Of a stretch of DNA of 44,457 bases, positions 1 to 44,457 are shown one piece after another. The notes below the pieces were generated by a model. That model was not told where the DNA came from, did not search any database, and saw only the letters and a program-made list of their open reading frames with translations. The DNA comes from Deltaproteobacteria bacterium (GTDB taxonomy: Bacteria; Desulfobacterota; DSM-4660; Desulfatiglandales; B25-G16). Location of the stretch: assembly GCA_020351915.1 (NCBI GenBank), contig CP070673.1:4844889-4889345 (forward strand). Direction: 5' to 3'. The position numbers and the translations under genes are program-made. The stretch's first letter is position 1; each line of letters begins with the position of its first letter.

Positions 1-1
1 G

Positions 2-1093
2 AAGAGGGTATGGGGCAAAATGGGCGGCGATGTAGCCATAGAGTTCCCTGCCCATGCGCCCACCGTATATCGGGCGATAATCACCGGTAAGCCCTATCCG
101 GTAAGAGCTATGATTACTTTATCCAGCAATCCAATGGTCACTCAGGCTAACACCAAATTGGTGTTTAAGGCGCTGAAGAGCCTTGACCTGTATGTAGTTA
201 TGGACTTCTGGATGACCCCCAGTGCTGAACTGGCTGACTATGTGCTTCCCGCGGCATCATGGCTGGAAAGGCCGCATATACACGATATGTTTGGCACATC
301 AAAGACTGTATTAGCTTGTGAAGCAGCAATGCCCTCGAGCGTAGAAGGACAGTACCATCGAAAGAGGGACTATGACCTCTGGCGAGAGCTGGGCATTCGT
401 CTGGGCCAGGAAGAATACTGGCCGTGGAAGACTCTGGAAGAGGCGTATGACTACCGACTTGCTCCCCTGGGCTATACCCTAAAGGGATTCATGGATAAAA
501 AGGAAAAGGGTGGCTTTGACATTCCTCCTACGCTATATAAGAAGTATGAGAAGACAGGGTTTGGCACTCCTACACGTAAGGTAGAGCTATATTCTACGGT
601 GCTGGAGGAGCTTGGCTATGATCCTTTGCCTCGCTATGAAGAACCTCACGAAAGTCCGGTTAGCAACCCCGAACTGGCAAGGGAATATCCCTTAATTCTA
701 ATCACCGGGGGCAGGTTCAATCCTATGTATCACTCAGAGCATCGTCAGATCGAATCTCTAAGAAAACGTCATCCCGATCCCATAATGCAACTACATCCCA
801 AAAAAGCGGAAGAGCTGGACATCAAAGACGGTGATTGGGTATGGATTGAAACGCCACGGGGAAGAATAAGGCAAAGATGTCGCTACTTTGAGGGGATGGA
901 CCCCAGGGTGGTTCATGTCCAGCATGGCTGGTGGTTTCCCGAGCTACCTGGGGAGGAGCCGTGGCTGCATGGAGTCTGGATGTCAAATGCCAACGTGCTC
1001 ACTGATGATGACCCCGAACACTGCAACAAAATCAACGGAGGTTGGCCGCTTCGGACAGCACTATGCAAGGTGTATAAGGTTAGAACATATTAA
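2..1093 (+). CDS. Molybdopterin (bis-MGD) oxidoreductase, C-terminal part; 5' end outside window
   Basis: This is the C-terminal roughly 360 residues of a DMSO-reductase-superfamily molybdoenzyme. The frame is open from base 2 through the ATG at 20, so that ATG is internal and the gene starts upstream of the window. Visible family signatures are the block ADYVLPAASWLER, typical of the cofactor-binding core, and near the end a dinucleotide-binding beta-barrel with LHPKKAEELDIKDGDWVWIE followed by a PRGRI turn and an HGWW segment. The SNANVLTDD stretch before the C-terminus is also typical. These enzymes carry Mo or W with two pyranopterins and act on a wide range of substrates, so the substrate cannot be named. 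The metal ligand and N-terminal Fe-S site lie outside the window. The gene ends normally with TAA at 1091-1093. It may have been part of the same accessory catabolic set as the acyl-CoA dehydrogenase downstream. Confidence 0.85.
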   Translation, partial: KRVWGKMGGDVAIEFPAHAPTVYRAIITGKPYPVRAMITLSSNPMVTQANTKLVFKALKSLDLYVVMDFWMTPSAELADYVLPAASWLERPHIHDMFGTSKTVLACEAAMPSSVEGQYHRKRDYDLWRELGIRLGQEEYWPWKTLEEAYDYRLAPLGYTLKGFMDKKEKGGFDIPPTLYKKYEKTGFGTPTRKVELYSTVLEELGYDPLPRYEEPHESPVSNPELAREYPLILITGGRFNPMYHSEHRQIESLRKRHPDPIMQLHPKKAEELDIKDGDWVWIETPRGRIRQRCRYFEGMDPRVVHVQHGWWFPELPGEEPWLHGVWMSNANVLTDDDPEHCNKINGGWPLRTALCKVYKVRTY

Positions 1094-1115
1094 GAAATTC
1101 ATAACATTTTAGGTT

Positions 1116-1424
1116 TTGAGATTGAGACCTTTTCAAAGACGTAAAGTGCGCCGTATCGCTCCCGAGGCCTTGATGGAGATTCACCCCGTTACCGCTGCAA
1201 AATACGGGCTCCGGGACGAAGAGAGGGTTTTTGTTGAAACCATAAAGGGGAGGATACAGATCAGAGCCAAACTCACCGAGGACATTGCGCCACAGGTGGT
1301 GAGCATACCCCATGGATGGGCAGCGGCGAATGTGAATATCCTGACTGATATAGAATTCCGTGATCCCATACTAGGATATCCTGAGGATAAAGGGATCCTC
1401 TGTAGCATAACGAAAAGAGGATAA
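1116..1424 (+). pseudogene. Orphan C-terminal (dinucleotide-binding) domain of a second molybdopterin oxidoreductase
   Basis: A reading frame of about 100 codons, open only from a TTG at 1116 just after a stop, encodes an isolated molydopterin-dinucleotide-binding domain. It contains ALMEIHPVTAAKYGLRDEE, then VFVETIKGRI, and a PHGW turn followed by ANVNILTD, the same order of elements as in the preceding gene. The preceding gene already has its own complete copy of this domain and a normal stop, so this is not its frameshifted tail but the leftover end of a paralogue. There is no convincing ribosome-binding site. Most likely a deletion between two tandem molybdoenzyme genes left this stub. 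It could be expressed by translational coupling, but a free-standing domain of this kind has no known function. Confidence 0.7.
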
Positions 1425-1651
1425 GGGTCCACTGAGGTCATAAAATCGGTTCGCGCTTTTGTATGATATGTTCAAAAGCACGATATAAGGCTGTTTGCCT
1501 TATTTGCCTTGCCTTGACTTTCTCTATTTGCTGTCATGGGGGCATTGGTCCTGCATCGAAATCGGCCCTTCAGTGAGCTTGTCTTTTCTGTTTTGAAGGA
1601 GGCGTTTTCTTCGGCCTCTCCTCTAGGTACCATTAAGATAGGAGAAATAAC

Positions 1652-2815
1652 ATGGATTTTGAACTTAACAAGGAGCAAAGGGACATCCAGAAGGCTGCCA
1701 AAAAGTTTGCTAAAAATGAGCTCAGCAAGGACTATGTTTTAGAGATCGAGCGGTCTCACAGATTCCCCTGGGAGGTTTTTAAGAAGTCTTGTGAGCTGGG
1801 CTTTGTGGGCATAGATATCCCTAAAGAATATGGCGGGCAAGGACTTAACCTTTTAGAGCGAGCGCTGGTAGCAGAGGAGTTTTGTCGGTGTGGTGCTGGG
1901 GTTGGGTTGCACTCAAGTGGCCCCGGCCTCGGCGTGGAGATAATGCTCTGGTATGGGAGTGAAGAGCAAAAGAAGAAATGTATTCCACCTTTGTGTAGCG
2001 GTGAGACGGTGATGGCATCTGCCTTTACCGAACCGGATCGAGGAAGTGACCTTGTCACCTCTCCTCTCTCCACCACCGCTTTGAAAGATGGTAATAACTA
2101 TATAATTAATGGTACCAAGACCTTCATTACCTTTGCCAACATTGCGAAGTTCATTATAGTACTTTGCCAAACAGACCCAAAGGCTAAGCCCCCGTATAAG
2201 GGGCAGAGCACCCTTATTGTGGAACTGGATAGAGAGGGAATTAAAGTTACGGAATTTGAGAAGATGGGCTGGCATGCAGCCCCCACCACTGAGGTCTCAT
2301 TCAGCAACGTAAGGGTTCCACACGAGAATCTCATTGGTGAGGAAGGCCAAGGGTTCTATCAATCTATCCAGTTCCTTGATAGGTTTAGAATAGCGGGTGT
2401 GGGGGCTCCTAGTGTGGGAATCGCTCAAGGAGCTTTCGATAGGGCTTTGGACTACGCCAAGAATCGTGAAGCATTTGGAGTCAAGATAGGCACATTTCAA
2501 GCCATCTCCCATAAGCTGGCCGAGATGGCTACCAAGATAGAAGCTGCCAGAGTTCTTACCTATAAAGGCGCATGGCAGGTTGACGGGAAAGGGCAGGCGG
2601 ATCCCAAGCTTTCCTCCATCATTAAATGGTATTCGGCACGGATAGCGGTTGAGGTATGTGATGAAGCCATCGAAATTTTTGGGGGCCACGGGTACATGCT
2701 CGAGAACGAAGTGGAGATGTTTTATCGAGATGCCCGGGCGCTAGAGATTGTTGAAGGGACCAGGGAGATACACAAAAACACTATTGCAAGGTTCTTGCTG
2801 GGGAAGCTGAAGTAG
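1652..2815 (+). CDS. Acyl-CoA dehydrogenase
   Basis: This 387-residue protein has the full length and order of the acyl-CoA dehydrogenase family: an N-terminal helical domain from MDFELNKEQRDI, a middle beta domain with the FAD-contacting stretch ASAFTEPDRGSD (about residues 114-130), and a C-terminal four-helix domain with YAKNREAFGVKIGTFQ. Near the end, IFGGHGYMLENEVE is followed by a stretch with EGT. The Glu of that EGT is residue 368, the position of the catalytic base in short- and medium-chain members. It would oxidise an acyl-CoA to the trans-2-enoyl-CoA in the cytoplasm, passing electrons to ETF. The start is set by TAGGAGAAATAAC before the ATG. Substrate chain length cannot be read from the sequence, and glutaryl-CoA- or cyclohexanoyl-CoA-type members have similar signatures. 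It lies alone, between a molybdoenzyme stub and an IS element. Confidence 0.93.
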   Translation: MDFELNKEQRDIQKAAKKFAKNELSKDYVLEIERSHRFPWEVFKKSCELGFVGIDIPKEYGGQGLNLLERALVAEEFCRCGAGVGLHSSGPGLGVEIMLWYGSEEQKKKCIPPLCSGETVMASAFTEPDRGSDLVTSPLSTTALKDGNNYIINGTKTFITFANIAKFIIVLCQTDPKAKPPYKGQSTLIVELDREGIKVTEFEKMGWHAAPTTEVSFSNVRVPHENLIGEEGQGFYQSIQFLDRFRIAGVGAPSVGIAQGAFDRALDYAKNREAFGVKIGTFQAISHKLAEMATKIEAARVLTYKGAWQVDGKGQADPKLSSIIKWYSARIAVEVCDEAIEIFGGHGYMLENEVEMFYRDARALEIVEGTREIHKNTIARFLLGKLK

Positions 2816-2898
2816 GGTATGGTAATTTCTTGATGACGTTTCTGAGTCAACGCATTTCGCACATCCCGATCGAGAATGAGGCACACGTGTTAACCAGG

Positions 2899-4502
2899 TA
2901 GAGCCTAAACCCCAATCCCGCTATTGATAATGAATTTTAGAGGAATAAAGTTGAAAAACCCTGTTGATTCGGTAAGATACGCCTCTCCTATAACGAATTA
3001 AACCGTAACCAACGAGGTGTGAAACAATGATACGACAAACCATACTTCCCTTCAAGCTAGAAATGACCAGAGACATGATCACCCCCCATGTAGGATTAGC
3101 CTTGCTGGGGGAGTTTGCGGTAGGGGTGGGATTACTGAAGGCAGCAGACCGATATTTAACCACCCCCGGGAGCGGTGCTGGACATAATCCCTCTGAGTAA
3201 ATTTTCCCGCTCATGTTGATGCTCAATGGTGGCGGCCGGAGCCTGGAAGACACCCGCCAGATATGGGATGATGAGGGACTGCGAGAGCTCTTGCCCCTCA
3301 AGCGAATTCCCTCATCGGATGCCTGCGGGGCTGGCTTCGCAGTACGGGTGTCAAAGGTGGCCTCTCCGGTCTTCCTAATACAGGGGATGAAATACATTGT
3401 ATTAAAGATTACACCCTCGATATCGATGCCACCGGTATTGTAGCTGAGAAACAGTCGGCAAAGATGACCTACAAGGGCTTCAAGGGCTACATGCCGATCG
3501 TTGGCCATATAGCAGAAAATGGCCTGGTTGTAGGAGATGAATTCAGAGAGGGTAATGAAACCCCTGGTACCAGAAGTCTTGCGTTTATCAAGCACTGCGC
3601 ACGGCAGCTGCCGAAAGGAAAGAGGATCGTCTCGGTGAGATCCGACAGCGCAGCCTATCAAGCCGATATCATCAACTACTGTGAGCAGAAGGGAGTTCAA
3701 TTTGCTAGAGGTGCTGATCTTGATGAAGCGGTCCTGCAGGCTATCAGGGAGATCCCTGATGGGGATTGGAAGCCGTATCAAAATGGAAATAGTGCCGAGC
3801 CCGTCCACTCCATGAACAAGACCGCTCAGGCCTTTCGCCTGGTCGTAATGCGGAGGCCCTATCAGGGCAGCCTGTTTGGTCAACAGGATCTCAGCGTCAA
3901 GTACACCGTGATCGCCACCAACGGGATGGAATCGGCAGAAGAGGTGCTGAAGTGGTACAAACAACGGGGGGAGTGCAGTGAAAACCGGATCAAGGAGTTA
4001 AAGATCGGCTTCAGCATGGAGCGGATGCCCTGTGGGCAGTATGAGGCCAACGCAGTGTTCTTTAGAATCGGTGTTCTTGCCTATGGCCTGTTTCCGTTAT
4101 GTATCCTGAACACTCTTGCCACCTCATGGCACCAACACCAAGTCCATAACGTGCGATGGCGATTATATCAGATAGCCGGTAAGATCGTAACCCCTGGGGG
4201 GACATGTGTTTCTCGAAGTCAGAAGAGGTCTCTGCCGACTCTTCACTGACATTCGCCTCGGGATATGGGAGTTTGCCACTACCTAAAACACGGGACAGCA
4301 AAAAGAGGCCTTTTTGAAACCATTTCAGACAGACAGGTGTGCCCTAAGCACATGCTGAGCATATCTGATAGGCATGAAAAACAGGGTGATCGGAAAGAAG
4401 GCTTGTGCGTGACAGCAATCCCTAGGCTCTAAGTTGTTTTTTGATGTTGAAATAACAACATACGGCCCTTTGCACAAAACCAATCGCGGATTTTGGGTCT
4501 AT
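2899..4502 (+). mobile_element. IS1380-family-like insertion sequence, degenerate
   Basis: A transposase remnant of the IS1380 type lies between imperfect inverted ends. The left end near 2899 reads TAGAGCC, then CCCAATCCCGCTATTG. The right end near 4502, read on the minus strand, has TAGACCC, then AATCCGCGATTGG. This gives an element of about 1.6 kb, the usual size for the family. The boundaries are approximate because the match is imperfect. A sigma70-like promoter begins 9 bp beyond the right end. Confidence 0.6.
3027..4286 (+). pseudogene. IS1380-like transposase, broken by one stop and two frameshifts
   Basis: The frame starts at ATG 3027 with MIRQTILPFKLE, the classic N-terminus of this transposase family. 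It is stopped at TAA 3198-3200 and continues in the same frame with GGGRSLEDTRQIWDDEGLRE. It then changes frame near 3325-3335 (WLRSTGVKGGLSGLP resumes in another frame) and runs through the DDE region. A last frameshift sits in the run of Gs at about 4195-4201; after it the tail GGHVFLEVRRGLCRLFTDIR follows up to the stop at 4284-4286. Three independent lesions mean no full-length transposase can be made, so the element is immobile unless helped in trans. Confidence 0.85.
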
Positions 4503-4510
4503 ATTTATTC

Positions 4511-4540
4511 TTGACATCAGAGCCACCGTTATCTTAATAT
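4511..4540 (+). promoter_or_regulatory. Sigma70-type promoter upstream of the TetR gene
   Basis: TTGACA (4511-4516) and TAATAT (4535-4540) are separated by 18 bp. It is the best promoter match in this part of the window and reads toward the TetR gene, giving a leader of about 220 nt. It sits immediately outside the right end of the IS1380-like element. Prediction from consensus only. Confidence 0.6.
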
Positions 4541-4769
4541 GAAGTGTTAAAGGATCAGATTACATTGTCTGAAATTATTATTGGTAATAGTTACTGCCGC
4601 AACGGTTTGAATCTGAACGGGTGGAGGGCTAGATGCCATGTTAGGTTCGAGGGGGGTGGAGGGCGGCGGTTAGGGGCTGAGTCGAAGTTTGGACGGTTGC
4701 TGGTTAGATCCTTTTGTAAGGCAGGATTGTTAGCAGCCTTTACTTTATCTAAGAAGGTGAGCAGATATT

Positions 4770-5369
4770 ATGCCAAGAAGAAAGCTAGCCAATAAGCAGA
4801 AGGAAAATGACCGAATGGTGGATATTATTTATGATAAGGCTCTGACCCTTTTCTTGAAGGAAGGTTATGATAATACACCTATGTCCAGGATCGCGGCTGT
4901 TCTTGGAATAAGTAAGGCAGGGCTCTACTATTACTGTTCAAGTAAAGAAAATTTGCTCTATCGTATTCACAAAAGTCAATTGGATAGGCAACTCATCCCC
5001 CTCATGGAGGAAGCAGAAAAGATAGCTGATCCTAAAGAGCGTTTGCGCTTTTTCCTCCGCAAGTATGCCATAGAGCTTGCTACATATCCAGGACCTCGAG
5101 TGCTCATGCATGAAGTACACCGTTTGGATAAAAGACATTATAGAGAGATTAACGCCATCTATAAGCGTGCTTTTGAATTAGTCAGGGGGGCTGTCAAAGA
5201 ACTTCAGAAAAAGGGTGAGGCACGAAAGCTTAAAGATTCCTTTGTTGCATTCATGGCAATCGGAATGTCCTGTTGGACCACATACTGGTTTGACTATACC
5301 AGGCCGTCTATGGCCGGTAAGCTAGCTGACACATTAGTGGAAGTTTTCTTTCGGGGAATCGAAAAGTGA
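4770..5369 (+). CDS. TetR/AcrR-family transcriptional regulator
   Basis: This 199-residue protein is of normal length for a TetR repressor. Residues about 15-60 form the DNA-binding three-helix domain, ending in the characteristic MSRIAAVLGISKAGLYYY followed by SSKENLLY. The remainder is a helical ligand-binding domain with no family-wide motif but with a C-terminal dimerisation-like helix. Such proteins repress nearby catabolic operons until a ligand, often an acyl-CoA or aromatic compound, binds. The start at 4770 is preceded by GAAGGTGAGCAG. Because it stands between two dead IS elements, its target is not obvious. The nearest downstream operon is the UbiD gene at 7038, and a GC-rich motif shared by three promoters in the window is a candidate operator (inference). 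Confidence 0.92.
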   Translation: MPRRKLANKQKENDRMVDIIYDKALTLFLKEGYDNTPMSRIAAVLGISKAGLYYYCSSKENLLYRIHKSQLDRQLIPLMEEAEKIADPKERLRFFLRKYAIELATYPGPRVLMHEVHRLDKRHYREINAIYKRAFELVRGAVKELQKKGEARKLKDSFVAFMAIGMSCWTTYWFDYTRPSMAGKLADTLVEVFFRGIEK

Positions 5370-5760
5370 AAGTAGCTGCACGCCTCGACTTTTCTGGTTC
5401 CTCGCTATTTCATGTGGGTAGACCAAATCCTGTAGTTGGATAGGAAGTTTAAGAAGGAAGAAGTAAAGGGCTTGCGGATTTCCATGGACAAAGGTTAACA
5501 GGATTTTCGCCAAGAAACACCATCCCTATCCAGGAGGTTACCACAAGTGAAGTTTAGTAAGCCTCAGTGATATCCGGTGGAGTTTTTGCATGTAGTGGAT
5601 GACGGTATTTGTGTTTTCTGCGCCCAGCAGAGAGTCGATTCATTTTTTCCATGGCTCTGATCTCGTTGTGGACTTTGATCTCTAGTTGGCACACCCTTCT
5701 GATAGTTATTGGCTGCCGTACTGTTCGTGACGGTAAATTGCAAGGAGAATGTAAGTTACA
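5370..5760. other. Intergenic stretch with no recognisable gene
   Basis: I see no coding frame with family signatures and no convincing promoter or terminator in this stretch between the TetR gene and the IS200-like remnant. Confidence 0.5.
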
Positions 5761-5761
5761 T

Positions 5762-6385
5762 GACCCCCCGCAAAGCCGGAGGTTTACTATCGGTAGCCCC
5801 TAAGGGGCAGGCTTATGAGTCCCCTGAAGGGGACCGATCTTCACATTGAAGCGTGCGTTGATCCAGAGGTTCATTCTCCTTCTGTTGCTCTCGAATGTAT
5901 TGCTTTACCTCATCCTCATCGAGACCAATGGTGGATACGAAATAGCCTCGTGCCCAAAGATTCTCTCGAGAAAGATTCCTCCTGCCTTCCATAAGATTCC
6001 TTGCAAATGAAATGGCGCTCGTGCCCTTGATATATCCTATCACAGTGGAAACCGGGTACTTTGACGGAATACTGATACATATAGGGGGACATGATCCAAC
6101 CGCAGATGCCCCTCTTCTGTCTTTGATTGCCTTTGCTTAGACCGTTCATGAACTATATCCCCAGCCGTTTTCGTACCACCTCGACTGTCCGTTTCTTGCG
6201 TCTCTTGGGGATAAACACCACATGATACTTGCAATCCCATTTCGTGTGATGTAAGTTTTGGGAGTTCTTCCTTTCAAACCTCGCATAATGTTTGTTTTAG
6301 TGATTGTTATGGGAGGTTCTATTTCTACTGCCTCACGCGGTCAAACCTTTCGGAGTCCCCCGGCAAAGCAGGGGTTTCCCTGTTT
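5762..6385 (-). mobile_element. IS200-family insertion sequence remnant with terminal hairpins
   Basis: A broken tnpA on the minus strand is bracketed by two related sequences that would form the subterminal hairpins of an IS200 element. At the transposase 5' side (6355-6380), minus-strand sequence contains CCCTGCTTTGCCGGGGG. At the 3' side (5762-5785) it contains CCTCCGGCTTTGCGGGGGG. Two further hairpins, GCCCC-TAA-GGGGC and GTCCCC-TGAA-GGGGAC, lie at about 5797-5842. IS200 elements lack terminal inverted repeats and use such hairpins for single-strand recognition. No tnpB is present. Confidence 0.65.
5813..6295 (-). pseudogene. IS200-type transposase TnpA (HUH/Y1), frameshifted
   Basis: Three overlapping frames together spell a small Y1 transposase. 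The pieces are KWDCKYHVVFIPKRR in one frame, then EEGHLRLDHVP in a second, and VIGYIKGTSAISFARNL leading to WARGYFVSTIGLDEDEVKQY in a third. The last Tyr, followed by IREQ, is the expected catalytic tyrosine. The HUH histidine pair is damaged: the motif reads DHVP where the family has DHVH. With at least two frameshifts and a lost metal-binding histidine, the enzyme is dead. Confidence 0.8.
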
Positions 6386-7037
6386 GGTTATCATGAAAAG
6401 GACTACTCTAAGGCAATGAGCCGATCTTCAAATGTCATTATCAGGTCTCTATTTCCCTGAGCAACAAGGGGAGAGATACATGTCTTAGGATGTTGTTTAA
6501 GAGTTTGGATAACTGATGGGATGACGGTGCTTGTTTTTTGCGCCTGTACGGTTGGATAGGGTAAGGCATGATCGAAAAAACATCCGGATTTTCAGGTAGT
6601 ACTGAGCGGGCCACATTAACTTGTTGAAATATTAAGCAAAAGATGACGCGGCCCCGAATTCTTCTTCATCTTTTCATCAATCCTTTGCAGATTATTAACC
6701 GGACAATGCTGAGGGGAAGACGCATTTTCCTATCAGGGCCAAGGAAAATGTATTGACAAAACCAAGAAATATTGATATCAAGCAAGACTAAAATATTGGG
6801 ATAACCTGCCGGCCGGTAATAACCGATTAGTTATCGCTCCTACGTTACAAACTCCCTTCGACCTTATATGAGACAGCAACCGCATGAAGGGTTTCACTTC
6901 ATCTGAGGATGTCTCTTAGAGTGCTTTTGGAGGCTGGAATGGGTGGTGCACAGAGGAGTTGGTAGGTGTGAATGAGACGCTGAGCTTTACAAACGAGTCT
7001 ATTGGTGAGTCCTAAATCGAGGAATGAGGAGGGTGAT
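6386..7037 (+). promoter_or_regulatory. Intergenic region with putative promoter and GC-rich operator-like motif before the UbiD gene
   Basis: No coding sequence is recognisable. A promoter-like pair TTGACA (6753-6758) and TATCAA (6776-6781), spaced 17 bp, points at the UbiD gene. About 20 nt past the predicted transcription start lies GCCGGCCGGTAAT (6808-6820), nearly identical to GCCGGTCGGTAAA at 19413-19425, which has the same position relative to the mutase promoter. It is a candidate operator. The leader to the start codon is about 250 nt. Confidence 0.45.
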
Positions 7038-8507
7038 ATGCCGGTTAAAGATTTCAGGGAATGGATCAGCAAACTGGAAACCGAGGGTGAGCTCAAGAGA
7101 ATAGAGGTAAAGGTAGATTGGGACCTGGAGATAGCTGAAGTTGTCAGGGCAGCGGCCTCTCGGAGAGGTCCGGCGCTTCTGTTTGAGAATATTAAGGATT
7201 ATGAAAAGGGCCGCTGCACCAGACTTTTCACAGGCGGTTTGGGAAGCAGACGCCGGATAGCCATGATGCTGGGATTACCGAAGGACACGTCTCGGGAGGA
7301 GATTCACAGAGTAGTCAAAAAAGGGATGAAGGAACCGATCAAGCCAGTAAGGGTTACCAAGGGACCGGTAAAGGAGAACGTGGTTACGGGCGATCAGGTA
7401 AATCTCTTCGAGTTCCCTGTTCCCAAGTGGCATCCCTTAGATGCGGGAAGGTATATCAATACCTTCTGTGGCGTAGTAACAAGAGATCCAGATACCGGAG
7501 TACATAACGTAGGCGTCTATAGGGGGATGATTCTCGACAGAACCAAAATAGGGGTCATGTTAATTCCTTCCCAGCATTGGGGTATTCATTATAGCAAGTA
7601 TAAGGGGCTGCAGAAGCCGATGCCGGTGGCAGTTGTATACGGGTGGGATGATGTTTTGCCATTTGTGGGGGGCATGCCGCTTTCTGCAGCAGTTTGTGAG
7701 TACGATGTCATGGGTGGCCTCAGGCAAGCACCGGTGGAACTCATAGGATGCGAGACATCGGATATCGAGGTTCCTGCTTCAGCAGAGATAGTTGTTGAGG
7801 GTTTTATCTCCCCTGATCCAGACACCTATGAATTAGAAGGCCCATTCGGAGAGGCTTCGGGATTCTATGGAGACGCAAACACAAGGCCGGTACTCAAAGT
7901 CGGCTGTATCACCCATAGGGATAACCCGATCTATAGGGGCCAGTTGGAAGGGATGAAAGCTGGCGTGGCAGGTGAAGGTGATTACATGGGTATGTATGGT
8001 CAAACAGCCATTCTTTGGGATATTATGGAATCTCAAGGTGTTCCCGGGGTGGTTGATATTGGGATGAGGTGGTCCTTTGTGGCAGTCAGTATCCATAAAA
8101 CATTTCAAGGTCAGGCGAAACAGGTGGCAGCCGCATTATGGGGAAACCAGGTGTCTTTATCATTCGTCAAAACGGTGATGGTTGTCGAAGAGAATGTGGA
8201 TGTGAATAATCTCAGTGCCCTTCACCATGCCTTTGAGAACTATGTAGACCCTAAGGAGGACATAATCGTATTCCCCGGAGGGGGAGGCAGTAACCTTGAT
8301 CCCAGCATATCATACGAACTCAGAGACGAGATAAAATACGGAAGTGCAGTGCAGAACAAGGTCCTGATAGACGCCACCATCAACTGGTTACGCCATCCGG
8401 AAAGAAAAGAGTGGGGTAATAAGCGATACTCACCTGAGTGTACCGAAGGGTCCCCTGAGGTTCAGCAATTAGTGGAGCGGAGATGGAAGGAATACGGGAT
8501 TGACTAG
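7038..8507 (+). CDS. UbiD-family (de)carboxylase
   Basis: This 489-residue protein belongs to the UbiD family of prenylated-FMN-dependent reversible decarboxylases. The catalytic triad of the family is visible: Arg162 in GVYRGM, and Glu267 and Glu272 in ELEGPFGEASG, with the same Glu-x4-Glu spacing as in characterised members. Other matches are KENVVTGDQVNLFEFPVPKW and THRDNPIYRG. Anaerobes use UbiD relatives to carboxylate phenol, benzene or naphthalene or to decarboxylate aromatic and unsaturated acids; direction and substrate are not readable here. I place the start at ATG 7038, not an in-frame GTG at 7002, because GAGGAGGGTGAT precedes it directly and the family N-terminus (DFREWISKLE) follows. 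No UbiX-like prenyltransferase gene is in the window. A small ORF and a decayed CoA ligase follow. Confidence 0.92.
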   Translation: MPVKDFREWISKLETEGELKRIEVKVDWDLEIAEVVRAAASRRGPALLFENIKDYEKGRCTRLFTGGLGSRRRIAMMLGLPKDTSREEIHRVVKKGMKEPIKPVRVTKGPVKENVVTGDQVNLFEFPVPKWHPLDAGRYINTFCGVVTRDPDTGVHNVGVYRGMILDRTKIGVMLIPSQHWGIHYSKYKGLQKPMPVAVVYGWDDVLPFVGGMPLSAAVCEYDVMGGLRQAPVELIGCETSDIEVPASAEIVVEGFISPDPDTYELEGPFGEASGFYGDANTRPVLKVGCITHRDNPIYRGQLEGMKAGVAGEGDYMGMYGQTAILWDIMESQGVPGVVDIGMRWSFVAVSIHKTFQGQAKQVAAALWGNQVSLSFVKTVMVVEENVDVNNLSALHHAFENYVDPKEDIIVFPGGGGSNLDPSISYELRDEIKYGSAVQNKVLIDATINWLRHPERKEWGNKRYSPECTEGSPEVQQLVERRWKEYGID

Positions 8508-8602
8508 CCGATGCCGACCACACGGGGAATGGAGGAAGAATAAGGATAGTCTGAGGATAAGATATCTATCAGGGGACCTAGGCAACCAAAAAGGAGAAAA
8601 AT

Positions 8603-8770
8603 ATGGCAAAGGAGATCATTAAGGGCGGCGATAAGTTATGGGATTTGAAATATGATAAGGTGGAGAAAGATCGTCCAGAATTGAGGGGCAAGGCTGCCGC
8701 CTATTCCTATGCCACTAAAATAACTCGGCCAAAGCCTTTGGTTTTATCTCCGAAGGATATCTTGAAGTGA
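8603..8770 (+). CDS. Small protein (55 aa) downstream of UbiD, unknown function
   Basis: A short ORF begins at ATG 8603 behind a strong ribosome-binding site (AAAGGAGAAAAAT) and ends at TGA 8768-8770. The product starts MAKEIIKGGDKLWDLKYDKV, is lysine-rich (about one residue in five), has no membrane segment and no cysteines, and ends PLVLSPKDILK. It lies 95 nt after the UbiD gene on the same strand. I do not recognise a family. Small accessory subunits occur in some UbiD-type carboxylase operons, so a role with the upstream enzyme is possible but unproven. Confidence 0.55.
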   Translation: MAKEIIKGGDKLWDLKYDKVEKDRPELRGKAAAYSYATKITRPKPLVLSPKDILK

Positions 8771-8860
8771 AGAGAAAGGAGAAGACCGAGAAGAAGGTAG
8801 AAAGAAGGATGGTGAGGATATAGCGCTTCCCGCAAATACGGTCTCAGCAGTTTACGCTAG

Positions 8861-9608
8861 GTGTTCATGAGGGGGCTGGTCTGCATCGGGGACAAGCTAA
8901 AGGAAATACCTAACTTTTTCAGAGCGTCCCATTATTCAACACAGAGTCTCGGGATCAGTGAGATCGCAGGTACGGCCATAGTTAACCTCGTCCCTGAGGA
9001 CGCCGTTGCTGGACTCAACCCGGATGTTACAGAAAAAGACTGAAAAAGGCTAGCATCTGTTGGTAAGCCCATTACAGGTTGTGAAGCTCGGGTAGTCAAT
9101 GCGAACGACCAGGATGTTCCTGCTGGAGAGGTCGGGGAAACAGTGCTAAAGCATGAATCGCTTATGAGGGGCTACTGGAACAGCCCAGAGCTTACCCGAA
9201 AAGCTCTTAGGGGCGGCTGTACCATACTGAGGACTTAGGAGCGCTTGACGAAGATGGCTACTTTTACTCTAAGGGAAGAAAGGACTTTATGATACAAAGC
9301 GGTGGCCTCTTTGTACCCCAGCGGAAGTAGAAAGTGCCATCCTTGAGCATCGGGCGGTGGATGAGGCTGCAGTTATTGGCCTCCTGCATGAAAGGTGGAA
9401 GGAGGCAGTCACGGCGAGTGTAGTCCTGAACGAAGGTCATGTTGCCACGGCAGAGGAGATTAGGAAACACTGTAGAGAATACTTGTCAGGCTTCCAGGTG
9501 CCAAAGGCCGTGTATTTTATCGATACATTGCCCAAACATCCAGATCATGGCAAGGTCTTGGTCAAAGATCTACAGGGGGTTTTTGGTGGAAAGAAGCAAG
9601 AGGAGTAA
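8861..9608 (+). pseudogene. Acyl-CoA synthetase (ANL superfamily), C-terminal remnant with several frameshifts
   Basis: Pieces in different frames spell the C-terminal third of an AMP-forming CoA ligase. LGISEIAGT stands where YGMTE is expected. Next come VPEDAVAGLNPDVTEK, then SVGKPITG after a stop, and GETVLKHESLMRGYW. A damaged EDLGALDEDGYFYSKGRKDF loop is followed by DEAAVIGLLHERWKEAVTAS and a final HPDHGKVLVKDLQ, where the last lysine of the catalytic GK motif is present. The N-terminal ATP-binding domain is gone. This arrangement (UbiD followed by a ligase) matches the intact pair at 37886-40890 and the ligases share several segments, so this is probably the dead copy of a duplicated or separately acquired module. 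Confidence 0.8.
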
Positions 9609-9644
9609 ATTGGCAACCAATGCTGCCAAAAAACACGAGAAAAA

Positions 9645-9902
9645 GGTGTCGAGGTTAAGGAAGTTGTCTGCTGGGCCCCGCCGGGGTGTCATGATCGTTG
9701 CAGACTGCTGGTGAGTGCTAAGGCTGGGCGGATTGTAAAGATCAGACGTGACCGAAAAAATCCCGCGAACTTACGCCGAAGCTGTCCAGATAGACTTCCG
9801 CACCTTGTGAAGTGGCTCTATCACCCTGACCAGCTCATGTACCCGTCGGGGTGTCAGCAAATTGTCAAGGATTATTTCCTCATAGAAGGGCTTTGTTCTT
9901 AG
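9645..9902 (+). pseudogene. N-terminal remnant of a molybdopterin (bis-MGD) oxidoreductase
   Basis: A frame running from before 9645 to TAG at 9900-9902 contains VVCWAPPGCHDRC, then AKAGRIVKI, then SCPDRLPHLVKWLYHPDQL and MYP. This is the layout of the N-terminal [4Fe-4S]-binding segment of bis-MGD enzymes: a Cys cluster, a G-R-I-V-K-I turn, a fourth Cys in the CP motif, then the WLYHPDRL-type block. The Gly-Asp pair normally after VKI is replaced by Arg residues and the reading frame stops before the molybdenum domain, so it is a decayed fragment. It was probably cut off by the event that brought in the FAD oxidase gene 50 nt downstream. Confidence 0.72.
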
Positions 9903-9951
9903 GCTATGATAGGCTGTGGTATTTGGGAGGTGAAATAAAAGGAGGTAAAAG

Positions 9952-11409
9952 ATGAAGCAAGCCATAGGGAGAATCGTAGGTGAAGGCAATGTAACTGACA
10001 AGGATGAAGAACTGGAGACGTTCTCGAAAGATTATAGTGTTGTATCTCCAAAGAAGCCCAAAATGGTTGTAAAAGTTCAGGACCCCGATGAGGTGCTTAA
10101 TGTGGTACTTAAACTTAATGAGGAAGGAGCACCTCTTTATCCCAGTAGTTCAAAAGTCCATTTCTACGGGGGGACCATCCCCAGGAAAGAGGATGCGGTA
10201 GTAATGGATCTTTCTGGTATGAACAGGATCCACGAAATTGACGAGATCAATCACTGGGTTCATATTGAGCCGGGTGTAACGTGGGGTCAACTTCAGCAGG
10301 AACTTGAGAAAAAGGGGTATCGAAGTATTATCCCCCTGCTTCCGCATCCTGATAGAAGTGTACTTATGGACTTGCTTGAAAGGGAACAGCCTACCCTTTG
10401 CAAGTTTGAGTACAGTGAGATGCTCGCCTCCATGTGGGTTGTTTGGGGCATTGGAGAAAAATTCACCACCGGCTCTGCCAGCATTAATACTTTCCGGCAA
10501 GAAGGCTGTCTTGCTGATGGTGTGAACCCCCAAGGACCTGGCTCTATTGACTTCTGGAGGCTTCTTCAGGGTAGCCAAGGGACTTTTGGCATTGTGACCA
10601 AAGGGATCTGTAAGATAGAACTGATACCATCGGTTTCAAAAACCTTTTTCTTCTCTGCGGAGAACCTCGGGGAGCTAATTGCGCCGCTTTACGAAATGGG
10701 CCATAGATATGTAGGGTTTGAACGGTTTTTAGTGAATCATGTGTCTCTAGCTGCGATTTTGGGAGATCCTAGCTTGAAAGCCTCTTTGCCTCACTGGGTC
10801 ATAATCAATGTGGTTAGTGGACTTCCGATTGGGAGACCAGATGAGATGGTAGACTATCAGGCTGACTACATTCAAAATCAGCTTGAGAAGAAGTTCCCCT
10901 GCGTTACCTTGGAAGAGAGGCTTGAAGGAGCACCTTCCGGAACTGAAGAAAAGCTGCCTGAAATGTTGAGAAAGCCTTGGCCTCAGGATAAGGTGTATTG
11001 GAAACACAGCATGAAAGGAAATTGCCAGGAGGTCATATTCATGACATCGCTCAATAGGGCGCCCGAGTTTGTTGAGGCCTTTGAGAATATGGGAATTGAA
11101 GTGGGTTATCCCTTTGAGGATATAGGGATATATGTTCAACCCGTTGAAGACATGAGGGCATGTCAAATGACCTTTATGTTGCCATATGATTTAAAGGACG
11201 AACAAGAGCTAAAGAGGATAAGAGAATTATATAACAGAGCTATAGTTGAAGTCGTTAATAAAGGAGGATTTTTCAATCGTATCTATGATGGCATAGGAGA
11301 CATAGTTTACAACCTTCCTAGGGCTCAGGGCTATGTGAGACATATTCAAAGAGTGAAAAGACTCTTTGATCCTAACTGGATTCTTAGCCCGGGAAAGCTC
11401 TGTTTTTGA
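9952..11409 (+). CDS. FAD-linked oxidase (VAO/PCMH fold), first of a redox triad
   Basis: This 485-residue protein has an N-terminal PCMH-type FAD-binding domain, with PDEVLNVVLKLNEEGAPLYP leading to SSSKVHFYGGTIPR, the flavin-binding loop, and GVTWGQLQQELEKKGY. A middle segment has GSQGTFGIVTKG, and the C-terminus ends LFDPNWILSPGKLCF, the usual end of FAD-linked oxidase C-terminal domains. The family includes glycolate oxidase GlcD, D-lactate dehydrogenases, 4-cresol and vanillyl-alcohol oxidases. The start at 9952 has a near-perfect AAAAGGAGGTAAAAG ribosome-binding site. It precedes a Fe-S/CCG protein and a second FAD oxidase, so the three probably form one complex that oxidises a hydroxyacid or alcohol and passes electrons through the Fe-S subunit. 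The substrate is unknown. Confidence 0.88.
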   Translation: MKQAIGRIVGEGNVTDKDEELETFSKDYSVVSPKKPKMVVKVQDPDEVLNVVLKLNEEGAPLYPSSSKVHFYGGTIPRKEDAVVMDLSGMNRIHEIDEINHWVHIEPGVTWGQLQQELEKKGYRSIIPLLPHPDRSVLMDLLEREQPTLCKFEYSEMLASMWVVWGIGEKFTTGSASINTFRQEGCLADGVNPQGPGSIDFWRLLQGSQGTFGIVTKGICKIELIPSVSKTFFFSAENLGELIAPLYEMGHRYVGFERFLVNHVSLAAILGDPSLKASLPHWVIINVVSGLPIGRPDEMVDYQADYIQNQLEKKFPCVTLEERLEGAPSGTEEKLPEMLRKPWPQDKVYWKHSMKGNCQEVIFMTSLNRAPEFVEAFENMGIEVGYPFEDIGIYVQPVEDMRACQMTFMLPYDLKDEQELKRIRELYNRAIVEVVNKGGFFNRIYDGIGDIVYNLPRAQGYVRHIQRVKRLFDPNWILSPGKLCF

Positions 11410-11525
11410 ATTGTCTTTTCAGCTGTTGGCAAATCAAAATTATCTTATTGATAGCGCTTAACACAGATAACAGATAATAAAGGGCCATGAGGAAGTTATG
11501 ACATGAACTATTGCGGAGGACATAA

Positions 11526-12932
11526 ATGAAAGCAATGAAACATGAACTGAAGCCTGTGAATTTCAAACTAGATTTAGACCTCAGGAACTATCTCTGGGAG
11601 ACCAGGACATGCATGGGATGTGTGATGTGCAAATATGGAGACTGGACATATGTCCCCTCTGCTGAAGAGTATGACTTTTCTTGGGTTTGTCCCGAGTGGG
11701 AATGGGGCGTCATGGAACATTATGGGACAGCGGGCCAAATTAAGATTGTAGGCGGTCTTCTCCTAGGAGACCTGTCAGTCGATCATCCCACCGTAAGGGA
11801 AGTTGCCTACAGGTGCCACCTCTGTGGTGGTTGTGACGTATCTTGCAAGAGAAACCTGGACCTGGAGATCCTTATGATGCATGAGGCATTGATGGTGCAC
11901 CTGGTGAATGCCGGAGCCGGCCCTATGCCCCAGCATAAGGTTCTGGCGGAAAGGATAGAACGCACCGGGAATTATTTCGGAAATGAAGCGAAAGATAGGA
12001 TGGCCTGGGCAAAAGAGGGTGTAAGGGTTGCCAAAAAGGCCGATCTTCTTTATTTTGTGGGCTGTTATGCAGCATACAAATACCCCGCTATCGCGACAAG
12101 TGTTGCCCAGATCCTCAATACCGCGAAGGTCCCCTTTATGATCATGGAGGGGCAGATATGCTGCGGGTATAAGCTGTTCACCACGGGCCTTGTTGCGGAC
12201 GTGACAGCGGTTGCTAGCAATACGATTAGGAAAATAAATGACCTTGGCGTGAAGCGAGTTGTTACTGAGTGTGCGGATTGTTATAGAATGCTTAAGGTAG
12301 AATATCCAAAAGTATTAAATATGGCTACACAGGACCTTGGTTTTGAAGTCCTTCACATTGCAGAGTATGCTGATATGCTTATTAAGGAAGGAGCCATAAA
12401 ACCAAAGAAGGAGTTTCCCGAGAAGGTTACCTATCATGACCCTTGCGGCTTAGGAAGGCTTTCTGAGCCATGGATTCCCTGGGAAGGCATAAGAGACCCC
12501 GACGACTGGGGCAAGCTAAAGCCAAGAAGGGAATTTAGAAGGGGGACAAACGGCTGCTACGAACCCCCAAGGAATATTCTAAGGAGCATCCCTGGCATTG
12601 AGCTTGTTGAGATGCGACGGCACCACTCCAACGCCTTCTGCTCGGGTTCATGTGGTGGCGTAAGGGAGGCATTTCCAGAGCAACAAGCTTTTGAGACCGA
12701 TGTGAGGGTAAGGGAGGCCAATCATGTAGGAGCCGAGACCATAGTTACACCAAACCCGAGGACACTTGAGGTCTTTGAAGAGTCGTTAGCGAGAATGAAT
12801 GCCGATGGCATATCGAAAAATATTGGAGAAGTGAGAGAGCGCTTTGTCGGAGCGGAAAAGTCTCTTGGCGTTAGATCATTGAACGTAAAACGTGCCCGAG
12901 ATTTGGCTAGCCTTTTAGCCGCTGCAATTTGA
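11526..12932 (+). CDS. Fe-S oxidoreductase with two CCG (cysteine-rich) domains, GlcF/HdrD-like
   Basis: This 468-residue protein starts with two ferredoxin-like cluster sites: CMGCVMC with a fourth Cys well downstream in WVCPEW, and CHLCGGCDVSC about 50 residues later. Two cysteine-rich CCG-type modules follow, with GQICCGYKLF and ECADCYRM in the first, and YHDPCGLGR and CSGSCGGVREAF in the second. This is the layout of GlcF, LutA and heterodisulfide-reductase HdrD-type electron-transfer subunits, which take electrons from a flavoprotein partner to a quinone or disulfide. The wide spacing to the fourth Cys in the first cluster is unusual. GCGGAGGACATAA precedes the ATG. It is sandwiched between two FAD oxidases, and only 16 nt separate it from the next gene, which supports one operon. 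Confidence 0.88.
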   Translation: MKAMKHELKPVNFKLDLDLRNYLWETRTCMGCVMCKYGDWTYVPSAEEYDFSWVCPEWEWGVMEHYGTAGQIKIVGGLLLGDLSVDHPTVREVAYRCHLCGGCDVSCKRNLDLEILMMHEALMVHLVNAGAGPMPQHKVLAERIERTGNYFGNEAKDRMAWAKEGVRVAKKADLLYFVGCYAAYKYPAIATSVAQILNTAKVPFMIMEGQICCGYKLFTTGLVADVTAVASNTIRKINDLGVKRVVTECADCYRMLKVEYPKVLNMATQDLGFEVLHIAEYADMLIKEGAIKPKKEFPEKVTYHDPCGLGRLSEPWIPWEGIRDPDDWGKLKPRREFRRGTNGCYEPPRNILRSIPGIELVEMRRHHSNAFCSGSCGGVREAFPEQQAFETDVRVREANHVGAETIVTPNPRTLEVFEESLARMNADGISKNIGEVRERFVGAEKSLGVRSLNVKRARDLASLLAAAI

Positions 12933-12948
12933 TCAGGAGGTTTAGGAT

Positions 12949-14718
12949 ATGACAACCCATTACATTACAGAGTTAGAGGCAAGAGAAAAACAAAGTCAGA
13001 TGAGGACCGAGCCTTATTGGTCGGAAGGGCCCGATGAGGCATTCAAGGAGATGGAGGAAGTGGTTGGGTCTCGATGGATAACGAGGGACAAGGTGGCCCG
13101 CCAGGCCTATTGTGGCAGAGGATCCGGACATGAAATATACTGGTACCTGAACGTGAGTTATCCTCCTTGCATAATTGTGCTTCCTGCATCGACTGGGGAA
13201 GTAGCTGATATAGTCAGGATTTGTAACAAATATAATCTCCCCTTTGTCCCGACGAGTTCAGGATGGATGATTCAGGGTTTTCCAAGATATCGTTCGGATA
13301 TGGTAACCATTGACCTTCAGAGGATGTGGGAGTGGAAAATAGACAAAAAGAATATGGTTATTACTGTGGGGCCTGGTGTTCGTTACGGACACCACTGCCA
13401 GGCCTGCATTGAGCATGATTTGTGGTTTATAAATACCGGGGGTGGCTCAGCGTCCAGCGTTATTGCCAATACCCTGAGTTTTGGGGTATCGCCGCTCAAT
13501 TACAGGATGGGCAACTCTGAGAGGAGGGCCTTGAGTTTGGAATGGGTAACGCCTGAAGGTGAAATCGTCTATTCTGGTTCGTGGGCACAATGTGAAGAGG
13601 GGTTTTGGGGGGATGGCCCTGGGCCTAACTTGATGGGCATGTTAAGGGGATTCTGTGGATGGTTTGGAGGCATGGGTATTGTCACCAGGATGAATGTGAA
13701 GGCCTTTTCCTTTTTGGAGAATGCCACCGAAATCCTTGTTCCTGAAGGTGTTAGTCCGGACACTCACCTTTCTTTTAAGGACACTGGCCGGATAAGGTGG
13801 ATCAACTTCCAATTCCCTGATAGAAAATCGCTGGAAGACTGCACGATTGAGGTCAGTCATGCCCAACTCGGAGCGGCCTGGACAAAGGTACCGGTTTTCT
13901 GGAGGGATCTTGCCAAGTCTAAGGATAAAGAGGACTTCTGGGAGAGGTGGAGCGGGGTTCAAAAGGAAGATATTGACAACTTCCATTTGCTCCGTGCCCT
14001 TTTTGTAGGGTATACATCTGAGAAGCAAATGGACTACGAGCTTAAGGCATGCGAAGATATTATGAAGAAGTATGGAGGGACGGAGAGAAGAACAAAGCCC
14101 TCTGATGAGTCCTGGATAAAGAACGCAGATGCCAATGGGATGTGGATGCTGACAAGCGGTTATATGTCCACTGATGGAGGCCAAGAAAGCCTTAGAACGG
14201 TCTTTGAGACCGGGAAACGTCTTGGGGATATCCTATACAACCACTATGATCGCTATTTTTTACCTCAGAAAGGTGATGTAGGTTGGTGGCAATCGAATGA
14301 CTTCGGCCACTCGGCATATCTTGAATTTATGCAATATAAGAATGTCGATCATTGGGATCCGCTCTCTCCCTTTTTTCGGCCAGAAACTCGCGAGCAAGGG
14401 ACCAAGTGGTACATGCAAGTTGTTACTGATGTTGATAACGAAACAGGTTTCTGCAACTTTTTCAGTGGATTCCAAAGCTGTTTGCTATACATAGGACCCC
14501 ATAGGTCCGACTTCCAGATCTGGATTGACAGATTTCAAAATGAATTTTCCCCCAAGGGGTTATCTAATCCTCCGACGCCTTACGAGGGTGAGACATTGAT
14601 AGAGCATTTTCCTGCTCATTGGCTGCCAAAGGTTCGGTCTCACATTCGAAGGGCTAAAAGGGGTAGGTCCGTGTGCGCAGGCTCATTACCTGAAAGAAAA
14701 CCATTGAGAGACACATAA
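12949..14718 (+). CDS. FAD-linked oxidase (PCMH fold), second of the redox triad
   Basis: This 589-residue protein has a long N-terminal extension (about 60 residues), then a PCMH FAD-binding domain: YPPCIIVLPASTGEVADIV, then VPTSSGWMIQGFPRYRSDMV and VGPGVRYGHHCQA. NTGGGSASSVIANTLSFG follows, then a GWFGGMGIVTRM segment. It is related to, but clearly diverged from, the oxidase at 9952. After FQNEFSPKGLSNPPTPY, the usual end region of the family, about 45 further residues rich in Arg and Lys follow; that tail may be an extension or the result of a late frameshift. The start follows TCAGGAGGTTTAGGAT. Two different FAD subunits plus one Fe-S subunit recall GlcD-GlcE-GlcF; both FAD subunits here look full-length, unlike the short GlcE. 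Confidence 0.86.
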   Translation: MTTHYITELEAREKQSQMRTEPYWSEGPDEAFKEMEEVVGSRWITRDKVARQAYCGRGSGHEIYWYLNVSYPPCIIVLPASTGEVADIVRICNKYNLPFVPTSSGWMIQGFPRYRSDMVTIDLQRMWEWKIDKKNMVITVGPGVRYGHHCQACIEHDLWFINTGGGSASSVIANTLSFGVSPLNYRMGNSERRALSLEWVTPEGEIVYSGSWAQCEEGFWGDGPGPNLMGMLRGFCGWFGGMGIVTRMNVKAFSFLENATEILVPEGVSPDTHLSFKDTGRIRWINFQFPDRKSLEDCTIEVSHAQLGAAWTKVPVFWRDLAKSKDKEDFWERWSGVQKEDIDNFHLLRALFVGYTSEKQMDYELKACEDIMKKYGGTERRTKPSDESWIKNADANGMWMLTSGYMSTDGGQESLRTVFETGKRLGDILYNHYDRYFLPQKGDVGWWQSNDFGHSAYLEFMQYKNVDHWDPLSPFFRPETREQGTKWYMQVVTDVDNETGFCNFFSGFQSCLLYIGPHRSDFQIWIDRFQNEFSPKGLSNPPTPYEGETLIEHFPAHWLPKVRSHIRRAKRGRSVCAGSLPERKPLRDT

Positions 14719-15250
14719 CCATAAATGTTCATCATGAACCCAGACTGTTCAACTCAGAGAGGAGGATTGAGCTCCATTAGGCATTGAGCAGGAAGGGATT
14801 TAAGAATTTCAGGAGGTGAAGAGAGTAAGTCTCGAATTTACTCAAAACACCAGAAAGCCCCGCCCGGAAGAGCGGGAATGAATGGCGTCTTTCTTTGGGA
14901 CGCATGAGCGTCCCGAAACCCAAAATAAGGGATAATCCTTTTTGAGGGATTATAAAGGGGTGAGGCCCCTTTCAGCAAAGCGCCCTCGAGAAAACCTACT
15001 CCCACTCCCCTTCATAAAGGGCAGGGGGATAAAGGCTGAGAGGTTTGCTCAATAACCTCGATACCGGCTCCTTCCCAATGAAGTAAATAAACCAGATTTT
15101 AAAAAAGAGCGCAAGATAGCTTCGGACTTGTTATGGTAATCATAAGACCTGTACAAAGGGCAATTCAGTAAGATAAACCGTAACTGAGATTGGCAAACGG
15201 TAAAGCAACGAAAGTGATTCAAGATATTTTGGTAACCAGGAGGAAAAGGA
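14719..15250. other. Intergenic region holding a cluster of five small hairpins (14858-15021)
   Basis: No gene is recognisable. Within about 165 nt there are five consecutive stem-loops with short loops. CCCGC pairs with GCGGG (14859-14876). TTTGGGACGC-ATGA-GCGTCCCGAA is 14894-14917. ATAATCCTT-TTTG-AGGGATTAT is 14932-14953. AAAGGGG-TGAGG-CCCCTTT is 14954-14972. CCCTT-CATA-AAGGG is 15008-15021. None is followed by a clear T tract, so this is not a simple terminator. A structured RNA or a remnant of a hairpin-ended mobile element are the two ideas I find reasonable. The last 70 nt lead into the ribosome-binding site of the next gene. Confidence 0.5.
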
Positions 15251-16108
15251 ATGCGATTTGACTATTTACAGCCCAAGACCGTTGAAGAGGCTATTTCTTT
15301 ACTGAGTAAGTTTGACGGGAAGGCTAAGGTAATTGCCGGGGGTACCGATTTACTCGTGCAGATAAGGAACAAGGCTATAAAGTCTGAACGTGTAGTTGAT
15401 ATTGGGTCTATACCTGGGCTTGATTATATTAATTACGATGAGAAGCGGGGTCTATCAATCGGCGCTCTCACCACGATTAGAACCCTTGAGACATCGAGTG
15501 AGATTCAGCGGCGGTACCCAGTAATTTGCCGGGCAGCCAGCCAACTTGGCTCAGTGGCGATACGAAATATGGCCACTATCGGTGGCAATCTTTGCAATGC
15601 TGCGCCCTCAGCCGAGAACGCACCAGCCTTGATTGGGCTCTCAGCAACGTGTAAGATTGTCGGTCCTGGTGGGCAGAGGGTAGTACCCTTGGAAGAGTTC
15701 TTTATCGGTCCAGGGAGCACCGTCCTCAAAAAGGGGGAATTGCTCATAGAGATTCAGGTGCCGGTCCCATTACCTCATACCAGGGGTGCATATTTGAAGC
15801 ACGGGATAAGGGGAACAATTGAGCTGGCGATTGTGGGAGTAGCCACGATACTCACTTTAGCGCCTAGAGCTCGGGTTTGCAGGGATATTAGGGTAGTACT
15901 GGGTGCGGTAGCCCCGATACCAATGAGGGCGCGAAAAGCTGAGAAGGTACTCAGGGGGAAAAAGATTGATGAGGCTCTCATGAACGAGGCAGCTGAGGCT
16001 GCCTCGCGGGAAGCACGCCCTATAACTGATGTTCGCGCTACTGCCGAATACAGGAGGGAGATGGTAGGAGTATTTACTCGGCGGGCTATAAGGGAAGCGC
16101 TAGCTTAA
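15251..16108 (+). CDS. Xanthine-oxidase-family molybdenum hydroxylase, FAD subunit (CoxM-like)
   Basis: This 285-residue protein matches medium, FAD-binding subunits of molybdenum hydroxylases. It opens MRFDYLQPKTVEEAISLLSK, has the FAD-pyrophosphate motif VIAGGTDLLVQIRN (residues about 32-45) and the second flavin-binding block MATIGGNLCNAAPSAENAPA (about 108-127). The C-terminal CO-dehydrogenase-flavoprotein domain follows. It passes electrons from the Fe-S subunit to the final acceptor. It is the ordinary CoxM length and lacks the roughly 40-residue [4Fe-4S] insert known in 4-hydroxybenzoyl-CoA reductase HcrB. GGAGGAAAAGGA precedes the ATG. The three subunit genes follow in the order FAD, Fe-S, Mo with short gaps and one overlap, so they form one operon and one heterotrimer. 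Confidence 0.92.
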   Translation: MRFDYLQPKTVEEAISLLSKFDGKAKVIAGGTDLLVQIRNKAIKSERVVDIGSIPGLDYINYDEKRGLSIGALTTIRTLETSSEIQRRYPVICRAASQLGSVAIRNMATIGGNLCNAAPSAENAPALIGLSATCKIVGPGGQRVVPLEEFFIGPGSTVLKKGELLIEIQVPVPLPHTRGAYLKHGIRGTIELAIVGVATILTLAPRARVCRDIRVVLGAVAPIPMRARKAEKVLRGKKIDEALMNEAAEAASREARPITDVRATAEYRREMVGVFTRRAIREALA

Positions 16109-16173
16109 TAAGCCCACCTGTTAGACGAATGAAAATCAAGGGACGGAAAAACAGCCCAGATGAGGAGGGCGAT

Positions 16174-16656
16174 ATGAAACAGCTAATCAAGTTAACGGTC
16201 AACGGGGCAGAAGAGGAGGTGTTGGTTGAGCCTTGGTGGGATTTGGCCTATGTGCTGCGTGAGCGGCTTGGCTTAACCGGAACAAAGGTAGGCTGCAATA
16301 CAGGCGAGTGTGGTGCATGTACCGTCCTTGTTGATGGTAAGCCAGTAAACAGCTGCTTGTTTCTGGCGGTGAAAGCCAGTGGAAAGGCTGTCCTCACTAT
16401 AGAGGGGTTGCAAAGCGCAAACCGAGAGTTACATCCGTTACAAGAGGCTTTCATAGAGCACTTTGCTGTTCAATGTGGTTATTGCACCCCGGGGATGATA
16501 ATGGCAGCCAAGGCCTTGCTTGACGAAAATCGGTCTCCGACGGAGGAAGAGATAAAGGAATGGCTCAAGGGTAACCTGTGCCGATGTACTGGATATACAA
16601 AGATCGTCGAGGCTGTTTTGGCCGCGAGTACTCAAATGAGAGGAGTTGGAAAATGA
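16174..16656 (+). CDS. Xanthine-oxidase-family molybdenum hydroxylase, [2Fe-2S] subunit (CoxS-like)
   Basis: This 160-residue protein carries the two [2Fe-2S] clusters of the complex. The plant-ferredoxin-type site has Cys41, Cys46, Cys49 and Cys61 (CNTGECGACTVLVDGKPVNS, then C). The helical second site has Cys101, Cys104, Cys136 and Cys138 (QCGYCTPGMI and LCRCTGY). All eight ligands are present. I start the gene at ATG 16174 because GAGGAGGGCGAT stands directly before it and the product MKQLIKLTVNG matches the family N-terminus; an earlier in-frame ATG at 16129 would add an unrelated 15-residue extension. The stop overlaps the start of the large subunit (ATGA). Confidence 0.95.
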   Translation: MKQLIKLTVNGAEEEVLVEPWWDLAYVLRERLGLTGTKVGCNTGECGACTVLVDGKPVNSCLFLAVKASGKAVLTIEGLQSANRELHPLQEAFIEHFAVQCGYCTPGMIMAAKALLDENRSPTEEEIKEWLKGNLCRCTGYTKIVEAVLAASTQMRGVGK

Positions 16657-18998
16657 CAGCACTTTCTACGGTGGGGAAGAGTGTACCCAGAATAGATGCT
16701 TTAGAAAAGGTAACTGGGAAGGCAAAATATACGATCGATGAGGGGGTCGGGTTGCCTGGTATGCTGTATGGAAAGGTCTTATATAGTCCGTACCCCCATG
16801 CTGAGATTCTTGATATTGATACCTCCAGAGCAGAACAACTCCCAGGTGTAAAGGCTGTTATGACGGGCACGGATGTCCCTAATGTAAGGATGGGAAGAGT
16901 CGTACTCGATCAACATGTTCTTGCCCGCGGTAGAGTTCGCTTTGTCGGAGATGCGGTGGCTGCGGTCGCGGCGAGCACTATTGAAGCCGCTGAAGAGGCT
17001 TTGGACTTCATTCGAGTTGAATACAAAGAGTTACCCGCAGTATTTGATGCAGAGGAAGCCATGAGGCAAGATTGTCCTATCGTGCTTCATCCAGAGCTCG
17101 CCAGTTATAAAAGTGTGTCATTTTCTGAGCTTCGTCAGGACCTCCCTGGACCCAATGTCCACACCCATCACAAGATACGCAAGGGGAATGTGGATGATGG
17201 ATTTCAAAAAGCTGACCTGATTGTGGAGAATAGGTTCTCAACGTGCAGAATATCTCATTGCCAGCTTGAACTGCCCAATTCCACCGCTTACCTAGGAGGT
17301 GATGGAACACTGACGGTATGGTCATCAGTGCACCTCCTTTTTCCTACCGCTGCCCAGATTAGCAATGTGTTTGGTCTGCCGCCCAGCAAGGTTAGGGTAA
17401 GGGCCAACTATTTCGGCGGTTGTTTTGGTGGCAGCCCCCGCGCCTATATGTTCGCCGCCATGCTAGCGCTTAAAACAGGGAGGCCCGTAAAAGTAGTCTT
17501 TAGCAGAGAAGAGTCTTTTTTCCGTGACCTGCACAGACTACCCAAAGTTATTTATATAAAGGATGGCGTTACAAGGGACGGGACATTGTTAGCCAGGGAG
17601 ATGAGACTGATCTGTAACGGGGGGGCATATGCTGACGCAACACCTCAAATAATACGAAATGGTTCTTTCGGAATATCGCAGTATAGAATACCTAATGTGA
17701 AGTGGGATGCCTATGGGGTTTACACAAACGAGCCAATTTGTGGCGGGTTCCGCGGCTACGGGAATTCACAGCCTTTCTGGGCAATCGAGCAGCAGCTGGA
17801 AATCCTTGCCGAGAAGCTGGGGATGGACGCAGTGGATTTGAGGAAGAAGAATATAGTAAAGGAAGGGGAGAAGAATCTCCGCGGAGAGATTACCCACAGC
17901 ATAGGAGCAGAGGAATGTTTAGATAAGGCTGCGGAATGGATAGGGTGGGGTAAATCCTCTGAAGCACCTGGCGGTAATTTGAAGATAGGCAAAGGCATTG
18001 CTTTAGGCAACAAGTATACCATGGTAGATACTGTATCTGCCTCTATGGTCAAGGTACATAAAGATGGGACCATTGAGTTCCGCCATGGCGGAGAAGAGTC
18101 CGGGCAAGGCTGTAATACGGTATTGTCGCAGATTGTGGCTGAGGAATTCAATGTGCCCATGCACAAAGTTAAGGTGGTTTGGGGTGATACGTCCATAGTC
18201 CCTTACGATTTTGGCTCTGTATCCAGTAGGACCACATTTTTCACCGGAAACGCCGTACGCCTCGCGTGCCAGGATGCCAAGCGGCAGATTTTCGAAACAG
18301 CGGCCCCCAGGCTGGGAGCAGCCCCTGAAGACCTGGCAACTGGAGACGGCACCGTTTACGTAAGGGAATCCCCTGAAAAGGCAATGACGATCAGCGCTCT
18401 TTTCATGCCAGAGGCCAAGGGAGCCCAGAAGGGAGCGTTGCTTGTGCCTGAGGAAGGGGAGATTCTGGGAAGGGGCATGTTCTATATCGAAGGAGTTACC
18501 GATGAAGACTTCGAGACAGGGCAAGGAACAAAGCTGACAGCATCCTATGGGTATGCAGCACAAGCGGTTGAGGTAGCAGTTGATTCTGAGACGGGAATCG
18601 TTAAGGTACTACGATGGGTCAATGCCTTTGACATGGGAACGCCAATCAACCCGAAGCTGTGTGAAGGCCAGATGGAAGGAGGGGCAGGAATGGGTATCGG
18701 CAGCGCCTTGTATGAAGAGCTCGTAATGGATAACGGCAAGATCCTTAACCCTGGATTTCGTGATTACAGATTCCCGAGCACCAAAGAGATCCCGAGTGGA
18801 AATAACATGAAATCTATGACCGTGGAGGCTCCCCATAGAGAGGGGCCTTTTGGGGCTAAAGGAGCCGGGGAGGCAGCTATGACACCCTCAGCACCAGCGA
18901 TAGCGAATGCTATATACAATGCCGCTGGGGTAAGAATAACGGACTTGCCAATCACACCTGAGAAAGTCTTAAAGGCCCTTCGAGCCAGTAAAAAGTAA
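16653..18998 (+). CDS. Xanthine-oxidase-family molybdenum hydroxylase, catalytic Mo subunit
   Basis: This 781-residue protein is the molybdopterin-cytosine-dinucleotide subunit. It starts with KSVPRIDALEKVTGKAKYT, and the domain order is N-terminal aldehyde-oxidase/xanthine-dehydrogenase a/b hammerhead, then the molybdenum-binding domain. Visible motifs are GGCFGGSPRAYMFAAMLA, GGFRGYGNSQPFWAIEQQLE, GGEESGQGCNTVLSQIVAEE and, near the end, GAKGAGEAAMTPSAPA, whose Glu is the catalytic base that activates water. The reaction would be hydroxylation of a C-H bond with water, or the reverse dehydroxylation. Candidates in this context are an aromatic or heterocyclic acid or its CoA ester, but the substrate is not readable. 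The start is ATG 16653, inside the ATGA overlap with the Fe-S subunit, after AGAGGAGTTGG. No maturation chaperone gene (XdhC-like) is in the window. Confidence 0.94.
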   Translation: MTALSTVGKSVPRIDALEKVTGKAKYTIDEGVGLPGMLYGKVLYSPYPHAEILDIDTSRAEQLPGVKAVMTGTDVPNVRMGRVVLDQHVLARGRVRFVGDAVAAVAASTIEAAEEALDFIRVEYKELPAVFDAEEAMRQDCPIVLHPELASYKSVSFSELRQDLPGPNVHTHHKIRKGNVDDGFQKADLIVENRFSTCRISHCQLELPNSTAYLGGDGTLTVWSSVHLLFPTAAQISNVFGLPPSKVRVRANYFGGCFGGSPRAYMFAAMLALKTGRPVKVVFSREESFFRDLHRLPKVIYIKDGVTRDGTLLAREMRLICNGGAYADATPQIIRNGSFGISQYRIPNVKWDAYGVYTNEPICGGFRGYGNSQPFWAIEQQLEILAEKLGMDAVDLRKKNIVKEGEKNLRGEITHSIGAEECLDKAAEWIGWGKSSEAPGGNLKIGKGIALGNKYTMVDTVSASMVKVHKDGTIEFRHGGEESGQGCNTVLSQIVAEEFNVPMHKVKVVWGDTSIVPYDFGSVSSRTTFFTGNAVRLACQDAKRQIFETAAPRLGAAPEDLATGDGTVYVRESPEKAMTISALFMPEAKGAQKGALLVPEEGEILGRGMFYIEGVTDEDFETGQGTKLTASYGYAAQAVEVAVDSETGIVKVLRWVNAFDMGTPINPKLCEGQMEGGAGMGIGSALYEELVMDNGKILNPGFRDYRFPSTKEIPSGNNMKSMTVEAPHREGPFGAKGAGEAAMTPSAPAIANAIYNAAGVRITDLPITPEKVLKALRASKK

Positions 18999-19073
18999 GC
19001 CTTCTCTTAACTGGGCTCAACGAAATGACTAAAAAGATCAATGACGAACCATCAAGTATAACCCATAACCAAA

Positions 19074-19259
19074 ATGAGCTATATCATGAAAGCTATCTGT
19101 CGCTGGTACCACGCTCGGTGCAGGGTAGTAGTACATGCTCGTAAAGGGCGATTGGGAAAGATAGAAAAGGATCCATCAGATCCCAGGGGAGAGTTATTTC
19201 CTCCAACCAGAGCATGCTTGAGACTGCGCGGTGCTAAAGAGGTTCAAGAGGTTGTCTAA
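19074..19259 (+). pseudogene. Short N-terminal remnant of a molybdopterin (bis-MGD) oxidoreductase
   Basis: A 61-codon frame contains AICRWYHARCRVVVHARKGR, then KIEKDPSDPRGELFPPTRA. This is the N-terminal Fe-S segment of bis-MGD enzymes, where CxxCHxxC, a GR-V-KI-GDP turn and LCPxG are expected. Two ligand positions are lost: the second Cys is Tyr (RWYH), and the Cys of LCP is Phe (LFP). The frame stops at 19257-19259, right where the next block should begin. It has no good ribosome-binding site. It is the second N-terminal scrap of this superfamily in the window and is not a functional protein. Confidence 0.65.
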
Positions 19260-19364
19260 CTAGCCGATGATTACAAGACAACAGTCGTAACCTGTAGCTC
19301 AGGGGTCCACCGGCATTGTGCTGACAGAACGCGCCCACTGTCTGTAATGCCTATAGAAAAAATG

Positions 19365-19393
19365 TTGACAAGATCAGAAGGTGATACTATAAG
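19365..19393 (+). promoter_or_regulatory. Sigma70-type promoter for the mutase operon
   Basis: TTGACA (19365-19370) and TATAAG (19388-19393) are separated by 17 bp. Transcription would start near 19400, giving a leader of about 155 nt before the B12-binding subunit gene. Confidence 0.6.
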
Positions 19394-19412
19394 CATAGAT
19401 GTTGCTTTTCTG

Positions 19413-19425
19413 GCCGGTCGGTAAA
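19413..19425 (+). promoter_or_regulatory. Operator-like GC-rich motif downstream of the mutase promoter
   Basis: GCCGGTCGGTAAA lies about 15-20 nt after the predicted transcription start. It matches GCCGGCCGGTAAT at 6808-6820, which has the same placement behind the UbiD promoter. A related CCGGCCGGTTAG occurs on the minus strand at about 37618-37629, upstream of the second UbiD promoter. A shared TetR-type operator is plausible but unproven. Confidence 0.35.
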
Positions 19426-19436
19426 TTTCCGCTCTT

Positions 19437-19468
19437 CTGCTAGCTGGAGTTTAGATTCTAGCTAGCAG
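19437..19468 (+). promoter_or_regulatory. Perfect 9-bp inverted repeat in the mutase leader
   Basis: CTGCTAGCT (19437-19445) and AGCTAGCAG (19460-19468) are exact inverted copies separated by 14 nt, 87 nt before the start codon at 19555. It can be a dimeric operator or an mRNA hairpin. There is no T tract after it. I saw none of the conserved elements of a cobalamin riboswitch, although the operon encodes a B12 enzyme. Confidence 0.5.
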
Positions 19469-19554
19469 TTCTACTTGAAAGCTTTAGAAAGAATCGAGGT
19501 TGTAAATATGAAGCATAATTGCAAATACAGAACATATTTCAGCGCGGAAGGATA

Positions 19555-19950
19555 ATGGGTAGAAAAATTAGGATTCTTATTGGAAAGCCCGGTCTGGACG
19601 GCCATGATCGTGGAGCTAAGGTGGTGGCTCACGCCTTAAAGGATAGAGGCATGGAGGTAATTTACACCGGCCTCCATCAAAGCGTCCCGAGTATTGTCAA
19701 CCAGGCAATTCAAGAAGGTGTGGATGTAATCGGACTTTCCATTATGTCGGGCGCTCACATTCCCATCTGTAAAAAGCTGATGGATCTGATCAAAAAGGAG
19801 AATCTTGATAACGTCCTGGTTGTTGTGGGCGGCGTCATTCCTGCGAAGGACTATCCGGTTCTCAGGGAGATGGGTATCGATGGTATCTTCCCAGGGGGAA
19901 CCCACTTTGAGGAGGTGGTCCGCTTCATTGAGGAGAACGTAAGGAGGTAG
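19555..19950 (+). CDS. B12-binding subunit of methylmalonyl-CoA-mutase-type enzyme
   Basis: This 131-residue protein is a stand-alone cobalamin-binding domain of the split mutase type. The base-off B12 motif is present: LDGHDRG (Asp-x-His-x-x-Gly) at residues about 15-21, whose His ligates cobalt. SIMSGAH follows in the middle and VVVGGVIP near residue 90 (the GG motif). IDGIFPGGTHFEEVV near the end closes the Rossmann-like fold. The start is ATG 19555 after GCGGAAGGATA; an upstream ATG at 19519 lacks this and adds an unrelated stretch. The large subunit starts 136 nt downstream. Together they would carry out a 1,2-rearrangement of an acyl-CoA, as in archaeal and many anaerobic methylmalonyl-CoA mutases. 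Confidence 0.94.
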   Translation: MGRKIRILIGKPGLDGHDRGAKVVAHALKDRGMEVIYTGLHQSVPSIVNQAIQEGVDVIGLSIMSGAHIPICKKLMDLIKKENLDNVLVVVGGVIPAKDYPVLREMGIDGIFPGGTHFEEVVRFIEENVRR

Positions 19951-20086
19951 ACCCCATGCACATGGGTTTATCTGATTGGTGTGATAAGGCAGGCGGAATG
20001 TTGAAACCAGGTTTCAAACATTGCCTGAAGGGAAGGATTTGAAAGCCAAAGAGGAACAGTGCCGTTGAGCATTAGGAGGATAGATC

Positions 20087-21715
20087 GTGGGCGTTGCCAC
20101 TTATATCAAGGATGAAAATGACGCGATCCAGGAGGTCATGCTCCAATCGGGAATAAAGGTTAAGCCGGTTTATAAGCCGGACGATTTGGAGAGGGTCGGT
20201 TTTGATTACCACAAAGATCTTGGCGATCCCGGCGAGTTTCCATTCACGCGGAGTATTCATCCATTGGGATATCGAAGCCGGAGCTTTACGACCCGGGAAT
20301 ACACCGGATTCGGTACGCCTGAGGAGACCAACAAGCGTTTCAAGTTAATGATTTCACACGGCCAAACAGGCCTAAACGTCGCTTTCGATCTCCCCACCCA
20401 GATGGGCTATGATTCCGATGATCCCATGGCTGAAGGGGAAGTGGGGCGGGTAGGGATAGCTGTGGATTCTTTGGAAGACTTCGAAATAGCCTTCAAAGAT
20501 ATCCCCTTGAACAAAATGGGTTCCAGTCTCACCATTAACGCTGTCGCCACCATCATTCTGGCCATGTATCAATCAGCGGCGGAGAAGTTCGGTTATAGGA
20601 AAGAAGAAATTTTAGCAACACCCCAGAACGATATCCTCAAGGAGATGGTAGGCAGGGGCGCTTGGATCTATCCTGTAGAGCCTGCAGTACGACTGGTGGG
20701 AGATACCATTGAGTATGCTATGAAGGAGTTACCAAAGTGTAGCCCTGTTTCGATCGGTGGGTATCATATCAGGGAATCGGGATGTACACCGGCTCAGGAG
20801 ATTTCCTATGCCCTCATGATCGCCTTCGCTTATATTGATAATGTCGTGGCGCGGGGCTATGAGGCGGAAGAGTTCGTCAGAGGATTGACCTTCAATCTAA
20901 ATGTCTATGGCAACCTTTGGGAAAATGTGGCTAAGTTCCGGGCAGCAAGGAAGCTGTGGGCGAAACTGCTTCGGGAAAGGTACGGTGTGCAGGACAAGAA
21001 AAGCCTTTTCCTTCGGGGAAATTTTGGTGGGGGAGGATCCGGCTTGACCAAGCAGCAACCGGAGAACAACATTATACGAGGCGCATACTACGGGCTTACG
21101 GCTGCCTTGTCAGGGGCCCAGACCGTAGCCCTTTGCTCCTTTGATGAGGCCTATACGATCCCCACCGAGAGAGCGGCCCTCCTCTCTCTCAGGACCTTGC
21201 AGATACTCATGGATGAAATCGGGTTGAGGGACACGGTTGACCCATTGGCAGGTTCGTACTTCATAGAAACTTTGACTAAGGAGATGGAGGAAAAGATATT
21301 GGAGGAAATGGAAAAGGTAGAAAACCTTGGGGGAATGGTAGAAGCTGTTTCCTCAGGATATGTCCAGAGGGAGGTGGCCAGGCAGGCCTATGAATTTGAG
21401 AAAAAGCTCCAGGAAGGAAAAGTCATCAAGGTGGGGGTAAACAAATACACTGAAGGCGTTGACATGGATGTGGAACTCCATGAATACAATGAAAAGTGGG
21501 GCCATATGCAAATTGAGCGAGTGAAAAAGTTGAGGAAAAACAGGAACAACAAGGCTGTCAGAGAGTCTCTAGACTCCCTTGAAAAAGCAGCCAGGGAGGA
21601 GAAAAATGTCATGCCCTACCTGGTGGAGTGCTGTAAACATTACGCGACCGTAGGCGAAATGGCTAACGTATTCCGAGAGGTATTTGGGGAGCATGTGGAA
21701 CCGAGTATATTCTAA
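20087..21715 (+). CDS. Methylmalonyl-CoA-mutase family large subunit (split type)
   Basis: This 542-residue protein is the TIM-barrel, substrate-binding part of a B12-dependent acyl-CoA mutase, without a fused B12 domain. Key residues keep the spacing of the Propionibacterium enzyme: Tyr72 (in REYTGF), Arg190 (in VGRGAW) and His227 (in GGYHIRESG) stand 118 and 37 residues apart, like Tyr89, Arg207 and His244. Tyr plus Arg at those sites favours a carboxylated substrate such as methylmalonyl-CoA over isobutyryl- or 2-hydroxyisobutyryl-CoA. The stretch usually reading LRxHxQTxG is here LRGNFGGGGSG (about residues 309-319), which is odd. The start is GTG 20087 after AGGAGGATAGATC. A class III CoA-transferase follows at 49 nt, so the operon may activate an acid and rearrange its CoA ester. 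Confidence 0.93.
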   Translation: MGVATYIKDENDAIQEVMLQSGIKVKPVYKPDDLERVGFDYHKDLGDPGEFPFTRSIHPLGYRSRSFTTREYTGFGTPEETNKRFKLMISHGQTGLNVAFDLPTQMGYDSDDPMAEGEVGRVGIAVDSLEDFEIAFKDIPLNKMGSSLTINAVATIILAMYQSAAEKFGYRKEEILATPQNDILKEMVGRGAWIYPVEPAVRLVGDTIEYAMKELPKCSPVSIGGYHIRESGCTPAQEISYALMIAFAYIDNVVARGYEAEEFVRGLTFNLNVYGNLWENVAKFRAARKLWAKLLRERYGVQDKKSLFLRGNFGGGGSGLTKQQPENNIIRGAYYGLTAALSGAQTVALCSFDEAYTIPTERAALLSLRTLQILMDEIGLRDTVDPLAGSYFIETLTKEMEEKILEEMEKVENLGGMVEAVSSGYVQREVARQAYEFEKKLQEGKVIKVGVNKYTEGVDMDVELHEYNEKWGHMQIERVKKLRKNRNNKAVRESLDSLEKAAREEKNVMPYLVECCKHYATVGEMANVFREVFGEHVEPSIF

Positions 21716-21763
21716 ATGACGGTACTTACGGATCCATAAGACCGGCTGGACAAGGAGGATAAA

Positions 21764-22987
21764 ATGGGTAAGCCTTTGTCTGGGGTGAGAGTAATAGATT
21801 TATCGCGAGCCACAGCTGGACCCTATGGGACCCTGCTTTTGGCGGATCTGGGAGCAGAGGTTATACACATTGAGCCTCCGGAAGGGGACATAAGCCGGTA
21901 TGTGGCTGGCGGCCCTCAATATAAAGGGGAAAGCTTTCTCTATATGTCCTGGCATCGAAATAAGAAGAGCGTCGTTTTGGATTTGTGGACAAAGTCAGGT
22001 AGAGAAGCCCTTTATGATCTAGTAAAAACCTCGGATATAGTTTGGCATAATTTTCGGCCTGGCGCGATGGAAAGACTCGGTGCTGATTATGATACCTTAA
22101 AGGAAATCAATCCCAAAATCATTTACGTCTCCATTACAGGATACGGCTCGACAGGGCCATCTAAAGATAGGCCGGCGTTTGATGTAGCGATTCTAGCGCA
22201 CACTGGGGTATTGAGTTTGACTGGTGAACCTGGAGGCACACCGGTAAGACCAGGACCCCCCCTGGCCGATATGGGAGGAAGCATCTTTGCCGCCATTGGA
22301 GCCCTGTCAGCAATATTTGACCGCGAGCGAACCGGGAAGGGGCGCTTTATCGACGTTTGTCTGCAGGATGCGTGCATTTCATTTCTTTCTGATTATTTTT
22401 CTCTCTATTTTCTCAGCGGGGTTACGCCTGAGCCGTTCGAGCACTCCGGGCATCGCTTTTCGGTACCTTACGGGGTCTATAAGACCAAGAAGAGTTACAT
22501 CGCCCTAGGACCCTGTTGGCCCCGGATTGCCAGGGCTATCGGGGCTGATTGGCTCCCAGATGACCCCCGATTTAAGGAGGATAGTGATAGAGACAAAAAT
22601 CGTGCAGAATTAAATAGGATTTTGGAAGAACATCTGGCCCAAGCCGAAGCAGAGGATTGGCTCGAGATATTCAAGGTTGAGGATATACCGGCGGATCTCG
22701 TCAAAACCATTGACCAAGTAGCAATTGACCCCCAGGTTCTCCACAGGAAAATGGTGTTGAGCCTCAGCCATCCTCTGGGTGGAACAGTAAAACTGGCTGG
22801 AAATCCAATCAAAATGGAAGGCCTCATAGAAGAAGACTATACCGGGCCACCCACTCTTGACCAACATGGCCATGAAATATTGTCAGAGCTCCTCGGCTAT
22901 ACTGAGGAGAAGATTAAGAAGCTTAAGCAGGAGGAGAAGGAAAACACTCAAGAACGCTTGAAACATGTGCGCAAGATGCAAGTGTAA
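21764..22987 (+). CDS. Class III (CaiB/BaiF family) CoA-transferase
   Basis: This 407-residue protein matches family III CoA-transferases in length and layout. It starts LSGVRVIDLSRATAGPYGT, then has LADLGAEVIHIEPPEGD, HNFRPGAMERLG and SITGYGSTGP. The catalytic aspartate is Asp169 in PPLADMGG, the same residue number as in formyl-CoA transferase. It would move CoA between two carboxylic acids through an aspartyl-CoA thioester; donor and acceptor are unknown (succinyl-CoA or acetyl-CoA are usual donors in anaerobic aromatic and branched-chain pathways). GGACAAGGAGGATAAA precedes the ATG. Its place right behind the mutase subunits suggests that it makes the CoA ester the mutase uses. The C-terminus is lysine- and glutamate-rich and probably helical. 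Confidence 0.93.
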   Translation: MGKPLSGVRVIDLSRATAGPYGTLLLADLGAEVIHIEPPEGDISRYVAGGPQYKGESFLYMSWHRNKKSVVLDLWTKSGREALYDLVKTSDIVWHNFRPGAMERLGADYDTLKEINPKIIYVSITGYGSTGPSKDRPAFDVAILAHTGVLSLTGEPGGTPVRPGPPLADMGGSIFAAIGALSAIFDRERTGKGRFIDVCLQDACISFLSDYFSLYFLSGVTPEPFEHSGHRFSVPYGVYKTKKSYIALGPCWPRIARAIGADWLPDDPRFKEDSDRDKNRAELNRILEEHLAQAEAEDWLEIFKVEDIPADLVKTIDQVAIDPQVLHRKMVLSLSHPLGGTVKLAGNPIKMEGLIEEDYTGPPTLDQHGHEILSELLGYTEEKIKKLKQEEKENTQERLKHVRKMQV

Positions 22988-23950
22988 ATGAGGTGGTGAT
23001 AACCATGGAATTTTGGCTAGGTCACTCTGAAAAATAGGGCCTGAGAGCCGCATGGTTATTGAACCTGCCTTTTGGTCATTGAAGAAAGTTGCACGATCAG
23101 TCTTGCCCCAAATCGGTTTTTTCTCTGGACGGCATCTTCAAGCCAGAACGTCCTGATTTCCTAAGAGCAAGATGCACTGAGTTAATTGAGGCGCTTATCT
23201 GTCCGAAAAGCCGGATTTCGTTTTATTTTGGAGCGTACTGATATTTGATAATAACTTGAGACCTTTGCACAACCCGGCAATAATTGTCGGCAGAGGCTTT
23301 GCGGACCAGCTCCAAACAGGGAGCTTCAGCTTCTTAGGTAGTGTGGCAAACGCTAGCCCGCAGAAAGTGTTGGAAATAAAATAACCATTTGAAAGCACCT
23401 GCTCATTGAGCACTTTTGGGCCATATTTTCCTTCACGCAAAAGACCCTAAACCAGGAGGAAGATATGGGATATAAAGCGTATCAGCGCATCAGTTTGCGG
23501 AAGTAGGACTCTTACCATCCACGGAAAACAATCGCAGTGTAGAGATGATGGAGCGGACCAATACAGTAGTTACCTGGAAAACAGGCCGGCACTGGTATGA
23601 GCCAGCATTTCAAAAAAACCTTGACAAACGCTTTTGACAAAGCATATGGACAGGATATGGGGGAGAAAAGTTTAACTTGGCCCAGAGGATGGTACTCGTG
23701 ACCCACCCGCCAGATAATCCTGCCTTTTTCTCGATAGAAAACTCATAAAGGCTTTATGTGCGCTTCTTTTGGGAAGCTCGTGGAAATGTTTGCACAACCT
23801 GCCAATTGTTATCAGAGTTTATACGGAGTATGCCCCGAGACCTTTGCACAACCTGGCAATAATTGTCAAAAAGATCTTATCCTGGGGCAAAAACAACCCC
23901 TTATGTTTTTAATACTAAATGACAGAGATTGACAGTAAAAGGCTACCAAA
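22988..23950. other. Gene-poor stretch with three direct repeats and IS debris
   Basis: No intact gene is seen. A 31-nt sequence starting GAGACCTTTGCACAACC and ending AATAATTGTC occurs at 23258-23288 and again at 23837-23867 with one mismatch. A shorter, diverged copy (TTTGCACAACCTGCCAATTG) is at 23789-23808. All are in the same orientation. The sequence resembles ends of IS5/IS1182-like elements. Between them a well-placed AGGAGGAAGAT precedes ATG 23465, which opens only 13 codons before a stop, as expected for a broken IS gene. A 9-bp inverted repeat ATAACCATG / CATGGTTAT lies at 22999-23007 and 23051-23059 just after the CoA-transferase gene. Confidence 0.5.
23258..23867. repeat. 31-nt direct repeat pair, 579 bp apart
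   Basis: The two copies at 23258-23288 and 23837-23867 differ at a single base (C or T in the middle) and are in the same orientation. A third, shorter and weaker copy lies at 23789-23813. The repeated sequence includes CAATAATTG, which is close to a palindrome. This suggests fused or tandem ends of an eroded IS element. Confidence 0.7.
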
Positions 23951-25822
23951 GTGATTAATAAGAAAGCAAAAATGCTCGGCGAAGGGCTAGATAGGATTAC
24001 CGATTCAGCCGGTATGACCGGCGCTTTATTCGCTATTCTAATAGCTATTGCCGTTTGTTATGAGATAATTGCCCGAGAGATTTTTAGCAGCCCAACCATC
24101 TGGCAAGTCGAAATAGCTATTTTTTTGGCTACTTGGGCCTGCTTTCTTGGATTAGGCTTTGGCCTGAAAGAGGGAAGCCATGTTGTAGTGGATGTTTTGG
24201 TGATTCGCCTATCTGACAAAATACGACTCGTTTTGGAAGTATTCTCTAATTTCTTGGTTATTATTTTTGCTTTGCCTATGACCTGGTATGGTGTTCCCCT
24301 GGTGCTGCAGTCCTTCCATTTGCATGAGGCAAGGGGCTTGGCGCTCAATGCACCTCTCTGGGTGGTCAAGGTGGCTGTTCCTTTTGGGACGCTTCTACTA
24401 CTTTTGCAAGCTATTAAAAGGCTGATTGCCACATGCCATTCGCTGAAGCATCAGCTTGGCCGGTTATCAGATAAGTCTTTGTTCCTACCACCATTACTCT
24501 TTGCTTTTGCAATATTTCTCTTCTGGCTGTGGTCGCTGAGTCCTTTGGTTGTGTCGCTGGTGCTACTTTTTACCTTTCTTCTTACTGGTGTGCCTGTTGC
24601 TTTCGCTTTAGGGCTTCTCGGTTATGTTGGTTACTACTACCTTATTGGCGGGATGCCTGGCATTATCACCGCGCCGTTTAAGGCATATGCTGCCCTGGAT
24701 AACTACCATATGATAGCTTTACCACTTTTCATGCTTGCCGGTCAAATCATGGGATATGGGAAGATAGCTAGTAACCTTTTTGACTTTTCTGCCAAATGGG
24801 TAGGTCATTTGCCTGGCGGCCTAGCAGTGGTAACGTTACTAGCATCCACTATTTTTTCCGCTATCTCTGGGTCAAGTACGGCTAATGCGGCTACTATGGG
24901 TATTATAGCTATACCATTGATGCTTTCTAAAGGATACAATGTGAAGCTAGCCACGGGAGTAGTCGCTGCCGGTGCCACTATAGACCTCATGATTCCGCCA
25001 AGCAATGCAATGGTGCTTTATGGAGTTCTAACTGAAGAATCCATAGGAAAGCTCTTTATGGCCGGCCTCATACCGGGACTAATAATGACAATCATGTTCG
25101 TGGCGTGGATCGTATTCTCATGTAGAAAGGAGGGCAGCTATGAGCCAATTCCGGCGGCTTCATGGAAGGAGAGGTTACTAGCTACAAAAAATTCATTCTG
25201 GGATTTACTGGCCCCTATTATTATTCTCGGAGGCATATATACAGGTATGTTTAGCCCTACCGAAGCGGGAGGGGTCGTAGTGGTATATTGTCTAGCCTTA
25301 TCTGTGGCAAGGAAGACTATCAAGCTACAAGATGCGCCTGGTCTTTTAAAGGATTCCGCGTCAGTTATTTCTCTCGTATTGGCGATTATGGTTGGAGCAG
25401 TAATCTTCGGAGATATTATCAATATGCTGCAGTTTCCCCAATCGTTTAGCCAAGCTGTAGTTTCCTCTAATTTGCCAAGCTGGGCGATAATAGGTCTAAT
25501 GATGGTTCTTCTGCTTATACTTGGCTGTTTCATGGAGGGGATAGCAATCACGGTTATTACCGTGCCAATTTTGGTGCCAGCGGTTATATCAATGGGGTAT
25601 TCCAACATTTGGTTTTGTATTATGTTCACCTTAATGATACAAATCGCACTTCTTACACCACCGATAGGATTCAATCTCTTCGTAGTTAAGGGAGTGAGCA
25701 ATGCTAAACTGGAGGATATCATAAGAGGCGTTGTGCCCTTTTTGGTGTTGTTGGTAATAGGATTGTTTATACTGGCATTTTTTCCTCAATTGAGTCTATG
25801 GCTTCCCTCTACAATGAGGTGA
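23951..25822 (+). CDS. TRAP transporter permease, fused DctQ-DctM
   Basis: This 623-residue membrane protein joins the small (DctQ, about residues 1-165) and large (DctM, about 190-623) permease subunits of a TRAP carboxylate transporter. The DctQ part has four hydrophobic segments and the typical WQVEIAIFLATWACFLGLGF block. The DctM part shows FSAISGSSTANAATMGIIAI, the PPSNAMVLYG turn, a TGMFSPTEAGGVVVVY segment and PPIGFNLFVVKG near the end, all family hallmarks. It would import an organic acid using the sodium gradient together with a periplasmic binding protein. The start is GTG 23951; the ribosome-binding site is weak. The gene order is QM then P, the reverse of the common order. The following dctP is truncated at its N-terminus, so this system may no longer work. 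Confidence 0.9.
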   Translation: MINKKAKMLGEGLDRITDSAGMTGALFAILIAIAVCYEIIAREIFSSPTIWQVEIAIFLATWACFLGLGFGLKEGSHVVVDVLVIRLSDKIRLVLEVFSNFLVIIFALPMTWYGVPLVLQSFHLHEARGLALNAPLWVVKVAVPFGTLLLLLQAIKRLIATCHSLKHQLGRLSDKSLFLPPLLFAFAIFLFWLWSLSPLVVSLVLLFTFLLTGVPVAFALGLLGYVGYYYLIGGMPGIITAPFKAYAALDNYHMIALPLFMLAGQIMGYGKIASNLFDFSAKWVGHLPGGLAVVTLLASTIFSAISGSSTANAATMGIIAIPLMLSKGYNVKLATGVVAAGATIDLMIPPSNAMVLYGVLTEESIGKLFMAGLIPGLIMTIMFVAWIVFSCRKEGSYEPIPAASWKERLLATKNSFWDLLAPIIILGGIYTGMFSPTEAGGVVVVYCLALSVARKTIKLQDAPGLLKDSASVISLVLAIMVGAVIFGDIINMLQFPQSFSQAVVSSNLPSWAIIGLMMVLLLILGCFMEGIAITVITVPILVPAVISMGYSNIWFCIMFTLMIQIALLTPPIGFNLFVVKGVSNAKLEDIIRGVVPFLVLLVIGLFILAFFPQLSLWLPSTMR

Positions 25823-25864
25823 TGGATTCACGCCCAGTGTGATTAAAAAACTTTAGCACTGCCA

Positions 25865-26773
25865 TTGTTTTCAGCGAATCCATTGACAGAAATGGTTTTG
25901 AGTTTCAAAAAGAAGGCTGAGGAACGGACTAAGGGGCGCCTTAAGATTGAAGTTTACCCGAATGGTTCTTTATTTAAAGACAAGGAAATACATATTGCTC
26001 GCAGTCAAGGGATGGTAGAGATGGGAATAAACGGCCTCGCTTGGATGGCAGAGTCTCTACCCCTTTCACTGGCATTAGCGTCAGGTGTTATTTACTCCAG
26101 TAGAGAGCAGTTTTGGCGCTGCGCAGACGGTGATCTAGGTAAGATGTGGGCAAAAGAGCTGGAGACCAAATTGAATACCAAGCTACTAAGCTTCATGAGT
26201 CACGGTCCCTCCAGAGTTTTGGTGTGTACCAAGAAGCTCATCCGGGAGCCAGGAGATTTGAAAGGGCTCAGATGGAGAGCTCCCGGTATCGCCTTCGAAC
26301 AATATTTTCTATCACTGGGAGTCTCCCCGGTTCGCATGTCGGTGAGTGATGTGTATATAGCTATGGAGCGCGGGACTATTGATGGAGTGGCTTCTAGTGA
26401 CCGTGCCTATCGTAGCTTCAAGTGGCATGAAGTAGCACGCTACCTCACTGATTTCACTGTGGACAGTGACAATGCTGTTGCTGTGGCTATAAATCTAGCT
26501 ACATGGAATAAACTACCCGGTGATATTCAGAAAATCCTTCTCGAATTGGCTGAAGAGTTGAGTGAATGGAGCAAAACCGAGAGTTACCGCCTCAGTGATG
26601 AGAATTGGAAGGTAATAAGGCAGCTTCCGAATATAGAAATTTATGTTATGCCACCTGAAAAGGCAAAGGACTGGTATGATCGGACTTTTCCGGACCAAAT
26701 GCTTATGATCGAGAAGAAACTAGGCAAGGAGCGGACAGGCCAACTAGCTAAAATACTAGAGAAGTACAGGTAA
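25865..26773 (+). pseudogene. TRAP transporter substrate-binding protein DctP, N-terminally truncated
   Basis: A frame of about 300 codons encodes most of a DctP-type binding protein: KKKAEERTKGRLKIEVYPNG, then the KDKEIHIARSQGMVEMGING lobe, DLKGLRWRAPG, and SDVYIAMERGTIDGV, which carries the helix facing the ligand site. The frame begins only at TTG 25865 (a stop lies eight codons upstream), directly at FSANPLTEMVLSF. The signal peptide and first beta strand, about 50 residues in the family, are missing, and only 42 nt separate the frame from the permease stop. Without a signal peptide the product cannot reach the periplasm, so I call it a pseudogene. An unusual fusion or a sequencing error upstream is the alternative. 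Confidence 0.7.
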
Positions 26774-27222
26774 AGAGAAGTGTAAGATTTTTAAGGTCAC
26801 CTTCAGGGTAAGCAAAGAGGCGGTGACTTCAGTAATACTGAAGAAGACGCTGTGTTCAAATGTGTAAGTACACGCTTTAAGATGAAGGAGATGTTTAGAT
26901 GGAAATGCCCGACTTTGCGAAGCGAGGAAATATAGAAAGTTGAGCATTTTTCATCTAAAAATTGTTTTTGTGATTAAGGGAGACGAAGTGACGAATAATA
27001 CTCGGCGTAAGATTGTTCTCTGGGTCTCGGAACAAGCTCTGCATTCTCTGCGAGTATCATGCCACTGCTTCAGTTCCCTTTAGGCTTCGACTAAAAGAGA
27101 CCACAAGGTATGGGTTGCCTTCTTAAGCTGTCCAGGGGAGAGCCTGAAAAAACTTGATGGGATAAGAGCAACCAAAGGCAAGGCTTTCGCCCTCATCTCT
27201 CTTGACATTTAGGTTATTTTGT
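26774..27222. other. Intergenic region with a 17-bp perfect palindrome
   Basis: No gene is recognisable; a 13-codon ORF at about 26900 (MEMPDFAKRGNIES) has a ribosome-binding site but is too short to assign. CTTCAGTA-A-TACTGAAG at 26827-26843 is a perfect palindrome and may be an operator or a short hairpin. Confidence 0.4.
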
Positions 27223-28442
27223 ATCACTCCTGTCCAAAATCGGTTTTTGAGAGAACCGATTGAAAATGTCCTCCAAGTGGGAACCGTTTGTCTAACCAAG
27301 ACAGGGGGAAAACCCCAGCAAGGAGGACTGAGTAATGGTACGTTGTGCAAGCCTTTTTAGTCAAATGGTTGCTCTTTTCAATCGCCTACAATTCTATCAT
27401 CTGGTTGTGGAGCACCGGGCTGAGCGATATTCGAAAGGTCATAGTTCAGGGGATCATTTTGTCGCCATGTTTTTTGCCAACTCGCCCACGCCAAAAGCCT
27501 GCGAGACATCTGTGGGGGCGCTCTCCCTCGATAGCACCACTATTTCCCTCTGTTTGTCTCTTTTCCCATGGGCTGAGTCCCGGCGAACCAACGGGGCGGT
27601 CAAACTTCAATTCCTGCTTGACCAGGACGGATACTTTCCCACCTAAGCCTGTATGAGCGAGGGAAGAAAGCATGATGTTACCATCGCCCGAAGAGTGTCT
27701 ATCCCACGGGGTTCCATCGCGGTTTTGGATCGTGGCAACAATGACTATAAACTATTTGCCTCCTGGATCGAGAATGGAATTTACTTTGTCACCCGTATGA
27801 AAGACAATGCCGATTACACGGTTGCGGAGGAAAGAATAACCCCTCGAAACCTTGACGTGCTATGGGATCAACTGATCCAATTCAACGGCTACTATACCCA
27901 CAAGAATTGCCCGCATCTCGTTCGGAAAGTGACGGTTTGGGACAATGAAAACGATCGGGTAATCGTCGTGCTCACCAATCACCTCAAATTGAGGGCTACG
28001 ACCATATCAAGAATCTATAAGGGCCGCTGGCAGATTGAACTCTTCTTCAGACCGCTGAAACAGAATTTTGAGATCAAACCCTTCGTGGTAACGACCAAAA
28101 CGCCCTTTACATTAAAATTAAAATCTGGAAAGCTTTGATAGCCATGTTCCGCATCAAGTTCCTTCGGTTAAAACCCAAATTCACTCGGCCCTTGGCGAAC
28201 CTGATGGCGTTCCTGTGCTGGAACTTCTCTCCGTATCGTCATTTGAGGGAATGGATCGATAATCCATTAGACATACCACCATGAGAACCCCAGTCCGTCC
28301 GATATGCACTCCCGTTGGCCAGAGTTGGACAATATCACACAAAAAGCTCAACCTAAACCCAGGGGAGGCCATAAGGCACTGCTAATTTACTGAAATCACG
28401 TTGTCGAAATCAGAAGATCAACCGTTTTTGGACACCAGTGAT
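27223..28442 (+). mobile_element. IS4-family-like insertion sequence, degenerate, with both terminal inverted repeats
   Basis: The left end ATCACTCCTGTCCAAAATCG (27223-27242) and the right end, read on the minus strand as ATCACTGGTGTCCAAAAACG (28442-28423), agree at 17 of 20 positions. They enclose 1220 bp with a broken DDE transposase. Related ends occur at 32615 and 32893. No clear target duplication was seen. Confidence 0.75.
27335..28284 (+). pseudogene. IS4-type DDE transposase, with internal deletion and frameshifts
   Basis: The gene starts at ATG 27335 after AAGGAGGACTGAGTA with MVRCASLFSQMVALFNRLQF, a typical IS4-group N-terminus. A frame change follows near FCQLAHAKSLREICGG, and an internal piece of roughly 70 residues is missing before LDSTTISLCLSLFPWA, the segment with the first catalytic Asp. 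The frame resumes with GKHDVTIARRVSIPRGSIAV followed by LDRGNNDYKLF, carrying the second Asp. IYKGRWQIELFFRPLKQNF, with the Y-(2)-R-(3)-E-(6)-K signature, is present at 28011-28067. Another frameshift in a run of As near 28118 separates the tail, which ends at TGA 28282-28284. It is inactive. Confidence 0.85.
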
Positions 28443-28592
28443 TCTATATATTATTTTACAAAGAACCTTTCGGTCACAGTTAATATGATTTAAATCGTCC
28501 CTCGCGACGAATTTTTCCACACAATCTAAAATAGAGCCACTGATAGGTTATATTATGCCGTCCGTGCTTGGAGCTAAAGGAGGCGAACAATC

Positions 28593-29780
28593 TTGAAGGC
28601 GTTGATCATAGGCGGGACCGGCCCGACAGGTCCATACGTTGTTGAAGGGTTACTTGACCGGGGGTACCAAGTTACGATTTTTCACTCGGGACAGCACGAG
28701 GCGGAGTTTACCCGCCCGGTCGAACACCTACATGGCGATCCACATTTCCAAGAGACCATGCAGGAGACCCTGGGTAATCGTACTTACGACCTCATAGTGT
28801 TCATGTATGGACGCCTACGAATCGCAGCGGAGGTGGCCAAAGGCCGGACGGGTCGTTTCATCGCCGTGGCGGGATCGGGTGGGTATGCCAGGTCTAAGGA
28901 TCCTCGGTGGGGTCCCTTAGGGAAGTCGTTTGCTCCTAATGAGGACGGTGTCTGGCAGATAGACCCGGAAGTGGACAAGTTTCACTACCTGATGCATATA
29001 AGCCAGGAAAAGGTTCTAGAGATCTATCGTGAGGGGCACTACAACGCCACCATTATTCGCCCACCCAATATGTATGGCCCTCGGCAGATGGCACCTGAGG
29101 AGTGGTGCATTATCCGACGCATCTTGGACGGGAGAAAGAAAATGATTATGGCCGACGGCGGGTTGAAGATTGAAGCGCGCATCTATGTGGAGAACTCGGC
29201 GCGTGCCGTGCTGTTGGCAGTGGATAAACCGCAGGAATCCGCAGGCAAGCGATACAACGTGAGAGACGAGCGCCTCTATACGATACGACAGCGGATCGAG
29301 CTCGTGGGGAGGACCATGGGACATGAGTTTGATTTTGTAGATATGCCCTACGCCCTCGCAAAGCCATGCCACGTGCTGTGGCGACACCGCCAGGAACACA
29401 TGGTAGTGGATGACAGCCGCATTCGTAGGGAGTTGGGCTACCGCGACTTGGTTCGGGCAGAGGAGGCTATTCCCAGAACAGTCCAATGGCTATTGGAACA
29501 CCGGCCACGGCCTGGCGGTGAGGCGGAGACCCAGTTGGGAGACCCCTTTGATTACGCTGCGGAGGACGAGCTTATCCACGCCTGGGAACAGTGTAGAGCT
29601 AGAGTCGAGGATGTCCCTTTCAGCCTTCCTACGCCGGCGCACCGATACCGCCACCCGAAAACTCCTGGCGAGATGTGGCGGCGGCCGGAATCTAGCTCCT
29701 ACGCAAGCCTGCTGGGAGATGAGGAACGGGCATTGCGCGGACAAGAGTCGGGGAAGCGTACCAAGGGCCATAAATTTTGA
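28593..29780 (+). CDS. NAD(P)-dependent epimerase/dehydratase-like (extended SDR) protein
   Basis: This 395-residue protein has the N-terminal Rossmann fold of extended short-chain dehydrogenases: MKALIIGGTGPTGPYVVEGL with the GGTGxTG dinucleotide motif. The family's IIRPPNMYGPRQ substrate-side block is near residue 155. The catalytic Tyr-x3-Lys is not kept: the expected place reads HISQEK, with Ile four residues before the Lys. It may have lost classical SDR chemistry or act as a nucleotide-sugar or NAD-binding protein. The C-terminal 80 residues, rich in Arg, Pro and Glu, have no family match I recognise. The start is TTG 28593 after AAAGGAGGCGAACAATC. Third-codon positions look distinctly richer in G and C than in neighbours, and it sits right after an IS4 element, both suggesting transfer from elsewhere. 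It converges with the flavoprotein gene. Confidence 0.75.
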   Translation: MKALIIGGTGPTGPYVVEGLLDRGYQVTIFHSGQHEAEFTRPVEHLHGDPHFQETMQETLGNRTYDLIVFMYGRLRIAAEVAKGRTGRFIAVAGSGGYARSKDPRWGPLGKSFAPNEDGVWQIDPEVDKFHYLMHISQEKVLEIYREGHYNATIIRPPNMYGPRQMAPEEWCIIRRILDGRKKMIMADGGLKIEARIYVENSARAVLLAVDKPQESAGKRYNVRDERLYTIRQRIELVGRTMGHEFDFVDMPYALAKPCHVLWRHRQEHMVVDDSRIRRELGYRDLVRAEEAIPRTVQWLLEHRPRPGGEAETQLGDPFDYAAEDELIHAWEQCRARVEDVPFSLPTPAHRYRHPKTPGEMWRRPESSSYASLLGDEERALRGQESGKRTKGHKF

Positions 29781-29871
29781 AGTGCTCTAACCCATTCATG
29801 TGAGACTATCTCGGCTATCAAATGAAGCTGAGGAGCCCGCACCTCAAAGCTTGCCCTCTCGTTTATCTTGT

Positions 29872-31527
29872 TTACCCCCAAGTAGTTTCGGTAAGCACGT
29901 TGTCTGCGGCTATCAAACCCGAAGTAAAGAACTCAGAAACATCTCCACAACCATTGTAGTAGGGGCCCCAGAGTGAGCCACATTCACCTATGGCATATAG
30001 CCTGGGGATGGGCCTATTGTTCACGTCTAAGACTCTTTGCTTGGCATCGTGCTTTGGGCCTCCGTGCGTATTCACGAAAGTCGGAAACATTGGTCCTATT
30101 GCGTAGTAGGGGGGAGTATCAATTGGCACAATAAAATCCTTTCTCTGAAAATCTGGATCTGACCCGGACTTGCAGTTTGTGTTGTACCTGTCTAAAGTTG
30201 TTTTCAGCACGCGCGGGGTTATGTTACCTCCCCTGGTCACGCCTTCAATGAAAGGAAACTTGCACTTCAGTGCCAGGTCTTCTATAGTATCTGCTCTCAC
30301 AACCCAACCCTTCTCAATTTCCTTGATGTTGTCCTTACTCCAGGGTGGCGTAGTGTTATTCATAACCTGCATGACAGGACCCACGGACCTAGACTTCTCA
30401 TCGAATATCTGGAACGCAGGAACATTTCTGAATTGGGCGACTTCGGTATCGAAAGAGAACCAGGTTTCGCGATTCCGCGACCCGTGATGCAGTGTGAGCA
30501 TTGGTGCAGTCTCGTTATGGAATCTGTTACCATATTTATTTACCCAGATGATAGAACCCGCGTTCTTAAATACGGGGGTATCGTATCTTTCGTAAGTCGC
30601 GTATACTAGGTTATTGTCGACCTTGATGCTCCAATACAGGGGCCCAGACACTGAGTTCATATGCCACAGCTGAGCACCCACCTCTTCTGCCATCCTGACC
30701 CCGTCCCCTGTAAGGGACGGACTGCCCATGAAGTGAATCGGACAATGGGTAATGTATTGTTTGCACATCTCTTCGTTGAACTCAATCCCACCGCACGCCA
30801 GGACCGTGGCCCTCCTGCCTTTGACGGCAACCTCCTTCCCACTACTATCGGCAATTACGCCAAGGACCTCCTTCGTATTTGCGTCTTGAACAAGTCTTAC
30901 CGCCGGAGTGCTGTATTCTATTTCCACTCCCGCTGCTTCGGCAAGCTTAGCTAGAGCATTGAATAAGATTGGACCTCCAGCAGTCAAAACTCCAGGGATA
31001 TTTAAAAGATTAAGCGCCCGCACAGCCTCAGCACCTGGAGCGGCTGGCCATTCAGGAAAGATGCCGTCAATTCTGGAGGGCTGTGGATTATCCGCGAGCG
31101 GAAGGCCTAATCTCCGATAGATTTGAGGAATATCTTTAAGCCGTTGAATGTATGCACGGAGCACGTCTTCCTCAGTTTGCCCACTGCACATCCACTTCAT
31201 GTATTCCAGCATCTTCGCATCATCTGTTGAGCAGAGAAATCTAGGCCCAGCGATACATGCTGAGTTGCCACCTCCGAAGGCCGCCTTCTCTAGAATTAAC
31301 ACCTTGGCTCCCCATTCAGCCACCGTAAGCCCAAGCGTTGCTCCGGCACCCCCGTAGCCAATAATGACCACGTCTGCTTCCTTGTCCCATTTGTCCGGTA
31401 GCCAGGGTTTTTCCTCTCTTGAGAATACCTGGCTTCCTGTGGCACGACCAACCATATCCGCGTTGACTCCAACGACAGAATCTCTTCTTGATATTTCGCG
31501 GGATTCTTTCTTATTTTTTTGCGACAC
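29872..31527 (-). CDS. FAD-dependent oxidoreductase of the fumarate reductase / 3-ketosteroid dehydrogenase type
   Basis: This 551-residue flavoprotein has the dinucleotide-binding motif DVVIIGYGGAGATLGLTVAE at about residues 52-71, then KVLILEKAAFGGGNSACIAG. A middle part with ATVLACGGIEFNEEMCKQY and SLTGDGVRMAEEVGAQLWHM is typical of FAD_binding_2 enzymes. The end has PRLYAIGECGSLWGPYYNG followed by a CGDVSEFFTSG segment that closes the FAD site. Family members reduce or oxidise C=C bonds (fumarate, urocanate, ketosteroids, flavocytochrome substrates); the substrate is unknown. The N-terminus has SRRDSVVGV, which recalls a Tat signal, but the following residues are not hydrophobic enough, so a cytoplasmic protein is likelier. 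The start is GTG after AAAGGAGGAGAAACGA. It stands alone on the minus strand, convergent with the epimerase-like gene. Confidence 0.88.
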   Translation of the reverse strand: MSQKNKKESREISRRDSVVGVNADMVGRATGSQVFSREEKPWLPDKWDKEADVVIIGYGGAGATLGLTVAEWGAKVLILEKAAFGGGNSACIAGPRFLCSTDDAKMLEYMKWMCSGQTEEDVLRAYIQRLKDIPQIYRRLGLPLADNPQPSRIDGIFPEWPAAPGAEAVRALNLLNIPGVLTAGGPILFNALAKLAEAAGVEIEYSTPAVRLVQDANTKEVLGVIADSSGKEVAVKGRRATVLACGGIEFNEEMCKQYITHCPIHFMGSPSLTGDGVRMAEEVGAQLWHMNSVSGPLYWSIKVDNNLVYATYERYDTPVFKNAGSIIWVNKYGNRFHNETAPMLTLHHGSRNRETWFSFDTEVAQFRNVPAFQIFDEKSRSVGPVMQVMNNTTPPWSKDNIKEIEKGWVVRADTIEDLALKCKFPFIEGVTRGGNITPRVLKTTLDRYNTNCKSGSDPDFQRKDFIVPIDTPPYYAIGPMFPTFVNTHGGPKHDAKQRVLDVNNRPIPRLYAIGECGSLWGPYYNGCGDVSEFFTSGLIAADNVLTETTWG

Positions 31528-31869
31528 TCGTTTCTCCTCCTTTTCGTTATTCCAGGCTTTGACTCTGCCCCGGTTCTTTACTTTTTGGTAAGCTTATACC
31601 TAAATTTTGAACAAAGTAAGGTTGTTGGAGTTCTGTGACTCCATTTTCAGTATATCTGCCAGAGGTTGTTTTTTTGGAGTTTCATTCTATCGACGAGTGT
31701 TTTTCACCTCCTCGTGCAATGAATTTTTTGCACGTCAACAATTCAAAGCAAACCGACAAGGCCACAAGCCGGATTCCAGCCATGGCCGGACCCGAGATTG
31801 AGCCTGGTCAAGGAACTTGAGAAACTCCAGCAAAGCGGGTGTCCTTGTATCATAGACTGAGAATTTTAC
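31528..31869. other. Intergenic region between the flavoprotein gene and an IS1380-like remnant
   Basis: It holds the leader of the flavoprotein gene (read on the minus strand) and then sequence without coding signatures. It probably includes the eroded outer end of the IS1380-like element. No confident promoter was picked out. Confidence 0.4.
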
Positions 31870-32614
31870 CTAGTCGCGGTTGTTATGGAACACAAGTTTT
31901 GCACCTATGTGCAGAAGCTTCAACTGGGCAACCCACACCGTGTTGTCCTTAATACCCCTGAATAGGTTAGTGTTTTCAGAAGTGCAGTTGTGGGCAGTAG
32001 CTTCCTGGGCCATGATCTCGAAATACCGCCATACGTTATAGGCCAACATCACGATCTGAAGGTAGGCATAGTTGTTTTTCAATTTGGCTGTGGGTATGGC
32101 ATCGAGACCCTCACGCTTGGCTTCTCCGACCAGGTTCTCCGCATCTGCTCTGTTATCATATAGGGCGATAATTTTGTGGGGCTTTCCGCTCAGGCTGGTA
32201 CAGAAGATGCGATACGTATACCGATCATCTTCAAATAGTTCGTATTGTAAAGGCTTTCCAGAGGGAGACTTTAACTCTTTACTTAAAGTGTCACCCTTAC
32301 GAAGTTTCCCGAGAAGGTATTCTCTGGTTTCATCGATGAAATAAAGAACAGGTCGGTATGCCTTTTTCCCTTGTGTTGAGGATTATAACCCTTGCGACCG
32401 CCCTGCTGATTACCATAAATGGTTTCGGCAGTCGTATCAATACTGGCATGAATCTTCTGATATTTAAGATGGCACTGCTGCCAAACACGTTCTCTTAATA
32501 TACTCATGATTTTCAATAATGAGTTGGCCTGATTAATCCCAAGACTGTCTACATAGCGCCAGAAGGTGCTGGCGGCATCCAAACGAACATATATGAAATG
32601 CCGCAATAGTTGCT
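31870..32614 (-). pseudogene. IS1380-family transposase fragment, N-terminus lost and frameshifted
   Basis: Minus-strand frames spell the C-terminal two thirds of a transposase of the IS1380 type. RLDAASTFWRYVDSLGINQA is followed by ASIDTTAETIYGNQQGGRKG, the region with the first catalytic Asp. After a frameshift at about 32340-32360 comes VLYFIDETREYLLGKLRKGD, then IALYDNRADAENLVGEAKRE with the last acidic residue, and NVWRYFEIMAQE near the end. The N-terminal part is cut off at 32614, exactly where a terminal repeat of the IS4-type element begins (32615), so a second element or its remnant inserted here. It is of a different subtype from the IS1380-like copy at 3027. Confidence 0.8.
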
Positions 32615-32893
32615 ATCACTGCTGTCCAAAACAAATCGAAATCGGCTGTTTTGGACAGATAACTGGCTGATTTTATACTATGCCCCTTGGTATTTAGAAT
32701 TCAGGTTGTCTTGAGTTGAGGATGCTGTCCAGAAACGGCAATGTTTGATGAAATAAGTATCCCTAATAGTTTCGACCCTTGAAAAGCCTCAAAATAAGAC
32801 TATTCAGAGAGACCACTTCAATTACAAATGAGTGATCCTATACTCTTAAGGTTCAAATGGTATCCAAAAAAAACCGATTTTCGACAAGAGTGA
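32615..32893. mobile_element. Cluster of IS4-type terminal repeats, possible MITE or deletion derivative
   Basis: ATCACTGCTGTCCAAAAC at 32615-32632 and, inverted, CTCACTCTTGTCGAAAATCGG (minus strand of about 32873-32893) match the ends of the IS4-type element at 27223-28442. They enclose about 280 bp with no coding frame. Inside are a second inverted end GTTTTGGACAG (32647-32657), which forms an 11-bp inverted pair with CTGTCCAAAAC, and a further half-site CTGTCCAGAAACGG at about 32724. This looks like a non-autonomous derivative or several stacked IS ends. Confidence 0.5.
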
Positions 32894-32956
32894 GTTGCTA
32901 TGTTAATTAGGAATCGATCAACTAGAACCCGATAAGGCTCAAGGAAGTAATCGACT

Positions 32957-34843
32957 TTATGTTCCTTGTTCGTCATCCAGCGCTTCCAGGGCAGGTTTAG
33001 GCAACTTTGTCTTTCTCAATTGCCAAACCGTAACACCGATAAACAGGATGAATCCCGCAATTGACCATGCGTAGTTTTGAGTCACAAGGTAGGCTAAGAG
33101 CATAGTGAAGCACGCCACCAATAAGGCTCTTTCAGTTAGACTAAGCCTTGCCAAATAGTGATTACAAAACGTTACCTGAAGGGCCACGAGTATCATTATG
33201 CAAGCTGCTATTTGCACTGTGGCGGATAAAGGGTCAGAGGGCCGCAAAAATAATACGGGGCACCAGATTATCATGAATGGCAGCACAAAACCGGCTATCC
33301 CTGCTTTTGCGCTCTCAAACGCTGTTTTGAGGTATGGGGCGCCCGCTAACTCACATGCGAACAGCGAAGCCACAGCTACCGGTGGGGTAATAAAGGAAAA
33401 ACAGGCAAAGAAGAAGCAAAAGAAATGCGCTTGTAATACCTCTAAGCCTAATTTGAGCATGACAGGAGCCATCACCACCGCTACTAAGACGTATGCTGCA
33501 GAAGTAGGTACCCCACAGCCAAGAATAATTGACGCCACCATTGTCAGTGCCAGTACAATATTCAGGTTTCCACCACTCCATGCTTCTATCGCGCTGGGAA
33601 GCTTGACTCCCAAACCTGTCATTACTACAACACTTACTATAACCCCCACACAGGCGCAGCTCACACCAATTCGAGCTCCTCCAACGGCTCCTTGGACAAA
33701 TCCATTTACCAATTCCCTGAAAGATGGTCGCGTCTTCTTTCTAATCAGGCTCAAAACAGTAACGATTACTATAGCCCAGAATGCCACATACATTGCAGAG
33801 AACCCTTTCACCAAAAGAAACACCATAAGAGCTAGTGGAATAAGGAACAAAGGCGCACTCAGCAGCATTTCTTTTAGATCTACCTCTTCGGCCATTTGAG
33901 AAACATTCAATCTCACCGCTTGTAACTGTACATATATCCCGACGACTAGGAAATAGAGTATTGCCGGGATTGCAGCCACGACTATTATCTCTCTATAGGG
34001 ATAACCAGTGATACCAGACATCAGAAAGGCAGCTGCACCCATGACTGGTGGCATAATCTGCCCACCAGTTGAGGCCGCCGCTTCAATGCCACCGGCTTGT
34101 TCTGGCTTGTACCCCACCCTTTTCATTAGTGGTATAGTAAACGAGCCGGTGATGGCAACATTGGCTGCTGCCTGTCCAGTTACGCTTCCGACAAGTGAGC
34201 TCGTTACTACCGCTGCCATTGCAGGCCCACTTCTCACTACTCTTCCAATTAATCTACCAACTTGCATGAAAAAACCCGTTGCCTTCAAGGTTACCATTAG
34301 AGTCCCAAATAAGACGTACAAAAATATGAAGTTGGCTGACACACGCAAAATAGTCCCGTATATACCGGTAAGGCCGATTGACAGCGAGGAAATTGTCTTG
34401 CCTATTGACATATGTTGAGCACGAAAAGGCTCTGGAATGTGGTGACCCAGGAAAGCATACACAATGGCAACAGCAGCTAAAAGGGGTAACAGGAGTCCGA
34501 ATGAACGTCTAGTCGCTTCGAGAGCTAGCAAAATCAACAGAGCGCCTATGATCAAATCGGGAATAGTATTAAACATAGCACGGATCTCTAAATCCTCGTA
34601 GAAGATATGCACATAGCCGGTGGCAATCAGCGAAAGCAGAATAAACGCTATCAGGGGTAAGCGCCAGTGTTTCCGGCTCTTTCGGAGAGCGGTCAAAAAT
34701 ACCAGTATTAACGCCAGGCCCAAATGGATGTTTTGATGGGGAATCGGTCCCGCAACCATATATTGCGTATATGTTAGATGGTATATCGCCATGGGAATTC
34801 CAACTAGGACTATGGCGCCATCAACTACTTTCTCGAATTTCAC
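32957..34843 (-). CDS. TRAP transporter permease, fused 4TM/12TM type (TAXI system)
   Basis: This 628-residue hydrophobic protein is a fused TRAP permease as found with TAXI-type binding proteins. The first third has the small-subunit-like helices, with FNTIPDLIIGALLILLALEA, followed by FGLLLPLLAAVAIVYAFLGH. The large-subunit part shows SLVGSVTGQAAANVAITGSF, the GGIEAAASTGGQIMPPVMGA loop characteristic of this subgroup, and GCGVPTSAAYVLVAVVMAP near residue 440. FFACFSFITPPVAVAS closes the conserved core. It would import an organic acid, possibly glutamate-like or an aromatic acid, with sodium. The start is GTG, preceded by CCGGAGTAAGCAGGCA. It lies downstream of the TAXI protein gene on the same strand, with a strong hairpin in between. 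Confidence 0.92.
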   Translation of the reverse strand: MKFEKVVDGAIVLVGIPMAIYHLTYTQYMVAGPIPHQNIHLGLALILVFLTALRKSRKHWRLPLIAFILLSLIATGYVHIFYEDLEIRAMFNTIPDLIIGALLILLALEATRRSFGLLLPLLAAVAIVYAFLGHHIPEPFRAQHMSIGKTISSLSIGLTGIYGTILRVSANFIFLYVLFGTLMVTLKATGFFMQVGRLIGRVVRSGPAMAAVVTSSLVGSVTGQAAANVAITGSFTIPLMKRVGYKPEQAGGIEAAASTGGQIMPPVMGAAAFLMSGITGYPYREIIVVAAIPAILYFLVVGIYVQLQAVRLNVSQMAEEVDLKEMLLSAPLFLIPLALMVFLLVKGFSAMYVAFWAIVIVTVLSLIRKKTRPSFRELVNGFVQGAVGGARIGVSCACVGVIVSVVVMTGLGVKLPSAIEAWSGGNLNIVLALTMVASIILGCGVPTSAAYVLVAVVMAPVMLKLGLEVLQAHFFCFFFACFSFITPPVAVASLFACELAGAPYLKTAFESAKAGIAGFVLPFMIIWCPVLFLRPSDPLSATVQIAACIMILVALQVTFCNHYLARLSLTERALLVACFTMLLAYLVTQNYAWSIAGFILFIGVTVWQLRKTKLPKPALEALDDEQGT

Positions 34844-35019
34844 TGCCTGCTTACTCCGGTCTAACCTGTTTGCCTATTCGTACAATCCCCTTAACCTGAT
34901 GCTCTGGGTTGATGGCCTGTCGGTCCCTGAACCCCGATACAGCCCATTCTCGCCAGCACGCTACTTCCATCAAAAATGTCAATACAAAAGACGGCGACAC
35001 CATTGAGGTAACAAAGCTT

Positions 35020-35053
35020 GTAGGCGCTCTCACCTTTCAGTCAGAGCGCCTAC
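35020..35053 (-). terminator. Intercistronic hairpin between TAXI binding-protein and permease genes
   Basis: GTAGGCGCTCT (35020-35030) and AGAGCGCCTAC (35043-35053) form a perfect 11-bp stem with a 12-nt loop, 8 nt after the stop of the binding-protein gene as read on the minus strand. There is no T tract, so rather than full termination it may protect the upstream mRNA and lower permease expression, as seen in other binding-protein operons. That role is inference. Confidence 0.65.
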
Positions 35054-35061
35054 GCTCTACT

Positions 35062-36081
35062 CTACCACCCGAATTTAGCTCCCTTTTCCTTAAAGAATCG
35101 ACGTGCACCAGGGTGAAAATCCGCTTCAGTACCCGTTCTGGAAAGGTTCTCCTTAGTCAGGGCCTTCAGTATACCATGATAGCCTCCGAGCTTATCAGCA
35201 TTTTCATACATCACCCGGCATATCTCGTAAACTACCTTCTCGTCCATTTCAAGGTCGGCATACCACGCAAGGGCAGTGAGGTGTATGCCTAAAGGCTCGG
35301 TCTGCTTTGGGAATGTACCTGGCGCGATTTCCGTCCAAGTTATTGGAAAGCCAGTTTCTTCCAGCATCTTCTTAAACTTTTTCTCGGGGAAGTTAATATA
35401 ATAGACATCTTTTTTTGCCTCCACCGCCTCAGTAGCAGCTGGGTTTAGACGGTATTTTGTCCCGCCCATCCAACTCCCTGGTAAGTACATTACATCTATT
35501 GTTCCGTCTATCAAGGCATCTTTTGCCGCTCCCCAACCAAGGTACGCGGGCTTTACCCTGTCCCATACTCCCCAATATCTAAGTATTGTCTCCGATATTA
35601 GTGCGGGCGAGGAGTACCTTGCCATGATAGATACTTTCTTGCCTGCGAAATCTTCCAGCCGCTTAATGTTCTTATCGTAGGTGAAAAAACCACCGGTCAT
35701 TCGCGCTAACAAAGACACTATCCTTGCGCTTTTATATGGCTTCTTGTACGGAGCCTGCCCCTGAACTGCGGGATATAACGTCTCCACAGAGCAGTAAATT
35801 ACTGTGTTCTTCCTCTTCTCTGGCTCTTCCGCAAGCGTTCTTGCGTTCACCGCTGTCGACTTGGTTTCCGCACAAGTAGCTCGCAGCCAGGGACTGTTCT
35901 TATTGATAAGGTCAGCCATGCCAAATGACGCTACATAACCCAAACTGCCCAGCGGATTTGAAAGTATTCGGATTTCTACCGCAGCAGGCCCCGCAATAGC
36001 TGTTTGCTCAAGTGCGTAACCTACTAAGAACGTACCTATTAAAATGACACTTACAAATAAATGAACTAATATTCTCTTCAT
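35062..36081 (-). CDS. TAXI-family TRAP transporter solute-binding protein
   Basis: This 339-residue protein begins with a signal peptide (MKRILVHLFVSVILIGTFLV and a likely cleavage site soon after) and shows the TAXI-type lobes. EIRILSNPLGSLGYVASFGM opens the mature part; AGKKVSIMARYSSPALISET is the hinge-near segment; LIDGTIDVMYLPGSWMGG and VYEICRVMYENADKLGGYHG follow. It is exported and captures a ligand, probably an organic acid, for the permease encoded downstream. The start is ATG after GAAAGGAGCTGGGGAA. Unlike the DctP at 25865, this one has an intact signal peptide and is the working system of the two in the window. Confidence 0.9.
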   Translation of the reverse strand: MKRILVHLFVSVILIGTFLVGYALEQTAIAGPAAVEIRILSNPLGSLGYVASFGMADLINKNSPWLRATCAETKSTAVNARTLAEEPEKRKNTVIYCSVETLYPAVQGQAPYKKPYKSARIVSLLARMTGGFFTYDKNIKRLEDFAGKKVSIMARYSSPALISETILRYWGVWDRVKPAYLGWGAAKDALIDGTIDVMYLPGSWMGGTKYRLNPAATEAVEAKKDVYYINFPEKKFKKMLEETGFPITWTEIAPGTFPKQTEPLGIHLTALAWYADLEMDEKVVYEICRVMYENADKLGGYHGILKALTKENLSRTGTEADFHPGARRFFKEKGAKFGW

Positions 36082-36246
36082 TTCCCCAGCTCCTTTCTAT
36101 AACATTTTTAAGTTTGTGACTCCCATCCTTGCTTCAAACTCACAATTCTTTCACCCCCTTTCATCATGGGGGCCGTTTAATTTTGATCTTAGCTTCGATT
36201 TTGACTAGCTGTAGCCCTGTTTCACCCACAATTCAAATCCCAGCTC

Positions 36247-36498
36247 TCAGCTGCATTCTTGCTCCAACATTGCCAACTCCTCAAAGCCGATTCTTAAACA
36301 GCCTCCCTTGGAATAAGTTAGCTGTTTTTCCAGATCGGTGAAAAGGTGGGTAAGCACCCACATTCCTTCAACCTGTCTGGGCTCCATGGTTGCCGTCCTA
36401 TAAACATACGGAACTTTAACAGCTGTTCCGCCACCTGTCAATATCAGGATTATTGCTATAATGAACACAGTCACCACAACCCCAATGAAGGTTATCAT
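36247..36498 (-). CDS. Small membrane protein of unknown function upstream of the TAXI gene
   Basis: This 83-residue ORF begins with one strong membrane segment (MITFIGVVVTVFIIAIILIL), then a Gly-rich turn and a soluble tail of about 55 residues with two Cys. A purine-rich AAAGGAGAG lies a little far upstream of the ATG. It is on the same strand as the TAXI gene, 165 nt upstream, so it may be in the same operon. I do not recognise a family. The membrane helix and position make it more likely real than a chance frame, but this is uncertain. Confidence 0.5.
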   Translation of the reverse strand: MITFIGVVVTVFIIAIILILTGGGTAVKVPYVYRTATMEPRQVEGMWVLTHLFTDLEKQLTYSKGGCLRIGFEELAMLEQECS

Positions 36499-37690
36499 TC
36501 ATCTCTACTCTCCTTTTTCATATTTCCTAATCTACGATTGAATGGTTATCCGGATTCATGTTAACAGTTATTAACCTGCTCGGGTGATCGTGTCATACTT
36601 GAATAATAGATCTCATGGTTATAGTAGTTTGTTTACGTATAGAAGCTATGTAATCCTTGATCTGTATGATCTTTTGAATAAATGTCATATAAGATATCTT
36701 TAAGAAAACATATCTACCGCTTATGCCTTTAGCCCCGCATATGTAACGGTTGAGCAATTTAGACAGGCTGTCAGTAGACGATCGAGTAATTGGGATTCCC
36801 AAAACGACGATTAAGCCGATATAAGAATTCAGCCAGGTATCTTCCGAGATGTTTCGATCTGACACGAGCTTACCGCCTCGGATATTGCCTTTCCTGCGCC
36901 AGGGAGAAGAAACCCGTTTCAAACCTCAATTGAAAAGTACCTCCCAAATGAGTATCGCCTACGACATGCTCCTCTCTGCCTCACGACCGCTCTATATCAA
37001 TGCAATCATCATTCGTGCCTCAGAAGAATTCCATATGAATCTTGATCGTGAAAGCCTCGTCTCAGCTATCGCGAAGAACGTAAAGAGCGGCAGTCTGTTC
37101 AAAGGGGTCGTACCAAATACATTTACGATCTTGGATTCAGAAGCCGAAAACGGTCCCTGAAGTCGCTAACCCTTCAACACAGAGCAAAGGTTAGAGGAGG
37201 ACTATGGATTCCTTCAGCTTGGGCAGCATCATCAAAAGATCCACGTGCACTCATGTTCAAATCAATTCCGAGAATAACCGCACCTTTCCAAAGATGGGGG
37301 CCTTCTGGATTTCAGATTACTACTACAAGTGCCCGTGTATTAAAATCCACCGTGACGCCCGGACTGTCGGCGGAGTTTCCAGGTTCCTCCCTTCCTGATA
37401 GAGTTCACCTTTATCCGGCTATCCTGGCCTACACACGTATCGCCCCTGAATGAAAAATGATAAGAGCTCGCTTTTTATGCGCCGGAGCATAGGCAATCTG
37501 CCGTTGTGTTTCAATGACAAAGGGAGCCCAGAATGTCGTGGTAGGTGAAGACATTATGAAAGGGCTCCTGCCAGTTTCAGATAGTGGTCAATGTGCGACA
37601 AGTCACCTGGGGTATTGCTAACCGGCCGGAAAGTAAAGTACTTATCACTACCTTTTGATTTTGTCAATACATTATTTTGGTTCGGAACAA
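36499..37690. other. Mostly gene-free stretch with one possible winged-helix fragment
   Basis: Apart from the fragment at 36945-37160 I find nothing assignable. An ATG at 37204 after GAGGAGGACT opens a 64-codon frame with no recognisable family. It may be the start of a decayed gene. Confidence 0.4.
36945..37160 (+). CDS. Possible HARE-HTH-like winged-helix domain fragment
   Basis: The frame contains MSIAYDMLLSASRPLYINAI, followed by NLDRESLVSAIAKNV and FKGVVPNTFTILDSE. This has the pattern of a HARE-HTH/HB1-type winged helix (helix, DRESLVSA helix, then a final strand ending in F-x-I-L). About 70 residues fit that domain; the frame is open upstream to 36849 but without family resemblance and without a ribosome-binding site near ATG 36945. 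It may be a truncated regulatory or mobile-element gene. My identification is from pattern memory and is weak. Confidence 0.35.
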   Translation, partial: QMSIAYDMLLSASRPLYINAIIIRASEEFHMNLDRESLVSAIAKNVKSGSLFKGVVPNTFTILDSEAENGP

Positions 37691-37718
37691 TTGACTTTGG
37701 TCGGAGCTGAGGTATAAT
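37691..37718 (+). promoter_or_regulatory. Sigma70-type promoter for the second UbiD-ligase operon
   Basis: TTGACT (37691-37696) and TATAAT (37713-37718) are spaced by 16 bp. A GC-rich palindrome CCGGCCGG lies about 70 bp upstream (37622-37629), in a sequence resembling the motif found behind the UbiD promoter at 6753 and the mutase promoter at 19365. The leader to ATG 37886 is about 160 nt. Confidence 0.6.
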
Positions 37719-37885
37719 ACGAGCCCTGAGGATGAACATAAGTAGCCGAAAGGGGGTGGTAGTCTTCAAGGACTAATGCTTATTAAGGTGCCGGAGACAA
37801 TCGATGGTCGGCGATTAGCCTCCGACAGAAGAGTTTTTAGACAGTTTTAACTGGAGAATCGTAGCATGAGGAGGACAGACAACAG

Positions 37886-39331
37886 ATGCCCTTTCAAGAT
37901 CTAAGGGAATTTATTTCCAGATGTGAACAGCTAGGGGAATTACAGCGTGTAGAACGAGAGGTGGACTGGAATCTAGAAGCAGGGGCTATCACTCGCCGTT
38001 GCTGTGAACTATCGGCACCCGCCCCCTTTTTCCAGAAAATCAAGGGTTATCCACGGGGATATCGGATATTGGGTGCCTCTATGGCAACCTTTAAACGTCT
38101 GGCAATCGCGATGGAACTTAATCCTGAGGCATCTTTTAAGGAGATTGTAGAGGCGTATATGGACAGAAGAACCAAGCCAATCAAGCCTCGTCTGGCAAAG
38201 GATGGCCCCTGTAAGGAGAACGTCATTGCCGGCGATGCTGTGGACTTGTACAAATTACCCGCGCCTTATATACATGGTGGAGACGGCGGACGGTATATCA
38301 GCACATGGCATATCATAGCCACCAAGGATCCGGATAGCGGTTGGGTCAACTGGGGCATGTACCGACAGATGATAGCCAGTAAGAATACCCTTACAGGGCT
38401 CATAGCCCCGGCGCAGCATATAGGTATGATCTATCGCCAGAAATATGAAGCCAGGAACAAGCCAATGGAGTTCGCGGTGGCTATTGGAACCGAACCCATA
38501 ACTGCCTTGGTAGGACAAGCCCAGATACCTTACGGGGTAAGCGAGATGGATGTAATCGGAGGGATTCGAGGCGAACCTTTGGATGTGATCAAGGGTCAGA
38601 CGGTAGATCTTTTAGTGCCAGCTACTTCCGAAGTAGTTATTGAGGGCGAGGTGCCACCTAAAGAACGAACTCTGGAGGGGCCCTTTGGAGAATATGCTGG
38701 GTACAGGGCGATGCCGGTTCTACCCAGGCCTATATATAAAGTAAAGGCTATCACTCATCGGGATGACCCAATACTGACAATGTCCGTAATGGGTATAGCG
38801 GTAGATGACTCCGGTGTGTGCAATGGCATGACCTGCGCCGCCGAGGTATTTTCAAATTTGAAGACACTTGGATTACCGGTGACAGGTGTATATGTGCCGC
38901 CGGAAGGTTGTATAACTACCATCGTAATAGCTACCAAAGTACCTTATGCTAACATCGCCTCTCGTATAGCGAGCGCAGTTTTTGCGGGGCCCATGGGACA
39001 ACTCCTTTGCAAGGTGATAATAGTTGATGATGACGTGGATCCCACTAATATGAGAGAGGTTATACATGCCTGGGCGACCAAGTGTCACCCGGTGAGAGGC
39101 ACTACCGTTATTCCCTACGCAGTTTATGCACCAGCTGTACCGTATTACAGTCCAGAAGAAATAAATGATAATCACGGCTCTATAGTTTATTACGACTGCA
39201 CCTATCCATACCGTTGGCCGAAAGAAGCCAAGGCGGTGAGGTCTTCCTTCAGGGATATATACCCGGAAGAAATTAAACAGCGAGTACTGACCAACTGGCA
39301 GAAATATGGCTTTGAGGAGGGAATATGCTAA
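37886..39331 (+). CDS. UbiD-family (de)carboxylase, second copy
   Basis: This 481-residue protein is a second UbiD-family enzyme, with the expected prenylated-FMN catalytic residues: Arg160 in GMYRQM and Glu264/Glu269 in LEGPFGEYAGY. It also has CKENVIAGDAVDLYKLPAPY and THRDDPILTMSVMG. It resembles the protein at 7038 in order and length but differs in many residues, so they are paralogues with possibly different substrates. AGGAGGACAGACAACAG precedes the ATG. The CoA ligase gene overlaps it by 7 nt (ATGCTAA), which implies coupled translation and a joint pathway: carboxylation followed by CoA activation, or ligase action on a decarboxylation product. Direction is not readable from sequence. 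Confidence 0.93.
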   Translation: MPFQDLREFISRCEQLGELQRVEREVDWNLEAGAITRRCCELSAPAPFFQKIKGYPRGYRILGASMATFKRLAIAMELNPEASFKEIVEAYMDRRTKPIKPRLAKDGPCKENVIAGDAVDLYKLPAPYIHGGDGGRYISTWHIIATKDPDSGWVNWGMYRQMIASKNTLTGLIAPAQHIGMIYRQKYEARNKPMEFAVAIGTEPITALVGQAQIPYGVSEMDVIGGIRGEPLDVIKGQTVDLLVPATSEVVIEGEVPPKERTLEGPFGEYAGYRAMPVLPRPIYKVKAITHRDDPILTMSVMGIAVDDSGVCNGMTCAAEVFSNLKTLGLPVTGVYVPPEGCITTIVIATKVPYANIASRIASAVFAGPMGQLLCKVIIVDDDVDPTNMREVIHAWATKCHPVRGTTVIPYAVYAPAVPYYSPEEINDNHGSIVYYDCTYPYRWPKEAKAVRSSFRDIYPEEIKQRVLTNWQKYGFEEGIC

Positions 39332-40890
39332 TCGGTGAAACACTCGAATGCAATACTGAGAAATATGGTAACAGGTTGGCTATGGTAGACGAAAGTGGTA
39401 ACCGGCTTACCTGGAGCGCTTTCAACGCGAGGGTAAACAAACTGGCTCACGCCCTATTAGACAGAGGTATAAAAAAGGGCGACCGAGTAGCTATGGTATC
39501 TGAGAATTGTAACCAGTACGCTGAAGTTATGTTTGCGACGTCAAAGATCGGGGCGATCATGGCGCCATTAAACTATAGATTGACAGAGCAACAGCTATCG
39601 CTGGCAATAGATGACTGTCAGCCGAAGGCCTTCTTCGTGCAAAACAAGTTCCACGGCTTAATTAACTCGATGCAATCGCATCTAAAGAGTGTAGAAAGCT
39701 ATGTAGGCCTGGGTGCAGGCCATGGCTACAGTTACGATTACGAATCTCTTATAATCCCTTATTCGGAACACGATCCTCAAGTTGACCTCAACGAGGATGA
39801 CGCCCATATGATCGTTTTCAGTACCGGCACTACTGGTTCAAGCAAAGGTGTGGCAATCACCCACAGGCAAAGGATCTTGGGCGCGCTGGGAACCGCTATG
39901 AACATGGCGATCTCACTGGATGAAATAGTTCTAATCGGACAACCACTGTTTGTAATAGGTGGACAAGCCTGGCTGTTCGCTGCTTTTATCAAAGGGGCTG
40001 CGTCGGCTATTCACGCTTTCTCCGGAAAGAGCTTTGCCGAAATGATAGAAAAGGAAAAGGTAACCAGCTTTTCTGTAAGTCCAGCCAGGTATCAAATAAT
40101 TCGTGAATACCTCGATACTTGTGGACGAAGCTATGATTTTGGAAGCGTGCGATATCTTCGTATTTCAGGGGGACAACCCTGCCCGAGTAAGAAACTAAAG
40201 GAAATTGCAGACTACTTCAAGATTTACGACGTGGGTAAGCTCTATGGAATGACAGAGGTACCTTCAGGTGGTACCTGCCTTCTCCCTGAAGAGGCAGCTC
40301 CCGCTCTTCGCCCGGGGGCTACGGAGAAGGAAATACGCCGACTTGACAGCGTCGGCAAACCAACCTTTTTTAATCGGTTAAGAATCGTGGGCGAGAATGA
40401 TCAAGATTTGCCGCCGGGAAAGATCGGTGAGGTTTTACTAAAGGGAGACCTAGTTAATACCAGGTGCTACTGGAACCATCCCGAGCTCAACGAACGCGCC
40501 TTCAAGAACGGCTGGTTCTATACTTCAGATTTAGGTTTTCTGGATGAGGACGGCTTTTTTTACTTTGTAGAGAGAAAAGACTCTATGATAAAAAGTGGTG
40601 GATTCTTTGTGGCAGCCAAGGAGGTGGAAAAGGTTATCCTGCAGCACCCGGCTGTGTCCGAAGTCGCAGTGGTAGGGATTCCGGATGACCGTTGGGGGCA
40701 GATGGTTAAAGCGGCAGTAGTGCTGAAACACGGTCAAAGTGTTAGCGAAGAAGATTTGAAAACTCACTGCAGGAAATATTTGGCGAGATACCAGGTTCCC
40801 AAATCTATGCGCTTTGTCCCCCAAATACCTAAGGAACCAACTTACGGGAAAATCTTGATGCCACAGCTTAAGCAGCTACTTCACTCTTAG
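39325..40890 (+). CDS. AMP-forming acyl-CoA synthetase (ANL superfamily), aromatic- or carboxylic-acid CoA ligase
   Basis: This 521-residue protein carries all core motifs of AMP-forming ligases. The ATP P-loop is FSTGTTGSSKGVAITH (about residues 161-176). The YGMTE motif (A5) stands near residue 311 and is followed by a PSGGTCLLP stretch. The hinge region YTSDLGFLDEDGFFYFVERK is near 396-415, and the final PKEPTYGKIL gives the catalytic lysine of the C-terminal domain. It makes an acyl-adenylate and then the CoA thioester. The start overlaps the UbiD stop, after GAGGAGGGAAT. The pairing UbiD-ligase parallels anaerobic benzene carboxylation (AbcA with benzoate-CoA ligase) and similar modules, but specificity cannot be assigned. 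The dead ligase at 8861 shares its layout. Confidence 0.93.
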   Translation: MLIGETLECNTEKYGNRLAMVDESGNRLTWSAFNARVNKLAHALLDRGIKKGDRVAMVSENCNQYAEVMFATSKIGAIMAPLNYRLTEQQLSLAIDDCQPKAFFVQNKFHGLINSMQSHLKSVESYVGLGAGHGYSYDYESLIIPYSEHDPQVDLNEDDAHMIVFSTGTTGSSKGVAITHRQRILGALGTAMNMAISLDEIVLIGQPLFVIGGQAWLFAAFIKGAASAIHAFSGKSFAEMIEKEKVTSFSVSPARYQIIREYLDTCGRSYDFGSVRYLRISGGQPCPSKKLKEIADYFKIYDVGKLYGMTEVPSGGTCLLPEEAAPALRPGATEKEIRRLDSVGKPTFFNRLRIVGENDQDLPPGKIGEVLLKGDLVNTRCYWNHPELNERAFKNGWFYTSDLGFLDEDGFFYFVERKDSMIKSGGFFVAAKEVEKVILQHPAVSEVAVVGIPDDRWGQMVKAAVVLKHGQSVSEEDLKTHCRKYLARYQVPKSMRFVPQIPKEPTYGKILMPQLKQLLHS

Positions 40891-41919
40891 TCCGATATTG
40901 CTGATTTGTGCCAAGAACTCGCTTTTTGTGGGCCGAAGTACAGGACATTTGCCCTTGCGTGTCAGCGGCAAAGAAAGCCCGTGAGGTTGGAGTTGCTCAT
41001 TTTCATTTGGTATGGGACTTTGGCGGGCAGGTGGCTTTGGGTAGTGGCCTGGCCTTTTTTTCCATATTCCCAGATGCTTGAGGCTCTTTTTGGCCTGCCC
41101 GCCATCGCAAGCTCAGGCGAGGCAGTCGGGAGGGAGCTCTTCGTCTTCAATTGAGGCGATAATCCTCATTCTTCCCTGGCACGTGGGACAGGTTCTTTTG
41201 CATAAGAAATGAATCAACGGCTTGGAATGTGTAACTTGTGTTGACCTTCACTAAGGCGAACCATTATGGCATGAGTTATTCTCCAGGGGAGCTAAGCGGG
41301 GCAACTTCATTTACCCCTGCAAAACAGGGCAATCCAATATATGCTAATATTTGAGTTTACAAGCACGTTCATAACAAGGAGTATTTTCGAAAAGTAGCAT
41401 CTAACAGGGTAAATCTTCTCAATGAGCCTGGTCCCGTTTGTGCCAAAGTGTTTGCATGTTCTGTTTTTTTCTAGCAGGTAGCGTATCAGGCCATCGTGGT
41501 TGTTTTTTTTTGCGTCTACCCCGAGATAGCTTATGTCATACCCATACTGCTATCATGTGCTCGCCTTTATGAGGGGCAGGGTAGCACACAGTACGGCTTA
41601 GCCTGTTAGACTTGCCTGAAGAGGGACCTCCCTATACAACAGGGTAGGGCCACCCCGGGGCACCGAAGCCTTTTTGCTTACTCCGATCCCCTTTGCTTTA
41701 GAGACACCTTAAGATGCTTTCTCGATGGAGGTCATTCTCTCGTGGGAAAACCCGCCTGCCCAGGAGTGTGAAGCATTGTGGGCAGGGAGGCGCAGATAAC
41801 ATAGCAAGACAGATTTTCCCTTACCTCTTGTTCTCCGGGAAGGATTCTGGGGCGAGAAAAGACACTGAACCTGGAGCGGCGGCAGGCAAGGAGCATATCG
41901 TCCAGATTCTTTTGTTATT
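40891..41919. other. Gene-poor stretch after the UbiD-ligase operon
   Basis: No intact gene. A short open minus-strand stretch at about 41376-41555 reads protein-like (LGVDAKKNNHDGLIRYLLEK, then FGTNGTRLIEKIYP) but ends at stops on both sides and could not be assigned. A plus-strand frame at 40906-41154 has no family signature. The region is probably decayed genes. Confidence 0.35.
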
Positions 41920-42228
41920 GTTTACCGCCATAGGGTCTGGATAAGCACGACCGATGGCAAAGCAAGAGGAATAAAACACGGGGATATGATCCAGGTATAT
42001 AATGACCGGGGAAGGGTGGTTATGCCAGCTTATGTTACCACGAGGATAATGTCAGGCATAGTTATTATACACCACTGAGGCAAATACATCCCTGATGAAT
42101 CTGGTATTGACTTGGGGGCATTGCCGTCAACGTTGCTCTGTGGGGATTCAAAGAGTTGCATAACCCTGGCCAAAGCGGCAAACCTCGTTCGGGTAGAAAA
42201 GTATTTGGAAAGGCGATACCTCCTTTGA
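41920..42228 (+). pseudogene. C-terminal remnant of a molybdopterin (bis-MGD) oxidoreductase (DMSO-reductase-like)
   Basis: One frame reads HRVWISTTDGKARGIKHGDM, then IQVYNDRGRVVMPAYVTTRI and MSGIVIIHH, an in-frame TGA (42076-42078), GKYIPDESGIDLGA and finally AKAANLVRVEKY before a stop at 42226-42228. This is the dinucleotide-binding domain of DMSO-reductase-type enzymes: D-A-x-x-R-G-I-x-x-G-D, V-x-N-D-R-G, PA-V-T, then the PDE-x-G-x-D-x-G block, and a final LV-VEK. The TGA stands where the family often has a Trp, so it looks like a nonsense mutation. Nothing of the main molybdenum domain is left upstream. It is a decayed tail, the second C-terminal scrap in the window. Confidence 0.7.
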
Positions 42229-42394
42229 CACAGCGGACTTGAAAAGCGTTACGCTTGAGTGACAAAAGGTATTTAATACCACCCAGCGCTATTAGGCACT
42301 GGGATATCTGCCACAAAGCAGTTTCTTCAACGCTAGCAACAAGATCAGGGGAAGGACGCTAATGTGTCACTTAGCCATTAAACGAGTGCACTCC

Positions 42395-42745
42395 TTAGTC
42401 AAGAGTAACAGACACGGTCTTTCGCGGTTGATTGTCCACCTCACGAGTAATGTGTCCTCGGCCAGTGGTGTCTTCCGCCAGGAAAATGTCGCCTGAGTGA
42501 AATTTGCACTTAGTGCCATCGCCGACTTCAATCTCAATTGTACCTTCGAGTACAATGACAAATTGTCGGCGAGGAGCATTGTGCCAGCCAGGATTGAGTT
42601 CTACTCCGATTTCGCGGAAGAGTATTCCCGTTGCTTTGATAGGTTCTGAATATTCTACCTTGCCTCTAATGTTCTCTAAGGGAACCTCGATGTATCCAAA
42701 ATGGGATTCACCATCGCCTCCTGTGTAAAGACGAGTAATTTTCAC
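42395..42745 (-). CDS. Cupin-domain protein
   Basis: This 116-residue protein fits a single small beta-barrel cupin. The first cupin motif is around GVELNPGWHNAPRRQFVIVLEG (residues about 47-68) and the second around HSGDIFLAEDTTGRGHITRE (about 83-102). His55, His83 and the His near 99 could bind a metal, but the motif is not the full canonical set, so the catalytic role is uncertain. Proteins of this kind serve as dioxygenase-like enzymes, isomerases or ligand sensors. The start is GTG after AGGAGGGATAACTAAG. It lies alone on the minus strand between a molybdoenzyme scrap and the MmgE/PrpD gene. Confidence 0.8.
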   Translation of the reverse strand: MKITRLYTGGDGESHFGYIEVPLENIRGKVEYSEPIKATGILFREIGVELNPGWHNAPRRQFVIVLEGTIEIEVGDGTKCKFHSGDIFLAEDTTGRGHITREVDNQPRKTVSVTLD

Positions 42746-43284
42746 CTTAGTTATCCCTCCTATGGTAAATTAGTAAGGTGTGACTCCAGTTCAAATTGGG
42801 CAGGGATTAAAATATTCTATCCTGCCCCTCTATCCTTCCTCAGAGCCGGTGGCCAAACCACCTCGCGTTGATTAAGAAAAGTAAACACTGAACCTCGCAC
42901 ATAAGTAAGTGTTGCTAGCATATGAACATCCCCGGAAGCAGTCAGTGTTAGGGCATCCTGGTGAGGCTCCATTGGCAACTGAACCCAGAACTCTGGGGCG
43001 CCCCTGAGCTTGAGGCAATGCTTCTGTGGCCAAGCTTTTACTCTGGCTTGCAGCAGGAGGATTAGCCTTCTGAAATGCTCTTAAGTGTTTACTGGTTTTC
43101 CAAGCCTATTTTTCTAGAAGCCAACCTGGACCATCATATCTTTATTCAATCAAGCGACCAATAGCCTTGTACCGCTCACTCGCCCTTTTCTATTGCATTT
43201 TCTGCCTTTATACCGCCTATGGGGATAGGGAACGCTCAAATAACAGAGACGCGGCCACTCTCTATCAGGGCCTTTTCAAATACC
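42746..43284. other. Intergenic region between cupin and MmgE/PrpD genes
   Basis: No coding signature, promoter or hairpin that I can defend was seen. The last part follows the stop of the MmgE/PrpD gene read on the minus strand. Confidence 0.4.
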
Positions 43285-44457
43285 TTAGTTTGGTGTCAGG
43301 GGCTTTAGCACTGCGCTCACTACATCGTCGACCTTCTCCAGGCCTAAAAGCGAGTTGACTAATGAATCAACAACTGCATCATTCAACTCATAGGCGGAGT
43401 AAGGAACACACTTCTTTAATTTTGCAACGAGTTCCTCTTCCGTGAATGGGTTCTTGGGATGCCCTTTGGGGTAGATACATTCGCTGGAGTACTTCTTGCC
43501 ATTTTTGAGTACTGTAGTCACTGTCGCCGCACGCCTGGGCAAGTTTGGATCTTCTCGTTCTGACACTCTGGTCATTAGGTCACGAATATCCTTGCGTGCC
43601 ATGGCATGGGGTGTATAAGAATCCACGAAGAGATCCCCGTTGCAGGCAGCGGCGGCTACTGCGTAAGGCAGGCTAAATTGGCATTCAGGCACGGTCTGTG
43701 GGTTGTACTTTGCTTCCCTGATTGCAGCCGAGCGGGCACGAGAGGTTGTGTCTGTTACGTCTATATTGGCTATGCCCCCAGCCTTGTGGACACGACGGGT
43801 TATATCTATACTGGCTATATCCTCAGCCTTGAAGTTGTGTTGTTTCATGTGACCCAGTATACCGTCAACCGCAGCCTGTGAAGTGACCACACATGGATAG
43901 TGTTTCCTCATTACAGTTACCGTCTCCCATCTTTCACCCAGTCCCTTTATCAGAGCATCGGGGTCAGTCTCCCATTTGGCAAAACCCAAATATCCCATAG
44001 GAGCGGACAATACTGCCTCGCGAGGTCCAGTGATGCCTCTCTTTGCTAGAAGGCACGCATTTATGCTATCCTGGCAGACAAATCCGTGATGAATACGCAC
44101 AATAAGTGTGATAGGTTGTAACATAGCCGCAGAATGTGGCTGTGTCATTTCACTGATTATGCCCTCTGCATTCTGTAACTCCTCTAGGCTCAAGCCGAGT
44201 AGTCTACCTACGGCAGCCACACAGCCAAATACGTAATCTCCGTTAAGTCTACCCATAGGGAAGGCTCTGCTCAGAAACTTATATGCCATGCCAATGCGGA
44301 GCAGTACCTCCTGACCGAGGACAAAAGCAGTGATGAAGTCTTTGCCGGTGACTCTATCCTTCAATCCCGTCGCGGCTAGCAGTGTGGGAAGAGTATACTC
44401 ACTACAATGGCCCGCCTCATCATGAATGTCGCCAAGATCCATGGCCCGCGACATAGG
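43285..44457 (-). CDS. MmgE/PrpD-family protein; 5' end outside window
   Basis: The frame is open to the right edge of the window, so the first roughly 80-100 residues are missing. The rest matches the MmgE/PrpD family (2-methylcitrate dehydratase, cis-aconitate decarboxylase, iminodisuccinate epimerase). DLGDIHDEAGHCSEYTLPTL is followed by LLAATGLKD and the VLGQEVLLRIGMAYKFL helix. HYPCVVTSQAAVDGI contains the mid-protein active-site region, SLPYAVAAAACNGDLFVDSY is in the second lobe, and a VTTVLKNGKKY hairpin follows. These enzymes act on tricarboxylic or dicarboxylic acids in the cytoplasm. The substrate is not readable. It fits the window's theme of organic-acid catabolism. Confidence 0.9.
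   Translation of the reverse strand, partial: PMSRAMDLGDIHDEAGHCSEYTLPTLLAATGLKDRVTGKDFITAFVLGQEVLLRIGMAYKFLSRAFPMGRLNGDYVFGCVAAVGRLLGLSLEELQNAEGIISEMTQPHSAAMLQPITLIVRIHHGFVCQDSINACLLAKRGITGPREAVLSAPMGYLGFAKWETDPDALIKGLGERWETVTVMRKHYPCVVTSQAAVDGILGHMKQHNFKAEDIASIDITRRVHKAGGIANIDVTDTTSRARSAAIREAKYNPQTVPECQFSLPYAVAAAACNGDLFVDSYTPHAMARKDIRDLMTRVSEREDPNLPRRAATVTTVLKNGKKYSSECIYPKGHPKNPFTEEELVAKLKKCVPYSAYELNDAVVDSLVNSLLGLEKVDDVVSAVLKPLTPN

What the first reader, a model, noticed from the sequence alone, without database searches (positions are those of the whole stretch)
9952..14718. FAD oxidase - Fe-S/CCG - FAD oxidase triad of unknown substrate
GlcDEF-like systems have one full FAD subunit and one short one; here both FAD subunits look full-length and diverged, and the first cluster of the Fe-S subunit has odd spacing. 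Placed among aromatic-acid genes, this may be a new oxidoreductase complex.
Basis: partly seen in the sequence, partly recalled or inferred. Interest (0 to 1): 0.6.

Follow-up and report, generated by a model that had tools for sequence, protein, structure and literature searches.

The report
Relative of benzene-linked flavoprotein complex
Three neighbouring genes encode a two-flavin, iron-sulphur enzyme complex of the family recently proposed to start oxygen-free breakdown of benzene; this copy is a distant relative of the benzene-linked ones, sits among other genes, and its own substrate is unknown.

Summary
In detail: window 9952-14718 carries three intact co-directional genes, a 485-aa FAD protein (A), a 468-aa Fe-S/CCG protein (B) and a 589-aa FAD protein (C). 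It is not GlcDEF: neither flavoprotein has the HxGDGxxH motif, and structure matches are at most 22% identical. It is not an unknown kind either. Two 2026 papers describe the same trio as 'Magic' proteins #24-26 (ORM2a) and BzS1_12970/80/90, the dominant proteins of anaerobic benzene degraders, with distant homologues in NaphS2. In a scan of named genomes, 75 of 79 loci keep the A-B-C order; the other four stop at contig ends. Window and G075 alone, among 84 Fe-S subunits, lost cysteines of the second CCG site, echoing a remark about ORM2a. The window copy has other neighbours (xanthine-oxidase-family molybdoenzyme, UbiD, ligase remnant), and its genome gave no BamA and no DUF1329, so benzene mineralisation is unlikely. 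Best reading: a horizontally acquired, diverged branch next to the benzene-linked complexes, acting on a cyclic substrate not yet known.

The parts
9952..11409 (+). Subunit A: VAO/PCMH-fold flavoprotein, 485 aa (counterpart of ORM2a protein #24 / BzS1_12970 by gene order and domains)
   Evidence: PF01565; AlphaFold2 pLDDT 90.9; VAO 9ffk Z 36.0, 457 aligned, 2.6 A; PCMH 1dii Z 34.8, 458 aligned, 2.5 A; 50% identical to G075
11526..12932 (+). Subunit B: Hdr/GlcF-like Fe-S protein, 468 aa. Cysteine sets C29-C32-C35...C55 and C97-C100-C103-C107, complete first CCG site (C180, C212-C213, C249, C252), degenerate second CCG site (C307 and C372 kept; S373, N410, T413)
   Evidence: 56% identical to G075
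12949..14718 (+). Subunit C: second flavoprotein, 589 aa (67.9 kDa), with 25 inserted residues shared with G075 and absent from at least 95% of the other 73 sequences
   Evidence: PF01565; model pLDDT 80.0; mLDHD Z 29.5, eugenol oxidase Z 27.9; 55% identical to G075; insertions
8508..9951 (+). Decayed remnants directly upstream: pieces of an AMP-forming CoA ligase (about 8822-9575) and a piece that by eye resembles the start of a bis-MGD molybdenum oxidoreductase (9609-9899)
   Evidence: tblastn, 40-45% to the ligase at 39325; the molybdenum piece read by eye only
7002..8507 (+). UbiD-family decarboxylase upstream
   Evidence: PF01977, TIGR00148 above cut-off
15251..16108 (+). Xanthine-oxidase-family enzyme, FAD subunit
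   Evidence: PF00941, PF03450; 285 aa, shorter than the 321-position 4-HBCR beta profile, whose best stretch covers residues 3-116 only
16129..16656 (+). Xanthine-oxidase-family enzyme, 2Fe-2S subunit
   Evidence: PF01799, PF00111
16653..18998 (+). Xanthine-oxidase-family enzyme, Mo subunit; best model 4-hydroxybenzoyl-CoA reductase alpha, 558.8 bits, below the 994.55 cut-off
   Evidence: such subunits recur beside the triad in other genomes

Best explanation
The three genes encode a heterotrimeric FAD / Fe-S / FAD oxidoreductase (A-B-C) of the family that includes the benzene-linked complexes ORM2a #24-26 and BzS1_12970/80/90, and this copy lies on a diverged branch next to those rather than among the NaphS2-type homologues. 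Likely working: the substrate binds over the flavin of A (VAO/PCMH fold) beside a conserved arginine, gives up a hydride or electrons, and these pass through the two 4Fe-4S sites and the one intact CCG site of B to an outside acceptor (electron-transferring flavoprotein or quinone), with C as a second flavin site. Shown here: anatomy, conservation of the trio, folds, relationship to G075, shared loss in the second CCG site, and the absence of the glycolate/D-lactate motif and of the phenol-binding tyrosine pair. Inferred: assembly into one complex, the electron path, and that the substrate is an aromatic or other cyclic compound. The genome gave no BamA and no DUF1329, so here it probably serves another compound than benzene.
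For: A-B-C on one strand in 75 of 79 named loci, the other 4 ending at contig edges. Published: same trio and order, most abundant proteins in benzene-grown ORM2a and about 1/5 of the proteome in BzS1; the ORM2a B subunit has two cysteine motifs missing conserved cysteines. Window and G075 are sisters in all three trees (support 0.996-1.0) and the only two of 84 B subunits lacking C373 and C413; C372, C373, C410 and C413 are present in 82 of 82 others. G075 carries triad, 3HBDH, ECH, TetR_C_24, DUF1302, DUF1329, Usp, YCF48-like and MMPL on one contig, matching BzS1_13040/50/70 and the ORM2a 'Nanopod' order. The G019 fragment, 81% identical to G075 in C, is followed by 3HBDH-ECH-TetR-YCF48-MMPL. 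No more erosion than G075 at conserved columns: window keeps 50/58, 67/80, 57/68; G075 51/58, 66/80, 57/68.
Against: I could not obtain ORM2a, BzS1, AUK045 or Pelotomaculum BPL sequences, so placement next to the benzene core rests on G075, whose own membership is inferred from synteny and subunit sizes. Window-G075 distances are long (1.0-1.2 substitutions per site), so long-branch attraction is possible, though shared insertions argue against it. In the B tree a deeper node has support 0.095. Window neighbours are not the 'Magic' neighbours. No expression or biochemical data exist for this copy.
Confidence: 0.62

Rival explanations
1. It is a true benzene-activating enzyme, doing in this organism what is proposed for BzS1 and ORM2a.
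For: Nearest relatives found carry the published benzene-type gene context; shared cysteine losses; the trio sits in a stretch with transposase-like pieces and pseudogenes, as reported for ORM2a.
Against: The same genome gives no BamA (best 67 bits against a cut-off of 464; the search found it in 7 of 12 genomes, among them NaphS2 and two of the window's genus) and no DUF1329. Only 50-56% identical to G075, while published core members are 63-89% identical to BzS1. Neighbours differ. Completeness is 90.64%, so absence is not proof.
Confidence: 0.13
2. It is a p-cresol-methylhydroxylase-like enzyme for 4-alkylphenols or hydroxybenzyl alcohols that uses Fe-S instead of cytochrome as electron acceptor.
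For: A has the PCMH/VAO fold and keeps the arginine aligned with PCMH Arg474 (R443, in 77 of 80) and, in the window, a tyrosine aligned with Tyr95 (Y72). A xanthine-oxidase-family enzyme and a ligase nearby could process an aldehyde.
Against: The position of PCMH Tyr473 is N442 here and Thr/Ser/Asn in 80 of 80; the Tyr95 position varies freely (Y in 30 of 80). The functional roles of these PCMH residues are recalled from the literature, not tested.
Confidence: 0.12
3. It is a glycolate or D-2-hydroxyacid dehydrogenase (GlcDEF or LDHD type).
For: Same overall composition FAD/Fe-S/FAD; mLDHD is among the best structural matches of both flavoproteins.
Against: HxGDGxxH motif in 0 of 80 A and 0 of 75 C sequences; NCBIfam glcD 53.8 and 47.4 bits against a cut-off of 567.9; C is 589 aa, not a short GlcE; Toth et al. 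report at most 23% identity of the ORM2a subunits to GlcDEF.
Confidence: 0.05
4. It is a decaying, non-functional copy in a pseudogene-rich island.
For: Ligase and probable molybdoenzyme remnants directly upstream; lost cysteines in B; 0 of 17 other genomes of the same genus or family carry A at E <= 1e-40.
Against: Three intact ORFs with ribosome-binding-like sites; cysteine losses of the same site in G075; conserved columns kept as well as in G075.
Confidence: 0.08

Closest known systems
ORM2a 'Magic' proteins #24-26 (WAC08368-WAC08370), Ca. Anaerobenzenivorax, Toth et al. 2026, PMC13101534
   Same: FAD / Hdr-like Fe-S / FAD genes in the same order; B subunit with missing conserved cysteines; genomic island with transposases and pseudogenes; AMP ligase gene upstream (a remnant in the window)
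   Different: Window lacks the adjacent MaoC, the CaiB pair and BamQ; its genome gave no BamA and no DUF1329. Sequence identity to ORM2a not measured.
BzS1_12970/80/90, Musat et al. 2026, PMC13416013
   Same: Same trio; sizes 54.5/46.5/65.8 kDa against 55.2/52.7/67.9 in the window and 54.3/48.4/66.0 in G075
   Different: BzS1 has beta-oxidation genes, 3HBDH, ECH and TetR downstream, as G075 and G019 partly do; the window has a xanthine-oxidase-family enzyme instead
NaphS2-type syntenic homologues (here L086/L045, strain NaphS2)
   Same: Same trio and order, 38-43% identity to the window; xanthine-oxidase-family enzyme and ligase nearby, as in the window
   Different: Complete second CCG site; C 533 aa without the shared insertions
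E. coli GlcDEF glycolate dehydrogenase
   Same: Two FAD proteins and one CCG Fe-S protein
   Different: No HxGDGxxH motif, both flavoproteins full length, distal fourth cysteine in the first Fe-S site
p-Cresol methylhydroxylase / vanillyl alcohol oxidase
   Same: Fold of A (1dii Z 34.8, 9ffk Z 36.0) and one substrate-pocket arginine
   Different: Tyr473 equivalent lost in the whole family; Fe-S partner instead of cytochrome c or oxygen; a second flavoprotein

Membership tests
Heterotrimeric flavoprotein family of BzS1_12970/80/90 and its syntenic homologues (broad sense) | Consecutive genes FAD / CCG Fe-S / FAD on one strand | tested here: met
   order kept in 75 of 79 related loci
Heterotrimeric flavoprotein family of BzS1_12970/80/90 and its syntenic homologues (broad sense) | Full-length homology in all three subunits to a published member (NaphS2) | tested here: met
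   43.0 / 41.0 / 38.1% identity to L045 = G055 contig C533; taken to be NaphS2 because its contig length 162883 equals that of ADZZ01000278.1
Benzene-linked core ('Magic' cluster proper) | High sequence identity (63-89% to BzS1 within the published core) | not testable with these tools
   None of these sequences could be fetched; closest found is G075 at 50-56%
Benzene-linked core ('Magic' cluster proper) | Fe-S subunit with missing conserved cysteines | tested here: inconclusive
   Window and G075 both lack C373 and C413, and one further cysteine each; Toth et al. do not say in the section read which motifs are affected
Benzene-linked core ('Magic' cluster proper) | Neighbouring MaoC / CaiB pair / BamQ or 3HBDH / ECH / TetR genes | tested here: not met
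   Not seen beside the window triad; a single CaiB lies 7 kb downstream and a different TetR (24% to that of G075) 4.6 kb upstream; 3HBDH / ECH / TetR met in G075 and G019
Benzene-linked core ('Magic' cluster proper) | Genome with benzoyl-CoA pathway marker BamA | tested here: not met
   No match above cut-off in a 90.64% complete genome; positive in 7 of 12 genomes of the same search
GlcDEF glycolate dehydrogenase | GlcD equivalog score and metal motif HxGDGxxH (motif recalled) | tested here: not met
   53.8 and 47.4 bits against 567.9; motif in 0 of 80 and 0 of 75
PCMH / VAO 4-alkylphenol oxidoreductases | VAO/PCMH fold | tested here: met
PCMH / VAO 4-alkylphenol oxidoreductases | Phenolate-binding Tyr-Tyr-Arg (role recalled) | tested here: not met
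   Y72, N442, R443 in the window; second Tyr lost in 80 of 80
4-hydroxybenzoyl-CoA reductase (neighbour at 15251-18998) | Alpha-subunit equivalog cut-off | tested here: not met
   558.8 bits against 994.55; all 9 triad-linked alpha subunits tested (window included) fall below

The most novel reading that the evidence does not exclude
A second lineage of the oxygen-free ring-activating flavoenzyme: the window complex performs the same unprecedented chemistry as that proposed for the benzene-linked trio (flavin-driven activation and coupling of an unactivated ring) on a different cyclic hydrocarbon or acid, with the loss of the second CCG site marking the switch from plain dehydrogenase to this chemistry.
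Probability: 0.14. Interest if true: 0.85.

Novelty: new variant of a known kind. Interest (0 to 1): 0.6.

Why it matters
How bacteria attack benzene without oxygen is unsolved, and in 2026 two groups put this type of trio forward as the enzyme. A diverged relative in another gene setting gives a natural comparison: features shared by the window and G075 but not by the many NaphS2-type relatives (lost second CCG site, long C subunit with insertions, W217K in A) are candidates for what makes benzene-type chemistry, once checked in the benzene complexes themselves. The family is also wider than the two papers' focus: 377 relatives in one genome scan, the best 79 loci lying in Desulfobacterota, Dehalococcoidia, Firmicutes, Spirochaetes and Acidobacteria, often beside a xanthine-oxidase-family enzyme, which makes its ordinary function testable.

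Tried and rejected
GlcDEF/D-lactate dehydrogenase was rejected on motif and scores. Phenol oxidation of the canonical VAO/PCMH kind was lowered because the second phenolate tyrosine is lost throughout the family. Decay of the window copy was lowered because conserved columns are kept as well as in G075. The idea that the neighbouring molybdoenzyme is a true 4-hydroxybenzoyl-CoA reductase failed its cut-off. G075 is probably not AUK045 itself: its triad is not followed by the CaiB/MaoC genes for which AUK045 has homologues.

Attempts that led nowhere: the named scan used motifs around CCG[AS]G and CA[ED][CG]Y, which miss members without the second CCG site, so close relatives of the window could not be found with it. 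Two phylum searches each drew 395 genomes and gave nothing closer than G075; G075 itself came from the order search. NaphS2 expression data (PMC2988823, passages only) do not mention the trio in the passages found. PMC11887813 (passages) gave no data on it. Paper searches behind 'only two papers on the trio found in this library'.

Rows dropped before counts: trees and cysteine counts use only sequences within set length and score limits, from the 79 named loci plus seven loci of the order, the window and G075. Conserved-column counts used columns identical in at least 95% of the others. The neighbour control compares loci from many genomes with 40 windows of only two genomes, so it is rough. 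Only the best 80 of 377 relatives were kept, so the 75 of 79 is not a count over all relatives.
Full report
OBSERVATION. The window (G000:C1:4844889-4889345 of a one-contig, 5.09-Mb, 90.64% complete genome) holds three intact + strand genes: A 9952-11409 (485 aa), B 11526-12932 (468 aa), C 12949-14718 (589 aa). Pfam sees FAD_binding_4 in A and C and two CCG stretches in B. No NCBIfam model passes its cut-off for any of the three. Each gene has a ribosome-binding-like stretch. The odd first Fe-S site is C-x2-C-x2-C-x19-C-P; across the family the gap is mostly 16 (72 of 84; 8 did not fit the pattern).

CONSERVED TRIO. In 61 genomes (own genome and 60 relatives) the C query found full-length homologues of 38-41% identity only outside the window's genus and family, with B and A beside them. 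A scan of named genomes with the B alignment gave 377 relatives, of which the best 80 (79 loci) were kept: Desulfobacterota such as Desulfonema magnum, NaphS2 and Syntrophorhabdus, plus Dehalococcoidia, Desulfosporosinus, Pelotomaculum, Spirochaetes and Acidobacteria. In 75 of these 79 the order A-B-C on one strand is complete; 2 lack room for A and 2 for C at contig ends.

WHAT IT IS. A literature search led to Musat et al. 2026 (PMC13416013; abstract, section 3.5 and passages read) and Toth et al. 2026 (PMC13101534; abstract, passages and sections 5, 6 and 10-15 as numbered in the outline read). Both describe this trio. In ORM2a the three proteins (#24-26) rank 3rd, 2nd and 1st in the proteome; in BzS1 they make up about one fifth of it. 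Both propose a part in benzene activation, with the chemistry unproven. Musat et al. note distant syntenic homologues (23-42%) in NaphS2 and Ds. variabilis and think these serve other functions.

WHERE THE WINDOW COPY STANDS. To NaphS2 (L045 = G055) it is 43.0, 41.0 and 38.1% identical in A, B and C. In a search of the 85 genomes held for its order, 27 (own genome included) carry A at E <= 1e-40, and none of the 4 other genomes of its genus or the 13 others of its family does, which suggests horizontal acquisition; several of these genomes are incomplete. The closest is G075, with 50, 56 and 55% identity in A, B and C. In trees of 80 A, 84 B and 75 C sequences, window and G075 are sisters with support 0.996, 1.0 and 1.0. 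They share 25 inserted residues in C, 3 in B and 1 in A that at least 95% of the others lack, and the change W217K in A. A fragment of C in G019 is 81% identical to G075 and 48% to the window.

LINK TO THE BENZENE-TYPE CLUSTERS. On one G075 contig the triad is followed by 3-hydroxyacyl-CoA dehydrogenase, enoyl-CoA hydratase, TetR_C_24, DUF1302, DUF1329, Usp, a YCF48-like protein and an MMPL transporter. The first three match BzS1_13040/50/70 in kind and order; the rest repeats the ORM2a 'Nanopod' set of porin-like protein, DUF1329, Usp, YCF48 and MMPL, which Toth et al. report on a second island in ORM2a. G019 shows 3HBDH, ECH, TetR, YCF48 and MMPL behind its C fragment. Subunit C of G075 (66.0 kDa) resembles that of BzS1 (65.8) more than that of NaphS2 does (59.9). 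So G075 and G019 very probably belong with the benzene-linked group, and the window is their outlying sister. This is inference: no core sequence could be fetched.

IRON-SULPHUR SUBUNIT. The cysteines of both 4Fe-4S sites and of the first CCG site are present. Of the second CCG site, C372, C373, C410 and C413 are present in 82 of 82 other sequences; the window has C, S, N, T and G075 has H, A, C, S. Toth et al. state that ORM2a #25 has two motifs missing conserved cysteines. The window keeps conserved columns as well as G075 does (A 50 against 51 of 58, B 67 against 66 of 80, C 57 against 57 of 68), so this looks like divergence of a branch, not decay of one copy.

FLAVOPROTEINS. A models at mean pLDDT 90.9 and matches VAO 9ffk (Z 36.0, 457 aligned, 2.6 A), mLDHD (Z 35.3, 437 aligned, 3.2 A) and PCMH 1dii (Z 34.8, 458 aligned, 2.5 A), which are near-tied. 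C models at 80.0 and matches mLDHD (Z 29.5, 430 aligned, 3.1 A) and eugenol oxidase (Z 27.9, 471 aligned, 3.2 A). The HxGDGxxH motif of 2-hydroxyacid dehydrogenases is in 0 of 80 A and 0 of 75 C sequences. In the profile alignment to PCMH, Arg474 corresponds to R443 (R in 77 of 80), Tyr473 to N442 (T, S or N in 80 of 80), Tyr95 to Y72 (Y in 30 of 80). A pocket arginine is kept, the phenol-binding tyrosine pair is not. The numbering and roles of these PCMH residues and the metal motif are recalled.

GENE SETTING. [quoted passage not shown] Xanthine-oxidase-family alpha subunits recur beside the triad: in 14 of 35 named loci of at least 17 kb against 2 of 40 control windows of 20 kb; AMP ligase 14 of 35 against 4 of 40; acyl-CoA dehydrogenase 12 of 35 against 5 of 40 (the controls come from two genomes only). 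Over all 79 named loci, many of them short, the alpha subunit is in 23. Their best model is 4-HBCR alpha, yet 9 of 9 tested, window included, fall below its cut-off. A gut relative of 4-HBCR is known to remove a phenolic hydroxyl (PMC12771579, passages), so a reductive role of this partner is possible; that is inference.

AGAINST BENZENE IN THIS ORGANISM. BamA (TIGR03200) is not found in the genome (best 67 bits, cut-off 464), while the same search is positive in 7 of 12 genomes, including NaphS2 and two genomes of the window's genus. It was also negative in G075 (71% complete), G027, G024 and G026, so it says little about the family as a whole. DUF1329 is absent from the window's genome and present in G075, G019 and G027, 3 of 12.

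CONCLUSION. A real, conserved three-gene flavin/Fe-S oxidoreductase; a diverged branch of a kind first described in 2026; most likely a dehydrogenase or activating enzyme for a cyclic substrate; not glycolate dehydrogenase; benzene itself unlikely in this host.

Noticed in passing
window 8508-9951: Pseudogene stretch directly upstream of the triad: AMP-ligase pieces about 8822-9217 and 9318-9575, and a piece at 9609-9899 that by eye resembles a molybdenum oxidoreductase N-terminus.
   Followed up: partly
window 3464-4249, 27332-28135, 31873-32612: Transposase-like fragments (by eye) and several 1-2.4-kb stretches without intact genes; the region looks like an eroding island.
   Followed up: no
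window 19519-21715: Separate B12-binding and acyl-CoA-mutase large subunits beside a CaiB transferase; mutase substrate unknown.
   Followed up: no
window 37886-40890: A second UbiD-like gene overlapping an AMP-forming ligase gene, which suggests a decarboxylation/activation pair.
   Followed up: no
L198 and L215 (G075 contig C15): Triad and 'Nanopod'-type set on one contig; Toth et al. report the two sets as separate islands in ORM2a.
   Followed up: partly
L123, L124: The trio also occurs in MAGs whose names suggest animal gut (Candidatus Alangreenwoodia gallinarii; Clostridiales RUG14226), where benzene is an unlikely substrate.
   Followed up: no
L041 / L103: Two complete triads in tandem in the TRIP AH-1 genome.
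   Followed up: no

Follow-up and report, generated by a model that had tools for sequence, protein, structure and literature searches.

The hairpin-rich intergenic segment at 14842-14952 of the window (the whole 44,457-nt stretch of DNA analysed here) is, with a probability of roughly 0.93, a decayed, TnpA-dependent non-autonomous element of the IS200/IS605 family, of the PATE type. This assignment rests on further copies in the same genome, the occurrence of the same ends on intact tnpA genes, the covariation between guide and junction, and compensatory changes in the stems. The original prediction had named the eroded end of an IS200/IS605-like element as one of its two readings of the hairpin cluster, and these observations favour that reading. 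The cluster is not an isolated structured RNA.

Hairpins and the repeated unit

All five stem-loops predicted between 14858 and 15021 are present there, between two open reading frames (Table 1). Their density, said to exceed chance, does so when counted in base pairs: stems of at least 6 bp contribute 27 base pairs, a value reached in 1 of 1000 dinucleotide shuffles and, along the 44-kb window, in only 3 of 1081 equal-sized slices, all overlapping at the cluster. The number of such hairpins (three) is less unusual (44 of 1000 dinucleotide shuffles). Single-strand DNA folding gave z = -4.18 relative to dinucleotide shuffles for 14858-15021 and z = -3.33 for 14837-14955.

Table 1. Positions of the element copy, its parts and its surroundings; positions are those of the window unless a contig is given.
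Feature	Position	Strand	Remark
Upstream ORF, FAD-linked oxidase-like	12949-14718		name read from sequence
TTAC tetranucleotide, left flank	14838-14841	+	putative target / left cleavage site (CL in IS608 terms)
Element copy, probably decayed and non-autonomous	14842-14952	+	left end and internal part; ~80% identity to the two long copies
Outer stem ACCA (14849-14852) / TGGC (14883-14886) around left hairpin	14849-14886	+
Guide AAAG, 5' foot of left hairpin	14854-14857	+	pairs with TTAC in IS608 register
Left-end hairpin CCCCGCC..GCGGGA	14858-14877	+	compensatory changes in 5/7 pairs, 27 sequences
Stem 1	14859-14876		5 bp
Internal hairpin TTTGGGACGC-ATGA-GCGTCCCGAA (stem 2)	14894-14917	+	10 bp, one G-T; paired changes relative to other long copies
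Third hairpin ATAATCC..GGATTAT (stem 3)	14932-14953	+	9 bp; right edge of shared unit
Fourth hairpin AAAGGGG-TGA-GGCCCCTTT (stem 4)	14954-14972	.	8 bp; outside shared unit
Fifth hairpin CCCTTCATAAAGGG (stem 5)	15008-15021	.	5 bp; outside shared unit
Downstream ORF, xanthine-dehydrogenase-FAD-subunit-like	15251-16108		name read from sequence
Long copy	G000:C1 3873020-3873135		DNA search
Long copy	G000:C1 2157717-2157834	minus	DNA search
Broken tnpA (L044/L051)	G000:C1 3579944-3580301	minus	ends of the element's type

A DNA search of the 5.09-Mb host genome returned five further places (E 6e-23 to 7e-6), and the set was extended by a second query and a pattern search. This check for other genome copies, suggested with the original prediction, yielded two long and at least five one-hairpin copies with unrelated flanks. 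All three long copies, that in the window included, begin at TTTAC, with TTAC directly preceding the left end in the other two as well, and their similarity ends at the same point (window ~14952), beyond which the sequences are unrelated; on its right side the window copy is delimited only by this end of similarity. The predicted extent of the cluster holds in part, as stems 1 to 3 lie inside the repeated unit while stems 4 and 5 lie outside it and the unit itself starts at 14842. At the internal hairpin the other long copies carry TTTGGGGCCC-ATGA-GGGCCCCAAA, so that the stem is kept by paired changes. The third hairpin is specific to the window copy, the other two being able to pair AACCCC with GGGGTT at that place, and the fourth is absent from both. 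Farther right, 15005-15052, which is rich in G/C runs, shows weak similarity to internal sequence of the longer relative L155 (local alignment score 33, reached in 0 of 500 composition-matched shuffles), and an older, longer copy might once have occupied the site.

The window unit is 111 nt long, with no ORF listed over it. An internal loop (GAAAG on one side, ATGAA on the other) separates the outer stem from the left hairpin, and most relatives have the guide AATG where the window copy has AAAG. The foot pair C14858-A14877 and the outer pair A14849-C14886 are broken. No right end (guide, hairpin and TTCAC border) was recognised in the window copy, and the canonical right hairpin with its TTCAC border is missing from all three long copies of the genome. 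Since it has no right end and carries stem mismatches, and since no intact matching TnpA was seen in the genome, the window copy is probably now immobile; judged by its sequence, we file it as the remnant of a PATE member rather than as a complete one.

The one-hairpin copies of the host genome (L007, L010, L011, L013 and L019, ~44 nt) mostly lie between TTTAC and a TCAC, TGAC or TCAA border. L014 has the left hairpin and outer stem without the remainder of the element. A search for an empty site of the window copy found no orthologous site in nine close genomes, where the gene pair is not conserved.

Relatives with and without tnpA

Related genomes keep the element complete, at ~100-260 nt (~45-260 nt with the short forms), in the order TTAC, left hairpin, internal hairpins, right hairpin and TTCAC. 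In the commonest form (a slash marks an element border) the left side reads TTAC/GTGAAAAAGCCA-GAATG-CCCC..GGGG-ATGAA-TGGC, followed by the internal part and, to the right of it, GGCTTTTTC-..-GAAGAAG-CCCC..GGGG-TTCTTCAC/. Copies were found in the MAG Ww165, labelled Deltaproteobacteria (30 with the exact left end), in AB_3033_Bin_183 (7), in SG_15_bin78, labelled Desulfatiglandales (3), and in an Anaerolineales MAG (2). Over these 42 copies the left tetranucleotide was TTAC in 31 and TGAC in 5, and TCAC formed the right border in 32 of the 37 with a recognised right end. Right-end guides in the relatives are GAAG or GATG, followed by the hairpin and TTCAC. Copy lengths in the other genomes cluster at ~45, 100 and 130 nt, and the 45-nt forms combine the left half of the left end with the right half of the right end. 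The plasmid collection held no match to the element. Ten of 50 genome-contig pattern stretches (Oscillospiraceae, Alphaproteobacteria and others) were without the element's further sequence and were set aside as chance, as were six viral-contig pattern matches, the hairpin partner being absent in all six.

A symmetric variant, in which each end has an AATG guide and each border reads TTTAC, is represented by L240, L241 and L243 (genomes G189 and G217). L243 (G189:C296:5336) lies where a long open frame begins; the frame continues across the right part of the element into helicase-like sequence, which suggests insertion into a gene.

The 44-nt one-hairpin copies (TTAC/TGAAAACGCCAGAATG-hairpin-AGCTTCAC/) occur at unrelated sites, at least five in the host genome and five in Ww165. 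That they are mobile themselves, the single hairpin serving as both ends, is a speculative and rather unlikely reading; the ordinary alternative is deletion in place between two hairpins. Were they mobile, they would rank with the smallest transposing DNA units known.

Ends of the same plan are also found on tnpA genes. The left end of L181, a tnpA in the same-family genome G012, reads GTCGTT-GAATA-hairpin-ATGAA-AACGAC, and intact relatives were recovered when its protein was searched against 395 genomes of the phylum. Six of them (L204-L208 and L210) have the left-end plan stem-GAATR-hairpin-ATGAA-stem, with deviations in L206 (GGATG for GAATR and AGGAA for ATGAA), and the right-end plan GATG-hairpin-nnTTCAC/T. 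The gene-less element has the same left and right architecture as this L181/L207 group, which differs from it in carrying an intact tnpA. L207, with the ends TTTTAC/GAAAATCACGCAGAATGCCCCGCCC..GGGCGGGGATGAATGCG ... GATGCCCCGCCC..GGGCGGGGTAATTCAC/, is near identical to the gene-less elements at its left end and in the core; its unit measures ~610 nt in all and encodes a 141-aa Y1_Tnp protein (Pfam 6e-43) similar to the solved IS200/IS605-type transposases 2xm3 and ISHp608 (IS608) TnpA. The tnpA genes with these ends are of IS200 type, ~140-175 aa. We infer that a TnpA of the L181/L207 group mobilised the element. The PATE assignment agrees with the subterminal hairpins, whose left-end architecture is that of L181, L204-L208 and L210, with the absence of a gene from the window unit and its ~45-260-nt relatives, and with a constant left border, TTAC, in the window copy and in the 31 copies elsewhere.

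Covariation of guides, borders and stems

The left-end guide of IS608, AAAG, sits at the 5' foot of its hairpin and base-pairs with the TTAC border, A16:T-3 and A17:T-4 fixing the register (PMC5934647); a general account of the IS608-type mechanism is available (PMC6006769). Aligned in this register, guide and junction form 77 Watson-Crick pairs out of 81 over 27 left ends, which was never reached in 20,000 guide shuffles, a control that leaves some shared ancestry in. The tnpA-bearing elements alone give 27 of 27 pairs (91 of 20,000 shuffles), and guide changes occur in several tnpA lineages. The window copy pairs AAAG with TTAC at 3 of 3 positions; elsewhere AATA goes with TTAT (6/6), GATG with TCAC (2/2) and AATG mostly with TTAC. 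The dinucleotide 3' of the hairpin tracks the first guide base, AT occurring with AATR and AG with GATG, as the IS608 base triples might predict.

Homologues were also tested for covariation, as had been suggested, and both stems contain compensatory changes. These affect 6 of 6 pairs of the extended outer stem (27 sequences), and the outer and inner stems together have two-sided changes in 11 of 13 pairs. The stem covariation score is 0.483, compared with 0.133 after shuffling and at most 0.098 in slid controls, although stem covariation alone does not separate DNA from RNA. Outside the stems, the border tetranucleotide covaries with the guide, a relation expected of transposition and not of an RNA role.

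The other reading in the original prediction was a structured RNA. In a cis-acting form, as a riboswitch, leader or small RNA that acts upon the xanthine-dehydrogenase-type operon downstream, it would accommodate the strong folding, the intergenic position and the compensatory changes in the stems. We nevertheless consider it highly improbable. Copies sit in unrelated contexts, and L243 falls inside an open reading frame; what is conserved are characters of transposon ends, including the junction tetranucleotide that covaries with the hairpin foot. Rfam returned nothing at gathering score for the whole window, nor at E <= 1 for 14719-15250.

For a transposon of the IS200/IS605 family, with the mechanism of IS608, the top-strand hairpins would act as single-stranded DNA, as binding sites of an IS200-type Y1/HUH TnpA supplied in trans. 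The guide at the hairpin foot would base-pair with the border tetranucleotide and so set the TnpA cut site; the same pairing would also pick the target tetranucleotide (TTAC), and the excised single strand would be joined 3' of a new TTAC.

Host transposases and comparison with known systems

The host genome has 20 Y1_Tnp matches. Six of these are long open frames of 328-398 codons, whose proteins look like members of the RAYT class. The IS200 elements inspected there have other ends, with the broken tnpA L044/L051 as the one exception, and no intact TnpA with ends of the element's type was seen. The L044 ends read TTCAC/GAAAAACCAACCCTGGATG-hairpin-AGGAAAGGGTT and GATG-hairpin-AAGGTTCGC/T; compared with the AATG/TTAC type, its left guide (GATG) and its border (TCAC) have each changed, as if the element had been re-targeted in nature. 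Apart from L044, the IS200 genes inspected in the host genome, Ww165 and AB_3033_Bin_183 all have other ends, and none of the fetched copies has beside it an autonomous tnpA whose left end is exactly GCCAGAATG. A link that had been drawn to the IS200 remnant near 5762 finds no support: this shortened IS200-type tnpA (5757-6097, minus strand, limits approximate) has the right end AAACCTCCGGCTTTGCGGGGGGTCATGTAAC and groups with L033, L037, L042 and L117 in an IS200 subgroup other than that of the element at 14842.

RAYT-like genes in the host genome and its relatives raise the question of a REP/BIME element mobilised by a RAYT (TnpA-REP). Such an element would share with the present one its small size, the one-hairpin forms and a short hairpin preceded on its 5' side by a tetranucleotide that a Y1 transposase recognises. 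We hold this origin to be very unlikely, as the guide is AATG or AAAG against a GTAG/GGAG-type tag, the tnpA genes bearing these ends are of the IS200 class, REP/BIME systems are without a two-ended excisable unit, and the RAYT-like genes of the relatives are flanked by other, GTAG-type repeats. Such genes are L183, L191, L193, L195, L199 and L203 (genomes G009 and G012), flanked and in places interrupted by repeats of which GTAGGGCAAGGGCTTGTCCCTTGCC and GTAGCGCAGGGCTTTAGCCCTGCC are examples. Descent from an IS605/IS1341-type element, as the remnant of a TnpB/IscB guide RNA (omega RNA), can be dismissed almost entirely: right ends of the IS605 family are hairpin-bearing too, but the TnpB C-terminal domain (PF07282) is absent from the four genomes carrying the element (the host genome and three others), intact ~130-nt units show IS200-style ends on both sides, and Rfam contained no omega-RNA match.

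The preferred reading, a PATE-type element, also agrees with characterised systems. IS608 (ISHp608, Helicobacter pylori) has a left border, TTAC, and a left guide, AAAG, identical to those of the window copy; in both, the hairpin follows directly on the 3' side of the guide and the guide-border pairing keeps one register, and the AT after the element's hairpin corresponds to the IS608 base-triple bases A42/T43 (PMC5934647). Unlike IS608, which encodes tnpA and tnpB, the element encodes nothing, its left hairpin is enclosed by an additional outer stem, and its family has TCAC rather than TCAA as right border.

Haloquadratum walsbyi has PATEs, namely HqIRS46 and a terminal-only version of ISHwa23. 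They are short, carry IS605-like palindromes and a conserved border oligonucleotide, and lack terminal inverted repeats; their 52-bp terminal-only forms derive from deletion between palindromes (PMC3119063). The element described here is similarly gene-less, with near-terminal palindromes, no terminal inverted repeats and a conserved border oligonucleotide, and it too has one-palindrome forms (~44 nt here, 52 bp there). It differs in sequence, in host (Desulfobacterota-type bacteria instead of an archaeon) and in transposase group, its ends matching IS200-only tnpA genes instead of IS605/IS1341 elements. The kind of element is thus known, while the family itself was not found described in a narrow search of open-access papers.

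Explaining the hairpin cluster as a probable transposon relic makes it less likely that structured RNAs are called falsely in genomes of this sort. The family, in which 130-nt and 44-nt forms coexist, provides a natural test of the IS608 guide code, its guide and border combinations AATG/TTAC, AATA/TTAT and GATG/TCAC having diverged together.
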